DNA of 64,000 nt from Limnochorda sp. L945t (GCF_035593305.1 NZ_CP141615.1:2635722-2699721); one strand, 5' to 3'. Counted from the first letter of the stretch, positions 1 to 64,000 are shown. A program made the numbers and translations. Notes: a model not told the origin generated them from the letters alone.

Positions 1-460
1 CCTGGAGCATCGTGTAGACCGGGCAGCGCCGCTCCACCTGTGCTGCTACCGCATCGAGCACCGGCTGCGCCGCCTGCGTGTGCACCCGGATGCTGCCCTT
101 GACCGTGTCGAAGTACGGGCGAACGCCCTCGACGCCCTCGAGGCCGCGCACGTCGAGCGTGCCTCGCACGTCGAACTCGACCCCGGAATACTGCAACCCC
201 TGCTCCTTGGCGACGACCGCCAGCATCACCGACGCGCACCCGATGAGCGAACTCAGGACGTACTCCATGGGATTGGGGCCCTGGTCGGAGCCGCCGAGAT
301 CTGCCGGCTCGTCCAGCACGATGGGCACGAAGTGGCGCACCCGCACCTCGGTGCGGACTCCGCCCTTCCACTCTCCCCGCGCCCGCATGGTGAACAGCTT
401 GGGCTGCTGGGCTACTGCCACTCGAAACGCCCCCTCGCGAGGATCTGTGATTGTGCCCAC
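1..460 (-). CDS. OsmC-family peroxidase-like protein, C-terminus cut by window edge
   Basis: About 153 codons are visible and the gene runs off the left edge. The OsmC fold signature is clear: a GPNPMEYVLSSLIGCAS segment carries the first reactive cysteine on the central helix, and RCPVYTML near the edge carries the second cysteine in its usual CPV context. Members of this family reduce organic hydroperoxides with that cysteine pair. A GVRPYFDTVKG strand lies between them. The start is a GTG at 460; a GTG at 466 is an in-frame alternative and an upstream in-frame stop at 487-485 closes the frame. The gene is transcribed away from the purine operon. The exact subfamily (OsmC, Ohr or YhfA-like) cannot be set from the fragment. 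Confidence 0.8.
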   Translation of the reverse strand, partial: MGTITDPREGAFRVAVAQQPKLFTMRARGEWKGGVRTEVRVRHFVPIVLDEPADLGGSDQGPNPMEYVLSSLIGCASVMLAVVAKEQGLQYSGVEFDVRGTLDVRGLEGVEGVRPYFDTVKGSIRVHTQAAQPVLDAVAAQVERRCPVYTMLQ

Positions 461-545
461 TAGCACGATACATGCCGCACATCCTCATGGAAAGGGATGA
501 CCGCCCTGCCATACGGGGACGTTTGCACCTGTCCACCCCCTTCCC

Positions 546-574
546 TTGACCGCCGCGCGGCAGGCGGATAGCAT
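546..574 (+). promoter_or_regulatory. Sigma-70-type promoter of the purine operon
   Basis: A TTGACC -35 box at 546-551 and a TAGCAT -10 box at 569-574 are separated by 17 bases. Transcription would start near 581, just ahead of the conserved part of the riboswitch leader. Motif spacing and position upstream of the leader are the only evidence. Confidence 0.6.
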
Positions 575-580
575 GGGGAT

Positions 581-839
581 GTCTGGACATAGCTCAGGTT
601 GCTGAGCGAGGGAAAGCGTGCCTAGGGTTCCGCGGGCGACGACGGCCGGGAGCTCGGCTCCGGCCGGCGGGCCTGCCCGGTCAGGTCCAAGCGGCACGGG
701 CGCTCCACGGACGGGGCGGCTCTCCTCGGAGTCCACGGGAGCCGCCGGGCCCGTGGGGGCGCTACACCGGTGGGACAAAAGCCCAGGTGGGTAGGTTTCA
801 CCTCGCCGTGGTGAAGCACCCGCCTGGGCTCTGCTTTTT
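581..839 (+). ncRNA. ykkC-class riboswitch leader, probably the PRPP subtype (2b)
   Basis: The leader carries the two hallmark blocks of ykkC RNAs: GCCTAGGGTTCCG at 620-632, preceded by GAGGGAAAGCGT, and ACACCGGTGGGACAAAAGCCC near 764-783. A long GC-rich stem-loop extension lies between them. The last block leads straight into an intrinsic terminator, so ligand binding and terminator folding would compete. Known ykkC subtypes sense guanidine (type 1), ppGpp (2a) or PRPP (2b). PRPP switches sit upstream of purine biosynthesis genes in Firmicutes, and here the next ten genes are purine genes, so PRPP is the best inference. No guanine aptamer core was found upstream, so a tandem guanine/PRPP gate is not supported. 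Confidence 0.8.
780..839 (+). terminator. Intrinsic terminator of the riboswitch expression platform
   Basis: AGCCCAGGTGGGT at 780-792 pairs with ACCCGCCTGGGCT at 818-830. An inner GGTTTCACC/GGTGAAGC stem supports it, and a CTGCTTTTT tract follows at 831-839. The left arm begins in the conserved AAAAGCCC element of the aptamer, which gives the mutually exclusive folding expected of a riboswitch. It ends 42 bases before purE. Confidence 0.85.
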
Positions 840-881
840 GGGGCAGGGCCCGGGCGGCTCCGGGCGGGGGCGAGACGAGCG

Positions 882-1415
882 ATGCAGGGCGAGCCGCGCC
901 GTACGGCGCGCGTCGGGCTCGTCATGGGCAGCGACTCCGACTGGCCCGTGATGAAGGCGGCCTGGGACCAGCTCCACGCACTGGGGATCGAGGCGGAGCT
1001 GGCCGTGGCCTCCGCGCACCGTACTCCCGAGCGGGCCATGACCTGGGCCCGCACCGCCGCGGAGCGCGGCCTGCGCGTGATCATCGCGGCGGCAGGCGGC
1101 GCCGCCCATCTTCCCGGCGTCATGGCAGCCTGGACCACCCTTCCGGTCATCGGCGTGCCCATCGCCGCCTCCCTCGAGGGGCTCGACGCCCTGCTGAGCA
1201 TCGCTCAGATGCCACCGGGCGTGCCCGTCGCCGCGGTGGGCATCAACGGCGCCCGCAACGCCGCCCTGCTCGCCGCCGAGATCCTGGCCCTCTCCGACCC
1301 GGAGTTGGCCGGCCGCCTGCACGAGCTGCGCCGCCGCCAGGCCGACCAGGTGGCGGAGCGGGAACAGCGCCTGCTCCAGACCGTCGAGCACTCTCCGGAG
1401 GGGGAACGTCCATGA
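882..1415 (+). CDS. purE: N5-carboxyaminoimidazole ribonucleotide mutase PurE
   Basis: PurE moves the carboxyl group of N5-CAIR to form CAIR in purine synthesis. The 177-residue protein is of the short class I type. MGSDSD at residues 15-20 binds substrate phosphate, SAHRTP at 44-49 carries the active-site histidine, and AGGAAHLPG at 71-79 completes the pocket. It is the first gene after the riboswitch terminator and its stop overlaps the purB start as ATGA. A class I PurE normally needs PurK to make N5-CAIR, yet purK is not in this operon, so it must lie elsewhere if the assignment is right. Confidence 0.96.
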   Translation: MQGEPRRTARVGLVMGSDSDWPVMKAAWDQLHALGIEAELAVASAHRTPERAMTWARTAAERGLRVIIAAAGGAAHLPGVMAAWTTLPVIGVPIAASLEGLDALLSIAQMPPGVPVAAVGINGARNAALLAAEILALSDPELAGRLHELRRRQADQVAEREQRLLQTVEHSPEGERP

Positions 1416-2818
1416 TCGCCCGCTACACCCGGCCGGCCATGGCCGCCTTGTGGTCCCAGGAGAACCAGTACCGCCGGTGGCTCGAGGTCGAGCTCCTGGC
1501 CGCCGAAGCCTGGGCCGAACTGGGCCGCGTCCCCCGCGACGCCGCCCGCCGCCTGCGGGAGCGAGCCACGTTCCGCGTCGAGCGCATCCGGGAGCTCGAG
1601 CAGGTCAACGACCACGAACTCATCGCGTTCTTGTCGGCGGTCTCGGAGACGGTGGGCGACGACGCCCGCTACCTGCACCTGGGCCTCACGTCGTCGGACG
1701 TGATGGACACCGCTCTGGCGTCGCTCGCCGCCGAAGCGATGGGGCACGTCATCGCCGGCGTCGAGGAGCTCCGCCAGGCCCTGGCCGCGGAGGCGATCCG
1801 TCACCGTCGCACCCCCATGATCGGCCGCACCCACGGGGTACATGCCGAGCCGATCACCTTCGGCCTCAAGCTGGCCCGCTGGTGGGACCAGCTCGGGCGC
1901 GACCTGGAACGCCTGCTCCGAGCTCGTGACGCGATCGCCGTCGGCAAGCTGTCCGGCGCGGTCGGCACCTTCGCCCACGTCGACCCCTTCGTCGAGGCGT
2001 ACGTTTGCCAGCGGCTCGGGCTTCGCCCCGCCCCCGTCTCGAGCCAGGTCGTCTCCCGGGATCGCCACGCGGAGGCGGCCGCCGCCCTGGCCATCCTCGG
2101 GGCGAGTCTGGAGGAGTTTGCCACCGAGATCCGGCTGATGCAGCAGACCGAGGTCGGGGAGCTCGAAGAGCCGTTCCCGCCGGGCCAGAGGGGCTCGTCG
2201 GCGATGCCCCACAAGCGCAACCCCATGCGCAGCGAGCGCATCGCGGGCCTCGCCCGGGTGCTGCGGGGCTACGCCCTGGTCGCCATGGAAAACGTGGCGC
2301 TGTGGCACGAGCGGGACATTTCGCACAGCTCTACCGAGCGGATCTGGGTCGTGGACGCCACCACCCTCGCCGACTACGTGGTGGCGCTGTTGACCCGCGT
2401 CGTGAGGGGGTGGCGGGTGTACGAGGCCCGCATGAAGGCCAACCTCGAGGCCACCGGGGGGCTCGTCTTCTCCGAACGGGTGCTGCTGGCGCTGGTCGAC
2501 GCCGGCATGAGCCGGGAGGAGGCGTACCGCCGGGTGCAGGCTCACGCCATGGCCGCCCGGGACGAGGCCGCAGCGGGCGTGGCGGGGGCCGCCTCCTTCA
2601 AGGAACGCGTGCTTACCGACCCGGATCTGGCCGCGGTCGCCGGCCGGGAGCGGCTGGAGCGGGCCTTCGAACTGGAGCCTTTCCTCAGCAAGGTCGACGC
2701 CATCTTCGAGCGGCTCGAAATCGAGCGCCTCACGCAAGAGAGCCCCGCACGGGCCCGGCAGAGCCAGGGGGCCGCGCAGGGCATCCAGGACGCCGGGAGC
2801 GGGGCGCCCGGGCGGTAA
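1412..2818 (+). CDS. purB: Adenylosuccinate lyase PurB
   Basis: PurB cleaves fumarate from SAICAR and from adenylosuccinate, so it serves both IMP and AMP synthesis. The 468-residue protein has the fumarase/aspartase superfamily signature GSSAMPHKRNP near residue 270 with the catalytic serine, and the GRTHGVHAEP histidine segment near residue 137. Length is slightly above the usual 430 residues because of a basic, glycine-rich C-terminal tail. It begins inside the purE stop codon. Placement as the second gene follows the common Firmicutes order purE-(K)-B-C. Confidence 0.96.
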   Translation: MIARYTRPAMAALWSQENQYRRWLEVELLAAEAWAELGRVPRDAARRLRERATFRVERIRELEQVNDHELIAFLSAVSETVGDDARYLHLGLTSSDVMDTALASLAAEAMGHVIAGVEELRQALAAEAIRHRRTPMIGRTHGVHAEPITFGLKLARWWDQLGRDLERLLRARDAIAVGKLSGAVGTFAHVDPFVEAYVCQRLGLRPAPVSSQVVSRDRHAEAAAALAILGASLEEFATEIRLMQQTEVGELEEPFPPGQRGSSAMPHKRNPMRSERIAGLARVLRGYALVAMENVALWHERDISHSSTERIWVVDATTLADYVVALLTRVVRGWRVYEARMKANLEATGGLVFSERVLLALVDAGMSREEAYRRVQAHAMAARDEAAAGVAGAASFKERVLTDPDLAAVAGRERLERAFELEPFLSKVDAIFERLEIERLTQESPARARQSQGAAQGIQDAGSGAPGR

Positions 2819-2842
2819 CGGCGCCGGACGGGGGATGAGGCC

Positions 2843-3730
2843 GTGGGCATCTCATCGTTGGGGCAGGGACACGGTTCGGGCCAGGGGCACCCCTCTGGCC
2901 AGGGCCACGCCGGGGCAGGCATGAAGGGCGCCCACCGCCGGGTGGAGGTCCCGCCGGGACCGGCGGTGCGGGGAGAGCGGCTGCACCGCGGCAAGGTGAA
3001 GGGGGTCTACGCGGTCGCCGGGTACCCCGGGCTGCGCCTCATCGACTTCACCGACGAGGCGACCGCTTTCGACGGCACCAAGCGGGCGGTCATCGCCGGC
3101 AAAGGAGAAGCCAACGCCCGCATCTCCGCGGCGTTCTTCCAGGCGCTCGAACGCGCCGGCGTCCCCACCCACTTCGTGCGCCTCGAGTCGCCGGCGGTCA
3201 TGCTGGTACGGGCCGTCGAGATCATCCCGCTCGAGGTGGTGGTGCGTAACCGCGTGGCGGGCAGCCTCGCCAAACGCCTCGGCCTCGCCGAGGGCACGCC
3301 GCTTCGCCGCCCCGTGTGGGAGCTCTTTTACAAGAGCGACCCGCTGCACGACCCGTGGGTCAACGCTCACCACGCCGAGGCCCTGGGATGGGCCAGCGCC
3401 GAGGAACTGGCCGAGATGGAGCGGCTCGCCTTCGCCGCCAACCTGGCCATGCGGGACCTGGCCCTTCGGGCAGGCCTGGAACTCATCGACTTCAAGCTGG
3501 AGATGGGCCGGCCGCTGGGACCTCAGGGCGCACGCACCGGCGAGGGGCTGCTCGTCGCCGACGAGATCTCGCCGGACACGTGCCGGTTTTGGGACGTCGA
3601 GACCGGCGAGCGCAAGGACAAGGATCGCTTCCGCCGGGACCTGGGGCAGGTGGAGGAGACTTACGCCGAGGTGCTCCGGCGCATAGAGGAGGCCTTCCGG
3701 TGGCTCGATACACCGTCTTCGTCCACGTGA
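2843..3730 (+). CDS. purC: SAICAR synthetase PurC with a Gly/Gln/His-rich N-terminal extension
   Basis: PurC ligates aspartate to CAIR using ATP. The core has RGKVKGVYAV near residue 50, the LIDFTDEATAFDG nucleotide-binding stretch, and the C-terminal LLVADEISPDTCRFWD motif. The GTG at 2843 follows a GGGGATGAGG ribosome site and gives 295 residues. An ATG at 2921 with GGGGCAGG ahead of it would give 269 residues and a more normal N-terminus. If the upstream start is used, residues 7-26 contain three GQGH units, an unusual and possibly metal-binding tail. The gene overlaps purS by 31 bases. Confidence 0.94.
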   Translation: MGISSLGQGHGSGQGHPSGQGHAGAGMKGAHRRVEVPPGPAVRGERLHRGKVKGVYAVAGYPGLRLIDFTDEATAFDGTKRAVIAGKGEANARISAAFFQALERAGVPTHFVRLESPAVMLVRAVEIIPLEVVVRNRVAGSLAKRLGLAEGTPLRRPVWELFYKSDPLHDPWVNAHHAEALGWASAEELAEMERLAFAANLAMRDLALRAGLELIDFKLEMGRPLGPQGARTGEGLLVADEISPDTCRFWDVETGERKDKDRFRRDLGQVEETYAEVLRRIEEAFRWLDTPSSST

Positions 3731-3984
3731 TGCCGCGCCGGGGCGTGCTGGACCCGCCCGGGGAGGCCGCCAGGGCGGCTCTCTCCGCCCTCGGCTTCGA
3801 GGAGGTGCGGGAGGTGCGCATCGGGCGGCGCATCGCGGTCGAGGTGGAGGCCGCCGACCCGTCGCAAGCCGAGGCCCGGGTGCGCCAGATGGCCGAGCGG
3901 CTCCTGGCCAACCCGGTCATCGAGGAGTTCGAGCTGGCGGCAGGCGGGAGCCCGGAGAGAGCGAACGGGAGCGCCGGGCGATGA
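3700..3984 (+). CDS. purS: FGAM synthase small subunit PurS
   Basis: PurS is the small bridging subunit of the three-part formylglycinamidine ribonucleotide synthase. The 94-residue protein begins ARYTVFVHVMPRRGVLDPPG, matching the family start, and contains ALGFEEVREVRIGRR and an RLLANPVIEEFEL end. A GAGGAGG site lies about nine bases ahead of the GTG at 3700, inside the end of purC, and the stop overlaps purQ as ATGA. The glycine/serine tail makes it about ten residues longer than usual. Confidence 0.93.
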   Translation: MARYTVFVHVMPRRGVLDPPGEAARAALSALGFEEVREVRIGRRIAVEVEAADPSQAEARVRQMAERLLANPVIEEFELAAGGSPERANGSAGR

Positions 3985-4763
3985 GCGCTGCCGTCGTGGG
4001 CGTGGTGACGTTCCCCGGGACCAATTGCGACCGCGACGTCGTCCACGCCATCAACCGGGCCGCCGGGGACCGAGCGGGCTTGCGGGCCGTGCCGGTCTGG
4101 TACGAGGAGGCGGACTTGAGCGGCATCGACGCCGTCGTGCTGCCGGGGGGCTTTTCGTACGGGGATTACCTGCGCTCCGGCGCCATCGCTGCCCTGGCGC
4201 CGGTGATGCAGGCGGTGGCCGGCCGAGCCCGGCAGGGGATGCCGGTGCTCGGGATCTGCAATGGCTTCCAGATCCTGCTGGAGGCCGGGCTGCTGCCGGG
4301 GGCCATGCGGCGCAACCGCACCCTTTCTTTCATCTGCCGGGCGGTGCCGGTGCGGGTCGAGTCGGTCGAAACGCCCTTCACCCGGGCGTACCGCAAAGGC
4401 CAGGTGCTGCGGCTGCCCATCGCCCACTACGAGGGCAACTACTTCGCCTGGCCGGAGGAGCTCGGGGCCATCGAGGCAGCCGACGAGGCGGCGCCCGGCC
4501 GTGTGGTGCTCCGCTACTGCGGGCCCGACGGACAGGACGCTCGGATCTTCCCGGAATACAACCCCAATGGGGCGGCGGGGGCCATTGCGGCGCTCGCCAA
4601 CCCGGCGGGCAACGTGGTCGGGGTGATGCCCCACCCGGAGCGGGCATCGGAGGAGTGGCTCGGGAGCACCGACGGGCTCGGGGTGTGGCTGTCGCTGGGC
4701 CAGTGGCTCGCGGAGCGCCGGGCTGCGGCCGGCCTCCCCGCCGGGAGAGGAGGGGCGCCGTGA
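3981..4763 (+). CDS. purQ: FGAM synthase glutaminase subunit PurQ
   Basis: PurQ releases ammonia from glutamine for the PurL active site. The 260-residue class I glutamine amidotransferase has its nucleophile at Cys93 in GICNGFQIL, the oxyanion segment VLPGGFSYGDYLR near residue 53, and the His/Glu pair in VMPHPERASE near residue 217. The VVTFPGTNCDRD start is typical. The stop overlaps the purL GTG start, so purS, purQ and purL are translationally coupled and probably made in fixed ratio. Confidence 0.96.
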   Translation: MSAAVVGVVTFPGTNCDRDVVHAINRAAGDRAGLRAVPVWYEEADLSGIDAVVLPGGFSYGDYLRSGAIAALAPVMQAVAGRARQGMPVLGICNGFQILLEAGLLPGAMRRNRTLSFICRAVPVRVESVETPFTRAYRKGQVLRLPIAHYEGNYFAWPEELGAIEAADEAAPGRVVLRYCGPDGQDARIFPEYNPNGAAGAIAALANPAGNVVGVMPHPERASEEWLGSTDGLGVWLSLGQWLAERRAAAGLPAGRGGAP

Positions 4764-7123
4764 GCATCGAGACCGCCGTCCCGGTGGACTGGCCTTCCGA
4801 TCCGCCCGCCCCGGCCATCGAGGCGGAGTGCCGGTGGAGGGCGCTCGGGCTGACCGACGGCGAGTGGCGTCTCATCCGGGAAACCCTCGGCCGCGCCCCC
4901 ACGTGGACCGAGCTCGGCATGTTTTCGGTGGCGTGGTCGGAGCACTGCGCTTACAAGCACTCTCGAAAGGCTCTCGCCCGGCTGCCTGCGGAGGGCGAGC
5001 GGTTGCTGATGGGGCCCGGCGAGAGCGCCGGCGTGCTCGACATCGGCGGCGGCTGGGCGCTGGCGGTACGCCTCGAGTCCCACAACCATCCCTCTTACGT
5101 GGAGCCCTACCAGGGAGCTGCCACGGGGGTGGGGGGCATCGTGCGGGACGTGCTGGCGGCGGGGGCGCGCCCCGTGGCCCTGCTCGACTCGCTGCGCTTC
5201 GGGCTACCCGGCAAGCCTCGCAACCGCTACCTCTTCCGGGAGGTGGTGGCCGGCATCGCCGGGTACGGCAACGCCATCGGGGTGCCGACCGTGGGCGGCG
5301 AGGTGGCCTTCCACGAAAGCTACGACACCAACCCGCTGGTCAACGTGATGTGCGTGGGGCTGGTGCGGGCCGACCGGATCGCCCGGGCGCGGGCCGATTG
5401 CCCCGGCAACCGGGTCTACCTCGTCGGTTCCCGCACCGGGCGCGACGGCATCCACGGCGCGGGGCTGCTGGCATCGCGGACGTTCCGGGCCGGCGAAGGG
5501 GGCGAGCAGCGGCCCCGGGTCCAGGTGGGCGACCCGTTCACCGAGAAGCTCCTCATCGAGGCGTGTCTCGAGGCGCTGGCGACGGGTGCCGTCGTGGGCA
5601 TCCAGGACCTCGGCGCCGCCGGCATCACGGCTGCCTCGTCCGAGCTCGCGGCCCGGGCGGGTACGGGCATCGACCTGGACCTCGACCGGGTGCCCCGGCG
5701 GGAAGAGGGCATGACCCCGTTCGAGCTCATGTTGTCGGAGTCTCAGGAACGCATGATGCTCGTCGTCCAGGCCGGGCGGGAAGCCGAGGTCGAACGGATC
5801 TTCCGGCGCTACCGGCTGGAGGCGGCCCCGATCGGAGTGGTCGATGCCTCGGGCCGGCTGCGGGTACGCTGCGAAGGCCGGCTCGTCGCCGACCTGCCGG
5901 CCCGCTTCCTCGCCGGCGGAGCACCCCGCTACGACGTGCCGCAGCCCGTGCGCCCGCTGGGACCGCCAACCCCCTCCTCCGCTTCCCTGCCTCCCGGCGA
6001 TGCGCCGTCGACCCAACCGTCGTCGACCGGACCGCCGGCGGCAAGCGCCGCCGGCGCAGCAGGACAGGCGCTCGGCCGGCGCCTGCGAGAGGCGGGAGCG
6101 TCGGTCGCCGGGGGTGCCCGGGCGTGGATTTACGAGCAGTTCGACCACATGGTGGGGCTCAGGACCGTGCTGCCCCCAGGCCATGACGCCGCGGTGCTAC
6201 GGGTGCTGCCCGACGAGGCGGTGCCCGGAGGGCCGCCGGCCGGGCCCGCCCGGATGGTCGCGCTGAGCCTGGACGGGGCGGAGTGGCTCGCCGGGTGGAG
6301 CCCGTATGCAGCCGGGTGCGAGGCGGTGCTGGAGGGGGCCCGCAACGTGGCGGCGGTGGGCGCCCGGCCCGCCGGTATCACCGACGGCCTCAACCTGGGC
6401 AACCCGGAGCGCCCCGAGGTCATGCAGGCGCTGGCGGACGTCGTGCAGGGCATGGCCGACGCCTGCAGGGCACTCGGCATCCCCGTCACCGGCGGCAACG
6501 TGTCGCTTTACAACGAGACGCAGGCTCCCGCCGGCACGGCGGGAGCCCGGGCCATCCTCCCCACTCCCATCGTCGGGATGGTGGGGCTGGTCGAGGCCCC
6601 CCGGCCCGTACCTTCCTTCTTCCAGCACCCGGGGGACGTGGTGGTCCTCGTCGGGCGCCCGGCCTTCCTCGAGGCCCCCGAACAGTGGAGCGCCGACTTC
6701 GACCTGGAGCGCCGGGCCATCGAGCTGGTGGTGCGAGCGGCCCGGCAAGGACTCGTGCGGTCGTGCCACGACCTGGGGCAGGGCGGGATCGCCGAGGCGC
6801 TGGGCGAGGCGGCCCTGGGCGGGAAGCCCGGAGCCGACGGGTGCGAGGTGACGCTGCCCTTGCTTGCGCGCTCCCTCGAAGCGCTCCTCTTCGGCAGGGG
6901 CGGCCCGGCCTGGGTGGCGAGCGTCGCGCCCGGCGACGTGCAGCCCCTGCTGGCGCTGGCCGAGGAGCTCGGGCCTCCTCTCGTTCCCGTCCACGTCCTC
7001 GGAACGGTGATGCCAGAGCGCATTCGCCTGGCGGTCGAGGGAGCCGGTACCGTGCTCGACGAACCGGTCGACCCCCTCCGCCGCGCGTGGAGACAGGCCC
7101 TGGAGGAGGCAGCCCGTCCATGA
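4760..7123 (+). CDS. purL: FGAM synthase large subunit PurL, with a long Pro/Ser/Ala linker
   Basis: PurL uses ATP and ammonia to convert FGAR to FGAM. The small bacterial form is about 740 residues; this one is 787. SHNHPSYVEPYQGAATGVGG near residue 112 is the catalytic and nucleotide-binding block, and GNVSLYNET near residue 580 belongs to the second half. The extra length is a proline-, serine- and alanine-rich stretch at about residues 395-440 (bases 5940-6090) between the two AIRS-like halves. That insert looks disordered. The GTG start lies in the purQ stop and the TGA overlaps the purF ATG. Confidence 0.96.
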   Translation: MSIETAVPVDWPSDPPAPAIEAECRWRALGLTDGEWRLIRETLGRAPTWTELGMFSVAWSEHCAYKHSRKALARLPAEGERLLMGPGESAGVLDIGGGWALAVRLESHNHPSYVEPYQGAATGVGGIVRDVLAAGARPVALLDSLRFGLPGKPRNRYLFREVVAGIAGYGNAIGVPTVGGEVAFHESYDTNPLVNVMCVGLVRADRIARARADCPGNRVYLVGSRTGRDGIHGAGLLASRTFRAGEGGEQRPRVQVGDPFTEKLLIEACLEALATGAVVGIQDLGAAGITAASSELAARAGTGIDLDLDRVPRREEGMTPFELMLSESQERMMLVVQAGREAEVERIFRRYRLEAAPIGVVDASGRLRVRCEGRLVADLPARFLAGGAPRYDVPQPVRPLGPPTPSSASLPPGDAPSTQPSSTGPPAASAAGAAGQALGRRLREAGASVAGGARAWIYEQFDHMVGLRTVLPPGHDAAVLRVLPDEAVPGGPPAGPARMVALSLDGAEWLAGWSPYAAGCEAVLEGARNVAAVGARPAGITDGLNLGNPERPEVMQALADVVQGMADACRALGIPVTGGNVSLYNETQAPAGTAGARAILPTPIVGMVGLVEAPRPVPSFFQHPGDVVVLVGRPAFLEAPEQWSADFDLERRAIELVVRAARQGLVRSCHDLGQGGIAEALGEAALGGKPGADGCEVTLPLLARSLEALLFGRGGPAWVASVAPGDVQPLLALAEELGPPLVPVHVLGTVMPERIRLAVEGAGTVLDEPVDPLRRAWRQALEEAARP

Positions 7124-8724
7124 GGGTGATGGCGGCGGCTCCAGAGCGTGAGGCGATGGCGGCATCTTCGCACCAGGCGGGTGCATACCGCGAGGCCCAC
7201 GACGAGTGCGGCGTGGTGGGGGTTTACGGGCACCCCGAGGCGGCCGCCGTGGTGCGATGGGCGCTTCTCGCCCTGCAGCACCGCGGCCAGGAGAGTGCCG
7301 GGATCGCCTCCCTCGACCGCCACGGCCGCGTGGGCATCCACCGGGGCATGGGGCTCGTGGCCGACGTGCTCCAGCCCGAGCACCTGGCCCGGCTCGCAGG
7401 GCACGCGGCCATCGGCCACGTGCGCTACTCGACCACCGGTGCGTCGCGCCTCGAAAACGCGCAGCCCATCCTCTCCCGCTTTCGCGGGCGGTTCCTGGCG
7501 GTGGCCCATAACGGCAACTTCGTCAACGCGGTGGAGCTGCGCGGCCGCCTCGAGGAGGAGGGCTCCATCTTCCAGACCACCACCGATACCGAGGTCGTCG
7601 CCCACCTGGTGGCCCGCCACGGCGGCACCACCCGGCAGGCGCTCCCCTGGGTGCTGCGGCAGATCGCCGGGGCCTGGGCCCTGGTCTTCCTCGACCCCGA
7701 CGGCGTCATCGCCACCCGGGATCCCCTGGGCATCCGCCCGTTGAGCCTGGGTCTCCTCCGGTACTCCGACGCCCAGGCGCCGGCCTGGATCGTGGCGTCG
7801 GAGACGTGCGCGCTCGATTCGGTCGGGGCCACGGTCGTGCGGGAGGTCGAGCCGGGGGAGGTCGTACACCTGGGGCCGGACGGCGTGCGCACCGTCGCCC
7901 GGATGGACCTGCCGCCGGGCGCCCGGGGCACTCAGGCCGGCGGGGGGCTGTGCGCGTTCGAGGCCATCTATCTGGCCCGCCCCGACTCGGTGCTGTTCGA
8001 CCAGAGCGTGCACGGGCTTCGCAAGGAGATGGGGCGGGCGCTCGCCCTGCGTCACCCGGCCGAGGCCGACCTGGTCACGGGGGTGCCCGACTCGAGCCTC
8101 TCGGCGGCGATGGGGTACGCGGAGCAGCTGGGGCTCCCCTTCGAGATGGGGTTGATCCGCAACCGCTACATCGGCAGGACGTTCATCCAGCCCGGGCAGA
8201 GCGAACGGCGCCTGGCGGTGCACGCCAAGCTCAACGCGGTTCGCAAGGTGGTGGAAGGGCGGCGGGTGGTGCTGGTCGACGACTCCATCGTGCGCGGCAC
8301 GACGGCCCGGCACATCGTGGAACTGCTGCGCCGGGCGGGAGCGGCTCAGGTCCACGTGCGCATCGCCTCGCCGCCGTACCGGTTCCCGTGCCATTACGGG
8401 GTCGACACCGCGCACAGGAGCGAACTCATCGCCGCAGGGCGCGACGTGGAGGCCGTCCGGGCGGCCATCGGGGCCGATAGCCTGGCGTTTTTGCCGCTGG
8501 AGACGATGCTCGATGTCCTGAAAGGGCCGGCGTGCGTGGCCTGCTTCACGGGTGTCTACCCCGTGCCGGTGGAGGATCCGGCGGACAAGCTGGCGCTGGA
8601 GGCACCGCTGGAGCGGGTGGATGCGGGCGAGGAGACGGGCCCTGGGAAGCCAGGTAGCGCAACGGCCTGCGGAAAGGAGAGTGCCCGTGGGGCTGGAGGA
8701 GGACACCATGGAGCCGCCTGCTGA
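7120..8724 (+). CDS. purF: Amidophosphoribosyltransferase PurF, iron-sulfur type
   Basis: PurF makes phosphoribosylamine from PRPP and glutamine, the committed step of the pathway, and consumes the ligand proposed for the leader riboswitch. The nucleophile is Cys30 in DECGVVGVYG, so a 29-residue propeptide must be removed if the ATG at 7120 is used; ATGs at 7129 and 7156 are alternatives. The PRPP loop VVLVDDSIVRGTT is intact. Cysteines in GLCAFEA, RFPCHYG and GPACVACFTG match the [4Fe-4S] ligands of the Bacillus-type enzyme. The last 30 residues are a low-complexity tail overlapping the purM start by 17 bases. Confidence 0.96.
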   Translation: MRVMAAAPEREAMAASSHQAGAYREAHDECGVVGVYGHPEAAAVVRWALLALQHRGQESAGIASLDRHGRVGIHRGMGLVADVLQPEHLARLAGHAAIGHVRYSTTGASRLENAQPILSRFRGRFLAVAHNGNFVNAVELRGRLEEEGSIFQTTTDTEVVAHLVARHGGTTRQALPWVLRQIAGAWALVFLDPDGVIATRDPLGIRPLSLGLLRYSDAQAPAWIVASETCALDSVGATVVREVEPGEVVHLGPDGVRTVARMDLPPGARGTQAGGGLCAFEAIYLARPDSVLFDQSVHGLRKEMGRALALRHPAEADLVTGVPDSSLSAAMGYAEQLGLPFEMGLIRNRYIGRTFIQPGQSERRLAVHAKLNAVRKVVEGRRVVLVDDSIVRGTTARHIVELLRRAGAAQVHVRIASPPYRFPCHYGVDTAHRSELIAAGRDVEAVRAAIGADSLAFLPLETMLDVLKGPACVACFTGVYPVPVEDPADKLALEAPLERVDAGEETGPGKPGSATACGKESARGAGGGHHGAAC

Positions 8725-9943
8725 GGGCGCTCCCCACGGCGGGGCCCGAGCGCGCGAAGCGCCGGGCTACCGCGCCGCCGGGGTCGACCTCGAGGGGAAG
8801 CGGGCGCTCGTGCAGCAGCTCGCCCGTATCGCTCGAACCACACCACAGGCCGGAGTGCTGCAGGGCATCGGCGGGTTTGCGGGGGCGCTGGCGCTGGCAG
8901 ATGCGGCGGGCGCTTTCGAGGACCCGGTGCTGGTCGCCGGCGCCGACGGGGTCGGTACCAAGCTGGAGCTCCTGGCGAGGCTGGGCCGCCACCGGGTGGC
9001 CGGGGTCGACTGTGTGGCGATGTGCGTCAACGACGTGGTGGCGGCGGGAGGGCGTCCCCTCTTCTTTCTCGACTACCTCGCCATGAGCCGGCTCGACCCG
9101 GAGGTGGCCTCGGAGGTCGTGGAGGGCGTCGCCGAAGGGTGCCGGGAAGCGGGGTGCACGTTGCTCGGCGGCGAGACGGCGGAGATGCCCGGGTTTTACG
9201 GGGCGGGCATGTACGAGCTCGCCGGCTTTTGTGTGGGGGTGGCGGACCGGGCGGCCATCGAACGGGGCATGATGGCCCGGCCCGGCGACGTGCTGGTGGG
9301 GCTGGGCTCGTCGGGCCTGCACTCCAACGGCTTCTCCCTCGTGCGCCGGATCCTGGAGCAAGCCGGAGCCGATCTGGGAGCGCCGGCGCCGTTCGGGCAG
9401 GGGCCGGGCGCGCCCCCGGGCACCAGCACGCTCCGGGAGCATGGCTCTCTCGGGGAGCGCAGCGTTCCACCCCCACCCGGCATCACGCTGGGAGAGGCGT
9501 TGACCCAGCCCACCCGGATCTACGCCCGGGCAGCGCTCGCCATGGGAGCCGCCGTCGAAGTGCACGCGCTCGCCCACATCACGGGCGGGGGCTTGCCCGA
9601 CAACCTGTCCCGGGTACTGCCGGCCGGGACACGGGCAGTCGTGGAGCGGGGGTCGTGGCCGGAACCGGCGGTCTTCAGGTGGCTGGAAGAGACGGGGCGG
9701 CTCTCGGAGACGGAGATGTTTCGGGTTTTCAACATGGGGCTCGGCATGGTGGCCGCGGTGGCGCCGGCCGACGTAGAGGCCGCCGTGGCGCTGGCGACGG
9801 CGGCCGGGCATGCCGCCTGGGTCGTCGGGAGGGTCGAGGGGCCGGGGCTCGACCCGGCCACGACGCTGTCCAGGGGCATCCGGTTCACGGCCTCGGCCAA
9901 GCAGGCCCAAACCGGCGGGTGGGTCGAGATTGTCGGCCGGTGA
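8708..9943 (+). CDS. purM: AIR synthetase PurM
   Basis: PurM closes the imidazole ring, FGAM to AIR. GADGVGTKLELL near residue 79 and GGETAEMPGFYGAGMYELAG near residue 156 are the family hallmarks. The ATG at 8708 has GGAGGAGG five bases upstream, which decides the start. The 411-residue protein is about 60 residues longer than E. coli PurM: it has an extended N-terminus and a proline/glycine-rich insertion at about residues 225-258 before the ALTQPTRIYA helix. Such loops recur in this operon (see purL). Confidence 0.95.
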   Translation: MEPPAEGAPHGGARAREAPGYRAAGVDLEGKRALVQQLARIARTTPQAGVLQGIGGFAGALALADAAGAFEDPVLVAGADGVGTKLELLARLGRHRVAGVDCVAMCVNDVVAAGGRPLFFLDYLAMSRLDPEVASEVVEGVAEGCREAGCTLLGGETAEMPGFYGAGMYELAGFCVGVADRAAIERGMMARPGDVLVGLGSSGLHSNGFSLVRRILEQAGADLGAPAPFGQGPGAPPGTSTLREHGSLGERSVPPPPGITLGEALTQPTRIYARAALAMGAAVEVHALAHITGGGLPDNLSRVLPAGTRAVVERGSWPEPAVFRWLEETGRLSETEMFRVFNMGLGMVAAVAPADVEAAVALATAAGHAAWVVGRVEGPGLDPATTLSRGIRFTASAKQAQTGGWVEIVGR

Positions 9944-9952
9944 GGGCCTGAC

Positions 9953-10654
9953 GTGACCGAGCACGTACCGGCACGGCCGGAGCCGCTGCAGCCGGTGGCG
10001 CTGGGGCGCAGGGCCACCGGGACATCGCCCTTGCGGCTGGGCGTGCTCGCCTCCGGCCGGGGCACCAACCTGCAGGCCATCCTGGACGCGTGCGTCAACC
10101 GGGAGGTGCCGGCGCGGGTCGTCCTGGTCATCTCGGACAAGCCGCAGGCGCAGGCGCTCGAGCGGGCCCGGGCGGCAGGGGTGCTCGCCGAGTACCACGA
10201 CCCGCGGATCCACCCCGGCCGGGCCTCGTACGACCGCCACCTGGCCGACCGCCTCGAGGAGGCGGGCGTCGAGCTGGTCTGCCTGGCCGGCTTCATGCGC
10301 ATCCTGGGGAGTGCCTTCGTGGAGCGCTTCCGGCACCGCATCCTCAACATCCACCCGTCGCTGTTGCCGGCGTTCCCGGGCAAGGATGCCCAGCGCCAGG
10401 CGCTCGAGCACGGGGTGAAGGTGAGCGGCTGCACCGTGCACCTGGTGGACGAGGGGGTCGACACGGGCCCCATCGTGCTGCAGGCAGCCGTGCCGGTGCT
10501 CGAAGGCGACACCGAAGAGAGCCTCGCCGAGCGTATCTTGCAGCACGAACACCGGCTCTACGTCGAAGCCATCCGGCTCTATGCCGCCGGGCGGCTGCAG
10601 CTCGAGGGGCGGCGGGTGCGCATCGTGCCCGGCGGCGCGTGTCAGGGCACTTAG
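9953..10654 (+). CDS. purN: GAR transformylase PurN
   Basis: PurN formylates GAR from 10-formyl-tetrahydrofolate. The 233-residue protein has ASGRGTNLQAI near residue 32, the folate and catalytic block ILNIHPSLLPAFPG with its Asn and His, and DEGVDTGPIV with the catalytic Asp. The GTG start at 9953 follows the purM stop by nine bases. About 23 residues precede the usual start and look unstructured. The operon therefore has the folate-dependent route at this step rather than the formate-dependent PurT. Confidence 0.95.
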   Translation: MTEHVPARPEPLQPVALGRRATGTSPLRLGVLASGRGTNLQAILDACVNREVPARVVLVISDKPQAQALERARAAGVLAEYHDPRIHPGRASYDRHLADRLEEAGVELVCLAGFMRILGSAFVERFRHRILNIHPSLLPAFPGKDAQRQALEHGVKVSGCTVHLVDEGVDTGPIVLQAAVPVLEGDTEESLAERILQHEHRLYVEAIRLYAAGRLQLEGRRVRIVPGGACQGT

Positions 10655-10679
10655 GGGACGCAGGTCACGGAGCCCGGCG

Positions 10680-12008
10680 ATGGGGGCATCGGTCGTGAAA
10701 GGCACGGCGGTCGTGGTCGGCGGGGGCGGGCGCGAGCACGCGTTGGCCTGGGCGCTCGAGCGAAGCGGGCAGTTTGCCAGGGTCTACGCGGCGCCGGGCA
10801 ACGCCGGCACGCCTCACCCGGTGCCGCTGCCGGCGGGGGCGGCCGAGGCCGCAGAGGCGCTCGTGACCTTCGCCCGGGAGCACGACACCAGGCTCGTGGT
10901 CGTCGGGCCCGAGGCGCCGCTGGCGGCGGGCCTGGCCGACCGTCTGCGGGAGGCCGGCGTGCCGGTGGTGGGGCCGTCGAGGTCGGCCGCCCGCATCGAG
11001 TCGTCGAAGGCGTTCGCCAAGACGGTCATGGCACGGGCGGGCGTGCCCACGGCTCCTTTTCGCATCTTCTTCGACCCCGAGCGGGCGCTCGCGTACGTGC
11101 GCAAAGCCGGGCGGCCGCTGGTGGTGAAAGCCGACGGGCTGGCGGCCGGCAAAGGGGCCATCGTCTGCGACACGCCCCGCGAGGCCGAACAGGCCGTGCA
11201 ATCCCTCATGGTCCAACGAACCCTCGGAGACGCCGGCGGCGTCGTGATCGTCGAGGAGCGCCTCGAGGGCCGGGAACTCTCCGTGATGATCCTGACCGAC
11301 GGCGAGCGAGCGCTGCTGCTCCCGCCGGCCCGGGACCACAAGCGCCTGCTCGACGGCGACCGAGGCCCCAACACCGGCGGGATGGGAGCAGTGGCTCCCG
11401 TCGAAGGAGAAACCGGCCTGCAGGACGTCCTGCAGCGCATCTTCTACCCGGTGCTGCGCGAGCTGGCCGCGGCCGGCTCCCCCTTCCGGGGTGTGCTGTA
11501 CGCGGGATTGATGTTGACCCCCGAGGGGCCGCAGGTGCTGGAGTTCAACTGCCGGGCAGGCGACCCCGAAACCCAGGCGCAGCTACCGCTCCTGGACGCG
11601 CGACGGTTCACCGAGGCCCTGCTGGCCGTCGCCGGCGTCCCCGGCGCCACGCTACCGGACGACCCGGGGTGGCTGTGGCCGGGCCCTCTCGCCGGTCTCG
11701 AGGGCCGCCACGCCGTATGCGTCGTGGCGGCGTCGGCGGGGTATCCGGAGCGGCCGCGAACCGGAGACCTCGTGGAAGGGTTGGAAGAGGCTGCCGGAGC
11801 GTTGGAAGCCGCAGACGACGGCACCCTCGTCTTCCACGCGGCCACCCGCCGGAGGGCCGGCGGGCGGGTCGAGACGGCGGGCGGGCGGATCTTGAACGTC
11901 GTCGGGCTCGGCGCTACATGGGACGAGGCGCGCCGGCGCGCCTACGACCGGCTGAGCCGCATCTCGTTCGATGGGATGCAGTACCGGTCGGACATCGGCC
12001 TGCTATGA
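10680..12008 (+). CDS. purD: GAR synthetase PurD
   Basis: PurD joins glycine to phosphoribosylamine. The 442-residue ATP-grasp enzyme begins TAVVVGGGGREHALAWAL, has VVKADGLAAGKGAIV in the ATP-binding lobe near residue 148, and the family block PARDHKRLLDGDRGPNTGGM. EFNCRAGDPETQ provides the metal ligands. The ATG at 10680 gives the listed start; a GTG at 10695 is possible. It follows purN by 25 bases and is the last purine gene here: purH, which usually sits between purN and purD in Firmicutes, is missing. Confidence 0.95.
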   Translation: MGASVVKGTAVVVGGGGREHALAWALERSGQFARVYAAPGNAGTPHPVPLPAGAAEAAEALVTFAREHDTRLVVVGPEAPLAAGLADRLREAGVPVVGPSRSAARIESSKAFAKTVMARAGVPTAPFRIFFDPERALAYVRKAGRPLVVKADGLAAGKGAIVCDTPREAEQAVQSLMVQRTLGDAGGVVIVEERLEGRELSVMILTDGERALLLPPARDHKRLLDGDRGPNTGGMGAVAPVEGETGLQDVLQRIFYPVLRELAAAGSPFRGVLYAGLMLTPEGPQVLEFNCRAGDPETQAQLPLLDARRFTEALLAVAGVPGATLPDDPGWLWPGPLAGLEGRHAVCVVAASAGYPERPRTGDLVEGLEEAAGALEAADDGTLVFHAATRRRAGGRVETAGGRILNVVGLGATWDEARRRAYDRLSRISFDGMQYRSDIGLL

Positions 12009-12212
12009 CGAGTGGACGCAGGTTCCGATAGCCTCCTTCGTCGCGCACTTGCGGACGGCGCCGCCGTGTATACACCCGGGTGCGGCAGGGGTGGGAAGTT
12101 CGACCTCGAATCCGGCCCGACAAAACCTCGCGCAGGTGTGGGGTCTTGGGGAGAGGTCTCGCATGATTAAAACCTTGCCAACCGGCGCCTGCGCGTGAAG
12201 GAGGCGAGGACG

Positions 12213-13478
12213 GTGCGGCTCGTCAACCGGATCCTGCTCGGCCTCGTCGTCGGCGTCCTCGTGGGGTTGGTGCTCAACGGGGTAGCACAGGCCGGATGGG
12301 TCAAGGGGCTCGATGCGTACGTCCTCAACCCGTTGGGCCAGATCTTCCTGCGGCTCATCAAGATGCTCGTGGCGCCGCTCGTGCTGCTGTCCCTCATCGT
12401 GGGCACGGCCGGGATGGGCAACGCGCGTAAAGTGGGGCGGGTCGGCGCCAAGATCATCGCCATCTACATGATCACGACCGCCCTGGCCGTCATCCTCGGG
12501 CTCGTGCTGGCGGGGGTGTTGGCACCGGGCCGGGGCTATCAGGTGCCTGCCAGCTTCACGTTCGAGCCCAAGCCGGCTCCTTCCGTCGTCGACACGCTGC
12601 TCAACGTCATTCCAACCAACCCGTTCGAGGCGCTCATGAAAGGCGAGATGCTCCAGATCATCGTCTTCGCCATCCTGTTCGGGCTGGCGCTCACGGCACT
12701 CGGCGAACGGGCGAAAGGGCTCCTGCAGTTGTTGGAAGTGGCCAACGAAGCGGTCATGAAGCTCATCATGTGGGTCATGGAACTGGCCCCTTATGCGGTG
12801 TTCGCCCTGATGGCCCGCATGGTCATGGCGCAGGGTGCGGGCGTGCTCTTGCCGCTCGGGAAGTACATCGTCATCGTCTACGTGGGGTGCGTCCTGCACG
12901 CCGCCTGGCTCTACTCGCTCATCGTCGGGTGGCTCGGGCGCATCAGCCCCATCGAGTTCTTCAAGCGGGCGGCGCCGGCCATGGTGGTGGCGTTCACGAC
13001 GGCGTCGAGCAATGCCACGCTGCCGGTCACGATGCAGGTCAGCGAGCGCAACTTCGGGATCCGGCGGGAGATCGGAAGCTTCACATTGCCGCTCGGGGCG
13101 ACCGTCAACATGGACGGCACAGCGCTTTACCAGGGCGTGTCGGCGCTCTTCCTGGCACAGATCCTGGGAATCCCCCTGACGGTGTCGCAGATGGCCATCA
13201 TCGTGCTCTCGGCCACGCTGGCGTCCATCGGGACGGCGGGCGTACCGGGAGCAGGGGTCATCATGCTGGCGATGGTCCTGCAGTCGGTGGGGATCCCCGT
13301 GGAGGCCATCGGTATCATCATCGGCGTCGACCGGGTGGTCGACATGGTCCGCACCATGATGAATGTCACGGGCGACCTGGCTTGCACGACGGCCGTAGCC
13401 CGGAGCGAGGGGGCCATGGAGTTTCCAGCGACCATCGAGGTGACGACCGCCGGCGCACGGCAGGCCGTGGCGGGGTGA
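12213..13478 (+). CDS. Dicarboxylate/amino acid:cation symporter (DAACS family)
   Basis: A sodium- or proton-coupled importer of C4-dicarboxylates or acidic amino acids. The 421-residue protein is strongly hydrophobic, with the re-entrant loop 1 motif FTTASSNATLPVT, the NMDGTALYQG motif of helix 7, the loop 2 motif GTAGVPGAG, and DMVRTMMNVTGD of helix 8. The arginine in that last motif is the residue that reads the second carboxylate in aspartate and glutamate transporters. The GTG at 12213 is preferred because AAGGAGG lies eight bases ahead; a GTG at 12195 would place the site inside the gene. About 200 bases separate it from purD, with no terminator I can identify. Confidence 0.9.
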   Translation: MRLVNRILLGLVVGVLVGLVLNGVAQAGWVKGLDAYVLNPLGQIFLRLIKMLVAPLVLLSLIVGTAGMGNARKVGRVGAKIIAIYMITTALAVILGLVLAGVLAPGRGYQVPASFTFEPKPAPSVVDTLLNVIPTNPFEALMKGEMLQIIVFAILFGLALTALGERAKGLLQLLEVANEAVMKLIMWVMELAPYAVFALMARMVMAQGAGVLLPLGKYIVIVYVGCVLHAAWLYSLIVGWLGRISPIEFFKRAAPAMVVAFTTASSNATLPVTMQVSERNFGIRREIGSFTLPLGATVNMDGTALYQGVSALFLAQILGIPLTVSQMAIIVLSATLASIGTAGVPGAGVIMLAMVLQSVGIPVEAIGIIIGVDRVVDMVRTMMNVTGDLACTTAVARSEGAMEFPATIEVTTAGARQAVAG

Positions 13479-13545
13479 GCGCCGAAAGGGGGTCGACCGG
13501 GGCATCGCAAGCCCGGAGGAGGGCCTGTTCCACTCCCCAATCGCC

Positions 13546-14178
13546 TCAGACGGACGTGGAGAATCTCTGGAGCACAGCCTGCTTCAAGCGTTCTTCCGGG
13601 GAGTTGAACCGGCCCCGCCACAGCACGTCCCGGGCCCCGGAAACGGCCCGGACAGGGTCGACTTCCACGAAGCGAAGGGCATGGCGGTGGCAGATATCCA
13701 CGCACAGCCCGCATGCCGTGCACGAGGAGGGGTCATGGGAGAGGACGATTTCGCCATCCTCCTCGCGCCGCTCCAGAGCGCCCGTCGGGCAAAAGTAGGC
13801 GCACATCGTACACCCCGTGCAGGCTTTCGATGCTTCGATGGCCCCAAACGGGCCCTGACCCGCGGCGAGCCGGGGCCGTGAAGCCGGAAGAGCAGGCCCG
13901 GGCTCCGATCGGGCTCCGAACGACCGGAGGAAATGCAGGAGGAGGCGTCGCTTGGGCGGCATCCGAACCGGAAGCTGCCGAGCGCCGCCGCCGAACGCCG
14001 GCCTCGCATCGTCTCCTGGTTCTCCAGGCTCCCGCTCGGACGTATCGAAGGATGGCCGCGGTCGCGAGGTGCCCGGGCCGTTACCCGCCAGGATGGCCTC
14101 CCACCGGCGAACGGCCGCTCTGTCCGGCCTTCCGCGTCCGCTGCCGCCGGTCAGCCGGGTGAGAAGACCCGGCGGACC
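13546..14178 (-). pseudogene. C-terminal part of an iron-sulfur protein split by an IS element
   Basis: This 210-codon segment is the downstream half of the gene that starts at 16322. It has two classical [4Fe-4S] motifs, CTGCTMCAYFCPTGAL and CTACGLCVDICHRHAL, preceded by a long arginine/glycine-rich linker. Removing the insertion element and one copy of its target duplication joins base 15651 to 14178 in the same frame, restoring a 434-residue, four-cluster protein. The fragment has no good start of its own. It would probably be an electron-transfer partner of the oxidoreductase encoded just upstream. Confidence 0.85.
14172..14178. repeat. Target-site duplication, left copy
   Basis: GCGGACC directly abuts the element and is repeated at 15644-15650 on the other side. 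A possible eighth base differs (G on the left, A on the right). IS256-family elements usually give 8-9 base duplications. Confidence 0.8.
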
Positions 14179-14179
14179 G

Positions 14180-14209
14180 GAGATTGTCCCGAGGTTTGTG
14201 GAAAATGAA
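14180..14209. repeat. Left terminal inverted repeat of the IS256-family element
   Basis: The segment runs from GAGATTGTCCC to GTGGAAAATGAA. It matches the reverse complement of 15614-15643 at 22 of 30 positions by eye, with shared TTGTCCC and TGTGGAA blocks. Confidence 0.85.
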
Positions 14210-14277
14210 GTGGCGGCTCCGGGGCCCCTGTGGTAGAAGAGGGGCTGGCAAAACCCAGCGGATGGGAGGAGCCGCCG

Positions 14278-15591
14278 ATGCCAGCATATCACGTGGTCAG
14301 CCCGAATGGGAAGGTTCAGAAGGTCGACCGCCGGAAGGCTCGAAAGGTACCGTTTTTGCCCGAAAGCATCCAGCTTCCCCTGCGCCGGCTGGGGGAGCAG
14401 GTGAAGGGGGGCCTGACGGCGCTGGTGCTGCAGCTGGCTGTTGCGGCCCTCGGGGAGATGATGGAAGCCGAGCTGGCCGAGCGGGTCGGACCCAAGGGGC
14501 GGCATCGCCGGGAGCGTCCCGCCTACCGCCATGGCCAGGCAAAGGGCTGGGTGGTGGTGCTGGGCCGCAAGGTGAGCGTCCAGCGTCCTCGGGCCCGCTC
14601 CAAAGACCGCCAGGAGGTGGTGCTCGACACCTACCTGTGGGCCCAGCAGGAGGACAGCCTGACCGAAGCGGTGGTGGCCCGGCTGCTCCACGGGGTGTCG
14701 ACCCGGGGCTATCGGGAGACGCTGGACGGGACCGACGCGCTCCCGGGTAAGGGGGTCTCCCGAAGCCGGATCAGTGCCCGCTTCACCCAGACCATGGGTC
14801 GGCTGCTGGAGGAGCGCCTGACCCAGCGGCTCGATCAGGGGTCCATCGTCGCCTTGGTCGTCGATGGGGTGCGGGTGGGCGACTCCTCGGTGGTGGTGGC
14901 CTTGGGCATCGATGCCGACGGGCGCAAGCGGCTGTTGGGCTTGCGGGAAGGGGCGACGGAAAACGAAGCGGTGGTCAAGGGACTGCTGCAAGACCTGGTT
15001 GAGCGGGGTCTGTCCTCCGATCAGGGGCTGTTGGTGGTGATGGACGGGGCCAAGGCCTTGCGGGCCGCCGTCCGAGCCGTCTTCGGAAAGCAGGCCCTCG
15101 TCCAGCGGTGTCAGGTCCATAAGAAGGCGAACGTGCTGGACCACCTGCCGGAGTCGGCGAAGGCCTGGGTGGCCCGCAAGCTGGACCAGGCCTACGGGGA
15201 GCCGGACTACAGCGTCGCCAGGGAGGCCCTGGAGCGCCTGGCCGACCGGCTCGAGGTGGAGCACCCGGGGGCAGCGGACAGCCTGCGGGAGGGGTTGGAC
15301 GAAACCCTGACGCTGCACCGGCTGGGCATCCCGGGCCTGCTGCGGCTGTCGCTGGCCTCCACCAACACGGTGGAGTCGGCGCTGTCGGTGGTGCGCGCCA
15401 AGGCGGGGCGGGTGAAGCGCTGGCGTTCTGGTCAGCACGCCGAGCGGTGGGTGGGGATAGGGCTTCTGGCGGCTGAATCCCGCTTTCGGCGGATTCGCGG
15501 CTACCGCCTGATCCCCATGCTTCAGGCCGCTCTGCGCCGAGCCATCGGAGCCGAAGTGGCCATGAGCGAGCCTGTACTCGCTACCGGTTGA
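14278..15591 (+). CDS. IS256-family (Mutator-type) transposase
   Basis: The enzyme cuts and joins the ends of the surrounding element. The 437-residue protein has the DDE-type pattern of the family: an aspartate in LVVDGVRVGD, a second in LLVVMDGAKALR, the QRCQVHKKANVLDHL block, and the glutamate in STNTVESALSVVR. The ATG at 14278 has GGGAGG eight bases upstream. It appears complete and undamaged. It is not the same copy as the truncated IS256-like gene at 31.8 kb, whose sequence differs clearly (QRCRVHFVRNLL there). Confidence 0.93.
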   Translation: MPAYHVVSPNGKVQKVDRRKARKVPFLPESIQLPLRRLGEQVKGGLTALVLQLAVAALGEMMEAELAERVGPKGRHRRERPAYRHGQAKGWVVVLGRKVSVQRPRARSKDRQEVVLDTYLWAQQEDSLTEAVVARLLHGVSTRGYRETLDGTDALPGKGVSRSRISARFTQTMGRLLEERLTQRLDQGSIVALVVDGVRVGDSSVVVALGIDADGRKRLLGLREGATENEAVVKGLLQDLVERGLSSDQGLLVVMDGAKALRAAVRAVFGKQALVQRCQVHKKANVLDHLPESAKAWVARKLDQAYGEPDYSVAREALERLADRLEVEHPGAADSLREGLDETLTLHRLGIPGLLRLSLASTNTVESALSVVRAKAGRVKRWRSGQHAERWVGIGLLAAESRFRRIRGYRLIPMLQAALRRAIGAEVAMSEPVLATG

Positions 15592-15613
15592 AAAAAGGAT
15601 CCCGGAGGCGCTA

Positions 15614-15643
15614 TTCAAATTCCACATAACCTGGGACAACGTC
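15614..15643. repeat. Right terminal inverted repeat of the IS256-family element
   Basis: The reverse complement starts GACGTTGTCCC and pairs with the left end at 14180-14209. The repeated target bases GCGGACC follow immediately at 15644-15650. Confidence 0.85.
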
Positions 15644-15650
15644 GCGGACC

Positions 15651-16322
15651 ATCGGCCTGCCCTCTGGACCACGAGCCTGCCGGGCCGGTGGCTGACGCAG
15701 CAGCACGCTCTGTACCGCGGTCCTGCAGTGCGGGCATCCCCGGTAACGCCTGCTCGGAAAAACGGACCGCTGCTTCCATGCCCAGCGCGTCCAGCAGCGT
15801 GCGGGTGGTGGCGACCCGATCATTGGCAAGCTTGCGGCCCACCTCGTAGGTACATCGCTCGCAAAGTCCGTCGGACAGCACGACGTCACGGGCGCCGGCC
15901 GCCACGGCGCCCACCAGCAGCGACTCGTGAAGCCTGCCGAGGCAGTCCAACTCGACCAGCCCGGGATGCGAGCGCATCCGGCGGTGCTTCCGAAGAAGAA
16001 GCGAACAGGCGAAAACTACCTGCTCGCTACGTTGGGCGGCCCGCTCCAGGCCGGCCATGATGTCGGCATCACCGGGTCGCTTCGGCCCAAAGACGCCTGT
16101 CGGGCAGGCTGCCAGACAGAGGCCGCACTGGGCACAGCGCAGCGGCACCACCTTCAAGGCCGTGCCGATCTGGATGGCTCCGGTGGGGCAGAAATCCGCA
16201 CACCGCGTGCACCTGGCCTGCCGGTGCCGCACCCGCACGCACTGCTCCGGATGAACCTCGAAGTTATCCGTTTGAAGAGCTGCCAGCTCATCTGCCCACG
16301 GTTGAAAGCCCCGAACCGCCAT
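15651..16322 (-). pseudogene. N-terminal part of the IS-split iron-sulfur protein
   Basis: The first 224 codons of the gene interrupted at 15650. It contains CTRCADFCPTGAI and CAQCGLCLAACPTGV, two [4Fe-4S] motifs, then a domain with VFACSLLLRKH, LVELDCLGRLHESL and LSDGLCERCTYEVG. That domain has cysteines in positions resembling the MvhD/HdrA-linked electron-carrier domains, but this comparison is from memory and weak. It is the last gene of the minus-strand respiratory operon, 105 bases after the NrfD gene. Read-through into the element adds 11 foreign codons before a stop at 15615, so a truncated two-cluster protein may still be made. Confidence 0.85.
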
Positions 16323-16427
16323 GGCACCCCACCCTGAGAGGTGCGGGGCAGCCTGCGTGCCCTGGCAGGCAGGCTGCCCCGGAGACGTCGCCAGACCCTC
16401 AACCCTGCAAGGGCGGCAGGCGCTCCT

Positions 16428-17324
16428 TCACGGGATCACCGGCCGGGCCAGCCCCGCGGCCAGCACGCTGTAGCGCAGCACCACAGCTCCTACCAGCAGG
16501 CACACCGCCGCCACCGTCCCCCAAGGCACCAGGTTGCCAACGCCGCCGCCCGATCGGCTCGACCAGGCCAGCACCGACCAGACCAGCGGCACCACCAGCC
16601 CCAGACCCACCAGCCCCAGCCAGAAGGCCCACGCGTACCCCCCGCTTACCAGGTACGCCACCGAGGCTGCGGCCGTCAGCCCGGAGCCAGAGGCCACCAC
16701 CAGCACCGCGAGAAGCCCCAGGGCCTCCAGCCCCACCAGCACCGCCATGGCCCGCGCCAGCACCCCCATGGCCTCCTCGACTGCATCCGGTCGTCCGCCC
16801 GACCGCCGGCTGAGCTGCGCTGCCCCTACCAGCACCGCTACCCCCGCCGACAGACCCGCCACCACGAACAGCACCGGCCAAAGCGGGGTGTTCCAAAACG
16901 GCACCGCCTTTACCACGCCCACCAGCAGTCCCGGGTAGAGCATCACGCCCAGCGCGAATACCCCGTTGAGCCCCGCCAGCCAGCCTAGAACCACACCCTC
17001 GCGCCATGCGCGCAGTTGCCGGGCGAGGTGCACGGCCCCCAGCACCAAGAACAGGCTGACCAGCCACACCCCCACCGACATCACCGACGACCCGGGCCGG
17101 CTATAGCCTCGCCAGAAGCGCAGGGGCTCCCCCAGGTCCATCAGCAGGAGCAGCGCCCCCAACGCCACCAGCACCGGCCCCAGCACGATGCCCGTCCGAG
17201 CCAGCCACCCGTGCCGGCGGTCCGTCCACCCCAGCCACACGGCCATCAGGTAGGCGCCCGCCCCGGCGCCCCCCAGGAAGAAATCCCAGGCCACCAGCGG
17301 CCCCCATGTGCTCTGCAGGCCCAT
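16428..17324 (-). CDS. NrfD/PsrC-type membrane anchor subunit
   Basis: This 298-residue integral membrane protein has about eight hydrophobic helices. The first carries WDFFLGGAGAGAYL and the loop after the second carries DLGEPLRFWRGY, both typical of NrfD/PsrC subunits that pass electrons from quinol to an iron-sulfur subunit. It lies 18 bases after the ferredoxin subunit gene, giving the usual A-B-C order of complex iron-sulfur molybdoenzymes. It should exchange electrons with menaquinone in the membrane. Confidence 0.88.
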   Translation of the reverse strand: MGLQSTWGPLVAWDFFLGGAGAGAYLMAVWLGWTDRRHGWLARTGIVLGPVLVALGALLLLMDLGEPLRFWRGYSRPGSSVMSVGVWLVSLFLVLGAVHLARQLRAWREGVVLGWLAGLNGVFALGVMLYPGLLVGVVKAVPFWNTPLWPVLFVVAGLSAGVAVLVGAAQLSRRSGGRPDAVEEAMGVLARAMAVLVGLEALGLLAVLVVASGSGLTAAASVAYLVSGGYAWAFWLGLVGLGLVVPLVWSVLAWSSRSGGGVGNLVPWGTVAAVCLLVGAVVLRYSVLAAGLARPVIP

Positions 17325-17342
17325 CGCCCAAGCTCCTTTCCC

Positions 17343-17948
17343 TCACGCCGGCAGGTAGTAGACCGACGGGTTAGTGCCCAGCTCCGCCAGCAACTGGTAG
17401 CCATGCCGGCGGGCGATCAGCTTCGAAACCTCGCTGTTGGGGTCATCCAGGTCCCCGAAGGTGCGGGCCTTCGCCGGACAGGTCTGCACGCAGGCTGGCT
17501 CCTCCCCTCGTTCGATCCGATCCATGCAGAAGTTGCACTTCTCCACCACGCCGGCCTGGTGGTTGGCATGAGCGACCTTCTCGTAGGGAGTCGGCTCGAA
17601 ACCCGGGTAGTACGGCTGCAGGGACTCCACGAAGCTTCGGGCCCCGTACGGGCATGCTGCCACGCAGTACCGGCAGCCCATGCACCTGTCGGCATCTACG
17701 GCGACGATCCCGTCCGGCCGCTTGTAGCTGGCCCCCGTCGGACAGACCTGCACGCACGGCGCCTGCTCACAGTGCATGCACAGCATGGGCTGGTAGACGA
17801 CCTGAGTGTTCGGATATCGCCCCACCTCATGCACGAGCACCTTGCTCAAGAAGACCCCTGGAGGGGTTCCGTTCTTGACTTTGCAGAAGGCCGTACATGA
17901 TTGGCAGCCGATACATCTCGCCAGATCAATGACCATCCCGTATCTCAT
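17343..17948 (-). CDS. Four-cluster ferredoxin subunit (DmsB/PsrB type)
   Basis: The 201-residue protein carries four cysteine groups typical of DmsB, PsrB and NrfC: CIGCQSCTAFC near residue 12, CMHCEQAPCVQVCPTGA, CMGCRYCVAACPYGA, and CNFCMDRIERGEEPACVQTC. It would wire the catalytic subunit to the NrfD anchor through four [4Fe-4S] clusters. There is no signal peptide; such subunits are normally carried across the membrane with the TAT-signal partner. It follows the catalytic gene by 19 bases. Confidence 0.93.
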   Translation of the reverse strand: MRYGMVIDLARCIGCQSCTAFCKVKNGTPPGVFLSKVLVHEVGRYPNTQVVYQPMLCMHCEQAPCVQVCPTGASYKRPDGIVAVDADRCMGCRYCVAACPYGARSFVESLQPYYPGFEPTPYEKVAHANHQAGVVEKCNFCMDRIERGEEPACVQTCPAKARTFGDLDDPNSEVSKLIARRHGYQLLAELGTNPSVYYLPA

Positions 17949-17967
17949 GGGTAGCTACCTCCCCTGC

Positions 17968-20661
17968 TCAGGCCGCATAGATTTTCACTTTCACTGCCGT
18001 GTCTAGCCCGCCTGTCATGGGTTCGAACGTACCGTCGTCGATGGGAACCAGCCTGTTGAAATTGGTCCCTTCCAGAGCCATGGGGTTCAGGCCGGAAGAG
18101 CTCCGCTTCAGTCCGCCCGGGAACCCGACGACTTCGGGATGGATCGCTTCGGTTAGCCGTACCCGGGCCTGCGTGCGTCCGTATGGAGACTCTACCCAAA
18201 CCACTTGGCCGTCCTGGAGGCCTTTCGCCTTCGCGGTGGATCGGTTCAAGAGCACCACGAACTGGTACGGATCAACGTGCCTGGCGATGTCGAAGAGCAG
18301 CGCGTTGCTCTGCACCCAGCTCAGATCGAACATGTATGGCGGCGTTCGCCACACGACTGCATAGAGATCGAACTCCGCCGGTGCGGCCGCAGCAGTGCTG
18401 GGCCTCCATACGGGTAGAGCCTGATAGTAGGACAGGAAGTCCTCCAAGTCCCATCCGGGCATGGTGATACCCAGCTTGCCGAAATTCTCCCGAATGGTGT
18501 GGGCCGTGCGCTTCAGCACTTCTCGGTACAAGACGTAACGAGTCTTGCCCATGGGATTGTAATGGTAGTTATAGCTTTCCCTGGCAGGCGCCTTCTCCAG
18601 CTCGAATCCGTGCTGCTCCCAGAAGTCATAACCTTTGCCCGTGACCGACTTCAGACGGCGCTCCAGCAGCTCCACGTAGTTGTAGCGCTTGTTTGGGTCT
18701 ATCCGGTATTCCGGCTTCAGCTGCCGGTTGATCATTCCGTTGAGCCCTCTCTCACCGGTCAGCACGCCGGCCGCTTCCGCCAGGTCCAGGATGATATCGT
18801 CAGCGTTCTTCGTATCGTATAGAGGCTTCACAGCAGGAATGTTCACCATCACGCCCGTCAAGCCGATGTTGCCACTGTCCACGATCTTCGGCCTCATCTC
18901 GGGGCTGTGCGGCTCGTTGATGTTGGCGAAGTGTCGCTCCAAAACGGCGTGCTCCGGAAGGATGACATCCGACAGCATTGCATTCTCGCCCATCGTCGCC
19001 TCGATGGATACGATGAAAGGAATCTTGAGGAGAGCGGATTCGATCCTTTCCGGAGTACCGCCCTTGTTGAAGTGGCTGCCTCCGTAGAAGATGGCCAGCT
19101 CCAGCGGGTAATCGAGGCCGTACTTGGACGGATCCTCGAGGGCTTTGATCACGTTGAACCCGATGTTGTGCCGGTGCGGATACAGCGAGGCCAGATCGTA
19201 CGAGTCAGGGGGGAACTTCCACGGAAACGGACCCGGCTGCAACCCCGGTCCCCTGTACAGGGCCACGGTACCATCCTCGTCTGGCCTATTGAACGGCCCG
19301 AACCCGGATCCGAGCCGGCCTCCGGGGACATCCATCGCTCCCACGAGCTCACAGAGCACGACTGCTGCCCAGGAAGACAGGTGGCCGTTCTTGCGGTTCG
19401 TGACCCCTCGGTTGACGTTGATGGCGACGGGGCGCAGCGGGAACGTTTCGCCGTCGATGGTGATGGTGGCTCCGATGCTCGCCTGGTCCACGAATTCATT
19501 GGCGAGGCGACGAATCGTCGCGGCCGGCACCGTCGTGATCCCCTCGGCCCATTCCGGGGTCTTGTCTTGCACGTGGTCCATCAATAGCTGGAAGGCCGGG
19601 CGAGCCGCAACGCCGCGCACGTCGTACGTCCCGGTGAGAGCCGGATCCTTCAGGCCGGGGTCATCGAATGGCTTGGGGCGACCGTCCGCCATGTCCCAAA
19701 CGAGCGGCTTGTTGCTCGTCCGGTCCCGCACGTACAGTTCATCCGGCCCGATCAGATACGGAGCATTGCTCCGGTGCTTCAGGAACTCGATATCGTACTC
19801 CTTTCGTTCGAACAGGATGACGTGCATCATCCCTAGAAAGAAAGCCAGGTCGGTTCCCGGCCTGATGGGGATCCACTCGTCGGCCTTGGCTGCCTCCGGC
19901 GAAAGCCTCGGGTCGACGACGACGAAACGCATCCCGCGCTCCCTGGCCCGGAAGAAGGGTCCCTGCGTCCCCTGCGCCTCTCCGAAGTTACCGCCCGTGC
20001 CACGACCTACGGCGATGAGGAGCCGGCAGTATTCGACATCGGCCCGGTCCATCATCGTGCCGTGGCCGAAGAAGTTGTGGAAGTGCGTAGAGCATATGGA
20101 GCCGCTGGTAGTGATCCCATTCGGCGTCCCGAGCGCCCCTGCAAGGAGTCGCGCGTATTGCGAGCCATCCGCACCGAACCCGGTGAAGATCGCTATCCTC
20201 CTGGGATCCCGGGCGAGGATGTCGCGGATGCGTTTCCCCACCAGATCGAGGGCCTCCTCCCAGGATGCCTCCTTCCATTGGGGATCCACGTTGAGCCCCT
20301 TCTTTGGATTAGTTCTCACCAGGGGCTTCTTCAATCGGTAGGGGTCATAAAGGTTCATGATGAGGCCGTGGCCCCGAATACAGAGGGCGCCCTGGTTCAC
20401 GTCGCAATCCTTGGCACCCTCGACCAGGGTGACGATCCCGTTTTGCACATGCACCCGCGTGGCGCAAAAATACGTGTGGCACATGCGACAGACTCCGTAC
20501 TTGACTTCCTCACTCTGTGGCTGCACCGGAGCACCCGTGGCTGCGGAGACGATGCGCCTGTAGGTACCACCACCCAGGGTGCCCGCGACCGCAGCCAACG
20601 CTCCCGTCGCCTTGACGAAATTCCGTCTCGAGACGCGATGAGTCACAGTAGCCATCGTCAA
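17968..20661 (-). CDS. TAT-exported molybdopterin oxidoreductase, catalytic subunit
   Basis: The 897-residue protein of the DMSO-reductase superfamily has a twin-arginine signal (SRRNFVKATGALAAVAG) at residues 10-27. A cluster motif of form Cx2Cx4Cx27C spans residues 58-94, and the likely molybdenum ligand is the cysteine in TSGSICSTHFHNF. WIPIRPGTDLAFFLGMMHVI and PGGRLGSGFGPF are family blocks. Substrate is not settled: polysulfide, thiosulfate, tetrathionate or arsenate reductases all share this layout. The TTG at 20661 has a GGGAGGG site nine bases upstream; an ATG at 20655 is the alternative. It is preceded by its chaperone gene and followed by B and C subunits. Confidence 0.92.
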   Translation of the reverse strand: MTMATVTHRVSRRNFVKATGALAAVAGTLGGGTYRRIVSAATGAPVQPQSEEVKYGVCRMCHTYFCATRVHVQNGIVTLVEGAKDCDVNQGALCIRGHGLIMNLYDPYRLKKPLVRTNPKKGLNVDPQWKEASWEEALDLVGKRIRDILARDPRRIAIFTGFGADGSQYARLLAGALGTPNGITTSGSICSTHFHNFFGHGTMMDRADVEYCRLLIAVGRGTGGNFGEAQGTQGPFFRARERGMRFVVVDPRLSPEAAKADEWIPIRPGTDLAFFLGMMHVILFERKEYDIEFLKHRSNAPYLIGPDELYVRDRTSNKPLVWDMADGRPKPFDDPGLKDPALTGTYDVRGVAARPAFQLLMDHVQDKTPEWAEGITTVPAATIRRLANEFVDQASIGATITIDGETFPLRPVAINVNRGVTNRKNGHLSSWAAVVLCELVGAMDVPGGRLGSGFGPFNRPDEDGTVALYRGPGLQPGPFPWKFPPDSYDLASLYPHRHNIGFNVIKALEDPSKYGLDYPLELAIFYGGSHFNKGGTPERIESALLKIPFIVSIEATMGENAMLSDVILPEHAVLERHFANINEPHSPEMRPKIVDSGNIGLTGVMVNIPAVKPLYDTKNADDIILDLAEAAGVLTGERGLNGMINRQLKPEYRIDPNKRYNYVELLERRLKSVTGKGYDFWEQHGFELEKAPARESYNYHYNPMGKTRYVLYREVLKRTAHTIRENFGKLGITMPGWDLEDFLSYYQALPVWRPSTAAAAPAEFDLYAVVWRTPPYMFDLSWVQSNALLFDIARHVDPYQFVVLLNRSTAKAKGLQDGQVVWVESPYGRTQARVRLTEAIHPEVVGFPGGLKRSSSGLNPMALEGTNFNRLVPIDDGTFEPMTGGLDTAVKVKIYAA

Positions 20662-20749
20662 TGTATCCGGCCCTCCCTTGCTCTACCGGCACGCCGGCCG
20701 CCGATTACGTCGTCTCCCCGTATTGCCCTTACGAATGCACTCCGAACCA

Positions 20750-21949
20750 TCAGCGTGTCCGTTCCTTCAGGCCACCCCGGTTGGACGTCTGGGTCTCACC
20801 CGAGCTTCGCAACAACTCCCTCTCGAGCGGAAGAGACTCCACCTCTTGCCCGACGAACCCTTTGGTGATCAGGGCGATGCCCCGGTAGAAATCCAGCTTC
20901 GCCTCTCTTTCCATGAGTTCGCAAAAACGCGGTATCCAGCGCGCCGCGTGCGCGCTCAAGAATCCCTCCTGCATCTCCAGAGCCTCGATGGCCTTGTCGG
21001 CATCCCCCGCCCTCCATGCCTCAGCCTCGCGTTCCGCCAGGTACCGCAGGAAATCAAGCTCGTAGCCGATGAAGTCCGGCTGGTCGCGGGCCGCCTCCGG
21101 CAGGCCAACGCCGGCCTCGGCGTACGCTTTGACCACATCCACGGTGGCCTGCATCCGGGGCTGGTGGTCAGAGCCCACATAGACCGACTCATAGGGGGGT
21201 GGCGGCCCATACCCTGGCCGGATACCGCGCAAGAGCCGGGTCCTGTCCACCGCCAGCGCGGTCTTGAGCCCCTCCACCTCCTGTCCCTGCACAGCCCGCA
21301 CGAACTCCGCCACCAGCCGCGCGCCTTCCCGTACCTCGGGCCAGATCCCTTCCTGCGCCGAAAGACCCTCGAGTTCCGAGACCAGGGCCGGGTCACGGAG
21401 CTTCGCGGCGAACCCGTCGTCTGGAAGTTGGTTGTAAACCGAGGCGAGAAACCCGTAAATGCGGCTGCGGTTCTCGGCCAGCTTGGCCAGCTCGTCATGT
21501 GTGGGCGGGACGCTGTCTGCTGCGCCGCACCCCGCCCCTGTACCGCACTCGTCGACACCGTTTGTCCTGCCGGCACCGTTACCCTTGAGGCTCTCCATCA
21601 GGTCTGATACCCCTCCCACGACGCGCCGACGCCCACGGAAAACGAGCAGCGTATTGTCCCGTAAATTGAGCCCAACCACGGTGGCCGACAGGTGCTCCTT
21701 CATCACCCGGGCAGCAACTTGGGCGGGGTCGACTCTGGAATCGGTGCAATCCACCACGAGGCAATCCGCGCCCGTCTTACGCGCGCGTTCGAGGGCCTGC
21801 TCCACGTCGGACTCTTGGGCCACGACCTCGATGCCGGAGGCCTCCGCAAGCAGGCGTTCGAGGCCCTTGCGGAAAAGGGCGCGCTTTGAACAAATGATAA
21901 CCCGTACCAGGCGGACTCGCCTCTTCCCCCGCCGACGCGCCCATGCCAA
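20750..21949 (-). CDS. Pseudo-receiver domain fused to a TorD-family chaperone
   Basis: Residues 12-125 resemble a NarL-type receiver: LFRKGLERLLAEASGIEVV parallels LFRKGLAALFNRRPGFVVV in the regulator at 22123-22899. The acidic pair that should bind magnesium is replaced (IICSKRALF instead of LLVDDHVLF), though an aspartate remains in LVVDCTDS. Residues about 150-395 are an all-helical TorD/DmsD-like domain (NRSRIYGFLASVYNQLPDD; PDFIGYELDFLRYLAERE), the kind that binds TAT signals and guards cofactor loading of molybdoenzymes. There is no DNA-binding domain. The start is a TTG and is uncertain. A stop-to-start gap of 88 bases separates it from the oxidoreductase gene it presumably serves. 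Confidence 0.85.
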   Translation of the reverse strand: MAWARRRGKRRVRLVRVIICSKRALFRKGLERLLAEASGIEVVAQESDVEQALERARKTGADCLVVDCTDSRVDPAQVAARVMKEHLSATVVGLNLRDNTLLVFRGRRRVVGGVSDLMESLKGNGAGRTNGVDECGTGAGCGAADSVPPTHDELAKLAENRSRIYGFLASVYNQLPDDGFAAKLRDPALVSELEGLSAQEGIWPEVREGARLVAEFVRAVQGQEVEGLKTALAVDRTRLLRGIRPGYGPPPPYESVYVGSDHQPRMQATVDVVKAYAEAGVGLPEAARDQPDFIGYELDFLRYLAEREAEAWRAGDADKAIEALEMQEGFLSAHAARWIPRFCELMEREAKLDFYRGIALITKGFVGQEVESLPLERELLRSSGETQTSNRGGLKERTR

Positions 21950-22062
21950 TCAAGGACCTTGTAGCATTTCCGGGGCCCGGCCACCACACCGCACCGGCGG
22001 AGGTGGACAGAAAAAGGGAGCTACTCTGGGATAGCCCCCTTGAACCAAGGAACCGGAGCCGC

Positions 22063-22110
22063 CTAACCCGATCGGGCTAGCCCATGTCCGAACCGGGTAC
22101 CCGAACGGGT
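22063..22110 (-). promoter_or_regulatory. Palindromic candidate operators upstream of the oxidoreductase operon
   Basis: CTAACCCGATCGGGCTAG at 22063-22080 is an 18-base palindrome with one mismatched pair. ACCCGAACGGGT at 22099-22110 is a second inverted repeat with five-base arms, and a GGGTACCC palindrome overlaps its left arm. They fill the 173-base gap between the regulator gene and the chaperone fusion, where the operon promoter should lie. Binding by the adjacent NarL-type regulator is an inference. Confidence 0.5.
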
Positions 22111-22122
22111 CGACCCTGTCTC

Positions 22123-22899
22123 CTATGAGGCCGGCCCGGGGGTCCGGCTTGCTCTCCCGTCTCCTTCCCCCTCGTTGACCAGCCCCTTTTGCACCGCGTG
22201 CACCGCTAACTGGATGCGGTTGGTCAGGTGCAGTTTCTCTAAAATGTTGCGCAGATGGATCTTCACGGTGTTTTCTGCAATCCCGAGCCCTGCGGCAATC
22301 TCCTTGTTCGTCAGTCCCCGCGCTACGAGCCGAAGGACCTCCGACTCCCGTGGCGTCAGCGCCTCGGGCGGAGGCTGGGTCTGGTCGGGGCCTGCTTCGT
22401 CGCGCCGGCGCAGCTCGTCCAGGATCCGCGCCGCGATGGGCCCGGAAAGCCGGGGCTTCCCCTGGTGCACCTCCTCGATGACCTCATAGAGCTCCTCCGG
22501 CTCCGCGTCTTTGAGGAGGTAGCCATCCGCGCCGCACTTGATGGCGGCGAAAAGGTCCCGGTCGTCGTCGGAAACCGTGAGCATCACGACGTGGACGCGG
22601 GGCGTGTGGCGCTTGATGACGCGGGTCGCCTCGATCCCGCTCACGGTGGGCAGCCCGATATCCATCAGGATGACGTCCGGCATGGTCTGACTGGCGAGCG
22701 CAATCGCCTCGCTGCCATCCCCCGCCTCCCCCACGACCACGAAACCGGGACGGCGGTTGAAGAGGGCCGCGAGGCCCTTGCGGAACAACACGTGGTCATC
22801 CACCAGGAGCACTTTGACGGGTTGTGCAGGTGATACCGCCTCTGCCGCCCCGGTGGGAGCGGGGATTCCCGCGCGCTCCGCTGAATCCATGCCCATCAT
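22123..22899 (-). CDS. NarL/FixJ-family response regulator
   Basis: The 258-residue protein has an intact receiver: VDDHVLF acidic pair, phosphoacceptor aspartate in VILMDIGLP, the conserved threonine in MLTVSDD and lysine in LLKDAEP. The C-terminal LuxR-type helix-turn-helix reads LTPRESEVLRLVARGLTNKE, then AENTVKIHLRNILEKL. The ATG at 22899 overlaps the kinase stop as ATGA; ATGs at 22896 and 22890 are also in frame. It should be phosphorylated by the heme-bearing kinase and control the operon downstream. Confidence 0.95.
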   Translation of the reverse strand: MMGMDSAERAGIPAPTGAAEAVSPAQPVKVLLVDDHVLFRKGLAALFNRRPGFVVVGEAGDGSEAIALASQTMPDVILMDIGLPTVSGIEATRVIKRHTPRVHVVMLTVSDDDRDLFAAIKCGADGYLLKDAEPEELYEVIEEVHQGKPRLSGPIAARILDELRRRDEAGPDQTQPPPEALTPRESEVLRLVARGLTNKEIAAGLGIAENTVKIHLRNILEKLHLTNRIQLAVHAVQKGLVNEGEGDGRASRTPGPAS

Positions 22900-24452
22900 C
22901 CTTTCCCCGCTCCGGGAACGAGCATGACGATGCGGGTTCCCTCGCGCGGCCGGGAATGCACTTCGAGCCGCCCGCCGATGCCTTCCAGCCGCTCCCGCAT
23001 GATCCGTAGCCCGAACCCGTGGCCGCTGTTCCCTGCAGTTCGGGCCGGATCGAAGCCCCGTCCGTCGTCTTCGACGGTGATGCGGAGGCCTCCCTCGCTC
23101 GGGATCTCGAAAACCACCCGGACGAGACGGGCGGCTGCGTGGCGGCCCGCGTTGGAAAGCGCTTCCTGAATCGCCCTGAGCAACTCTGCCTCCACCTCGG
23201 GCGGGAGTGGAGGCACAACCCCGCCTCGCTCCACCAGGTCGACCTCCACGCCGTACCGGGTGCGGCAGGCGTCCAGGCACTCCCGGACGGCCGCCACCAG
23301 GCCCCTGGACGGCGTGGCAGACAGGCGCAGGTTGAAGATGGTCTCCCTCAGCCCGAGGTGTGCACTCTGTACCAGCTCTTTCATCTCCCATAACTCGGCC
23401 CGGGCCTCGTCACGCCGCCCGGCCGCGAGATGACCCTCCAGGACCGCCAGGTCGAGCTTGACACAGGAGAGCACCTGGGCGAGCCGGTCGTGGAGTTCCC
23501 GAGCCAGGCGGTCACGCTCCTGCAGGGCTGCCACCCGCCGGCTTTCCCCCTCCCTCTCCTCGAGCAAGGTCTTCAACCGCCGCCGCATGAATTCCAGTTC
23601 CCGCGCCAGCAAACCCACCTCGTCGTCGCCCGCAAGGGGCACTTCGTGCTCGAGGTCTCCCGCCCCGATCGTTCGAGCCGCCAGGGCGAGTCGCCGCACC
23701 GGCCGCGTCACCATTCCGTCGAGGGCAAACACCAGGAGCCCGCCCAGCAACAGGACCGATATCCCTGCGGCCGCCGCCAGCGGAGGAAGCCCGGCGCCGA
23801 CCTGGGCCAGAAGGCCCTCTACCGAGCTTTCCACCATGAGCACCCCAAGTACGGGTGCCCCGGGGTCGTGGCACGACCGGCAGGCCGGCGCGTTGAGGAT
23901 GGGCTTGACGCTCACCACCCGGTCGTGGCGCTGCCCTGTGGGTACCAGCACCGACCCGGCTCCCGGTGGTCCCGGCGTGCCATGGCACTCACGACAGCCC
24001 GCGTCCGTCTTGTCCAGGATCGTGCCCACCTCGTCCGGTACCGAGCTGAGCCTGACGGCCCCGCCGGTGTCCAGCACGCGAACCTTTTCAAGGTTACCTT
24101 CGCTCACCAGAGACTCTACGATACGGGCGGCCATGGCGCGGTCGTTGCGGAGCATGGCATGCTCGAGGCTGGCCTCGACCAGGCGCGCGACGGTCTCCGC
24201 CGAGCGCAGATTGACCCGCAGGAGCTCGCGGCGGTGAACATAGCCGAGGAGGACCAAAGACAAAAGGGCTCCAACCAAGCAAGTTGAAATCGTAATGGTG
24301 AGAATCCGCAACAGCAAGACCGGCCGCCGGCTCGCATCGGTCAGGGACGAGGCCAATGCCCGGTACGACGCGACACCCGGCGTGCCGGCCTGCCAGCGTA
24401 AGCGCCCCTCGTTCCCGCCTCCCGGAGAGCCGGGGGTCTTCCGCAGCCCCAT
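22896..24452 (-). CDS. Sensor histidine kinase with two c-type heme motifs (NarX-like layout)
   Basis: The 518-residue kinase has a first membrane helix at about 47-69 and a second at 222-243. The region between them, predicted outside the cytoplasm, contains two CxxCH heme-attachment motifs, CRECH at 153-157 and CRSCH at 191-195. A HAMP linker follows (244-298), then a HisKA_3 dimerisation helix with His321 in LARELHDRLAQ, and an ATPase domain with EALSNAGRHA and EDDGRGFD. A sensor with covalent hemes suggests redox or ligand (for example NO or acceptor) sensing. The ATG at 24452 is chosen for its GAGGACGG site; longer starts add only a proline-rich unmatched stretch. Coupled to the regulator by ATGA overlap. 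Confidence 0.9.
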   Translation of the reverse strand: MGLRKTPGSPGGGNEGRLRWQAGTPGVASYRALASSLTDASRRPVLLLRILTITISTCLVGALLSLVLLGYVHRRELLRVNLRSAETVARLVEASLEHAMLRNDRAMAARIVESLVSEGNLEKVRVLDTGGAVRLSSVPDEVGTILDKTDAGCRECHGTPGPPGAGSVLVPTGQRHDRVVSVKPILNAPACRSCHDPGAPVLGVLMVESSVEGLLAQVGAGLPPLAAAAGISVLLLGGLLVFALDGMVTRPVRRLALAARTIGAGDLEHEVPLAGDDEVGLLARELEFMRRRLKTLLEEREGESRRVAALQERDRLARELHDRLAQVLSCVKLDLAVLEGHLAAGRRDEARAELWEMKELVQSAHLGLRETIFNLRLSATPSRGLVAAVRECLDACRTRYGVEVDLVERGGVVPPLPPEVEAELLRAIQEALSNAGRHAAARLVRVVFEIPSEGGLRITVEDDGRGFDPARTAGNSGHGFGLRIMRERLEGIGGRLEVHSRPREGTRIVMLVPGAGKG

Positions 24453-24775
24453 TGCGACCGTCCTCTGGCACAGGGGCTTCAACAGAGTCGGAACCAATCC
24501 TCTCGAGCCTTGTCCCCTGCGCGGCTTCGCCCTCCGTGACCCCGGGGTCGCCCCGCAGGGGCAGTGCCGACTCCGATTCCGGCAAGATGATGCAAGCGGG
24601 TGGAGGGAACAAACGTAAGGGGACGAATTACGTTTCCCACCAACACACAGGCTTCCCACAAGGGGCGTGAGACAGTGTCATCATGAGCTCATCGGCCTGG
24701 TCGAGCGCCCGGAGGAATCTTTCCGGGACACGTGAACTCGTTTCTCCCACACGGGACCGGTAGGAGGCGAGATCG
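24453..24775. promoter_or_regulatory. Divergent regulatory region between the kinase and dctP
   Basis: A 323-base gap serves both the kinase (leftward) and the TRAP operon (rightward). AAACGTAA at 24611-24618 and TTACGTTT at 24628-24635 form a perfect inverted repeat with a nine-base spacer. ATGAGCTCAT at 24683-24692 is a ten-base palindrome. AGGAGG eight bases before 24776 is the dctP ribosome site. I could not fix convincing -35/-10 pairs. Confidence 0.5.
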
Positions 24776-25801
24776 ATGAAGCGGTGGGTTTCCCTGCTCG
24801 CAGGCGTCCTTTCAGTAGTGCTCTTCATCGCACTCTTGTCCCCGGCGGCGGCAGATGCCGCGGCGGCCGCGTTGAAGGCGGAGTACCGGCTGACCCACAA
24901 CACCGCGGACACCACGACGTGGCACAAGGGGGCGGTCCGCTTCGCGGAGCTGGTGCGCGAACGGACAGGCGGCAAGGTGAACATCCGGGTCTACCCTAAC
25001 GCCATCCTGACGGGCGGCGACCAGATGCGCCAGGCGGACATGGCGGCCCGGGGCGTGATCGACTTCGTGCTTACCTCCACGCTCAACATTACGCCGCTCA
25101 TCCCGCAGTTCGCCGTCGTGTCGCTCCCCTACCTCTTCAACGGGTATGCCGACGTGGACAGGGCGTTCTCCGGGCCTGCCGGCAAGCGACTGGACGAGAT
25201 CATGGCCAGGTACGGCCTGGTCAACCTCGCCTGGGGCGAAAACGGCTTTCGCGAGCTGACCAACTCTGTGCGCCCCATCCGCACGCCGGCCGACTTGAAG
25301 GGCCTGAAGATCCGTGTGGCGGTGCCCATCCAGGTGGACATCCTCAACGCGCTCGGGGCGAACGCCATCCAGATGCAGTGGGGCGAAGTCTACACGGCGC
25401 TCCAGCAAAAGGTCATCGACGGCCAGGAGAACCCCATCGGCGCCGTCATCATTCCCCAGCGAGTCTACGAGGTCCAGAAGTACATGACGGTCTGGCACTA
25501 CTCCTACGACGCGCTCTTCCTGGCGGTAGGCAAGCCCACGTGGGACAGCTTCCCGCCCGACATCCAGCAGGTCATCCGCCAGGCGGCGAAAGAGGCCATG
25601 CAGTATCAGGTCGAGATCAGCAGGCAGGATACCGCAAGCGGGGTCGATTTTCTGCGGAAGCAGGGGATGGAGGTCTACGAGCCCACGCCCGCGGAGATCC
25701 AGCCGTTCCGGGATGCCGCGAAGCCGGCCTTTGACAAGTGGGCGGCGCGGGTGGGTCCCGACCTCGTCGCCTTGTTCGAACAGGCACGGGAAGCCCGATG
25801 A
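24776..25801 (+). CDS. dctP: TRAP transporter solute-binding protein DctP
   Basis: An exported binding protein that delivers a carboxylate solute to the DctQM membrane complex. Of 341 residues, the first 26 form a signal peptide (KRW then a hydrophobic run ending AAADA). The mature part has YRLTHNTADTTTWHKGA, VRVYPN-type strands, and LKGLKIRV with the arginine that usually binds the substrate carboxyl group. The family is DctP/SiaP-like (Pfam DctP). The stop overlaps dctQ as ATGA. Substrate is not determined. Confidence 0.93.
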   Translation: MKRWVSLLAGVLSVVLFIALLSPAAADAAAAALKAEYRLTHNTADTTTWHKGAVRFAELVRERTGGKVNIRVYPNAILTGGDQMRQADMAARGVIDFVLTSTLNITPLIPQFAVVSLPYLFNGYADVDRAFSGPAGKRLDEIMARYGLVNLAWGENGFRELTNSVRPIRTPADLKGLKIRVAVPIQVDILNALGANAIQMQWGEVYTALQQKVIDGQENPIGAVIIPQRVYEVQKYMTVWHYSYDALFLAVGKPTWDSFPPDIQQVIRQAAKEAMQYQVEISRQDTASGVDFLRKQGMEVYEPTPAEIQPFRDAAKPAFDKWAARVGPDLVALFEQAREAR

Positions 25802-26382
25802 TCAGCCGGGTCTCGGCCGAGCAGGGCGTTGCCAGGGGTAGCGCCAGGGCGGCCCCCCGCCCCCACGCCGCGACGCTTCTCCTGGCGCGGGCGCTCGACC
25901 ACCTGGAGGAAGGCGTGGTTGCGGGCCTGCTGGGCTTCATGGTCATCCTTGCCTTTGCCAACGTGGTGGTGCGGTACCTGACGACCTCGTCGCTCGCCTT
26001 CTCGGAAGAGCTGCTCATCAACCTTTTCGTGTGGCTCTCGCTATTCGGAGCAGCCATTGCGGTTCGCAGGAAGGCGCACGCCGCCGTGACGATGCTGGTG
26101 GACCGGCTGCCCGCGCCCTTTCGGCCGGCGGTTCGGGTCGCCGCGTACGGATTGTCGCTTCTCGCCACGGGCCTGATGGTGATGCAGGGGTGGGCACTCG
26201 TGAGTTACCAGCGCGCGATGGGCGTCGAGACGTACTCCATGTCCCTCCCGATGTGGTGGTTCTCGCTCGGCATCCCGGTCGGCGGCGTCGTCATCGCCAT
26301 CCGCATCGTCGAGGCAGCCTGGAAGGAGCTGCGGGACGGTGCGGCACACCAGGGCGGCGCGGGAGGGGAGAGGTCGTCATGA
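25798..26382 (+). CDS. dctQ: TRAP transporter small permease DctQ
   Basis: The 194-residue protein has four hydrophobic helices after a cytoplasmic N-terminus. The motif FSEELLINLFVWLSLFGAAI near the second helix and RRKAHAAVTMLVDRLP after it are typical of the DctQ subunit, which clasps the large permease. It starts within the dctP stop codon and ends within the dctM start codon, so the three are translationally coupled. Confidence 0.92.
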   Translation: MISRVSAEQGVARGSARAAPRPHAATLLLARALDHLEEGVVAGLLGFMVILAFANVVVRYLTTSSLAFSEELLINLFVWLSLFGAAIAVRRKAHAAVTMLVDRLPAPFRPAVRVAAYGLSLLATGLMVMQGWALVSYQRAMGVETYSMSLPMWWFSLGIPVGGVVIAIRIVEAAWKELRDGAAHQGGAGGERSS

Positions 26383-27674
26383 GCCTGGTCGGCCTGGATC
26401 CCCTTCTGGTGCTCCTGGGCAGCTTCGGCCTCCTCGTCGCCTTGCAGGTGCCCATCGCATTCGCTCTTGGCTTGAGCGGGGCGGCAGTGCTGTACACCAC
26501 GCAGATGGGATTCAGGATGCTGGCGGACCTCATGTTCGCCAACATCGCCAAGTTCTCGCTGCTGGCGATCCCCTTCTTCATCCTGGCGGGCGTCATCATG
26601 GGCGAGACGGGCATCGCAGAGCGCATCGTGCGGTTCGTCAAGCTGCTCGTGGGACAGGCGGTAGGTGGCCTTGCGGTGGTCACGGTGCTCGTCGGGATGT
26701 TTTGGGGGGCGGTGAGCGGATCGGGGCCGGCGTCGGTGGCCGCCCTGGGCCCCATCTTGATCCCGGCGATGGGCAAGGAGGGCTACGAGCGGTCATTCGC
26801 AACGTCCATCACGTGCATGGCGGCGGCCCTCGCCATCGTGATCCCTCCCAGCATCGCGCTCGTGGTCTATGGGGTGCTCGCGGAGACGTCCATTGCCCGG
26901 CTTTTCCTGGCCGGTATCGTGCCGGGCGTCCTGGTGGGGCTCTTCCTCATCGGCTACGCGGTATGGCTGTCGCGCAAACACGGATGGCGGGGAGGCACGC
27001 GGGGCTCCTGGCGGGATCTGTGGATAGCGGGAAAGGACGCTTTCTGGGGTCTACTCACCCCGGCCATCATCCTGGGCGGGGTGTACGGCGGGGTCGTAAC
27101 CCCCACTGAGGCGGCCGTGGTTGCGGTCATGTGGGGGCTCTTCGTAGGCGGCGTCATTTACCGCACTCTCACCGTGGCCAAACTCTACCGCATTCTGGTC
27201 GAAGCCGCCACATCGTCGGCGGTGGTCATGCTGGTGGTCGCCTTCGCCGGCGTCTTCGCATGGGTGATGGCCACTCAGGGTATCGTGGACCGCATGGCCC
27301 AGGCGCTTCTCTCGATCGCGTCCAACCCGGTGACGGCGCTTCTCGTGATCAACCTGCTGCTGCTCATCCTGGGGATGCTGATGGACGCCATCTCTATCAT
27401 GTACATCACCCTTCCCATCCTGCTCCCGGTCGCACGGCACTTCGGGTGGGATCCGGTCTGGTTCGGGCTGGTGGTCACCGTCAACCTCGCCATCGGGCTC
27501 GTCACGCCGCCCGTAGGGATTAATCTGTACGTCGGCGCCCATATCGCGGGCGTTCCCTTCGACCGCCTGGCGTCTCGGGTGTGGCCCATCGTGGCCGTTT
27601 CCGTGGCGGCCTTGCTGCTGCTCACGTACGTACCGGAAATCACGTTGTGGCTGCCGCGACTCGTGATGGGGTAA
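26379..27674 (+). CDS. dctM: TRAP transporter large permease DctM
   Basis: The 431-residue permease has about twelve helices and is the transport channel, driven by an ion gradient. LLAIPFFILAGVIMGETGIA near residue 65, GMFWGAVSGSGPASVAALG near residue 108, and LVTPPVGINLYV near residue 375 are the family signatures. A short-chain dehydrogenase remnant begins four bases after its stop, which marks an old recombination joint. Confidence 0.95.
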   Translation: MSLVGLDPLLVLLGSFGLLVALQVPIAFALGLSGAAVLYTTQMGFRMLADLMFANIAKFSLLAIPFFILAGVIMGETGIAERIVRFVKLLVGQAVGGLAVVTVLVGMFWGAVSGSGPASVAALGPILIPAMGKEGYERSFATSITCMAAALAIVIPPSIALVVYGVLAETSIARLFLAGIVPGVLVGLFLIGYAVWLSRKHGWRGGTRGSWRDLWIAGKDAFWGLLTPAIILGGVYGGVVTPTEAAVVAVMWGLFVGGVIYRTLTVAKLYRILVEAATSSAVVMLVVAFAGVFAWVMATQGIVDRMAQALLSIASNPVTALLVINLLLLILGMLMDAISIMYITLPILLPVARHFGWDPVWFGLVVTVNLAIGLVTPPVGINLYVGAHIAGVPFDRLASRVWPIVAVSVAALLLLTYVPEITLWLPRLVMG

Positions 27675-27677
27675 TGA

Positions 27678-27767
27678 GGATGGGCAGTACTGTTCCTGGC
27701 CAGCAACCGCTCCAACTATGTAACCGGCCACACGCTGGACGTCAACGGCGGCAGCTACATGCGCTGA
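27678..27767 (+). pseudogene. C-terminal remnant of a short-chain dehydrogenase/reductase
   Basis: Only about 29 codons survive, reading AVLFLASNRSNYVTGHTLDV followed by NGGSYMR and a stop. This is the unmistakable end of a classical SDR (YVTGH..DVNGG). There is no start codon and the frame is closed by a TGA at 27675, right behind dctM. The rest of the gene has been deleted. The tail overlaps the end of the opposite-strand transporter gene by 13 bases. Confidence 0.8.
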
Positions 27768-28819
27768 GGCGGCGGGCCGGGAAGCGCCTCGGGAGGGGTC
27801 AGCTCGAGCTCGCGGGCTGGTTGCGGGAATGCGAGTGCGCGACGCCGCATGGCTGCTGCTGCCATCCTCGCCACCACCGCCGCCAGAGGTTCCTGCACGA
27901 TGAACGCCACCGTGGGCGCAAGCGGGGCCGGGGCCGGCAGGTAGAGCGCGGCGAGGGTAATGGCGAGCGCGGTGTTACGCGTGGTGGCCACGTAGGCCAG
28001 GGCAACGCCGTCTTCGGCGCCTGTGCGCTCGATCCACCGGCTCCACGCGAAGGCGGATGAGTACCCTACCACCTGCGCCCCGACGACGAGGGCCGCCATG
28101 ACGGCAGCCTCGGTGAGCGCGCCGCCCAGGTACGGCCGGACGCCGGCCGTGTTGATGAAGACGATGCTGAGCATCCCGGCCTTCGCAGCGAGACCGAGAT
28201 AGGGCCTCGCACGGGCGACACGTTGGGGCCAGAGGTGACCCGCCAGCAGGCCCCCTGCCGCCGGCAGGAGCACGAAGGCCGCGACGGTGGCGGTCATGTG
28301 CCATAAGAGCCCTGCTGCCTCGGGCGCGGTCGTCCCTGCCCCGCCCCCGTCCCCCGCGGTGACGAGGAGCCGGAAGACGGGCGTGATCCAGGCCGAGGTC
28401 ACCGCCACGCTCACCGTGGTCAACACCACGGCGAGCGCCACGTTGCCCCCGGCGATCTGCGTCCACAGGGATGAGACCGCTGCGGCCGGGCCAAACCAGA
28501 GCAGACCGAAGGAGCGAGACCACACCGCCTCCGTCCCGAAGGCAGCCGCCGCGCCCGCCATTCCCAGTAGCCCGGTCACCCCGTAGCCGGTGACGAGAAG
28601 CCCGAGCGCAAGCGACGGCCGCCGGGAGAGGATCCGCAGCTCCTCCCAGCGGCACCGCGTGGTCGCCACCGCCATAGTGACGCCAAGCAAATACGGCGAG
28701 AGCCCCTTGTACCGGTAAATCGCCTCCCCTGCCGCGATCCCCGCGCCGATGGCCCCCACGACGAACACCAGCAGCCACCGCTGCAGCCATGCATCCAGGC
28801 GGGCTGCTCGCCGGTCCAT
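27755..28819 (-). CDS. Bile acid:sodium symporter (BASS)/ACR3-like membrane protein
   Basis: A 354-residue protein with about ten hydrophobic helices. The segments AYVATTRNTALAITLAALYL and FIVQEPLAAVVARM look like the second-half signature of the BASS superfamily, which includes organic anion importers and arsenite exporter ACR3. No conserved ACR3 cysteine is visible, so arsenite export is not favoured. The ATG at 28819 is selected for the GGAGGCGAG site upstream. It is followed on the same strand by nothing and preceded by the WYL regulator gene, 85 bases away, which may control it. Confidence 0.7.
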   Translation of the reverse strand: MDRRAARLDAWLQRWLLVFVVGAIGAGIAAGEAIYRYKGLSPYLLGVTMAVATTRCRWEELRILSRRPSLALGLLVTGYGVTGLLGMAGAAAAFGTEAVWSRSFGLLWFGPAAAVSSLWTQIAGGNVALAVVLTTVSVAVTSAWITPVFRLLVTAGDGGGAGTTAPEAAGLLWHMTATVAAFVLLPAAGGLLAGHLWPQRVARARPYLGLAAKAGMLSIVFINTAGVRPYLGGALTEAAVMAALVVGAQVVGYSSAFAWSRWIERTGAEDGVALAYVATTRNTALAITLAALYLPAPAPLAPTVAFIVQEPLAAVVARMAAAAMRRRALAFPQPARELELTPPEALPGPPPQRM

Positions 28820-28904
28820 GACCAACTCTCGCCTCCGCCTCCTCCGGGCCTTTCCCGAGCGGTGGGCCTTTGCGGCGAGGGTTCGGGGCGTCGCCGCCTT
28901 TCCC

Positions 28905-29897
28905 TCAGCCCGCGTGGTAGAGCGCAGCTGCAGCCCGGTACTCGGCGCCGAGCTGCTCCCGAAGCGGTGCCGGCTCCAGCACCTCACAGGACCGGCCCCA
29001 GGAACGTATCCAAGGCACGAGTTCGAGAGTGTGCCCGACCCGCAGGGTAAGGATGCACCCCCCGTCCGGAGTATCCTCGATGTGCTGCGAAGGGTGCCAG
29101 TGGCTTTCCTTGACCCGACGGGTCACGTCAGGGGTGAAGCGCAGCCTCACGGTTACCGGATCGGGCGACCCCATGATCCCCCACGCGTTCTGCAAGACGG
29201 CAGCGGGATCGAAGTTGGCGGGCTCCTCGAAGCGCTCGTCCAAGAGCCGTGCTCCGGTCATGCGCTCGATCTTCAGGGTGACGATGGACCGGAAATAGGT
29301 CTCCTCGTACCCCAGCACATAGGCGGCCAATCCAGGGGCTATCGGTTCGAGGAAATACGGGTGTAGTACATAGGGGTGGGCCGCACGTCCTTCAGCTGAC
29401 CGGTACAGCACCCGCACCTTTCGGCGCTCAATCCAGCCAAGCGTCAAGCTCTCCAACGCCTGAACGAACTCTCGATTACGCGGGCTTCCTTCCATCTGGC
29501 GCGCGGCCTGGCGAGCCTGCGTACGAACCGGCTCCGGAAAGCGAAGCGAAAGCTTTTCCAGAGCGCTCACTGCGTGGGGGTTGAACTCGTCGGCCATACG
29601 AACCAGCAGCCGTGCGGCGAAGAACAGCGCAACCGCCTCGTGGATCGTCAGTCGCACCGTACCGACGTATTGGTCCTGCAGCACGGCCCATCGACCCCGG
29701 CCCGGGTTCCATAGAGGGACGTGCGCGTTGGACAGCGCTCGAAGGTCTCGGTAGACGGTTTGCCGTCTAACCCCAAGACGCCGTGCAATCTCCGAGGGGC
29801 GGACCCCCTTGTCTCCGGCCCCGATCAGGGTCTGCTCGAGAATGCGCAGTCGCTCGGCTTTGCTGGTGATACGGTCTTGCGTGGCAATGGCCTCCAT
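28905..29897 (-). CDS. WYL-domain transcriptional regulator
   Basis: The 330-residue protein starts with a winged helix-turn-helix of the HTH_11/DeoR type (RPSEIARRLGVRRQTVYRDL near residue 33). The middle and C-terminal parts form a WYL domain with YVLHPYFLEPIAPGLAAYVL near residue 185 in place of the canonical W-Y-L strand, and a WCX-like end. WYL domains bind ligands, often nucleic acids or nucleotides, and switch repression. No CRISPR or defence genes lie nearby. A GGGAG site six bases before the ATG supports the start. Confidence 0.85.
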   Translation of the reverse strand: MEAIATQDRITSKAERLRILEQTLIGAGDKGVRPSEIARRLGVRRQTVYRDLRALSNAHVPLWNPGRGRWAVLQDQYVGTVRLTIHEAVALFFAARLLVRMADEFNPHAVSALEKLSLRFPEPVRTQARQAARQMEGSPRNREFVQALESLTLGWIERRKVRVLYRSAEGRAAHPYVLHPYFLEPIAPGLAAYVLGYEETYFRSIVTLKIERMTGARLLDERFEEPANFDPAAVLQNAWGIMGSPDPVTVRLRFTPDVTRRVKESHWHPSQHIEDTPDGGCILTLRVGHTLELVPWIRSWGRSCEVLEPAPLREQLGAEYRAAAALYHAG

Positions 29898-30219
29898 CTT
29901 GGCTCCCGGACGCCCGACGTTCTCCCGATAGTCCTACCATCTTCTTAGTAGCGTTACCCGAAACGACAACGGGGCCGCGGCCACGGGCCGCGGATGCAGC
30001 TAACGACGCAGACGATCGTCTGCTAAGGCTACGCTTCAATGGAGCCACGTGCCACCGTGCCGCATGCCGAGGCGATACCATAGCTGCTGACCGGCATACG
30101 GGGTAGCCGGGGTTAGGGCAACGCGATTGTACCACGCGTGCATGACTGTTGGAGAGGGCCAGCTTCCGTGGGTATGTGTCAAGCCCCGGTGGGGTTTTGT
30201 GAGACCCCGCCAGTCCCTC
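29898..30219. other. Gene-free stretch with two strong inverted repeats
   Basis: The 322 bases hold no credible gene. CCGCGGCC at 29975-29982 and GGCCGCGG at 29986-29993 form an eight-base hairpin with an ACG loop. GCAGACGATCGTCTGC at 30008-30023 is a perfect 16-base palindrome, a possible operator for the WYL regulator whose gene starts 110 bases away. The right part (from about 30175) probably belongs to the end of the decayed ISLre2-like element. Confidence 0.5.
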
Positions 30220-31687
30220 CTATAGCCGGGCCCCCCACGGCGCAGCCCAGGCCAGGCGGCTGCGCAACGCCACGCCCGTGGCCGTCTGACGGGCGTCGGG
30301 GTGGCTCAGTATCGGCACATGGGCCTGAAGCCAAGCTTGCGGGTCGATCTCGACCAGCCCCCGGCGAACTTTCCGGGCCAGCCGGACCAGCACCGGCTGC
30401 TCCGATCGCACCGGCCAGCTCCCGGCCGTCCAGTTGGCCAGCCACCCCTTCAGCCGCCCCTCGTGGCGCAGGCAGCGCAGTTGCATCATGGGGTGGGCCC
30501 CCCGGCGCGACCAGGCCGCTTTCCCCTTGAGCCGGTCTGCGACCACGTGGCGGACCGACGGCTCTGTCGCCCCCAGCCCCCGAGCCGGCTCGGGTAACGG
30601 CTGGTCGCGCAGCCGCCAGTCATCCAACCCGTCCCGGTTCGCCTCCAGGTAAGCCCGTACCCGCTCCAGCTCCTCCTTCGCCACGGCACAGGCCGGGTCG
30701 GCTTTCGCCTGGTCGAACACGGCCACCAGCCTCGCCCAATCCCCTCGCCGGGCCGCCTGCTTGGCCCGGCGCAGCAGGGGCGTATGCCACCCCAGGACCG
30801 CTCCAGCGCCGCATTGCGATGAAACGGATCGAGGTGCCACTCTTCTATGCCCAGCCACGCCCGACCCTCTTGGGCCCACGCAGCCCCGTCGCTGTTGCCC
30901 ACCAACCGCCGCACCCGGCGGGGGTCGTAGCGCTCGACGAAACGTAGCAATCCCCTCGACCAAAACTCCTCGGTCTGCAGATCCCCGCCCCAAACAGACT
31001 TCCCTTTCAGCCGAAAACGCCGGCCGGCCGGGCTTTCCGGCTCCCAGCCCTCGTGCAAAACGCCGAGCTTCAACTCCCAGCGCCGCTGCTTTTCCCGCTG
31101 CAGCGCCACCCATACCCCCCGTCGACCTCACAGATCACCGCCGTCGCCTCACGCCCTTCGCCGGGAGGCAGCTCGCCCGTTTGCTCCATCGCCTCCACCG
31201 CCCGGCGCTGCTCGGCCTCCCGGCTCGCGCCTGCCTCCTGCACCCAGCGATGGATGGTCTGGGCGCTCACAGGGATCCCGGCTTCGGCCAGGATCGCCGC
31301 CGCCACCCGAAAGGGATGGCGCGTCGCCAGTTCCACCGCCCACTCCTGGACCCCGGGGCTGAAACGCTCCCTGTGGGGCAGCCCCAGCTTGTCGTCGAGC
31401 GGGCAGCACTCCTCCCAGGACCCGTCGGGGCGACGCCGCCGGTACATGCGGCGTTGCAGCCGGTACTCCAGCCCCCAAAGCCCTGTCACCCGCTTGGTCT
31501 TACGCCCCACCGACTTCCATCCGCGACCCGGGGGCGAAAGGCTCTCGTCGATGCGCCGGACGGCCGCTTCGACCAGCTCGGCGACCTTGGCCAAGACGGT
31601 GGCCACGATGAACCGCTCCAGGTCCTTGAACGACCGGATGTCGCTGGGTACAATGAAGCCAAGCTCCATGAAGACCCCGCCTTCCAT
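30220..31687 (-). pseudogene. ISLre2-family transposase, broken by two frameshifts
   Basis: Three successive frames together give one protein of about 480 residues. The N-part (31687 to about 31105) includes FSPGVQEWAVELATRHPFRV and an ICEVDG stretch; the middle part (to about 30795) continues LQREKQRRWELKLGVLHEGW, then GNSDGAAWAQEGRAWLGIEE and LDPFHRNAALER; the C-part reads PLLRRAKQAARRGDWARL to the stop at 30220. This is the ISLre2/UPF0236 pattern. The first break is at a six-G run near 31105 (seven or four Gs would restore frame), the second near 30795 where one C or G is missing. It is therefore probably inactive, unless the runs reflect base-calling errors. Confidence 0.8.
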
Positions 31688-31729
31688 GGTGTGGTACTTT
31701 CAAGGCGGGGTCTTTTCGTTGCGATTTCC

Positions 31730-31762
31730 CACATCCCTCCAGCCTCAGGCTGGAGGGATGTG
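31730..31762. repeat. Perfect 15-base hairpin between two IS remnants
   Basis: CACATCCCTCCAGCC pairs with GGCTGGAGGGATGTG around a TCA loop, without a mismatch. No T-tract follows on either side, so it is not a normal terminator. It lies between the ISLre2-like gene start and the truncated IS256-like gene and may be an element end. Confidence 0.75.
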
Positions 31763-31813
31763 CCTCCCCTACCGGATCCTGACACCCATGCCCACCTAAA
31801 AGTTACTCATTGG

Positions 31814-32620
31814 ATGACGACCCTGTTTCGGGAGCGCCCCCTGAGTGAGCCGTATCCATACGTGTGGCTGGATGCGAAGGTGGTGAAGGTCCGCCAGGAC
31901 GGCCGGGTCGTGAACATGGCCGCGGTGGTGGCCATCGGGGTGCGCCAGACCGGCGAGCGAGAGGTGCTGGGCTATGCCATCGGCCAGGCCGAGAGCTACG
32001 AGTTCTGGAAAGAGTTTCTGCGGCACCTCGTCCATCACGGCCTCCAGGGGGTGCAACTCGTCATCTCCGACGCCCATGAGGGCCTCAAGAAGGCCATCGC
32101 GGAGTTCCTGGCAGGCGCCAGCTGGCAACGCTGCCGAGTCCATTTCGTGCGCAACCTGCTGGCCCAGGTGCCCAAGCACGCCCAGCCCATGGTGGCGGCG
32201 CTGGTGCGCACCGTCTTCGTCCAGCCGGACGCGGCGCTGGCCCGCGAGCAGCTCAGCAAGGTGGCGGAGAGCCTGCAGAGGCGCTACCCCAAGGCCGTCG
32301 AGCGCCTGCTCGAGGCAGCCGACGACGTGCTGACCTACATGACGTTTCCCCCGGAGCACTGGCGGCAGATCCACTCCACCAACCCCCTGGAGCGGCTCAA
32401 CCGGGAGATCGGGCGGCGCACGGACGTGGTGGGGATCTTTCCGAATGCGGACGCCGCGTTGCGCCTGGTAGGCGCCGTACTCCAGAAGCAGCACGACGAG
32501 TGGCTGGCCAGCCGCCGGTACTTCAGCCAGGAGTCGATGGCCAAGCTCGACGTCGCCCGGCCGAGCCGGAGCGAGAACAAAAGCGAGGTGATGCCGTCAC
32601 TGCCCAACGTGGCCGCGTAG
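31814..32620 (+). pseudogene. 5'-truncated IS256-family transposase
   Basis: The last 268 codons of a roughly 400-residue transposase remain. The family blocks are clear: YPYVWLDAKVVKV with the first catalytic aspartate, VISDAHEGLKKAI with the second, WQRCRVHFVRNLLAQ, and HSTNPLERLNREI with the glutamate. The N-terminal third and the left element end are lost near 31.8 kb. The right end, with a GTGTAAAATGGG block on the minus strand near 32650, is still visible. Its sequence differs from the intact IS256-type copy at 14.2 kb. Confidence 0.85.
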
Positions 32621-32995
32621 CAGGGAGGAGTCCGGTGGGAACCCATTTTACACCAGTTGCGGGGACGCCATCGGTTCACCCGACGCGGCCCCCGAGGCCT
32701 ACGAAGTCGTCCGGGGACATGCCTCGTGGCGATCGACGTGAATGCCTCACGGCTCGCAGCATGGCCCGCCGGGGCGCAGCACCCGGAGTACCTCTGGATC
32801 GCGGCCCGCCAGTCGGCTTCACGGGTCGCTGCGTCTTCCTACGGTGGCTGAACAGCATCTCGCCTCGGCTCGCGTGTGAATCACCTCGTTCTCCATCGGG
32901 CGCCTGGCCCATCCTCATGGCAGGAGGACAGCCCGGCGCGTTCACGAGAGCTACAATGGAACCACGAGCACCCCGGTGGACTTGCCGCAGTACGA
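32621..32995. other. Gene-free stretch after the truncated IS element
   Basis: The first 40-50 bases hold the right end of the truncated IS256-like element. I see no convincing gene in the remaining 320 bases: both strands have open frames, but their composition (Arg/Pro/Gly-rich, no known motif) is what out-of-frame GC-rich DNA gives. Confidence 0.6.
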
Positions 32996-33637
32996 CTACC
33001 AGGAAAACTGAGCTCCAATGTTGACGTGCAGGGCCACGTTGGGGACGTCGGCGTAGCCGTCCGCGATGGGGACCCGCGCCCATGCCGCCGTACTCTTGGT
33101 CTCGGCGACGAGCTGAAACCAGGACGTAAGGGGCAGCACGTAGGCTATTGCCCACGAGCCTGCAATGCCGGACAGGTAGTAACCCTCGAAGCTGATTTCA
33201 GCATGCGGGGGGTCGGCCAGCGTTTTCCCCCTGACGGTCGTTTCGGGATGCGTCAGTACCGGACCCAACCCAGCGCTGTACATCCATCGGCCGGCACGCC
33301 AGTACCGCTCGCCCAGAATCAGGTTGTATCCGTGGCTGACCCAAAAGGACTGCACGTCCGGGTGGCTCGTCAACAGGTAGAGCTTGTGATGGATGACCGA
33401 AAGGCCCCAAGTCTGTCCCGCCATGCGGATGGCGTAGTACGGAGCCTCATACAGTGGCCTGGTTTCCCACTCGGCACGGGCGATTCGGATGTCCTGCTCG
33501 CCCTTCTGGACAATGGTCAGTGGCATGGGTAGGTTCCAAGCGGTTCCGCCGGCCAGGGTCAGCGAAGCGGCGGCCACCGGCCATGCGGCCAACAGCACCA
33601 CGACGATTGCGGCAAGCGTGAGGGCGAAGTGACGCAT
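32996..33637 (-). CDS. Secreted protein, possible outer-membrane beta-barrel
   Basis: The 213-residue protein has a signal peptide (residues 1-23, ending PVAAAS). The rest alternates polar and aromatic residues in short strands separated by turns (GERYWRAGRWMYSAGLGPVL; EGYYLSGIAGSWAIAYVLPL) and ends in the aromatic triplet FSW, features common in outer-membrane barrels. I do not recognise the family; a resemblance to lipid A deacylase-like or small porin barrels is possible but unproven. The ATG at 33637 has GGAGGTG seven bases upstream. It points to a diderm envelope if the barrel reading is right. Confidence 0.6.
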   Translation of the reverse strand: MRHFALTLAAIVVVLLAAWPVAAASLTLAGGTAWNLPMPLTIVQKGEQDIRIARAEWETRPLYEAPYYAIRMAGQTWGLSVIHHKLYLLTSHPDVQSFWVSHGYNLILGERYWRAGRWMYSAGLGPVLTHPETTVRGKTLADPPHAEISFEGYYLSGIAGSWAIAYVLPLTSWFQLVAETKSTAAWARVPIADGYADVPNVALHVNIGAQFSW

Positions 33638-33846
33638 CGGCAAACACCTCCGGTAGTTGCTTTCTCGGCCTTTTGAAAGCGGTATCCGACCGGTCCATGC
33701 ATCGGAGCGGTGTCCACCGGCTTGAGTGCGTCCAGGGCTCTTTCGAGCCCAGGTGCACCAAAGGCCTACGCAAGCGCTCGGCGAACTGGTTTCCTGCGGC
33801 CGGCTCCAGGTCCGCATTGCCGAGGAGACAATGGGAGGGCTCGTGC

Positions 33847-34995
33847 ATGTCGCTGTCTACCGTCGAGGCGTGGTTCGATGGGTCGCTGTCATGGCTGAGC
33901 GGGTGGATGCGAGAGGCCGTCATCACGGCCGTTCTCGTGGGGCTGGCGCTGGCGGCCGTGCCGGCGGTGCGCTGGTGGTGGCACCGGGTCATGCTGCCCA
34001 TCGCCCGGCGCACGCCGACCACCCTGGACGTGACGCTCCTGTCGGCCACCGAGCGCTACGCCGCCCGGGCCGCCGCCTTTCTCGTCCTGTACGCCGCCGT
34101 CAACCGCCTGGCCGGCCTGCCCGCCCTCGAGGGCACGACGGGCGGGCGCATCCTCGACGGGGTCTTCTACGCGCTCATGGTGCTGGCGGTCACCCGCCTC
34201 CTGGTGGCGGCGACCGACGGGCTGGCCCGGTGGTACCTCACCGAGATGGCCCACCGCACCAGCACGCAGCTCGACGAACACTTCGTCCCCGTCGTGACCA
34301 GGGTCGCCGCCGTGACGGCCTACTTCATCGCGGCCACGGTGGTGCTGGCCCGGTTCAACATCAACGTGACGGCCCTGGTGACCACGGCTGGCGTGGCGTC
34401 GCTGGCGCTGGCGCTGGCGGCCCAGGAGACGCTGGCCAACATGTTCGCCGGGTTTACCATCATGCTCGACCGCTCGTACCGGGTCGGGGATCGGATTCGC
34501 CTCTCCGACGGCACCATGGGCGACGTGGTCGAAATCGGCCTTCGGGCGACCAAGATCCTCAACTTCGACAACGAACTGGTCATCATCCCCAACAAGGAGA
34601 TGGCCGCCGCCCGCATCGTCAACCAGAACTACCCCGACCTGCGGGTCAAGGTGCGCCCCAAGGTGGGCGTGTCGTACGCGACCGACGTCGAACGGGCCAA
34701 GCAGGTCATGCTCGAGGTGTGCATGAGCCACCCCAAGGTGTTGAAGGATCCGCCGCCGGGGGTGTACTTCACGGACTTCGGCCCGTCATCGCTCAACTTG
34801 CTGGGGCTGTGCTGGGTGGGGGATTATCGAGACGCCTTCCAGGTGCTCGACGAGCTCAACGTCGCCATCAAGAAGCGGTTCGATCGGGAGGGGATCGAGA
34901 TCCCGTTCCCTCAGCATGACGTCCACCTGCGGGCGCCGCTGCGGCTGGAGGGTCGCGAACCGGCGCGAGGCAGCGGGCCTGCGGCCCCGGGTTGA
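33847..34995 (+). CDS. MscS-family mechanosensitive ion channel
   Basis: A small-conductance tension-gated channel that releases osmolytes on hypo-osmotic shock. The 382-residue protein has four to five hydrophobic helices, then the pore-lining TM3 block ALVTTAGVASLALALAAQET and the beta-domain start MFAGFTIMLDRSYRVGDRI. The cytoplasmic part carries IPNKEMAAARIVNQNYPDLR and ends in a C-terminal extension. GGGAGGG lies about eight bases ahead of the ATG. It is divergent from the barrel-like gene. Confidence 0.92.
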   Translation: MSLSTVEAWFDGSLSWLSGWMREAVITAVLVGLALAAVPAVRWWWHRVMLPIARRTPTTLDVTLLSATERYAARAAAFLVLYAAVNRLAGLPALEGTTGGRILDGVFYALMVLAVTRLLVAATDGLARWYLTEMAHRTSTQLDEHFVPVVTRVAAVTAYFIAATVVLARFNINVTALVTTAGVASLALALAAQETLANMFAGFTIMLDRSYRVGDRIRLSDGTMGDVVEIGLRATKILNFDNELVIIPNKEMAAARIVNQNYPDLRVKVRPKVGVSYATDVERAKQVMLEVCMSHPKVLKDPPPGVYFTDFGPSSLNLLGLCWVGDYRDAFQVLDELNVAIKKRFDREGIEIPFPQHDVHLRAPLRLEGREPARGSGPAAPG

Positions 34996-35020
34996 CGCTC
35001 CGACCATGTGTTCGTATAAT
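34992..35020 (+). promoter_or_regulatory. Near-consensus sigma-70 promoter of the MntA/HepT pair
   Basis: TTGACG at 34992-34997 and TATAAT at 35015-35020 are 17 bases apart. The -35 box overlaps the mscS stop codon. The expected start point, near 35027, is one or two bases before an ATG at 35029, so the first message may be leaderless. Confidence 0.8.
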
Positions 35021-35028
35021 CCAGCCAG

Positions 35029-35436
35029 ATGCCGGACAGGGGCGGGCCGTTTCGTATGGGTCGCACAGCCGGAGAGCTCACGGACGAAGAAAGGAGAGCC
35101 TACCGCCGGGGGCTGCTCCGCCTGAGCGCATCGAAGCAGGCGGACGCAAAGCGGAGGGCCGGGGAGGCCCTGGCGGTCGCTCAACAGTGTGCCGCCATCT
35201 TGCGCCGGGAGTTCGGGGTGCGCCGGGTCTGGCTTTTCGGCTCGCTCGCCAGGGGCACGTTTGGGCCTGGCTCCGACGTCGACCTTGCCGTGGACGCGAT
35301 CGACGAAGGAGTGTTCCTGCGGGCGCTCGGCCGGCTCCTGAGCTTACGTCCCGACTTGCCCGTGGATCTGGTCGACCTGCGCCATGCGCGTGCGGGGCTG
35401 CGTGCCGCCGTCGAAAAGGAGGGTATCCCCCTGTGA
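35029..35436 (+). CDS. MntA-like minimal nucleotidyltransferase antitoxin
   Basis: The 135-residue protein carries the MNT signature GSLARGTFGPGSDVDLAV near residue 70, where glycine-serine binds nucleotide and the SDVD pair binds metal. In MntA-HepT systems this enzyme adds AMP to the toxin and neutralises it. The N-terminal 50 residues are an extra basic helical stretch. Either the ATG at 35029 (leaderless) or 35056 could be the start. The stop overlaps the next gene as GTGA. Confidence 0.8.
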   Translation: MPDRGGPFRMGRTAGELTDEERRAYRRGLLRLSASKQADAKRRAGEALAVAQQCAAILRREFGVRRVWLFGSLARGTFGPGSDVDLAVDAIDEGVFLRALGRLLSLRPDLPVDLVDLRHARAGLRAAVEKEGIPL

Positions 35437-35939
35437 CATCGGATTTCATCGCCCTCTCCGGGCGGATCAGGGAGGAGTTGGACGAGGTCGGCCGGGTCGC
35501 CGAGCGAGCACGAGAGATCCGTCGCAAGGCGAAGACGACGTGCGATGACGCGTACTGGGATGCGGTCGCTCTCAACCTACATGGGTTCTATACGGGGATC
35601 GAGCACATCTTGGAGAGCATCGCTCGCGAGGTAGACGGGTCCGTGCCGACCGGCCCCCACTCGCATCGTGACCTTCTCATGCAAATGAGCGCCGAGTTTC
35701 CCGGCCACCGACCGGCCGTACTCTCCCGTGCTACCCGCGAGTGTCTGGAAGAGTATCGGGCGTTTCGGCATCTGGTTCGTAGCGTTTACGCATCCTCGCT
35801 GCGGCCCCAGCGCCTGGAGGAGCTCGCCGAAGCCCTACCCGGCTGTTTCGAGCGGGTGACGCGGGAACTGGCCACCTTCTCCGCCTTTCTGACCGGCGAC
35901 GTCTCGAGCCAGGAGGGGCCTTCGACCCTCCCCGGGTAA
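35433..35939 (+). CDS. HEPN-domain (HepT-like) toxin partner
   Basis: The 168-residue helical protein begins at a GTG overlapping the nucleotidyltransferase stop. YTGIEHILESIAREVDGSVP and EEYRAFRHLVRSVYAS resemble the HepT-like helices, the second holding arginine-histidine residues that correspond to the HEPN RNase motif. As an MNT-HEPN pair it is probably a toxin-antitoxin module, though such pairs may also have housekeeping roles. It ends 32 bases before the convergent rmlA. Confidence 0.75.
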   Translation: MTSDFIALSGRIREELDEVGRVAERAREIRRKAKTTCDDAYWDAVALNLHGFYTGIEHILESIAREVDGSVPTGPHSHRDLLMQMSAEFPGHRPAVLSRATRECLEEYRAFRHLVRSVYASSLRPQRLEELAEALPGCFERVTRELATFSAFLTGDVSSQEGPSTLPG

Positions 35940-35971
35940 CCCGGGGCGCCGCCCGGCTGGCCGGCGCAAGA

Positions 35972-37048
35972 CTACAGCGCCACCTCGGCGTCGTCGCCGA
36001 TCATGAGGCGCAGTGCCCGGTGGTTGTCGCCCGCCCGGCGCACCACGGTGTTGCGCCCGATGAGGCTGTCTTCCAGGCGTTCGACGTCCTCGACGACCGA
36101 CCCGTCGAGGATCACGCAGTGCTCCACCTGGCTGCGTTCCACGCGGCAGTGGTCGCCGACGCTGGTGTACGGCCCGATGAAGCTGTCCCGGACCACCGCG
36201 TTGGCGCCGATGACGGCCGGGCCCCGCACGACGCTGCGTTCCACGATGGCGCCCGGGCCGAGCTGCACCCGGCCGTCGACCCGGCTGCCCTCGCCCACGC
36301 TGCCGATGATCTCCCGGCGCCCCCACTCGTCGAGCACGACCCGGTTGGCCTCGAGCAGGTCGTCTTTCTTCCCGGTGTCGAGCCACCAGCCGGTGAGCTC
36401 CACCGCCCGCACCGGGCGCCCCGCCTCGACCAGGCGCTGGACGGCGTCCGTGATCTCGAGCTCGCCGCGCCACGAGGGCGCCAGGGTCGCAATCACGTCG
36501 TGGATGGCCGGGGAAAAGCAATACACCCCGACCAGCGCCAGGCTCGAGGGCGGATCCTTCGGCTTTTCGACCAGGCGGCGCACCCGCCCGTCGCCGTCCA
36601 CCACGGCCACCCCGAACTGCCTCGGGTTGGCCACCTCCTTGAGCAGGATGAGGGCGTCGGGCCGCTCCGCCTCGAAGGTCGCCACCACGTCGCGCACCGG
36701 CTGGCCGATGAGGTTGTCGCCGAGGTACATCAAGAAAGGGGTATTTCCGAGGAAATCTCGGGCCACCTTGACCGCGTGCGCCAGGCCCCCCGGCCGGTCC
36801 TGCTCGATCCACTCGAAGCGCAGCCGCCACGGGTTGAGCGCCAGCGCCTCCTTGACCTGTTCCCCCGTCTCGGGCGACAGGATGACGCCCACCTCGCCGA
36901 TGCCGCAGTCGGCCACCTGGTCCATCACGTAGTGCAGGATGGGCCGGTTGGCCACCGGCACCAGCTGCTTGGCCATCGTGTAGGTCAGCGGGCGCAACCT
37001 CGTCCCCCTGCCGCCCGCCAGCACCAGCGCTTTCAGGTGCGAGCTCAT
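35972..37048 (-). CDS. rmlA: Glucose-1-phosphate thymidylyltransferase, long form
   Basis: It makes dTDP-glucose, the first step of dTDP-rhamnose and related sugars. LVLAGGRGTRLRPLTYTMAKQ at the start is the nucleotidyltransferase loop and EKPKDPPSSLALVGVY the second block. After about residue 240 comes a left-handed beta-helix of hexapeptide repeats (IVERSVVRGPAVIGANAVVR), as in the long StrD/RmlA-type. The 358 residues fit that type. A TGAGGACGAC site precedes the ATG. It is the last gene of the minus-strand dTDP-sugar group. Confidence 0.93.
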   Translation of the reverse strand: MSSHLKALVLAGGRGTRLRPLTYTMAKQLVPVANRPILHYVMDQVADCGIGEVGVILSPETGEQVKEALALNPWRLRFEWIEQDRPGGLAHAVKVARDFLGNTPFLMYLGDNLIGQPVRDVVATFEAERPDALILLKEVANPRQFGVAVVDGDGRVRRLVEKPKDPPSSLALVGVYCFSPAIHDVIATLAPSWRGELEITDAVQRLVEAGRPVRAVELTGWWLDTGKKDDLLEANRVVLDEWGRREIIGSVGEGSRVDGRVQLGPGAIVERSVVRGPAVIGANAVVRDSFIGPYTSVGDHCRVERSQVEHCVILDGSVVEDVERLEDSLIGRNTVVRRAGDNHRALRLMIGDDAEVAL

Positions 37049-37115
37049 GTCGTCCTCAACGCCTCTTTCGGGTCACTGCTCCGCAGGCTCAGGTGCCCGT
37101 TGTGCCGGCTCCGCC

Positions 37116-37571
37116 CTACCGCATCTTGGTGCGCCAGTCGAACCCGATGGACGGGTCGTCGTACGGGATGCGCTTCTCGTCAGGGTGGTCGGGGTCGTAC
37201 GACTCCGTGGTGACGTACACGATGACGGCCGGCTTCTCCCCGAGCGTGCGGTAGCCGTGGGCCACCCCCGCCGGGATGAGCAGCAGCATGGGATTGTCCT
37301 CGCCCATGTAAAAGACGTTGGTCTCTCCCTTGGTGGGCGAGCTCTCCCGCAGGTCGTGCAGCACCACTTGGACGTTGCCGGCCGGGAAAAACCACAGATC
37401 GTCCTGGCGCTCGTGCCAGTGAAACGCCTTGATGACCCCCGGGTACGTCTTCGACATCGACAGCTGCCCGAAGCGCCGCAACAGCCCCTCGTCGTCGCGC
37501 AGGATCTCCTGGAAAAAGCCCCGGTCGTCGCAGTGGCGCACCAGGTGCTTGACCTTGACCCCTTCGATCAC
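37116..37571 (-). CDS. rmlC: dTDP-4-dehydrorhamnose 3,5-epimerase-like protein
   Basis: Epimerises the dTDP-4-keto sugar, or forms a related ketosugar product. The 151-residue cupin has HCDDRGFFQEILRDDEG, GVIKAFHWHERQDDLWFFPA and LIPAGVAHGYRTLGEKPAV, matching the RmlC core. It is about 30 residues shorter than typical RmlC, so a related epimerase such as a C3-only type is possible. Its GTG start overlaps the ogt stop as GTGA, an odd coupling between sugar and DNA-repair genes. The ATG-lacking start has only a weak ribosome site. Confidence 0.8.
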   Translation of the reverse strand: MIEGVKVKHLVRHCDDRGFFQEILRDDEGLLRRFGQLSMSKTYPGVIKAFHWHERQDDLWFFPAGNVQVVLHDLRESSPTKGETNVFYMGEDNPMLLLIPAGVAHGYRTLGEKPAVIVYVTTESYDPDHPDEKRIPYDDPSIGFDWRTKMR

Positions 37572-38137
37572 GCCGGTTCGCCGGCCCCTTTCCGTCGTGC
37601 CGCCACGGGCGCGACCCGCCCGGACGGCCTCGCCCCCTCCATCGCCAGCAGCCGCGCCTTGACTCCCGGGCCCCCGCCCGAGTACTCCCCGAGCGCGCCG
37701 TCGGAGCGCACCACCCGGTGACAGGGTACGAACAGCGGCACCGGGTTGCGCGCCATCACCTGTCCCACGGCCCGGGCCGCCTGCGGCCGCCCCACCGCCC
37801 GGGCCACCTCCCCGTACGAACGGACCGACCCCCGGGGAATGGCCTGTACCGCCCGCATGACCTCGCGCTCGAACGGCGTCACCCACCGCCAGTCGATCGA
37901 GGGCGCCCTCCCGGCGTCGAACCACTCGGCCACCGCCTGCCGCCACGCCCTCTCCAGCTCCGCCGAACGCGCCGGGCGCACCTGCGCCGCCACCGCCGCT
38001 CCGTAACGGTCCCGCACCTCCGCCAAGAGCTCGTCGCCCGACCCGGCCGTAAGCGACGCGAAGGCGACGCCCTGTTCGCTGACCACCAGGTAGATCGACC
38101 CCATGGGGCTGTCCACCTCGAGGTACTCGAGCGCCAC
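37568..38137 (-). CDS. ogt: Methylated-DNA--protein-cysteine methyltransferase
   Basis: A suicide repair protein that takes the methyl group from O6-methylguanine. The 189-residue protein has the PCHRVV active-site motif near residue 145, preceded by VGQVMARNPVPLFV. IPRGSVRSYGEVARAVGRP is the helix-turn-helix that reads DNA. A GTG at 38137 with AAGGAGG eight bases ahead is a better start than longer options. It sits among sugar-nucleotide genes and overlaps rmlC by four bases. Confidence 0.92.
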   Translation of the reverse strand: MALEYLEVDSPMGSIYLVVSEQGVAFASLTAGSGDELLAEVRDRYGAAVAAQVRPARSAELERAWRQAVAEWFDAGRAPSIDWRWVTPFEREVMRAVQAIPRGSVRSYGEVARAVGRPQAARAVGQVMARNPVPLFVPCHRVVRSDGALGEYSGGGPGVKARLLAMEGARPSGRVAPVAARRKGAGEPA

Positions 38138-38216
38138 GGCGGCCCCTCCTTCCCCCGGCCTGCGCCACGGCCTCAGCGCATCCGCCCGGGCCCGGCCCCG
38201 CTCGCGGCCCTTCCCC

Positions 38217-40295
38217 TCAGCGGGCCGGCACTGCCTCAAGAACGGCCAGCACCGCGGAGAGCAGCTGCGCTCCATCGGCTCGTGTCAGGCCGACGTCGGC
38301 CACCTCCAGTCCCGGTAACTGCACGACCCCCGCAAGGCTCTCCACGGCCTGGCGCCCCGTCACGACCGCCTCCGGCGCGCTCACCGGGATCCGCACGTCG
38401 AGCGCCCGCTCCACCATCTCCGCCCACGCGGACTGCGTCAGCGCCTCGTCGAGGTCGAGTTGGCCGAGCCGCTGCCCGTCCGTGGCCACCCCCAAGAAGA
38501 CGCCGCGGTCCACCAGATCGTACACGGGTCCGGCCTGCGGGTGGTCGAGGTAGTTGTGCACCAGGTGCCAGTTGCCGTCCGGATGCGGCGCGATGGTGCG
38601 GGCCTCCACCACGGAGTCGATCAAGAGCTGGCGGCTTTCGACGAGCGGGTCGAGGACGACCCGGGCATCCTTGCCCGTCGCCGGGAAGCCGCCCCCACCG
38701 TCGGCCCGGTAGTTGTTGGTCGCCAGGATGAACCACTCGTCCGGCTTCACCGGCCGCCCCTCGAAGGTGAGCTCCACGATGCGCTGCCCCGGTGGCCGGG
38801 TCACGTCGATGGCGTACCGGACCCCGTCGATCTGGTCGAAGTTGTACGACGGCCAGCGGGCACTCACCAGCGGCTGCTGGCCGCTGCCCGGGGTAACCTG
38901 CTCGAAGTTGAGCGCAGCCCGCTCGAGCCACGCCTTGAGCTCGGCACCGGTGATGCGGATGGCCTTGACGGTATTGTCGTAGAGATACGCGGAGGCTACG
39001 TCCGCGATGGTGATGGGCCCCGGCCGGATGTCGGTGTAGTCCTGCTCGCCACCGCGCCCGGCCTTGAAGGGGGCCGCGGCCGAGAGCACCGGTACGCCCT
39101 CCCACTGCGTGCCCTCCAGGGCCCGCTCCACGTACCGGCGCTGCACGTCGTTGATCCACTGGATGAGGGCCGTGTCGGCCCACCGCGAGGCTCGGCTGTC
39201 GATGCGCACCAGCGTCTCGCCGATGGGGCTCGTGACGTACGCCACGGTGGTCTCGTGCGCCTGCCTGGCCCACTCCATGACCCGCGCGGACGGCGCCACG
39301 CCCTTGGTCGGCAGGAGTTGCGCCTTCCTGCCCACCACCCGCCAGCCACCCTCGGCCCGCGGCTCGAGCTCCAGGGTCACCATCCCGAGCTCGTGGCCCC
39401 AGAAGCCGGGCTGTACGATGACCGTCTTGCCCACGACGCCGTCCGGCGCGTCCGGCAAGCCCTTGCCGGGGATGGAGACGTGAGAGTGCCCGGCCACCAC
39501 GACGTCGATTCCCGGCACCTCGGTGGCCAGGGAGTACGCTGCGTTTTCCTGCAGGCTACCGGGTGCCCACCGCGACGCCGGGCTCGCCCCGGTGTGCGCC
39601 AGCGCCACCACGACGTCTGCCCCCTGCGCCCGCATCTCGGGCACGAAACGGCGCGCCGCTTCGACGATGTCGCCGGCCTCGACCCGCCCCTGCAAGTTGC
39701 TGCGGTCCCAAACCAGGATCTGCGGCGGCGTGAAGCCGATGACGCCCACGGTGAGCGGGCGCCCGTCCAGCTCCCGTCTCAGGAGGACGTACGGCGTGAA
39801 GTACGGCTGGTTGGTGCCGGGCCGGTACACGTTGGCGAGTACCACGGGGAACCGGGCCCCCGCCAGTACCTGCTCCAGGAAGGGCAACCCGTAGTTGAAC
39901 TCGTGGTTACCGATGGTCGCCGCGTCGTATCCCATGCGGTTGAGCACGTCGATGACCGGGTGGACCTTCCCCGGCTGAAGGGGCCGCACCCGGGCGACGA
40001 AGTACCCGAGCGGAGTGCCCTGGATGGTGTCGCCGTTATCGAAGAGGAGCGCCTGCGGGTGCTCGCTGCGGACGCGCTGCACCAGCGTGTCGATCAGGGC
40101 CAGCCCCACACCGTCGTCCGCCCGGTTGGCATAGTAGTCCCACGGGTAGATGTTGGCGTGGACGTCGGTGGTGGCCAGGATGACGAGCTGCGACGAGGCG
40201 AACGAGGGGGCGGCCGCGACCAGGATCACCAGTACCACGAGGGACCACGACCAAAGGCCTGTCCAACGGCTTCTTGGGCCAAGCAGCCGCGTCAT
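38217..40295 (-). CDS. Secreted 2',3'-cyclic phosphodiesterase/3'-nucleotidase-like protein
   Basis: A periplasmic or surface-bound metallophosphoesterase that releases phosphate or nucleosides from nucleotides. The 692-residue protein has an N-terminal hydrophobic signal, the metal motifs TTDVHANIYPWDY, FDNGDTIQGTPLGY, GNHEFNYG and AGHSHV, then a C-terminal 5'-nucleotidase domain with PSYNFDQIDGVRYAIDVTRP. The order fits CpdB. GGAGGAG six bases before the ATG at 40295 fixes the start. It is placed between rmlB and ogt on the same strand; no functional link is evident. Confidence 0.9.
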   Translation of the reverse strand: MTRLLGPRSRWTGLWSWSLVVLVILVAAAPSFASSQLVILATTDVHANIYPWDYYANRADDGVGLALIDTLVQRVRSEHPQALLFDNGDTIQGTPLGYFVARVRPLQPGKVHPVIDVLNRMGYDAATIGNHEFNYGLPFLEQVLAGARFPVVLANVYRPGTNQPYFTPYVLLRRELDGRPLTVGVIGFTPPQILVWDRSNLQGRVEAGDIVEAARRFVPEMRAQGADVVVALAHTGASPASRWAPGSLQENAAYSLATEVPGIDVVVAGHSHVSIPGKGLPDAPDGVVGKTVIVQPGFWGHELGMVTLELEPRAEGGWRVVGRKAQLLPTKGVAPSARVMEWARQAHETTVAYVTSPIGETLVRIDSRASRWADTALIQWINDVQRRYVERALEGTQWEGVPVLSAAAPFKAGRGGEQDYTDIRPGPITIADVASAYLYDNTVKAIRITGAELKAWLERAALNFEQVTPGSGQQPLVSARWPSYNFDQIDGVRYAIDVTRPPGQRIVELTFEGRPVKPDEWFILATNNYRADGGGGFPATGKDARVVLDPLVESRQLLIDSVVEARTIAPHPDGNWHLVHNYLDHPQAGPVYDLVDRGVFLGVATDGQRLGQLDLDEALTQSAWAEMVERALDVRIPVSAPEAVVTGRQAVESLAGVVQLPGLEVADVGLTRADGAQLLSAVLAVLEAVPAR

Positions 40296-40424
40296 GGGCG
40301 CTCCTCCTTCACGAAAACTCACCGTGCCTCACGAGAGGTGACGCTTGGCGGCGGATCTCTTTCGATGCCGGCCAGGAGGCACCCTGTCGGCGAACCGCGC
40401 GTTTCGAGCGGGCCGAAGCGCCGT

Positions 40425-41606
40425 TCAGCGCCCTGCTGACCAGCCGCGCTCGTAGACCGCTTCCCAGTAGCGCCGCCATTCGCCGCTGACGACCCGCTCC
40501 ACCCACCGGGAGCGGGCCAGGTACCAGTCCACGGTGCGGGCCAGGCCCTCCTCGAGGCTCACCCGCGGCGCCCAACCACACTCCCGCTGCACCTTGGCGG
40601 CCGTCATGGCGTAGCGGCGGTCGTGGCCAGGCCGGTCCTGCACGTGGGTGACGAGGGCCCGCACCGCCGCCGGCTCTCGTCCCGTTCGCTCGGCCACGAG
40701 GTCGCACACCCTCCCGACGACCTCGAGATTGGAGCGCTCGTTGCCGGCAGCGATGTTGTACACCTCGCCGGGCCTCCCCCGCTCCAGCACCGCCAGGATG
40801 GCCCGGCAGTTGTCCTCGACCCACAGCCAGTCGCGCACCTGCAACCCGTCGCCGTACACCGGCAGCGGCTCTTTCCGCAGCGCCTTCCAGATCATGAGCG
40901 GCAGCAGTTTCTCGGGGAACTGGTGGGGCCCGTAGTTGTTGCTCGAGCGGGTCACGATGGCCGGCAGGCCGTACGTGCGCACGTAGGCCAGCGCCATCAG
41001 GTCGCCCGCCGCCTTGCTCGCCGAGTACGGGCTGCTCGGCCGCAGCGGCGCCTGCTCGTCGGCGGCCGGCAGGCCCTCCAGGTCCCCGTACACCTCGTCC
41101 GTGGAAACCTGCACGAACCGCTCGACCCCATGCCTGCGGGCCGCCTCCAGCAGCACCTGAGTCCCCCGGACGTTGGTCTCGACGAACGGCGCCGGGTCGA
41201 GGATGCTCCGGTCCACGTGCGATTCGGCGGCGAAGTGAACGACGTAGCGCAACCGGTAGGTCGTAAACAGCCGGTCGACCAGCGCTGCGTCCGCCACGTC
41301 CCCCCGCACCAGCACATGCCCCGGGTCGGCCCCGGAGACGGCCTTACCGTAATCGAGCCGCTGCAACGGCCCATCCGCCGGCAAAGCGTCCCCCGCCCCG
41401 CTGTCATCGCTCCGGCTCTCCTGGCCGGCCCAGACCTCCTCGAGGTTGTGGAGATGGGCGGCGTAGGTCATGAGGTCCAGGTTGACGACCTGCCACGCCG
41501 GCCGCTCCCGCCGCAACAGGCGCACGAACTGGCTCCCGATGAACCCGCAACCGCCCGTCACGAGCACGGTGGGACCCGCTCGCGGTGCGTTCTCTCCTAC
41601 TCCCAC
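40425..41606 (-). CDS. rmlB: dTDP-glucose 4,6-dehydratase
   Basis: It converts dTDP-glucose into dTDP-4-keto-6-deoxyglucose. The Rossmann loop VLVTGGCGFIGSQFVR opens the 393-residue protein. TDEVYGDLEG with its threonine-aspartate-glutamate triad and the catalytic Tyr-x3-Lys in SPYSASKAAGDLM are intact, as is ITRSSNNYGPHQFPEKL. An insertion of about 25 residues rich in Asp, Ser and Gly follows the NLDLMTYAAHLHNLEEV segment. The GTG at 41606 has AAAAGGAGCGG upstream. rmlD is not in the window. Confidence 0.93.
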   Translation of the reverse strand: MGVGENAPRAGPTVLVTGGCGFIGSQFVRLLRRERPAWQVVNLDLMTYAAHLHNLEEVWAGQESRSDDSGAGDALPADGPLQRLDYGKAVSGADPGHVLVRGDVADAALVDRLFTTYRLRYVVHFAAESHVDRSILDPAPFVETNVRGTQVLLEAARRHGVERFVQVSTDEVYGDLEGLPAADEQAPLRPSSPYSASKAAGDLMALAYVRTYGLPAIVTRSSNNYGPHQFPEKLLPLMIWKALRKEPLPVYGDGLQVRDWLWVEDNCRAILAVLERGRPGEVYNIAAGNERSNLEVVGRVCDLVAERTGREPAAVRALVTHVQDRPGHDRRYAMTAAKVQRECGWAPRVSLEEGLARTVDWYLARSRWVERVVSGEWRRYWEAVYERGWSAGR

Positions 41607-41958
41607 GCCTACCGCTCCTTTTCCCGCGACCCCTTCTCTGCCAGTACCGTCCGTTTGTGCCGCCGCGCCGCCCAGACCATGCGGCACCTGTGGTGTGCTG
41701 CCCTCAGGCAGTTCTGCACGGCGGACGGCGCCCCTTTCCCGGCCATGCCGCTCGCAGGATACGCCGGGGCCGCCACGCCGTGTGTTGTGGGTTACGGCCA
41801 TGTCGTGCTACGCTACCCGCGGTGTGACAAGCGTCATCGGACGCTTCCGGCGCCAGGCTGGCCACCGTTTGCGGCGCCGTGGCCGTACGGTTCTGCCCTC
41901 GCACGAAAGGCTGGTGGGGCGCTTGGGGACGGAAGAGATCCACCACGAGGACGGGCCC
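41607..41958. promoter_or_regulatory. Divergent promoter region, rmlB / Gfo-type oxidoreductase
   Basis: The 352-base gap has no gene. For the rightward gene, TTGTGG at 41785-41790 and TACGCT at 41809-41814 are 18 bases apart, with an extended -10 TG at 41806-41807. TGAC-N4-GTCA at 41825-41836 just downstream could be a repressor site. I see no clear promoter for the leftward rmlB. Confidence 0.45.
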
Positions 41959-43230
41959 GTGCAACTCGCCGTCATCGGCGCCGGCAACCGGGGGCGGGAG
42001 GCTTACGGAGCCTGGGTCAAGGCGCACCCTGACCGGGCCCGGGTGGTGGCCGTGGCCGATCCCAACCCCGTGCGCCTCGCGCGCATGGCAGACGAGCACG
42101 GAGTGGTGCCCGACCGACGCTTCCCCTCGTGGGAGGCGATGCTGGGCCGTCCCAAGTTTTGCGACGCCGTGGTGATCGCCACGCCCGACCGCGTTCACGT
42201 GGACCCGGCCATCCGCGCGCTCGAAGCCGGCTACGACCTCCTGCTCGAAAAGCCCATCGCCCCCGACGCATCCGACGTGATCCGGCTCGCGGACGTGGCC
42301 CGCAGGCTCGCTCGCAGCGTCACGGTCTCCCACGTGCTGCGCTACACCCCGTTCTTCCAAACGATCAAGCGTCTGCTCGACGAAGGCCGGATCGGCCGGC
42401 TCATCACCGTGCAGTACACCGAGAACGTGGGCTACTGGCACTTCGCTCACAGCTACGTCCGGGGCAACTGGCGCAACAGCCGCACCTCCAGCCCCCTCAT
42501 CCTGGCCAAGTCGTGCCACGACATGGACATGCTGCGGTGGCTGGCCGGGGCCCCGTGCCGCCGGTTAAGCAGCTTCGGGGCGCTCACGTACTTCCGCCCC
42601 GAAAACGCCCCGCCCGGCGCCCCCGACCGGTGCATCGACGGGTGCCCAGCGGAGGGCACGTGTCCTTTCTCGGCGGTGCGCTTCTACGGCCTCTTCCCGC
42701 CCGGCTGGGACGGGTGGCCTATCTCCGTCATCACCGACGACCCGTCCCCCGAAGGCCGGGCCGAGGCGTTGCGGAAAGGCCCCTACGGACGCTGTGTGTT
42801 CAAGTGCGACAACGACGTGGTGGACCACCAGGTGGTGAGCATCGAGTTCGACAACGGCGTGACCGCGGCGTTCACCGTGACGGCCTTCACCGAGGAAAAC
42901 ACCCGGACGCTCAAGCTGATGGGCACGGCGGGGGAGATCCGGGGCCACCTCGACAAGGGCGAGATCGAGCTCCGCACGTTCCAGCCGGCCGGCCACGACA
43001 CGTTGAAAGTGCCCACGTCGCCCACGCACGCCGGCGGCGACGAAGGGTTGATGGAGGCCTTCGTGGCACGGCTCCGGGCAGCTCGCCGCGGGGAGGGCGG
43101 CAGCGAAACGCTGACGTCGCTCGAGGAGTCGGTCGAAAGCCACCTCATGGCGCTGGCCGCCGAAAGGGCGCGCCTGGAGGGGCGGGTCGTCGAGCTGGCC
43201 GCGTTCGCGGCCGAGGCCGCCGCGGCGTGA
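41959..43230 (+). CDS. Gfo/Idh/MocA-family oxidoreductase with a cysteine-rich insertion
   Basis: An NAD(P)-dependent sugar or inositol dehydrogenase-type enzyme. The 423-residue protein has LAVIGAGNRGREAYGAW at the Rossmann start, LLEKPIAPDASDV with the catalytic lysine-proline, and HDMDMLRWLAGAP with the catalytic His-Asp. Between residues about 215 and 290 an insert has six cysteines, including CIDGCPAEGTCPFSAV and a later CVFKCDND. Related sequences carry such an insert and it may bind a metal. The GTG at 41959 has GAGGACGGG ahead; the exact start is not certain. Confidence 0.88.
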   Translation: MQLAVIGAGNRGREAYGAWVKAHPDRARVVAVADPNPVRLARMADEHGVVPDRRFPSWEAMLGRPKFCDAVVIATPDRVHVDPAIRALEAGYDLLLEKPIAPDASDVIRLADVARRLARSVTVSHVLRYTPFFQTIKRLLDEGRIGRLITVQYTENVGYWHFAHSYVRGNWRNSRTSSPLILAKSCHDMDMLRWLAGAPCRRLSSFGALTYFRPENAPPGAPDRCIDGCPAEGTCPFSAVRFYGLFPPGWDGWPISVITDDPSPEGRAEALRKGPYGRCVFKCDNDVVDHQVVSIEFDNGVTAAFTVTAFTEENTRTLKLMGTAGEIRGHLDKGEIELRTFQPAGHDTLKVPTSPTHAGGDEGLMEAFVARLRAARRGEGGSETLTSLEESVESHLMALAAERARLEGRVVELAAFAAEAAAA

Positions 43231-43249
43231 GAGCGAGGGGGGCTTGCCC

Positions 43250-44323
43250 GTGGAGAGGACCGCACGGGGATACGGAGTCGCTGTCTTCCTGGCGGTGGCT
43301 TCGGCCGTCCTGGCCCAGGCCGCATGGAGCCGGGCGGCGCCGGCCGGTAGTGTACGCCAGGCCGAGGTCACCCCGGTCATGAGCGGCCTCGACACCGTCT
43401 GGGACCTCGTGTGGGGCCCGGACCGCAGGCTCTACCTCACGGAGCGCCCCGGGCGGATCCGGGTCTGGGACGGCAAGGCGGTGCAGACACTGGCCCGCCT
43501 TCCGGTCTGGGAACAGGGTGAGGCCGGCCTGATGGGGCTGGCCCTGGATCCCGGATTCCCCCGCATCCCTTACGTCTACGTCTGCTACACGCGCCGCGAC
43601 GGGGAGATTGCCAACCGGGTGGAGCGCCTGAGGCTCGAGGGGGACCGGCTCGCCTCCGACCGCGTGCTCCTCGACGGGATGGCCGCCGCGACCATCCACG
43701 ACGGCTGCCGGCTTCGCTTCGACCGTGCGGGCGAGCTCCTCGTCACCATGGGAGACGCGGCGGTGCCCGGCCGGGCCCAGGATCCGAGCAGCCTCAATGG
43801 CAAGGTGCTGCGCATCCGCGCCGACGGCGCCGTGCCCTCGGACAACCCCTTCCCGGGCAGCCCCGTCTACACCCTGGGCCACCGCAACCCACAGGGGCTG
43901 GCGCTGCGTCCCGGGACGGGAGAGATCTACCTGAGCGAGCACGGCCCTGACACGGACGATGAGATCAACCGCCTGGTGCCGGGCGCCAACTACGGCTGGC
44001 CGGAGATCCGGGGCACCCGGGAGGCCCGCGGTTTCGAGCCTGCGCTTTGGGCATGGACGCCGACCATCGCCCCGGCCGCCATCGCCTTTTCCGACAGCCG
44101 CACCCTCTTCCTCGCGACGTTGAAGGAGGGCCGCCTGCACCGCCTGCAGCTGGATGCGGACGGGCGGATCGTCTCGGACCGGGTGGTCCTGGAGGGGTAC
44201 GGCCGGCTGCGGGCGCTCACTGTGGGCCCGGACGGGTGCCTTTACGTGGGCACGTCCAACCGCGACGGGCGCGGCTCGGCCGGCCCGGACGACGACCGGG
44301 TGCTCAAGGTGTGCGGGCTCTGA
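43250..44323 (+). CDS. Glucose/sorbosone dehydrogenase-type PQQ-like protein
   Basis: A secreted six-bladed beta-propeller that oxidises aldose sugars, usually with PQQ. The N-terminus (residues 1-28) is a signal peptide. VWDLVWGPDRRLYLTERPGR, GLALDPGFPRIPYVYVCY, and YTLGHRNPQGLALRPGTGE are Asd/GDH-type blocks, and NYGWPEIRG is the conserved end. The GTG at 43250 has GAGGGGGG seven bases ahead; a TTG at 43244 is possible. The 357 residues fit the family. The 3' end overlaps the convergent signalling gene by 82 bases. Confidence 0.88.
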   Translation: MERTARGYGVAVFLAVASAVLAQAAWSRAAPAGSVRQAEVTPVMSGLDTVWDLVWGPDRRLYLTERPGRIRVWDGKAVQTLARLPVWEQGEAGLMGLALDPGFPRIPYVYVCYTRRDGEIANRVERLRLEGDRLASDRVLLDGMAAATIHDGCRLRFDRAGELLVTMGDAAVPGRAQDPSSLNGKVLRIRADGAVPSDNPFPGSPVYTLGHRNPQGLALRPGTGEIYLSEHGPDTDDEINRLVPGANYGWPEIRGTREARGFEPALWAWTPTIAPAAIAFSDSRTLFLATLKEGRLHRLQLDADGRIVSDRVVLEGYGRLRALTVGPDGCLYVGTSNRDGRGSAGPDDDRVLKVCGL

Positions 44324-46359
44324 ACGCCCGGTAGCTGCTCGAGCAGCACCGGTTTGCCCAGGTAGTATCCCTGCCCGAAGCGGACGCCCATGGCCCGCAC
44401 CGCCCTGGCCACCTCTTCGGTCTCCACCGCCTCGGCGACGGTATGGGCCCCGAGCTCCCCGGCCACCCGGCGGATGGCCGCCACGAGACGCTCGTCGAGC
44501 ACGCTGTGGGCCACGCCCCGGACGAGGCTCCCGTCGATCTTGACGTAATCGACCGCCAGGCGCCGGAAGTACCCGAGCGACGAGTACCCGGAGCCGAAGT
44601 CGTCGAGGGCCAGCTGCGCTCCCAGGAGCTTGAGGTTGGCGAAAAAGCGCGCGGTCGCTTCGTCGTCCTCCAGCGAGTGACGCTCGGTGAGTTCCCAGAC
44701 GGTCATGCGGGCAAGCTCGGGCTGGCCTTCGAGCAGGCGGATCACCCGTTCCCGGTAAGCAGGGCGGGAGACCAGGTCGGGCGACAGGTTGATGAAAAGG
44801 CGCTTGCCCTGGAAGGCAGGTAGCTTCCAGCCGTCCGCCACCCACTCCAGTATGCGCTCGTCGACCTCTCCCAGAAGCCCGTACTCCTCCGCCTCCCGGA
44901 TGAACTCCGAGGCCGTCACCAGGCGCTCGCCCAGCACGACCCGGGCCAGCAGCTCGTAGCCGTACACCTCTCCGGTGCCGAGGTCCACGACGGGCTGGAA
45001 GGCCGGGCGCAGCCGCCCGTCCTTGAGGGCGCGGCGCAGCATGTCGCCCTGTCCGAACGAGTGCAACCGCAGCGAGTGGGACGTCTGGTCGAACACCGCG
45101 ATGCCGTCGGAGGCGTTGCGGCTTTGGAGCAACGCCGAGTCCATGGCGGCCTCCAGTTCGGCGTGGGAGCGTCCGTGCTCGGGGTAGGCCACCACGGCGG
45201 CCGTGATGCGGACGGGCACCTGTTCGCCGGCGGCCGTCCGGGCCCAACGCGGCACGTCGTGCACCAGCTGCTCGGCCACGCTCCGGCCCTCGCGGGCCGT
45301 GACGCCGGGCAAGATGACCGCGAACGCGTCGCCCCCCACCCGCCCGATCCGCTCGGTGGGGCGGAAAGCCTCCTGCAGCCGCAGCCCGATTTCGGCCAGG
45401 AGCCGGTCGGCGGCGTCGTGGCCCAGCCGGGCGTTGATCTCTCCGAACCGCTCCAGGTCGAAGACCACCACGGCGAACGGCCGCCCGGCGCCGCGGCTGC
45501 GGTCCACCTCCTCGGCCAGGAGGCGTTCGAAGCGCTGGCGGTTGCAGAGCCCGGTCAGCGGATCGCGGCCCGTGATGGCCTCCAACCGGGCCATCTGCAG
45601 CGCCAGCAGCCGCTCGCTCTCGGCGAGGCTCCGCTCGGCCGACAGCAGCCGTAGCCCGAGCGCCAGAGCGTCGGCAATCTCCGACAGGATGCGGTAGCGC
45701 TCCCCCGTAAAGAGCTCCGAGTCACCCGTGTAGACCGTCAGCACGCCGTACAGGCGCCCCTGCTCCTTGAGGGGAAAGGCCGCCGCGTGGGTGACGCCGG
45801 CCTGCAACAAGTGCCGGCGCCATGGGTCCTCATCCCCCGTCCCGGCGAGGGTCATGGTGTGAGCTTTCCGGGTGTGCAGGGCGCGCCAGGCGGGACCGGT
45901 GGGGTCGGGGTTGGGCACCGGGGGCGCGGGCAGCCCGGCCGGCCCGGCCCAGGCGACCAGGGTCAGAGAGTCTCCGGACTCGCCCGCCACCCCGATCCAT
46001 GCGGCGCTGCACGAGGGGTCCTTCAGGATGGTCTGGCAGGCTTCCTGGAGGAGCTGGTGGGCGTCTTGCCGCTGCGTCACCAGCCGGTGCACCGAGGAAA
46101 GGGCCCTCAGGGTGCGGTTGGTGGCGCGGGCCTGCTGCTCTGCCCGGTACAGGAGCCGGTAGTCACGGCCGATAACCCCGTAGAGCAGCACCGCCGTGAC
46201 CGCCACGAAACCCCAGCCCTTGACCACGCTGACGAGCCCGAGCGAAGGCGTCCCGTGCAGCAGCCGGGTGAGCACCCAGTCCGAGACGAGGATCCAGACG
46301 AGGGCGGTCGCGACGTACGTTGCGACAGGCCGCAGGGCTCGGCGCGACGGTTGGATCAT
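44242..46359 (-). CDS. GAF-GGDEF-EAL signalling protein, cyclase site degenerate
   Basis: A cyclic-di-GMP signalling protein of 705 residues. Two membrane helices occupy residues 10-65, then a GAF-like sensor (about 90-240), a GGDEF domain whose active-site motif reads VGGDAF, and an EAL domain (about 440-680). The fourth residue of GGDEF, needed for catalysis, is alanine, so the cyclase half is probably a regulatory site only. The EAL half reads YELLARV but retains INLSP, ELTER, LDDFGSGYSS, VKIDGSL and GQGYYLG, so phosphodiesterase activity is plausible. Its 3' end overlaps the convergent sorbosone-type gene by 82 bases. Confidence 0.92.
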   Translation of the reverse strand: MIQPSRRALRPVATYVATALVWILVSDWVLTRLLHGTPSLGLVSVVKGWGFVAVTAVLLYGVIGRDYRLLYRAEQQARATNRTLRALSSVHRLVTQRQDAHQLLQEACQTILKDPSCSAAWIGVAGESGDSLTLVAWAGPAGLPAPPVPNPDPTGPAWRALHTRKAHTMTLAGTGDEDPWRRHLLQAGVTHAAAFPLKEQGRLYGVLTVYTGDSELFTGERYRILSEIADALALGLRLLSAERSLAESERLLALQMARLEAITGRDPLTGLCNRQRFERLLAEEVDRSRGAGRPFAVVVFDLERFGEINARLGHDAADRLLAEIGLRLQEAFRPTERIGRVGGDAFAVILPGVTAREGRSVAEQLVHDVPRWARTAAGEQVPVRITAAVVAYPEHGRSHAELEAAMDSALLQSRNASDGIAVFDQTSHSLRLHSFGQGDMLRRALKDGRLRPAFQPVVDLGTGEVYGYELLARVVLGERLVTASEFIREAEEYGLLGEVDERILEWVADGWKLPAFQGKRLFINLSPDLVSRPAYRERVIRLLEGQPELARMTVWELTERHSLEDDEATARFFANLKLLGAQLALDDFGSGYSSLGYFRRLAVDYVKIDGSLVRGVAHSVLDERLVAAIRRVAGELGAHTVAEAVETEEVARAVRAMGVRFGQGYYLGKPVLLEQLPGVQSPHTLSTRSSSGPAEPRPSRLDVPT

Positions 46360-46451
46360 AGCGCTCCCTCGCTACACCCCACCTGCTGCAGCGCAGCCCC
46401 CGGTATGACCCAGTGTACCATTCCTTCGAAACGTCCTCCACTATGTCGAAC

Positions 46452-46472
46452 CACCGCCACCGGGAAGGTGGC
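46452..46472. repeat. Short hairpin ahead of the DHPS-like gene
   Basis: CCGCCACC and GGTGGCGG form a perfect eight-base stem around GGGAA in the 153-base divergent gap. No T-tract follows. It could be a protein site or a transcript structure. Confidence 0.5.
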
Positions 46473-46512
46473 GGTCGCTCTGGCGCCGAACGCCTGCGCC
46501 CGGTGAACCCGG

Positions 46513-47451
46513 ATGATGCAAGACGTGGAGGTAGCCTTCGGACCCCGGCGCTTCCGGTGGGGCAAGCGCACCTACGTCATGGGCGTCCTCAACGTGACGC
46601 GCGACTCCTTCTCGGACGGGGGGCGCTACTTCGACCCGGATCGCGCCAGGGCGCGAGCCCGCCAGATCGTGGAGGAAGGTGCAGACATCCTCGACGTCGG
46701 TGCCGAAAGCGCCCGCCTCGCTGCCGAGAAGCTGGCCCCCGACGAAGAGATCGACCGCCTGGCGCCCCTCGTTGAGTGGGTGGCCCGCCACCTGGACGTC
46801 GCCATCTCCGTCGACACCTACAAGGCGCCGGTGGCCGAGGCGGCGCTTCGGGCGGGCGCCCACATCGTCAACGACATCAGCGGCCTGCACGCCGATCCCG
46901 CCATGGCGCCGGTGGTGGCGCGCCACGGAGCCGGGGTCGTGCTCATGCACCTGCAGGGGACGGCCCGCAGACCGGCGGAGCACCCGGCGTACCGCGACGT
47001 GGTGGAGGAGGTGCTGGCCTACCTGCGGCAGGCCTGCGTGCGGGCCCGTCAGGCCGGCATCGACCCTTCCCGGATCCTGGTCGACCCGGGCATCGGGGTC
47101 GGCAAGCTCACCGAGCACAACCTCGCGTTGCTGCGGGCAGTGCCGGAGATCAAGCGCCTGGGTCACCCGGTGCTGGTGGGGCATTCCCGCACCAGCGTCA
47201 TCGGCAACCTGATCGAGGCTCCCATCGGCGAGCGGCTCGAGGGGACGCTGGGCGCCACGGCGGCCCTGGTGGCGCTGGGCGCCGACGTCGTGCGGGTGCA
47301 TGACGTCGGGGCCAACGTGCGGGCCGCGCGGGTCGCCGACGCCATCTTGCGAGGCTGGCAGCCCCCCTGGGAAGACTGGTCGTTCGACGCGGTCACGGGG
47401 GAGCAGCGGCGGCCGCTGCACACCCTGCGGGAACTGGCCGCTCGAGACTGA
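46513..47451 (+). CDS. Dihydropteroate synthase-like protein, altered active site
   Basis: A TIM-barrel of the pterin-binding family, 312 residues. VMGVLNVTRDSFSDGG is the DHPS start, but the usual Pro after Thr is Arg. The GGESTRPG loop reads VGAESARLAAE, and the SRK motif that holds pterin and pyrophosphate is GHSRTSVIG, so its lysine is lost. VNDISGLHADP, VDPGIGVGKL and VRVHDVG remain. A full DHPS is encoded at 48059, so this copy may have a different substrate or be regulatory. The start is uncertain: ATGs at 46513 and 46516 have no strong ribosome site. Confidence 0.8.
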   Translation: MMQDVEVAFGPRRFRWGKRTYVMGVLNVTRDSFSDGGRYFDPDRARARARQIVEEGADILDVGAESARLAAEKLAPDEEIDRLAPLVEWVARHLDVAISVDTYKAPVAEAALRAGAHIVNDISGLHADPAMAPVVARHGAGVVLMHLQGTARRPAEHPAYRDVVEEVLAYLRQACVRARQAGIDPSRILVDPGIGVGKLTEHNLALLRAVPEIKRLGHPVLVGHSRTSVIGNLIEAPIGERLEGTLGATAALVALGADVVRVHDVGANVRAARVADAILRGWQPPWEDWSFDAVTGEQRRPLHTLRELAARD

Positions 47452-47477
47452 ACGCCGCCCCGGGTCGAGCGGCGTTC
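47450..47477 (+). terminator. Hairpin at the end of the DHPS-like gene
   Basis: GAACGCCGC at 47450-47458 pairs with GCGGCGTTC at 47469-47477 around a ten-base loop. The stem overlaps the DHPS-like stop codon. The expected T-tract is missing, so termination is only probable. The convergent folK gene ends 50 bases later. Confidence 0.45.
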
Positions 47478-47526
47478 GGAACTGAGCGCCGCTCGGGATG
47501 GAACGAAGAGGTTCGGCCGAACGGGC

Positions 47527-48060
47527 TCAGAGGCCGGGCAACGAGCGCCGGCCGCCCTCCGGCAACGCCCCCGCCGGCCGCACCTCGTCGCCCACGTCGC
47601 CCAGGGCGGCCAGGTGGTCGGCGACGGTGCGGCCGGCCACCACGAGGCCGGGCGCGATCTCGGCCAGCGGTACCAGGACGAAGGCCCGCTGCAGCATCCT
47701 CGGGTGCGGGAGGGTGAGCTCGGGGTCCCGGAGCGTGAGGTGGTCGTACACCAGGAGGTCGATGTCGACGGTCCTGGGCCCCCAGCGCACGGTGCGCACT
47801 CGCCCGAGCCGGCTCTCGATGGCCAGGGCGTGCAAGAGCAGGGAGCGCGGGTCGAGGGCCGTCTCCAGGAGGGCCACCGCGTTGAGGAAATCGGGCTGGC
47901 CGGCCAGCCCCCAGGGCTTCGTCTCGTAAAGGGACGACACCCGGGCTACGGTAGTGCGGGGGAGCGCCGCGAGCATCTCCACCGCCCGGGCCAGGTGCCC
48001 TGCCCGGTCCCCCAGGTTGGAGCCCAGTCCGACATACACCGGCACGGAGGGATCGTCCAT
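47527..48060 (-). CDS. folK: HPPK, hydroxymethyldihydropterin pyrophosphokinase
   Basis: FolK activates 6-hydroxymethyl-7,8-dihydropterin with ATP for folate synthesis. The 177-residue protein has YVGLGSNLGDRAGHL at the start, SSLYETKPWG and PDFLNAVALLET, and RWGPRTVDIDLLVYD with the magnesium-binding aspartates and LPHPRMLQRAFVLVPL. The ATG at 48060 is only about seven bases from the expected start point of an extended -10 box, so the leader is very short. It is divergent from folP-folB, whose ATG shares the same CCATGG. Confidence 0.93.
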   Translation of the reverse strand: MDDPSVPVYVGLGSNLGDRAGHLARAVEMLAALPRTTVARVSSLYETKPWGLAGQPDFLNAVALLETALDPRSLLLHALAIESRLGRVRTVRWGPRTVDIDLLVYDHLTLRDPELTLPHPRMLQRAFVLVPLAEIAPGLVVAGRTVADHLAALGDVGDEVRPAGALPEGGRRSLPGL

Positions 48061-49372
48061 GGCTTTCACCGGCATTGTAGCACCGCTCGGGGAGCCCCGG
48101 GCTCCACGGTTCCTGGAGATGCCCCGCGCCCGGCTGGCGCTCGGGGCACGGACTTACGTCATGGGGGTGCTCAACGTGACCCCCGACTCGTTTTCGGACG
48201 GCGAGGCGTACTTCGACGCCCGCCTGGCCATCCGCCGGGCCCTGGAGATGGCCGAGGAGGGCGCCGACCTCATCGACGTCGGCGGCGAGTCGACCCGCCC
48301 GGGGGCCGAGGAGGTGCCCGAGGAGGAGGAGCTGCGGCGGGTGCTGCCCGTCATCGAGGCGGTCGCCGCCCGGCTCGACGTGCCGATCTCCATCGACACC
48401 CGCAAGGCCCGGGTTGCCCGGGAGGCGGTGCAGGCGGGGGCGCAGATGGTCAACGACGTCTCCGGGCTGGCCTTCGACCCGAGGATGGCCGAAACCGTCG
48501 CCAGCCTCGGAGTCCCGGTGGTCGTCATGCATACCCGGGGCACTCCCGCCACCATGCAAAAGTTCGCAGAGTACGGCGACGTGGTGGAAGAGTCGGCCCG
48601 GGAACTGGCAGAGCGGGTGGAGCTCGCGCTGAAGGCCGGCATCTCGCCCGAGCGCATCGTGGTCGACCCCGGCTTCGGCTTCGCCAAGACGGTCGCCCAC
48701 AACTACCGCCTGCTCGCCCGCCTGCGGGAGTGGCACGAGCACGTGCACCTGCGCCTGCCGGGTGCACCGCCCTTCCCGCTGCTCGTCGGGACGTCGCGCA
48801 AGACGTTCATCGGGAGGGTGCTCGGCAACGCGCCGCCCCTCGAGCGCCTGGAGGGTACGGCGGCCACGGTGGCGCTCGCCATCGCCGGCGGGGCCGACAT
48901 CGTGCGGGTGCACGACGTCCGGTCCATGGTGCGCCTCGCCCGGGTCGCCGACGCGGCCGTCCGGGCAGGCGGCCGGCCGCACCTCGTGCCCCGCGCCTCG
49001 GAGCTCACCGTCAGCATCGAGGGGATGAGCTTCTCGGCGCGCCACGGGGTCTACGAGCAGGAGCGCTCGGGCCCGCCCCAGCCGTTCGTGGTCGACGTGA
49101 CGCTCTGGCTGAAGGCGGAGCCGGCCGCCGACGCGCTGGACGAGACCGTGGACTACTCGAAGGTCTGGACGTGGGTCCAGGAGATCGTCGCCGGCGGGCC
49201 TCCCACCCAGCTCATCGAAACCCTGGCGGCCCGCGTCGCCGACGCCATCGAAAGCCGTACCCGGGGGAGGCTGCGGCGGATCCGGGTGCGCGTCCACAAG
49301 CCCGCCGCCCCCATGCCCGGCCCCGTGCAAGACGTGGCGGCCACCGTCGAGCGCACCTTGAGCGGTGGCTGA
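48059..49372 (+). CDS. folP: Dihydropteroate synthase fused to dihydroneopterin aldolase
   Basis: Residues about 1-300 are DHPS: VMGVLNVTPDSFSDGEAYFD, DVGGESTRPG, VNDVSGLAFDP, VDPGFGFAKTV and GTSRKTFIGRVLG all intact. Residues 316-435 are a FolB-type aldolase (IEGMSFSARHGVYEQER, DETVDYSKVWTWVQEI, LIETLAARVADAI). The single 437-residue protein thus makes hydroxymethyl-dihydropterin from dihydroneopterin and joins it to pABA. The ATG at 48059 has GGAGGG seven bases ahead; an ATG at 48119 lacks this. It shares the CCATGG with the divergent folK, and folK supplies the missing middle step. Confidence 0.93.
   Translation: MAFTGIVAPLGEPRAPRFLEMPRARLALGARTYVMGVLNVTPDSFSDGEAYFDARLAIRRALEMAEEGADLIDVGGESTRPGAEEVPEEEELRRVLPVIEAVAARLDVPISIDTRKARVAREAVQAGAQMVNDVSGLAFDPRMAETVASLGVPVVVMHTRGTPATMQKFAEYGDVVEESARELAERVELALKAGISPERIVVDPGFGFAKTVAHNYRLLARLREWHEHVHLRLPGAPPFPLLVGTSRKTFIGRVLGNAPPLERLEGTAATVALAIAGGADIVRVHDVRSMVRLARVADAAVRAGGRPHLVPRASELTVSIEGMSFSARHGVYEQERSGPPQPFVVDVTLWLKAEPAADALDETVDYSKVWTWVQEIVAGGPPTQLIETLAARVADAIESRTRGRLRRIRVRVHKPAAPMPGPVQDVAATVERTLSGG
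48074..48082 (-). promoter_or_regulatory. Extended -10 promoter of folK
   Basis: On the minus strand the bases read TGCTACAAT: TACAAT at 48079-48074 preceded by an extended TG. The start point would be near 48067, seven bases before the folK ATG at 48060. It lies inside the first codons of folP-folB on the other strand. Confidence 0.55.
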
Positions 49373-49420
49373 AAGGAAGCGAGGAAGCCTGCCCCCGGGT
49401 ACGCTCGACCGGCCTCCCTC

Positions 49421-50800
49421 TCAGCCGGAGCGGGCCACGCTGCGGCGCAGGACGTGCTGCACGAAGGCGCGGGCCGTGTCGCCGCAGGTGCGGGTCGGCC
49501 AGTCGACCGACTCCTTCAGGCCGCTTCGCACCCGCTCCCGGAGCTCCGCAAACCGCCGCTGCAGCGCCTGCCGGTCTGCGCTTGCATCGCCCATCCACGA
49601 GAGCGCGCCATCGGTCACGATGAGATCGACGGCAGCCTCCAGCAGCTCGGTCCACCGGCCCATGTCCTCGATCCACGGCCGCATGTCGGCCAGCACGGGG
49701 TGGCGCTCCGCCCCCTGCCGCAACGCCGCATACGCCTGGCGCAGCTCGGCGATCCCCTGCTGGAGCTCGCGCAGGCCCTCTTCGAAGTGGAAGCTCCCGG
49801 TCAGCTCCTCGAACCGCCGGAAAAGGCCGACCAGCCACGGCGGCTCCTCGGGGGCGAGCGGCGTGATGCTGGCGCACCGGGCGAGCGTGCCCAGCGCCTG
49901 CACGAGCGCCTCGTCTCCGCCGAGGAGTTGCCGAGCGCCTTCCGACCACGCCTGCTCCGGGTCGTAACGAGACGGCGCCTGCAAGTACCGCCCGATGGTG
50001 AAGAGCGCAAGGCGCGAGGCGTACGGCTGATTCATGGGGTTGGCGAAGATGCCGCGCAGGATCCCGTCCAGGTGAGCCCCACGGCCGGTGTAAGGGCCGA
50101 TGTGGAGCTCCGGCGCCATGTGGGCGTCGTTGACGGGGTAGTTGTCCCACAAGAGCGGCGGCCGGCGCATGACCTCCGCCACCCGGCGGGCGTGCTCGTC
50201 CGGCACCTCCCGGGAGCAGACGGCGGGGCCCGTCCAGAAGAGATCGACGGCCGGGTCCAGCCGCTCCCCGAGCTCCCGCAGGTAAGGCACGTCCGGGTCG
50301 CCGCAGTAATGGGTGGGGCAGACCATCAACTGGAGCCCCCGGGGCTGCATCCGCCGCCACAGCCGCCCTGCGAAGTCGGCCTGAGCCTCCGCCAGAGTCG
50401 CGTACGCCCGGCGGTCCTCCTCGTGCCCCAGCGCCGGCGGGATGTCGTCGAAAAAGAGCCCGAACGCCCGCACCCCTATCCCCACGAACGCCTCGAGCTT
50501 GGCCCACAGCCGGTCGAGCTCCGCCGGGTCGGAGTAGACCAGGGACAGCCCGGGGCTGATGGCCACCATCCACTCGACTCCGCTCGCCCGCCCGGCCCGC
50601 ACCAGCTCCTCGAACCGCCGCATGGCCTCGGGCGGGTACGGCTCGCGCCACCGGTCCCGGTGCAGCGGGTCGTCCTTGGGTGCATACAGGTACGCGTTGA
50701 AATGATGCCTGCCCAGCCAGTCGATCGTGTCGAGCCGCTGCTCGTGGGTCCAGGGACGCCCGTAAAACCCCTCGACGACCCCCCGCCACACCAGCGCCAT
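49421..50800 (-). CDS. GH84-family beta-N-acetylglucosaminidase-like protein
   Basis: The 459-residue protein opens with RGVVEGFYGRPWTHEQRLD, the GH84 (O-GlcNAcase/hyaluronidase) start, and has GLFFDDIPPAL with the paired catalytic aspartates near residue 120. Members remove beta-linked GlcNAc from glycans or proteins. No signal peptide is seen, so it may act in the cytoplasm on scavenged sugars. The ATG at 50800 is chosen because homologous sequence starts there. It is last in the S9-GH84 pair on this strand. Confidence 0.88.
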   Translation of the reverse strand: MALVWRGVVEGFYGRPWTHEQRLDTIDWLGRHHFNAYLYAPKDDPLHRDRWREPYPPEAMRRFEELVRAGRASGVEWMVAISPGLSLVYSDPAELDRLWAKLEAFVGIGVRAFGLFFDDIPPALGHEEDRRAYATLAEAQADFAGRLWRRMQPRGLQLMVCPTHYCGDPDVPYLRELGERLDPAVDLFWTGPAVCSREVPDEHARRVAEVMRRPPLLWDNYPVNDAHMAPELHIGPYTGRGAHLDGILRGIFANPMNQPYASRLALFTIGRYLQAPSRYDPEQAWSEGARQLLGGDEALVQALGTLARCASITPLAPEEPPWLVGLFRRFEELTGSFHFEEGLRELQQGIAELRQAYAALRQGAERHPVLADMRPWIEDMGRWTELLEAAVDLIVTDGALSWMGDASADRQALQRRFAELRERVRSGLKESVDWPTRTCGDTARAFVQHVLRRSVARSG

Positions 50801-50945
50801 CCCGTCACCCCCGCCCTCCCTGCCTTTTCCGCCTTGCTCCGCCGCGCCCGCGCGCCCCCACCGGCCCATTTCTCGGACGGAGCACCCACCTCCTCCGGTC
50901 GCGCGGCCCGCCGCCCTGCGCAGGGCACGCCCGGGCAGGCCACCG

Positions 50946-52883
50946 TCAGGCAAAGACGACGTATCGCCTCAGGAAGGCCTCGAGCGCGGCGTAGTACGCC
51001 TCCACGGTCTCCCGCTTGCGCCACCCGTGCCCTTCGCCCGGGTAGACGTGGTACTCGTGCGGCACACCGCGGCGCCGCAGCGCTTCGACGAGGGCATCCG
51101 CCTGGCTTCGCGGCACGACCCGGTCCTCGTCGCCCTGGAAGATGGCCAGCGGGTCCCGGATCCGGTCGGCCGCGAAAAGCGGCGAACGCTCCCGGTATGC
51201 GGCCGCCGCCTCCGGAAGCGGGCCCACCAGGGAATCCGTGTAGTGCGCCTCGAACTTGTGCGTCTGGCTGGCCAACAGAAAGAGGTCCGTGACCCCGCTG
51301 GCCGAGACGCCCGCCCGGAAGAAGCCCGGGTGCTCGGCCAGCGCCCTCAGCACGGTGTACCCGCCGGCGCTGCCGCCCATGATCACCATGCGCTCGCGGT
51401 CGACGAGCCCCTCTTGCGCGAGCCGGGCCGCGCCGCTCACGGCATCCTCCACGTCGAGCACGCCCCAGCGGCCCTTCAGCGCCTCCCGGTAGGCTCGCCC
51501 GTACCCCGCGCTCCCCCGGTAGTCGACGTCCAGCACGGCGTATCCCCGGCTGGTCATGAACGCCACCTCCGGCGCCCATCCCGGTGTCGCCTGGGAGGTC
51601 GGGCCGCCGTGCACCCGTACGACGAGCGGCGGGCGCCCCTTGCCCGTGTACTGCGGGTTGGCCGGGCGGTAGAAAAGCCCATGGACCTCCCCGCCGTCCG
51701 GGGCGATCCAGCGCCGGTGTTCCGGCCACGAAAAATACCCATCCGGGACGTCCTCCGCCTGTGAACGGGCCACCACCGCCGCGGGCCTGCCGGGCTCCAT
51801 GACCACGACCCTTCGCGGAACGGCCGGCGATGAGGCCAGGAGCGCGATCCGGCCGCGGCCAGGATCCACGGCCAGTTGCTGCAACACGGTGTAGCCGGCC
51901 GGATGCCCGCCCGGTCGCTCCTCTCCGGCCTTTCCCTCCCGGGGCTCTCCCTCGACGACGGGCACCGGGTGGGCCCTGCGCGCCGCGAGATCGTAAGCCC
52001 AAAGCTCGACCCTCCCCTCGCGGCTTCGCAGGAAGTAGACCGCGCCGCCTCCGGGGCTCCACCCCAGCGTGCGCATGCCCTGGCGCCAGTTGCGCAGTCC
52101 GTGCTCGGCCTCTTCCCGGTGGGCGAGCTCCGACCGTCCGGTCTCGAGGTCGCAGAGGTGGAGGTTGGCCCACCCCGTCTCGTCGCTGACGTAGGCGAGC
52201 CACCGCCCGTCCGGCGAGAAGGCAGGCTGGAACACCTCCACGTCGTCGCCGCCCGCGACCGTTTCGACCCGTGAGACGACGGGCAGGCCGCGGGGGCCCT
52301 CCTCCAGATGAGCCAGGCGCAACTCACTCCCGTCCCACGGCATCCGCGGATGGTTCCACGAGACGAAGGCGAGCATGCGGCCCGAAGGATGCCACGCAGG
52401 CTGTGCGTAGAAGTCGGCGCCGTCCACCAGCTCCTGCGGCCAGCGCTCCCCCCGGACGTCGACGATCGCCAGCACGTCGCGGCCTTCATAGCTGTGCACG
52501 AAGACCACCCAGCGCCCGTCCGGGGAGACCTGAGGAGACGCCGCCGCGCCGAACGCGGGGGTCAGGGCCCGGGCCACGCCCTTCCCGAGGGGTTTACGGT
52601 ACAGCCGTCCCTCCCGAGAGACGTAGTACACCTGGCCGCCCTGCACGGTGAAGTCGCCGCCGCCGTACCCGACCGCGGCCCGCACCGAGTGTTCGACGGT
52701 GAGCTGCCGCGCCCCCTCGCCGGCGGCGCCGGCGGCCATGAGCACTCCCACGCCCGATCGTTCCTCATGCCAGACGAGCTGCCCGGTCTCGTCGTCCCAG
52801 GCCACGTCGGTGAGGGTGACGCCGCCGGCCATGCGCGCCGGCGACAGGGGACTTTCCCATAGCCCGTAAGGAGCCTCGGTCAT
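50946..52883 (-). CDS. S9-family (prolyl oligopeptidase-type) serine peptidase
   Basis: A 645-residue two-domain peptidase. The first 400 residues form a beta-propeller with WD40-like PD40 strands (ASPQVSPDGRWVVFVHSYEG; FSPDGRWLAYVSDE). The alpha/beta-hydrolase half carries the nucleophile in MGGSAGGYTVL, the aspartate in FQGDEDRVVP and the histidine in GEGHGW. It should cut short peptides. The ATG at 52883 or an in-frame GTG at 52892 that overlaps the MFS stop as GTGA can start it. It is probably co-transcribed with the MFS gene. Confidence 0.92.
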   Translation of the reverse strand: MTEAPYGLWESPLSPARMAGGVTLTDVAWDDETGQLVWHEERSGVGVLMAAGAAGEGARQLTVEHSVRAAVGYGGGDFTVQGGQVYYVSREGRLYRKPLGKGVARALTPAFGAAASPQVSPDGRWVVFVHSYEGRDVLAIVDVRGERWPQELVDGADFYAQPAWHPSGRMLAFVSWNHPRMPWDGSELRLAHLEEGPRGLPVVSRVETVAGGDDVEVFQPAFSPDGRWLAYVSDETGWANLHLCDLETGRSELAHREEAEHGLRNWRQGMRTLGWSPGGGAVYFLRSREGRVELWAYDLAARRAHPVPVVEGEPREGKAGEERPGGHPAGYTVLQQLAVDPGRGRIALLASSPAVPRRVVVMEPGRPAAVVARSQAEDVPDGYFSWPEHRRWIAPDGGEVHGLFYRPANPQYTGKGRPPLVVRVHGGPTSQATPGWAPEVAFMTSRGYAVLDVDYRGSAGYGRAYREALKGRWGVLDVEDAVSGAARLAQEGLVDRERMVIMGGSAGGYTVLRALAEHPGFFRAGVSASGVTDLFLLASQTHKFEAHYTDSLVGPLPEAAAAYRERSPLFAADRIRDPLAIFQGDEDRVVPRSQADALVEALRRRGVPHEYHVYPGEGHGWRKRETVEAYYAALEAFLRRYVVFA

Positions 52884-52888
52884 CGCAT

Positions 52889-54406
52889 TCACCACCGGCT
52901 TTCGTCCGCGTCCAACCGCGGCACTCGTACGGCCGCCCGGCGCCTTCTGCCTGTCCACGGCAAGGCCGCCACCGATGCGACGGCCCCCAGCAGCGCGATC
53001 CCCGCGCCCGCCGCCATGGCCCCGTGCAAGCCGGCAAGGAAACGCCCGCCCTCGGCGGCGGCCGTCTCGACCTGGGCGCCTGCCACGGCCATGAAGACCG
53101 TGCCGGACACCGCGATGCCCAGCACCATGCCGATGTTGCGCATGCTCGCGAGCATCCCGCCCGCGATGCCCAGGCGCTCTCTCGGGACGCTCCCCATGAT
53201 CGTGCTGTTGTTGGGCGTCTGGAAGAGGGCGCTGCCCAGCCCGAGCAGGGCCAGCCCCCAGAAGACCCCGGCGAGGGGCGTCGCGCCGTCCAGCCGGGTC
53301 ATGTTGGCGACCGCCACGGCCATCAGCGCCATGCCCCCGGCCGCCAGCCACCGCGAGCCCCACCGGTCCGTGAGGTACCCGGCGGCGGGCGCTATGACCG
53401 TGAGGGCTACCGGGAAACCCAGCATGAGCACCCCCGCCCGGTCGGGCGGGATCCCCCGCAGGTTTTGCAGGTAAAACGGCAGCAGGAAGGTCACCGAGGA
53501 CTGCGCCAGGTAGTTGGCGAGGCTGCTCAAGTTGGCGAGCACGAAGGTGCGGTTCTTGAAGACGGAGAGCTCGACCATCGGGTGGTCGATGCGCCGCTCC
53601 ACCGCCACGAAGAGCCCGAGCAGCGCCGCGCCCGCCCCGGCCGAGCCCAGCGTGGCGGCGCTCGCCCAGCCCCAGCGGGGAGCCTGGCTGAGTGCGAGCA
53701 GCACCAGCAGCAACCCCGAGAAGAGCAGCATCGCGCCCGCCAGGTCGAACCGCTCCCGCACCACCCGGCGCGGCCCGGGGAGCACCCGGGCGGCCCAGAG
53801 GGTGCCGACGAGGCCGATCGGCAGGTTGATGGAGAAAATCGAGCGCCAGCCGAAGTGCTCGACGAGCAAGCCCCCGAGCACCGGCCCGATGGCGAGTCCC
53901 GCCGCTACCGCCACCGCGTTGGTGCCGAGCGCCCTTCCCCGTTCGCTCGCAGGAAAGACGTCGGTGATGATCGCAGGGCCGGCGGCCATCATCATGCCCG
54001 CCCCCACCGCCTGCACCGCCCGGAAGGCGATGAGCCACCCGATGCCCGGGGAGGCGGCGCACAAAAGCGATCCGCCCGTGAAGAGGCCGAAGCCCGACAG
54101 ATAGGTACGGCGGTGGCCGTACATGTCGCCCAGGCGCCCCCAGGTGAGCAGCAGGCTGCTGATCACCAGCAGGTACGCCATGGCCACCCACTCGGAGACG
54201 GATAGCGTGGTGCGGAGATCCTGGGTGATCACGGGCAGGGCGATCCCGACGACACTGCCGTCGACGGGCCCCATCAGCGTGCCGACGAAGATGGCGGAGA
54301 GAATCCGCCACCGCAGCGGGTGCCCCGCCGCGCCACGTTCCCAGGCCGCCACCTCTCCCGGCGCCGGTGCGGACTCTGCCAGGCGCGTCACTCGTAGCGC
54401 ACGCAT
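52889..54406 (-). CDS. DHA2-type MFS drug exporter (EmrB/QacA)
   Basis: The 505-residue protein has 14 predicted helices. GPVDGSVVGIALPVI in helix 1 and the GRLGDMYGHRRTYLSG loop after helix 2 are DHA2 signatures, with AVQAVGAGMMMAAGPAIITD in helix 4 and GGLLVEHFGWRSIFSINLPIG later. It probably exports drugs or metabolites by proton antiport. Its start overlaps the aldehyde dehydrogenase stop by 19 bases, and the S9 gene starts at its end. Confidence 0.92.
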   Translation of the reverse strand: MRALRVTRLAESAPAPGEVAAWERGAAGHPLRWRILSAIFVGTLMGPVDGSVVGIALPVITQDLRTTLSVSEWVAMAYLLVISSLLLTWGRLGDMYGHRRTYLSGFGLFTGGSLLCAASPGIGWLIAFRAVQAVGAGMMMAAGPAIITDVFPASERGRALGTNAVAVAAGLAIGPVLGGLLVEHFGWRSIFSINLPIGLVGTLWAARVLPGPRRVVRERFDLAGAMLLFSGLLLVLLALSQAPRWGWASAATLGSAGAGAALLGLFVAVERRIDHPMVELSVFKNRTFVLANLSSLANYLAQSSVTFLLPFYLQNLRGIPPDRAGVLMLGFPVALTVIAPAAGYLTDRWGSRWLAAGGMALMAVAVANMTRLDGATPLAGVFWGLALLGLGSALFQTPNNSTIMGSVPRERLGIAGGMLASMRNIGMVLGIAVSGTVFMAVAGAQVETAAAEGGRFLAGLHGAMAAGAGIALLGAVASVAALPWTGRRRRAAVRVPRLDADESRW

Positions 54407-55869
54407 ACGTTCTTCACCTGGGTGTAGTGCTGCAGGGTCTCCAACCCCTTCTCCCGGCCGAAGCCGCTTTTCTTGTACCCGCCGAAGGGCATCTCCACCC
54501 CGCCCCCGGCACCGTAGGTGTTGACGAAGACCTGGCCCACCCGCAACTCGGCCGCCATCCGGTGCGCGGTGGACAGATCCCGCGTCCAGATCCCCGCCAC
54601 CAGCCCGTAGGCCGTGCCGTTGGCCAGCGCGACGGCCTCGTCCGGCGTGTCGAAGGGCATGATGGCCAGCACGGGCCCGAAGATCTCCTCCTGGGCGATG
54701 CGCATGATCGGCGACACCTCGTCGAACAGCGTCGGTTCCACGAAATACCCGCCGCTCAGCTCCGGTTGCTCGGGCACCCGTCCGCCCGCCACCAGGCGCG
54801 CCCCCTCCGAGCGGCCGGCCTCGACGTAGCCCAGCACCCGTTGCTGCTGGCGCCGGCTGATGATGGGCCCCATGTCCGGGTCCTCGACGCCCGGGCCGAG
54901 GCGCATCTGCGAGACGATGCGCTGCAGGGCCTCCACCGCCTCCCGGTGCACCCGCCGGTCGACGATGAGCCGGGACGCCGCCGAGCAGGTCTGGCCGGCG
55001 TTCTGGAAAATGGCCTGGGCCGTCGCGGGGATGGCGCGGTCCAGGTCCGCGTCGCCCATCACGATCATGGGAGACTTGCCCCCGAGCTCCAGGAGAACGG
55101 GCTTGATGCCCCGGGCGGCCGCCTGCATGACGATGCTGCCCGTCTCGACCGACCCGGTGAACGTGATGTGGTCGACGTCCGGGTGAGAGGCCAGGGCTGC
55201 GCCTGCCTCTTCACCGTAACCCGTCACCACGTTGACCACTCCGGCCGGGACCCCCACCTCGTGGAGGATGCCGGCGAGCTCCAGGGTGGTGAGCGAGGCC
55301 TCCTCGGCGGGCTTGAGCACCACCGTGTTGCCGGCGGCGAGAGCCGGTGCCAGCCCGCGGGAGGCGATCTGGATGGGATAGTTCCACGGGATGATGAGCG
55401 CGCAGACCCCGACGGGTTCCCGCAGCACGTAGTCCAGGAAGCCCGGGCCGAGCGGGATCGTATGGCCCAGGATCTTGTCGGCGATGCCCGCGTAGTACTC
55501 GAAGTAGCGGGCCGCCACCGCGACGTCGGTACGGGCCTGGCGCAGGGGCTTGCCCGTGTCGAGGCTCTCGAGGCGGGCGAGAGAGTCGGAGCGTTGCCGG
55601 ATGCGGCGGGCGGCCTCGTAGAGCCACTCGACCCGGCGGCGGGGCTCGATGCGCTTCCATCCCGGGCCTTCCAGCGCGGCTCTCGCCGCCGCCACCGCCC
55701 GATCGACGTCCGCCTTGCCGCCCCTGGCGAGATAGGCGAGGACGTGACCGGTCGCCGGGTCGACCGACTCGAAGTGCTGGCCCGAGGCGGGAGCGACCCA
55801 CTCGCCTCCGATCCAGAGGTCATAGCGGCGAGACTCTTCTTGCGCCGGCGCGACGGCCATCTGGTGCAT
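54388..55869 (-). CDS. NAD-dependent aldehyde dehydrogenase (betaine-aldehyde type)
   Basis: The 493-residue enzyme oxidises an aldehyde to an acid. IIPWNYPIQIASRGLAPALA holds the catalytic Asn region, VLLELGGKSPMIV the glutamate, and FQNAGQTCSAASRLIV the nucleophilic cysteine. GGVEMPFGGYKKSGFGREKG near the end is typical of BetB-like enzymes. The true substrate is unknown. The ATG at 55869 follows a GGGGGG site; ATG 55860 is an alternative. It overlaps the MFS gene, so the two are translated together. Confidence 0.93.
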   Translation of the reverse strand: MHQMAVAPAQEESRRYDLWIGGEWVAPASGQHFESVDPATGHVLAYLARGGKADVDRAVAAARAALEGPGWKRIEPRRRVEWLYEAARRIRQRSDSLARLESLDTGKPLRQARTDVAVAARYFEYYAGIADKILGHTIPLGPGFLDYVLREPVGVCALIIPWNYPIQIASRGLAPALAAGNTVVLKPAEEASLTTLELAGILHEVGVPAGVVNVVTGYGEEAGAALASHPDVDHITFTGSVETGSIVMQAAARGIKPVLLELGGKSPMIVMGDADLDRAIPATAQAIFQNAGQTCSAASRLIVDRRVHREAVEALQRIVSQMRLGPGVEDPDMGPIISRRQQQRVLGYVEAGRSEGARLVAGGRVPEQPELSGGYFVEPTLFDEVSPIMRIAQEEIFGPVLAIMPFDTPDEAVALANGTAYGLVAGIWTRDLSTAHRMAAELRVGQVFVNTYGAGGGVEMPFGGYKKSGFGREKGLETLQHYTQVKNVCVRYE

Positions 55870-56076
55870 GCCCCCCTTTTCTGCCGGGTGCCGCGGCCGG
55901 GAAGCCGGCCGCCCCCGGCCTCCTGCAGATGCCAACATTCCCTCCGAAGGCCATCGCTCCTATCCTATCGGATCCGAGCGCTCCTGGCTTTCCGCCGCGT
56001 GGAAGGCGGTCCGCCCGGCTCCAGCGCCGCCAGCGAGTTGGCGACTGCACGCCGCGTCGCGCCGGAAGACTCCTGG

Positions 56077-57201
56077 ATGGAGGTGTGGCAGGCAGTGTCC
56101 AACGAACGCTGGCTTCGTATCGCCGCCGCTGCCGCGGTGCTCCTGTTCGTGGTGGCGGCAGCGGCCATCGCAGGTCAGTTGCGCTCCTCCCAGGAGTCGG
56201 CCCGGCTGCGCAACGAGCTGAGCGCCCTGGAGCGCCGGCCCGCAGCGCAGGCGTCGCCGGCGCCGCCCGGCCCCGAGAGCCCCGCCTCACCGGTCGCTTT
56301 CACCCGGGTGCAGGTGGTCCAGGAGTCGACGAGCGCGCCGGCCGCTCCCTCCGGGCAAGCCGGGTCGCCCACGACGTCGCCCGGGTCACCCACGACGTCG
56401 CAGGGAGGCGCCGGGGCACCTCCTCGCCGCGCGGCAGCAGGGCCGGCCCGGCGTCCGGCCGCGGCCGGGGCCAAGCAGCCCCTTGCTGTCCCGGCCAAGC
56501 GCCCGGTCTCCGGCCCTGCCCCTGCGCTCGACCGGGGGCCGATCTCGGTGCAGGCGACGGTGACCAACCGCACCAGTCGGACGCTGAAACAGCCGGTCTA
56601 TGCCCTGCTCATCGCCACTGACCCTCGGGACCCGTCCAAGCCGCCGCAGATCCAGCGCCAGAGCACCGTCATCGAGTCGCTCGGGCCCGGCGACACCACG
56701 ACCGTAACCGTGAGGGGGCTCACCATCGACGACCCGGCCCTGCACTACGAGCTCGTGGTCAACACGCCGGCCGTCGACCCGGCCCGGGCCGGCGGCACCG
56801 TCGCCAAGGTCGTACCCACGGTACGACCGGCTACGGTGCGCCCCGCGCCGACGGCTCCGCAGGCTCCGGCCCGACCTCCTGAGCCGCCCCGAGCCCAGGC
56901 GCCGGCACCGACTCCGCCTGCCGGTCCTGCAGGCCCTGCAGGGCCTGCAGGACCGGCAGGCCCGCCGGGACCCCCTGGCCCGCCCGGCCCGCCGGGCCCC
57001 TCTCCTGCCCCGCCGCCAACTCCGGCACCGTCGCCGGAGCCGTCCCCCGCGCCCTCCCCGACCCCTTCGCCAGAGCCCAGACCGGCTCCGGGCCCTGCAC
57101 CGGCACCCTCCCCCGCGCCGGCGCCGGCACCGGCGCCGCCACCCCCGGAACCGGCCCCTGCCCCGCGGGACGCACCGGAGGGTCAGGACGGAGCGAGGTA
57201 G
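56077..57201 (+). CDS. Membrane-anchored protein with collagen-like and proline-rich repeats
   Basis: The 374-residue protein has a cytoplasmic stub, one membrane helix (residues 16-33), a short helical stretch and a Pro/Ala/Ser-rich linker. A globular part (about 150-250) contains ISVQATVTNRTSRTLKQPVY and GDTTTVTVRGLTIDDPALHY, resembling a fibronectin-like or FxLYD-type fold. After residue 285 it has about nine Gly-X-Y triplets (GPAGPAGPAGPPGPPGPPGP), a bacterial collagen-like segment, followed by a long Pro/Ala/Ser/Glu tail. It is probably extracellular and structural. I do not recognise a named family. Confidence 0.7.
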   Translation: MEVWQAVSNERWLRIAAAAAVLLFVVAAAAIAGQLRSSQESARLRNELSALERRPAAQASPAPPGPESPASPVAFTRVQVVQESTSAPAAPSGQAGSPTTSPGSPTTSQGGAGAPPRRAAAGPARRPAAAGAKQPLAVPAKRPVSGPAPALDRGPISVQATVTNRTSRTLKQPVYALLIATDPRDPSKPPQIQRQSTVIESLGPGDTTTVTVRGLTIDDPALHYELVVNTPAVDPARAGGTVAKVVPTVRPATVRPAPTAPQAPARPPEPPRAQAPAPTPPAGPAGPAGPAGPAGPPGPPGPPGPPGPSPAPPPTPAPSPEPSPAPSPTPSPEPRPAPGPAPAPSPAPAPAPAPPPPEPAPAPRDAPEGQDGAR

Positions 57202-57320
57202 GACACCGCGCGCCGGGCAGCGGGGCCCGCCGCTGGCAAGGATAATGGCTATCATGCATCGAATCAAGGGCGGGGGCGGTGTCTCCCCCGGACGAGGTGG
57301 AGCGTGGGGGGCTTGCCGTC

Positions 57321-59096
57321 ATGGAGCTTGATAGCGGTTCCAGAGCGCGTCCCTGGTTGAAGCACTACCCGCCCGAGATACCGAGCCACCTGGAGTACCC
57401 GGAAATCAATCTCGCGGCGTGGGTGCAGCAATCCGCGCGCCGCCATCCGGACCGGGCCGCCACGCTTTACTTCGGCGCGCGCCTTTCGTACGCTCGCCTC
57501 TTCGAGCAGGTGCGCCGGCTGGCCGGAGGCCTCCGTGCCCTGGGCGTCCGCCCCGGCGACCGTGTGGCGATCATCCTGCCCAATCTGCCCCAGACGGTGA
57601 TCGCCTACTACGCCGTCCTGTGGCTGGGCGGCGTCGTGGTGATGACCAATCCGCTGTACACCCCGAGGGAGCTTCGCCACCAGCTTGCCGACGCGGAAGC
57701 CCGGGTCGTCGTCGCCTTCGACCAGATCCTGCCCCGGGTGCTGGAAGTCGCCTCCGAAGTCGGCCTGCGCCACGTCGTGGTCACCTCTGCGGCCGATTAC
57801 CTGCCACCTCCTCTGCGGCTCCTGTACCCTCTCAAGCAGGCTGCCCAAAGGCGTCACCAGCGCCGGCCCCATCCGGCGCAGCATCCCGTCGCCCCCTCCC
57901 GCCCGCCCGGCCTGCAGGTTCATGCCTTCACGCGTCTGGTACGCTCCCAACCCCTGGACGGGCCTCACCCGGTCGACGCCCGTGAGGACCTGGCCCTCTT
58001 GCAGTACACCGGAGGCACGACGGGCACGAGCAAGGGCGTGATGCTCACCCACTTCAACCTGGCCGCCAACTGCACCCAGATCCAGGCCTGGCTCTACAAG
58101 CTCGAGGGCCGTCCCACGACGGTGCTGGCCGCGCTGCCCTTCTTCCACGTCTACGGCCTGACCACGGTGCTCAACTTCTCGGTGATGACCGGCTCCACCA
58201 TGATCCTCACGCCGCGCTTTTCGGCCGCCGAGGTCGTACGCCTCATCGAGCGACACCGCCCGCGGCTTTTCCCCGGCGTGCCGACCATGTACGTCGCCAT
58301 CACGCAGCTTCCCGACATCGCCCGGCGGGACCTGAGCTCGGTCGAGGCGTGCATCAGCGGGGCCGCTCCGCTCCCGGTGGCCGTGCAGGAGAGCTTCGAG
58401 CGGCTCACGGGCGGGCGCCTGGTGGAAGGGTACGGACTGACCGAAGCCTCTCCCGTGACCCACGCCAATCCCATCTGGGGCGCGCGCCGCACGGGGAGTA
58501 TCGGGCTGCCGTGGCCCGATACCGACGCCAGGATCGTCGACCCGGCGACGGGGGAGCCCCTGCCGCCCGGCAGCGTGGGAGAGCTGGCCGTCCGGGGCCC
58601 CCAGGTGATGAAAGGGTACTGGCAGCGCCCGGAGGAGACGGCCGCCGTCTTGCGGGACGGGTGGCTGCTCACCGGGGATCTGGCTCAGATGGACGACGAC
58701 GGCTACTTCCGCATCGTCGACCGCAAGAAGGACCTGATCATCGCCGGCGGCTTCAACATCTACCCCCGGGAGGTCGAGGAGGTGCTTTACGAGCATCCGG
58801 CCGTCCGGGAAGCGGCCGTCGTGGGAGTGACCGATCCGTACCGCGGGGAGACCGTCAAGGCGTACGTCGTGCTCAAGGAGGGGCACGCCGTCACTGCCGC
58901 CGAGCTGGAGGCCTTTTGCCGGGAGAGGCTGGCCGCGTACAAGGTGCCGCGGCTTTTCGATTTCCGCGACGAGCTGCCCAAGACCCTCGTGGGCAAGGTG
59001 CTGCGCCGGGCCCTGCGGGAAGAGGCCCCACCAGTGCAGGAGGCCGCCGCAAGCGGCCGGGAGCCGCCCGCTACGGCAGGGGGACGTCCTGCGTGA
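57321..59096 (+). CDS. Long-chain acyl-CoA synthetase (AMP-forming, FadD-like)
   Basis: The 591-residue enzyme activates fatty acids with ATP and CoA. LQYTGGTTGTSKGVMLTHFN is the ATP loop, VEGYGLTEASPVTH the adenylate motif, and TGDLAQMDDDGYFRIVDRKK leads to the hinge and the IIAGGFNIYPREVEEVLYEH segment. A basic Pro/Arg-rich stretch at about residues 180-220 is longer than usual. The ATG at 57321 is preferred; a GTG at 57279 adds 14 residues. Its 3' end overlaps the convergent thioesterase by 26 bases, pairing CoA loading and unloading. Confidence 0.93.
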   Translation: MELDSGSRARPWLKHYPPEIPSHLEYPEINLAAWVQQSARRHPDRAATLYFGARLSYARLFEQVRRLAGGLRALGVRPGDRVAIILPNLPQTVIAYYAVLWLGGVVVMTNPLYTPRELRHQLADAEARVVVAFDQILPRVLEVASEVGLRHVVVTSAADYLPPPLRLLYPLKQAAQRRHQRRPHPAQHPVAPSRPPGLQVHAFTRLVRSQPLDGPHPVDAREDLALLQYTGGTTGTSKGVMLTHFNLAANCTQIQAWLYKLEGRPTTVLAALPFFHVYGLTTVLNFSVMTGSTMILTPRFSAAEVVRLIERHRPRLFPGVPTMYVAITQLPDIARRDLSSVEACISGAAPLPVAVQESFERLTGGRLVEGYGLTEASPVTHANPIWGARRTGSIGLPWPDTDARIVDPATGEPLPPGSVGELAVRGPQVMKGYWQRPEETAAVLRDGWLLTGDLAQMDDDGYFRIVDRKKDLIIAGGFNIYPREVEEVLYEHPAVREAAVVGVTDPYRGETVKAYVVLKEGHAVTAAELEAFCRERLAAYKVPRLFDFRDELPKTLVGKVLRRALREEAPPVQEAAASGREPPATAGGRPA

Positions 59097-59481
59097 CGGT
59101 GGCCCAGGTGCCGGTCGCTTTGGCGACCGTGATGGGGGTGCCCTCCTCCGGGTAGAGGTCGATGGTGGCCTCGCCCGTCACGAGCCGGCGGCCCGCCCGC
59201 CAGATGACGCCCTGCGCCACCAGGAGCCCCGAACGGGCCGGCAGCAGGAAGTGCACGTGGAGTTCGGCCGTGACGACCGCGGTGCCGGGAGGCACCGCCG
59301 AGAAGGCGGCCATCCCGATGGCCTCGTCGGCCAGGGCCATCAGCACCCCGCCGTGTACGATGCCCAGTTCGTTGAGGTGGCGAGGGGCGATGCGCAGCCG
59401 CACCTCGGAGCGGCCGTCCCGGGCGCTCGTGCGTTCGAATCCCGTGACCGCGCTGAAGCGCTGTGCAGGAGTCTCGTGCAT
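59071..59481 (-). CDS. PaaI-type hotdog-fold thioesterase
   Basis: The 136-residue protein has the hotdog core with LNELGIVHGGVLMALADEAI, where the conserved HGG and the acidic residue of the active site are present, and TAELHVHFLLPARSG. It should hydrolyse aryl- or acyl-CoA esters. The ATG at 59481 is used because the upstream frame covers a promoter-like region. It is convergent with, and 26 bases overlaps, the acyl-CoA synthetase gene. Confidence 0.87.
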   Translation of the reverse strand: MHETPAQRFSAVTGFERTSARDGRSEVRLRIAPRHLNELGIVHGGVLMALADEAIGMAAFSAVPPGTAVVTAELHVHFLLPARSGLLVAQGVIWRAGRRLVTGEATIDLYPEEGTPITVAKATGTWATVTQDVPLP

Positions 59482-59554
59482 GGAAGACCGCAGCCGGCCG
59501 CGCCGGCCTTCCTTTCCATCGCCGGGTGGGGCGTCCGCCGGCCGGATGGGGGCG

Positions 59555-59590
59555 GGCGCCGGGTAATAGTCTACAATATAATGGCGAAGG
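59555..59590. promoter_or_regulatory. Overlapping divergent promoter region
   Basis: TACAAT at 59572-59577 is a good -10 box for the rightward gene. On the minus strand the same bases give TATATT and GACTAT-like boxes for the thioesterase. No convincing -35 was found on either side. The A+T-rich patch is conspicuous in this GC-rich DNA. Confidence 0.45.
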
Positions 59591-59604
59591 GGGATCATCC
59601 CGCG

Positions 59605-60474
59605 GTGGCATGGGACTGGATGAAACCCGCCTTGCTCGATCTCTCTCGCCAGCTGACGGACCGTGACCTGGAGTTCGTCATCCGGGCCACCTCGTCCCGC
59701 CGCACCGACTACGACCGGATCCGGGAGATCGTCCGCGACAAGCCCGATTTCCTGGAGGTGCTCCTGGAAGACGACCGGGTCTTCCAGAAGATGGCGTCGG
59801 ACGACGATGTCATGCTCAAGGTTTCACCCCAGCTCTTGTTCGCCGTGCTCCTCCGCCGGGCGCGCCGCCTGCTCAAGCAGGCGTCGTTCACCATGGAGCC
59901 GCGGCCGGAGGGGGACGTACCCGTCTTCGACGCCTCGAAAGCGGCACAGCTGGTCGAGCAGCCCCGGGTGCTCGACTACCTGGCCAGCATGCTCGCCAGC
60001 TTCGTGCGCACCGAGTCGCGCACCTTCCTCGTGCGGCACGGCGCGGTGTACCGGCGGAGGGTGTTCAACGACATGAACGTCGACGACCTGCTCTCTGCAG
60101 CCGAGCTGCTCGACCCCCCGCAGCGCTTCCCCATTTACAAGCGGGTCGCAGACGTGAGCTTGTTCATGGTCGGCATCTTCCCCGATCACGTCTCGGGGCG
60201 CCGCAGCGCGGGCCGGTCCTGGTGGAGCGCGGTGGCGAGGTCCCAGCGGTTTGCCAGGGACCAGCAGGCCTATGCGGAGATCGGGACGGAGTTTTACCAC
60301 CGCGCGGCCGAGGACGAGGCAGCCCGCCAGTCCGGGCTGGCGGACGTGATGGTCACCCTCGGCGATCACTTCATGCTGGCCGCCAAACCCCTCAACCTGC
60401 TGGCCCGCGACCTGATCCCGATGCGGCGGTTCGCCTGGTTCGGCGCCGGCCCGGCATCGCCGGCGTCCCCATGA
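59605..60474 (+). CDS. Hypothetical protein with helical segments
   Basis: I do not recognise the family. The 289-residue protein is rich in charged helices, with ALLDLSRQLTDRDLEFVIR at the start, a VRDKPDFLEVLLEDDRVFQK stretch, and a C-terminal LADVMVTLGDHFMLAAKPLN. There is no signal peptide or long membrane segment. GTG at 59605 follows GAAGGGGG; ATG 59581 is possible but would lie within three bases of the -10 box. It sits just before the penicillin acylase gene, 122 bases away, with its own likely promoter. Confidence 0.65.
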   Translation: MAWDWMKPALLDLSRQLTDRDLEFVIRATSSRRTDYDRIREIVRDKPDFLEVLLEDDRVFQKMASDDDVMLKVSPQLLFAVLLRRARRLLKQASFTMEPRPEGDVPVFDASKAAQLVEQPRVLDYLASMLASFVRTESRTFLVRHGAVYRRRVFNDMNVDDLLSAAELLDPPQRFPIYKRVADVSLFMVGIFPDHVSGRRSAGRSWWSAVARSQRFARDQQAYAEIGTEFYHRAAEDEAARQSGLADVMVTLGDHFMLAAKPLNLLARDLIPMRRFAWFGAGPASPASP

Positions 60475-60596
60475 CGTCCCCCTAAGCAGCGCCAGGCGGC
60501 GACCGTCGTCAGGAAGGCCGAGGATCGCCTGCCAGGAGTTTCCCCGGGCCCCGCCGTAGTGTAGCAGCCGGACTCCTGCTACGGGAGGTGGCGGGA

Positions 60597-63557
60597 TTGT
60601 CGAGGGCGTGGAGGCGGCGCGGGTCAACGGCAGGAGCCGTGCTGCTGGCCTTGCTGCTGGGGGTCACGACGCCGGCACCGGCCCAGCAGCCGCCGGCGAG
60701 CCCGATGCCTGCCGAGCCAGGCGCACCCGTCGAGGCGCGCGCTGCCGCTCCGGCGCCGGAGGAGTTGCGCCTGCCGGGTCTCATCGGGCCTGTGCGGGTG
60801 GTGGAGGATACCCTGGGCATTCCCCACGTGGTGGCCCGGACGGAGCACGACGCTGCGTTTGCCATTGGCTACCTGCAGGCCCGGGATCGCCTGTTCGAGA
60901 TGGACGTGAGCCGGCGGCGTGCCGAAGGGACGCTTGCCGAGCTCGTGGGGAGCGCGGCCCTTTCCGAAGACGTCCAGATGCGCACCCTGGGCCTGTCCCG
61001 GGCGGCAGCCAGGTCGCTCGAGCGCCTCTCACCCGGCGCCCGGGGCGAACTCGAGGCGTTTGCGGCCGGGGTCAACGCCTACATCGACGAAGCGGAGCGG
61101 GCCGGCGCTCTGCCGGCGGAGTACCGCGCCCTCGAGCTCACGCGGGTGCGCCGCTGGCAGCCGGTCGATTCGGTATCGGTGCTCAAGCTCGTCGGCTTCG
61201 GGCTCTCCTTCAGTATGGACGCCCAGTACGCGACCATCCTGCAGGCGTACGTGCGGGCCATGGGGCCCGAGCGAGGGATCCAGGCCGTCTTCTACGACCT
61301 GTGGCCGCTGGCCCCCGCTGAAAACGCATTCGTCGTGCCGGACGCGGTGGGCTACGCGCCGGCCTCCGGCTCGCCCCTGGCGGGCGCGATCTCCCAGGAC
61401 GTCCAGGGACGCGGCGTCGAGGAGATGCTGGCAGGCTGGCTCTCGCAGATGGCGGCCGTGACCGCCCCGTGGGCAGGCGCCGGCAGCAACTGGTTTGTCA
61501 TCGGGCCGCGCCTGTCCGCGAGCGGCTATCCCCTGCTGGCCAACGACCCGCACCTTCCGCTCACTCATCCTCCCGTCTGGTACCAGCAGCATCTGACCGT
61601 GCAGCCGGACGGCGCGGCCCGGCCGTCGCTCAACGTGTACGGGGTGGCCTTCCCGGGGGTGCCGTGGGTCATCCTGGGCCACAACGAACGGATTGCGTGG
61701 GGCGCGACCACCAACCCCATCGACCAGACCGACATGTACCTCGAACGGCTCACCCAGCGGGACGGGCAATGGTACGCGCTGTACCGGGGCAACTGGGAGC
61801 CGGTGCGGGTGTTGCCCCAGAAGTTCCTGGTCAACGCGGTGGGCAACGGCACGCCCGACGACCTGCAGCCGGCCCCGGCCGGCCAGGTGCCGCAGGCGGT
61901 GCTGGAGGTACCCCGCCACGGCCCCATCGTCCGCATCAACCCCGAGCGGCAGGAGGCCCTGAGCGTGCAGTGGACGGGGCTGTACGCCACGCATGACGGC
62001 GAGAACTTCTACCGGTGGAACCGGGCCTCCAATCTCCAGGAGTTTCGCGAGGGGCTGCGCTACTTCGACGCCGCCTCGCAGAACTGGGCGTACGCCGACG
62101 TGGAGGGCAACATCGCCTACTTTGCCGGGGCGGAGCTGCCCCTGCGGGAGGACCTGGAGGCCGGCGCGGTGGACGGCGGGCCATCGTTCGCGCCGTGGCT
62201 GTTGCGGGACGGCACGGGTTTGCGCCGTCATGACTGGATCGCCTGGCCGCCGGGCGAGGCGCTTCCGGGCGACCAGGGCATCCCCTTCCGGGTACTGCCC
62301 GAGTCGGAGATGCCGCACGTCGTCAATCCCGCCCAGGGCTTCATCGTTTCCGCCAACAACGACCCCGTAGGGGTGACGGCCGGCGGAGACCCGCTGGCGT
62401 GGCGCAGAGCCTCCGGCGGCATCTACTACCTGGGGCCGGCGTTCAGCCCCGGCTTCCGAGCGGCGCGCATCACCGAGCGCATCCGGGAACGGGCCCGGCA
62501 GGCGGGCAAGCTCACGGTGCAGGACGCCATGGCCATCCAGAGCGACGTCGTGGAGCTCGAGGCGAAGCGCTTGCTGCCTTTCTTGCTGCGAGCCTGGGAG
62601 CGGGCCGGCCTCGGGGAGAAAGCGGTGCCCCAGCTGGCAGCCCTTCGCTCCTCCCGGATGGCGGAGGCCATCGGTTACCTGCAGGATTGGGACGGCTCGA
62701 CGCCCACGGGACTGCCGGAGGGGTGGGATGGCTCGCCCGGCGTCGCCATTGCTTCCCATGGCCCGGGACAGGCGGTGCGCCCCGCCCACGAGCCGTCGGT
62801 GCAGGAGGTCCGGGCCAGCGTGGCGGCCACGTTGTTCAACGTGTGGGTCGGGCAGCTCATCCGGGCCACCGTGGATGCGGCCGTGACGAGAGTCTCCCCG
62901 GACCTTCCCTTGCCCGACGGGACGATGGCGGTCAAGGCGATCCTCTACCAGCTGGAGCACTTCGACCGCACCCGGGGCAAGGGCGTTTCGGGCCTCCAGT
63001 TTTTCGACGTGCCCGACCTCGCCCTCGACCCGGCCGACGAGCGGGATCTGCTGCTCTTGAGCAGCCTCGACAGAGCGCTCGGGCTCCTGACGGGGCCGGT
63101 CTTCGAGCCCGCCTTCGGCAAGGTACGGGATCTGTCGGATCTGCGGTGGGGCAAACTGCACCGCCTGGTGCTGGCGCATCCTCTCGGCGGGACCTTCGGC
63201 ATCCCGCCCGCGGGAGGCTTCGACGCCCCGGAGTACGCCGCCGGGCTTCCCGTGGACGGGGGATTCGAGGTGGTCGACGCGTCGGGCTTCGACCCCAGAG
63301 CCACCACGCCCCAGGCGTTCCGCTTCAGCGGCGGGCCGTCGATGCGCCTGGTCGTGGAGATGAGACCCGGCGCCGTCACCGCTTATAACGTCATCCCCGG
63401 CGGGCAGGCGGCCGGTGCAGGAGCGGGCCCGCACTTCGCCGACCTATTGCCCGCCTGGCTCTCCAACCAGGCGTACCGGATCCCGTTCACGCAGCAGGAG
63501 GTGGAGGCGGCGGCAGAGCGAGCGTGGGTCATGTCGCCTGCTGCCGGACAGCCCTGA
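60597..63557 (+). CDS. Penicillin acylase-family N-terminal nucleophile hydrolase
   Basis: A secreted amidohydrolase of 986 residues that may cleave acylated amines, such as acyl-homoserine lactones or beta-lactams. A signal peptide (hydrophobic run at residues 11-26) precedes a Pro/Ala linker. DTLGIPHVVARTEHDAAFAIGYLQARDR is the usual start of the alpha chain (given here as a landmark near residue 72). The self-cleaving nucleophile is Ser297 in AGAGSNWFVIG. SLNVYGVAFPGVPWVILGHN is the beta-chain substrate region. The TTG at 60597 has GGGAGG eight bases ahead; the GTG at 60588 overlaps that site. Confidence 0.92.
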   Translation: MSRAWRRRGSTAGAVLLALLLGVTTPAPAQQPPASPMPAEPGAPVEARAAAPAPEELRLPGLIGPVRVVEDTLGIPHVVARTEHDAAFAIGYLQARDRLFEMDVSRRRAEGTLAELVGSAALSEDVQMRTLGLSRAAARSLERLSPGARGELEAFAAGVNAYIDEAERAGALPAEYRALELTRVRRWQPVDSVSVLKLVGFGLSFSMDAQYATILQAYVRAMGPERGIQAVFYDLWPLAPAENAFVVPDAVGYAPASGSPLAGAISQDVQGRGVEEMLAGWLSQMAAVTAPWAGAGSNWFVIGPRLSASGYPLLANDPHLPLTHPPVWYQQHLTVQPDGAARPSLNVYGVAFPGVPWVILGHNERIAWGATTNPIDQTDMYLERLTQRDGQWYALYRGNWEPVRVLPQKFLVNAVGNGTPDDLQPAPAGQVPQAVLEVPRHGPIVRINPERQEALSVQWTGLYATHDGENFYRWNRASNLQEFREGLRYFDAASQNWAYADVEGNIAYFAGAELPLREDLEAGAVDGGPSFAPWLLRDGTGLRRHDWIAWPPGEALPGDQGIPFRVLPESEMPHVVNPAQGFIVSANNDPVGVTAGGDPLAWRRASGGIYYLGPAFSPGFRAARITERIRERARQAGKLTVQDAMAIQSDVVELEAKRLLPFLLRAWERAGLGEKAVPQLAALRSSRMAEAIGYLQDWDGSTPTGLPEGWDGSPGVAIASHGPGQAVRPAHEPSVQEVRASVAATLFNVWVGQLIRATVDAAVTRVSPDLPLPDGTMAVKAILYQLEHFDRTRGKGVSGLQFFDVPDLALDPADERDLLLLSSLDRALGLLTGPVFEPAFGKVRDLSDLRWGKLHRLVLAHPLGGTFGIPPAGGFDAPEYAAGLPVDGGFEVVDASGFDPRATTPQAFRFSGGPSMRLVVEMRPGAVTAYNVIPGGQAAGAGAGPHFADLLPAWLSNQAYRIPFTQQEVEAAAERAWVMSPAAGQP

Positions 63558-63568
63558 GACAAAAAGGG

Positions 63569-63596
63569 GCGGCGGGCCCAATGGCCCGCCGCTTTT
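63569..63596 (+). terminator. Intrinsic terminator after the penicillin acylase gene
   Basis: GCGGCGGGCC at 63569-63578 pairs perfectly with GGCCCGCCGC at 63583-63592 around CAAT, and TTTT follows at 63593-63596. An A-tract lies ahead of the stem, so it could serve both strands. Confidence 0.9.
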
Positions 63597-63647
63597 GCCT
63601 TGCGCACGGGGGGCTTGCCGTACGCGCAGCGCAAGAATGAAGGGGTG

Positions 63648-63788
63648 CTAGAACGCTCCGACCAGTCCTAGCGCGCAGGCCGCACAAAGCCCCGCGGCCG
63701 CCAGCGCCATCCCCACGAACGCTACCGAAATCGCCGTCGCAATCGCGGCACAGACCGCACCGCAGAACCGGCGCTTGACCTCCGTCAC
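63648..63788 (-). CDS. Tiny cysteine-rich membrane peptide
   Basis: A 46-codon frame starting at a GTG (63788) after a GATGAGG-type site. The peptide has four cysteines around an alanine/valine-rich helix (TEVKRRFCGAVCAAIATAIS, then a segment ending AACALGLVGAF). The hydrophobic run is one membrane helix. A TATACT -10 box lies at 63814-63819 on this strand. Nothing is known of its role; it may be a small membrane regulator. It could also be a chance frame. Confidence 0.5.
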   Translation of the reverse strand: MTEVKRRFCGAVCAAIATAISVAFVGMALAAAGLCAACALGLVGAF

Positions 63789-63937
63789 TGCCTCATCGCC
63801 CCCCGCCGAGGCGAGTATACGGCCGGGCGCTTGCCAGACCGTTGCGCGGCGCTTGCAAAAAGCTTGCGAGGAGTACGGAAGCCGCGCCGGGAAAGGACAT
63901 CGACAACGTTTCGCGTGGAGAGGGTCGGCCACCGGAT

Positions 63938-64000
63938 ATGGCACCGCGTGGAAAAGTCGTACTCACGGCCGTGGCGGCGCTCGCCGGAGCGATGGCACAA
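63938..64000 (+). CDS. Start of an exported protein, cut by window edge
   Basis: Twenty-one codons are visible: a short basic start followed by VVLTAVAALAGAMAQ, which looks like a signal peptide. A GGAGAGGG site is about 13 bases upstream, farther than usual. The product cannot be named from the fragment. Confidence 0.4.
   Translation, partial: MAPRGKVVLTAVAALAGAMAQ

Follow-up and report, generated by a model that had tools for sequence, protein, structure and literature searches.

A pseudo-receiver-TorD fusion chaperone in an accessory, partly decayed molybdoenzyme module with a predicted heme-Cache sensor kinase in Limnochorda sp. L945t

INTRODUCTION

Psr/Phs-type CISM complexes combine a TAT-exported catalytic subunit carrying an Fe4S4 motif, a four-cluster ferredoxin, an NrfD anchor, and a TorD-type chaperone. 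Maturation proteins of the TorD/DmsD/NarJ group share a PF02613 domain and a DmsD-like fold, and their genes adjoin those of the enzymes. In NarX/NarQ-NarL systems, a kinase with HAMP, HisKA_3, and HATPase domains is paired with a LuxR-type NarL regulator beside anaerobic respiration genes.

Two further domain classes bear on the locus described here. The sCache_heme sensors (DUF3365/Tll0287; GSU0935 and GSU0582) have an extracytoplasmic single Cache-like domain with a CxxCH motif just before the last strand, feeding a HAMP domain and a signaling module; 3B42 and 3B47, solved heme-c sensors of Geobacter chemoreceptors, belong to the same class. The class has already been described, and a heme-Cache member fused to signaling modules bound NO stably and not O2, which are NO-sensor properties (PMC12889525). 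Versions with two heme motifs have been published from Geobacter and Anaeromyxobacter (Gsu0591, Gsu0599, Adeh_2011, and Adeh_3383) (PMC3831638). Bacterial pseudo-receiver (PsR) domains, the second class, are receiver-like and can lack the DD, T, and K residues while keeping the Asp. Here we describe a module whose genes are mostly of these known kinds; the unusual part is a fusion of a receiver-like domain to TorD.

RESULTS

Gene order and transcription units.

We analyzed a 64,000-nucleotide stretch (the window; GC content, 69.8%) of the 3.31-Mb, single-contig genome of a subsurface bacterium. The minus strand carries, between positions 13546 and 24452, genes for a sensor kinase, a NarL-type regulator, a receiver-TorD protein, a TAT molybdoenzyme, a ferredoxin subunit, an NrfD protein, and an Hdr/FlpD-like Fe-S protein, in that order (Table 1). 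The original prediction, made from the DNA alone, was of seven consecutive minus-strand genes forming one unit. Order, strand, and gene types were as predicted, but only six of the seven genes are intact, the last being split by an IS256-family element. The single unit is doubtful. The 173-bp gap separating the regulator and chaperone genes contains a terminator-like hairpin with a U-run (-16.3 kcal/mol; z, -1.65), suggesting that transcription of the kinase-regulator pair is at least partly separate from that of the enzyme genes. No sigma-70-like promoter was found in the region, a search for NarL-type palindromes placed none of its matches upstream of the operon genes (18 matches versus 10.6 expected), and scans of the DNA gave no Rfam match and no tRNA.

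Table 1. Features of the module and its surroundings (positions in the window).
Feature	Position	Strand	Basis or remark
Hdr/FlpD-like multi-cluster Fe-S protein gene, split	13546..16322	-	Family match and relatives
IS256-family element, 1.46 kb	14184..15639	+ (transposase, 14230-15591)	Between imperfect inverted repeats
NrfD-type membrane anchor/quinol subunit	16428..17324	-	Family match
Ferredoxin-type subunit	17343..17948	-	16 cysteines for four [4Fe-4S] clusters
TAT-exported molybdopterin catalytic subunit, PsrA/PhsA-like CISM	17968..20661	-	Fe4S4 and molybdopterin domains
Pseudo-receiver-TorD fusion chaperone, 399 aa	20750..21949	-	Residues ~12-125 receiver-like, ~150-375 TorD
Terminator-like hairpin with U-run	22014..22041	-	Between regulator and chaperone genes
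NarL-type response regulator	22123..22848	-	Receiver residues intact (DD, D, T, K), LuxR-type HTH
Sensor histidine kinase	22896..24452	-	Membrane segment, heme-c sCache-like periplasmic domain, membrane segment, HAMP, HisKA_3, HATPase
Kinase CxxCH motifs	23982-23996 (extra, first) and 23868-23882 (canonical, second)	-	Between two membrane segments
Divergent TRAP transporter	24776..27674	+	DctP 24776-25801, DctQ 25738-26382, DctM to 27674

The chaperone begins with a degenerate NarL-type receiver.

The fusion of a pseudo-receiver to TorD, as originally called, is genuine, with both domains in one frame. The TorD half scores 78.8 bits against Pfam PF02613 (cutoff, 22.2), and its predicted model, with pLDDT mostly above 80 to 90, has structural matches to DmsD, YcdY, and TtrD (Foldseek 3efp_A and 9m26_C). 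The receiver half matches Pfam HMMs weakly (17.8 to 21.0 bits; cutoff, 30.2), while a profile built from three fusion members matches NarL-type receivers (3EUL, 9.7e-7; 1A04, 6.8e-4). This half is conserved in frame in a Chloroflexi fusion (L120), and its predicted element order is b1-a1-a2-b3-a3-b4-b5-a5 with b4 and b5 adjacent, at low confidence (pLDDT about 40 to 60).

A comparison with eight regulators taken from loci of this type shows the same losses in each of the three fusions: both Mg-binding acids, the Thr/Ser, the Lys, and the helix-4 segment are gone, and the Asp remains. At the phosphorylation-site positions, the window protein has S/K for DD and N for T, retains D, and has lost K by deletion. 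Judged by homology, a degenerate NarL-type receiver makes up the N-terminal 115 residues, and it falls under the published definition of a pseudo-receiver, in which one or more of the DD/D/T/K residues are missing (PMC12632262). Ordinary aspartyl phosphorylation of this half is very unlikely. The protein differs from known PsR domains in that its output partner is a chaperone; neither TorD nor chaperone occurs as a word in the review that gives the definition. It differs from TorD/DmsD/NarJ proteins in that a degenerate NarL-type receiver precedes TorD, and no such fusion appears in the searched passages of a NarJ-family survey (PMC4464133).

The fusion is rare among TorD proteins.

The fusion was found in three genomes, two from the order Limnochordales (the window and a Limnochorda-like genome, G289) and one from Chloroflexi. 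The G289 gene (L025:9038-10079) has two single-base frameshifts, due to decay or sequencing error, in an operon that is otherwise intact. That operon also contains a different molybdoenzyme and a second TorD. In the Chloroflexi MAG (L120), an intact 358-aa fusion lies directly upstream of a 40%-identical molybdoenzyme, a ferredoxin, and NrfD. No further fusion was found in 300 host-phylum, 73 host-class, or 300 further Chloroflexota genomes, and a contig scan of genomes with the window fusion protein alone as the query gave no match. An alignment-based genome scan returned 33 TorD loci, of which a single one is fused and the other 32 are unfused. TorD proteins recognized by GPPPPY/DRTRL patterns, a scan that can miss distant copies, adjoin the window's molybdoenzyme family in most loci, in Bacteria and Archaea. 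No description of a receiver-TorD fusion was found in open-access full text, which is not proof of absence; as far as we found, the fusion is rare and undescribed.

In the TorD tree, the Chloroflexi fusion stands apart from the Limnochordales pair, with weak support near the pair (0.48 to 0.75). The evidence on a single ancestral fusion is divided: the tree separates the Chloroflexi copy, yet the helix-4 deletion is common to all three. Two ordinary NarL-type regulators in another genome (G362) were considered as stand-alone relatives of the pseudo-receiver and were rejected, as neither has the helix-4 deletion. Separately, in Adlercreutzia equolifaciens, whose genome shows 20 TorD-like matches, a TorD (47% identical), a molybdoenzyme (33% identical), and a ferredoxin (66% identical) adjoin one another (L102:10001-14192).

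One explanation of the fusion places the chaperone in the signaling circuit: the pseudo-receiver would bind the NarL regulator or the kinase, and free chaperone, with no apo-enzyme left to mature, would damp or boost operon transcription. The fused domain is NarL-type and keeps the receiver core, with the phosphorylation chemistry gone except for the Asp, and G289 has kept its regulator and heme kinase next to the fusion despite the different molybdoenzyme. However, in nearly all genomes found, this enzyme family is served by unfused TorD; fusions are very rare, and the receiver half has lost helix 4, which usually belongs to the output face. We consider this explanation decidedly unlikely. 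More doubtful still is the specific proposal that the maturation state feeds back on the regulator of the enzyme genes through a phosphorylation-dead NarL receiver on the TorD chaperone, although a link between signaling and maturation is possible and makes a fair hypothesis. We favor a receiver half that acts as a docking or dimerization surface.

The layout recurs in part in other genomes.

Conservation of the neighborhood, proposed at the outset as a test, was found by half. G289 keeps the regulator, the heme kinase, and receiver-TorD beside its different molybdoenzyme, and L120 has receiver-TorD with a molybdoenzyme of the window enzyme's family, ferredoxin, and NrfD on a contig that starts 436 bp upstream, hiding any kinase; on the other side, a 97%-identical genome lacks everything (see below).

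A NarXL-type pair with a CISM and TorD recurs at L027, L028, L030, L039, L042, L043, and L127, most of which also encode an Hdr-like protein; none of their kinases contains CxxCH, and in L027, L028, L039, and L042 a further gene (315 to 348 aa) precedes the kinase. The claim that no described system has this layout holds for the receiver-TorD fusion but not for the NarXL-type pair, CISM, and TorD. The window variant has a heme sensor swapped in and a pseudo-receiver fused to the chaperone, on an otherwise recurring layout.

The kinase has a heme-c Cache-like sensor domain.

Both CxxCH motifs predicted for the extracytoplasmic part of the kinase lie between its two membrane segments; the start codon is uncertain (the frame is open from 24659). 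The sensor domain matches the heme-c sensors 3B42 (7.5e-6 with the single sequence, 2.6e-7 with a profile) and 3B47 (0.0016 and 1.3e-5), and its second motif (CRSCH) aligns with the CQSCH heme site of both, before the last strand of the Cache-like domain. Two Pfam families fall below their cutoffs on the kinase: PF11845 (Tll0287/sCache_heme; 10.4 versus 24.1 bits) and PF21563 (heme MCP sensor; 24.1 versus 27). A single-sequence fold model of the domain was too poor for use (pLDDT, 54.7). The first, extra CxxCH is missing from the three closest homologues, namely the order-mate kinase in G289, a same-genome paralogue, and a Chloroflexota kinase. From these alignments, it is well supported that the kinase bears heme, and it is plausible that it binds two.

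Among 339 host-phylum genomes, the sensor domain was limited to the host, which has two copies, and a single order-mate, apart from a marginal match in G179; among 301 Chloroflexota genomes, it was found in one, with a single CxxCH. The second heme-Cache kinase of the host (L075:9117-11081; G000:C1:529167-529757 region) has one CxxCH, a long linker, and a HisKA_3-like core.

The kinase core has NarQ as its best NCBIfam match (4.8e-36, below the equivalog cutoff). The NarQ and NarX models cover the C-terminal half only; the sensor half matches heme-c domains instead, so that a heme-Cache sensor stands where NarX/NarQ kinases have a nitrate-binding helical sensor. Compared with known sCache_heme sensors, the window domain is fused to a NarX-type HisKA_3 kinase, has the additional upstream CxxCH, and scores below the PF11845 cutoff. 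The regulator gene beside the kinase was correctly called: its best NCBIfam match is NarL (2e-57, below the equivalog cutoff), the nearest family.

The suggestion that the kinase reads redox or acceptor state through heme gains from homology to solved heme-c Cache domains, but the domain class was already known, and with one heme or two the kinase is not new in kind. It could instead be a nitric oxide sensor that does not follow the enzyme's own acceptor, with the operon induced by nitrosative or denitrifying conditions. The NO binding reported for a signaling-fused heme-Cache domain (PMC12889525) is in line with this, as are the NO and N2O reductases encoded by the likely host (PMC11456536), but the window kinase is a distant member of the class with an extra heme motif that could serve redox sensing. 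We hold dedicated NO sensing to be tenable although less probable than the broader reading, in which the domain would respond to redox state or to a heme ligand.

The molybdoenzyme belongs near PsrA/PhsA.

The TAT molybdoenzyme and its ferredoxin and NrfD subunits were all confirmed. The TAT_signal Pfam match is below cutoff (18.5 versus 22.7), and an SRRNFVKA motif is visible in the catalytic subunit. In a tree, this subunit falls in a large, widespread clade near PsrA/PhsA. It differs from Psr/Phs CISM enzymes in that the clade has no assigned function and its scores are far below every NCBIfam equivalog cutoff (PhsA, 199 of 694 bits), as are those of five relatives. The L945T genome description assigns a Psr/Phs-family molybdoenzyme and reports growth with elemental sulfur (PMC11456536); the window enzyme is probably the one meant, because the catalytic subunit query has no other match in the host genome at E 1e-20. 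The ferredoxin passes the NCBIfam DsrO cutoff (214.9 versus 200), with no other Dsr gene in the operon, and automatic annotation may call it DsrO wrongly.

Relatives in archaea, Aquificaceae, Thermodesulfobacteria, and others lie beside a ferredoxin, a small diheme cytochrome, and TorD, and in several host-phylum genomes the neighbors of relatives are catabolic genes, with a TRAP transporter in one case. Because these neighborhoods differ, respiratory cytochromes in some and catabolic genes in others, the substrate cannot be fixed from sequence. Instead of sulfur or tetrathionate, the enzyme may use an organic compound that the divergent TRAP transporter brings close to it. The TRAP genes are missing together with the operon in a close relative, a TRAP solute receptor and permeases flank a related molybdoenzyme at L072, and other relatives sit among catabolic genes. 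Against this stand the Psr/Phs assignment and sulfur growth in the genome description and the small diheme cytochromes of the archaeal and Aquificaceae relatives, as expected of a respiratory complex. An organic substrate is in our judgment somewhat unlikely; we prefer a respiratory PsrA/PhsA-like complex.

The module is accessory and partly decayed.

The predicted second multi-cluster protein is an Hdr/FlpD-like gene cut in two, as shown by six relatives with an intact protein of 368 to 457 aa, each of which aligns to both sides of the insert. The inserted transposase matches NCBIfam transpos_IS256 (226 bits; cutoff, 150), the terminal repeats are imperfect and 26 nt long (14184-14209 and 15614-15639), and gcggacc, noted by eye at both element ends, resembles an imperfect target duplication.

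A genome 97% identical on both sides (G354; L099, G354:C8:280000-299900) lacks window positions 13482-24687 and 24770-27604, a segment of ~14 kb that includes the TRAP genes. The remnants 24688-24769 (82 bp) and 27605-27674 (70 bp) are the ends of the TRAP block, and their joining to each other in G354 points to loss of the TRAP genes by deletion. A 2-oxoacid dehydrogenase E2-like gene, recognized by eye, takes the operon's place there. GC content over the molybdoenzyme gene is 59 to 63%, compared with 69.8% for the window and 72 to 75% in the left flank at 8 to 12 kb. This low GC content and the missing segment in G354 fit a horizontally gained, unstable module. The variable block is flanked by an SDF-family dicarboxylate symporter gene on the left (12195-13478) and has an SBF-type symporter gene (27755-28987) near its right end.

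The broken last gene and the two frameshifts in the Limnochorda-like copy leave room for decay, and the module may be a nonfunctional relic that the species is losing, as the IS256 insertion, the complete absence from a 97%-identical genome, and the frameshifted G289 fusion gene would suggest. But the other six reading frames are open, the catalytic motifs are present, and in many operons encoding enzymes of this family no Hdr-like protein was detected. We regard a relic as unlikely and treat the module as accessory and partly decayed.

DISCUSSION

With moderate confidence, we propose an accessory respiratory operon in which a heme-sensor two-component pair controls a chaperone and a molybdoenzyme, with the receiver half of the chaperone as a docking or dimerization surface. 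On the outer side of the membrane, the heme-c Cache sensor of the NarX-like kinase would detect redox state or a heme ligand (NO, for example), and the kinase would phosphorylate the NarL-type regulator. The regulator would most likely switch on the downstream unit of TorD-type chaperone, TAT molybdoenzyme, four-cluster ferredoxin, and NrfD, and the PsrA/PhsA-like complex would link the quinone pool to an external substrate by electron transfer. Maturation of the catalytic subunit would fall to the TorD half. The receiver half, in which ordinary aspartyl phosphorylation is not expected, is most likely a protein-docking or dimerization surface. The insertion element has cost the operon the Hdr-like Fe-S protein present in relatives. 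The sequence itself establishes the anatomy, the homologies, the residue losses, the gene disruption, and the variability between strains; the signal, the target of regulation, the substrate, and what the receiver half does are inferred from these.

Apart from the fusion, the module gives the published heme-Cache sensors one more member, here tied to a defined respiratory operon. The part worth following up is the receiver-TorD fusion. Pseudo-receivers are common and their working is largely obscure; here the attachment of a regulator domain to a maturation factor offers a small case, which the intact Chloroflexi version makes testable. We found no report in the literature of signaling-domain control of molybdoenzyme chaperones. 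Maturation feedback, if true, would add to both the known outputs of pseudo-receivers and the known modes of molybdoenzyme control.
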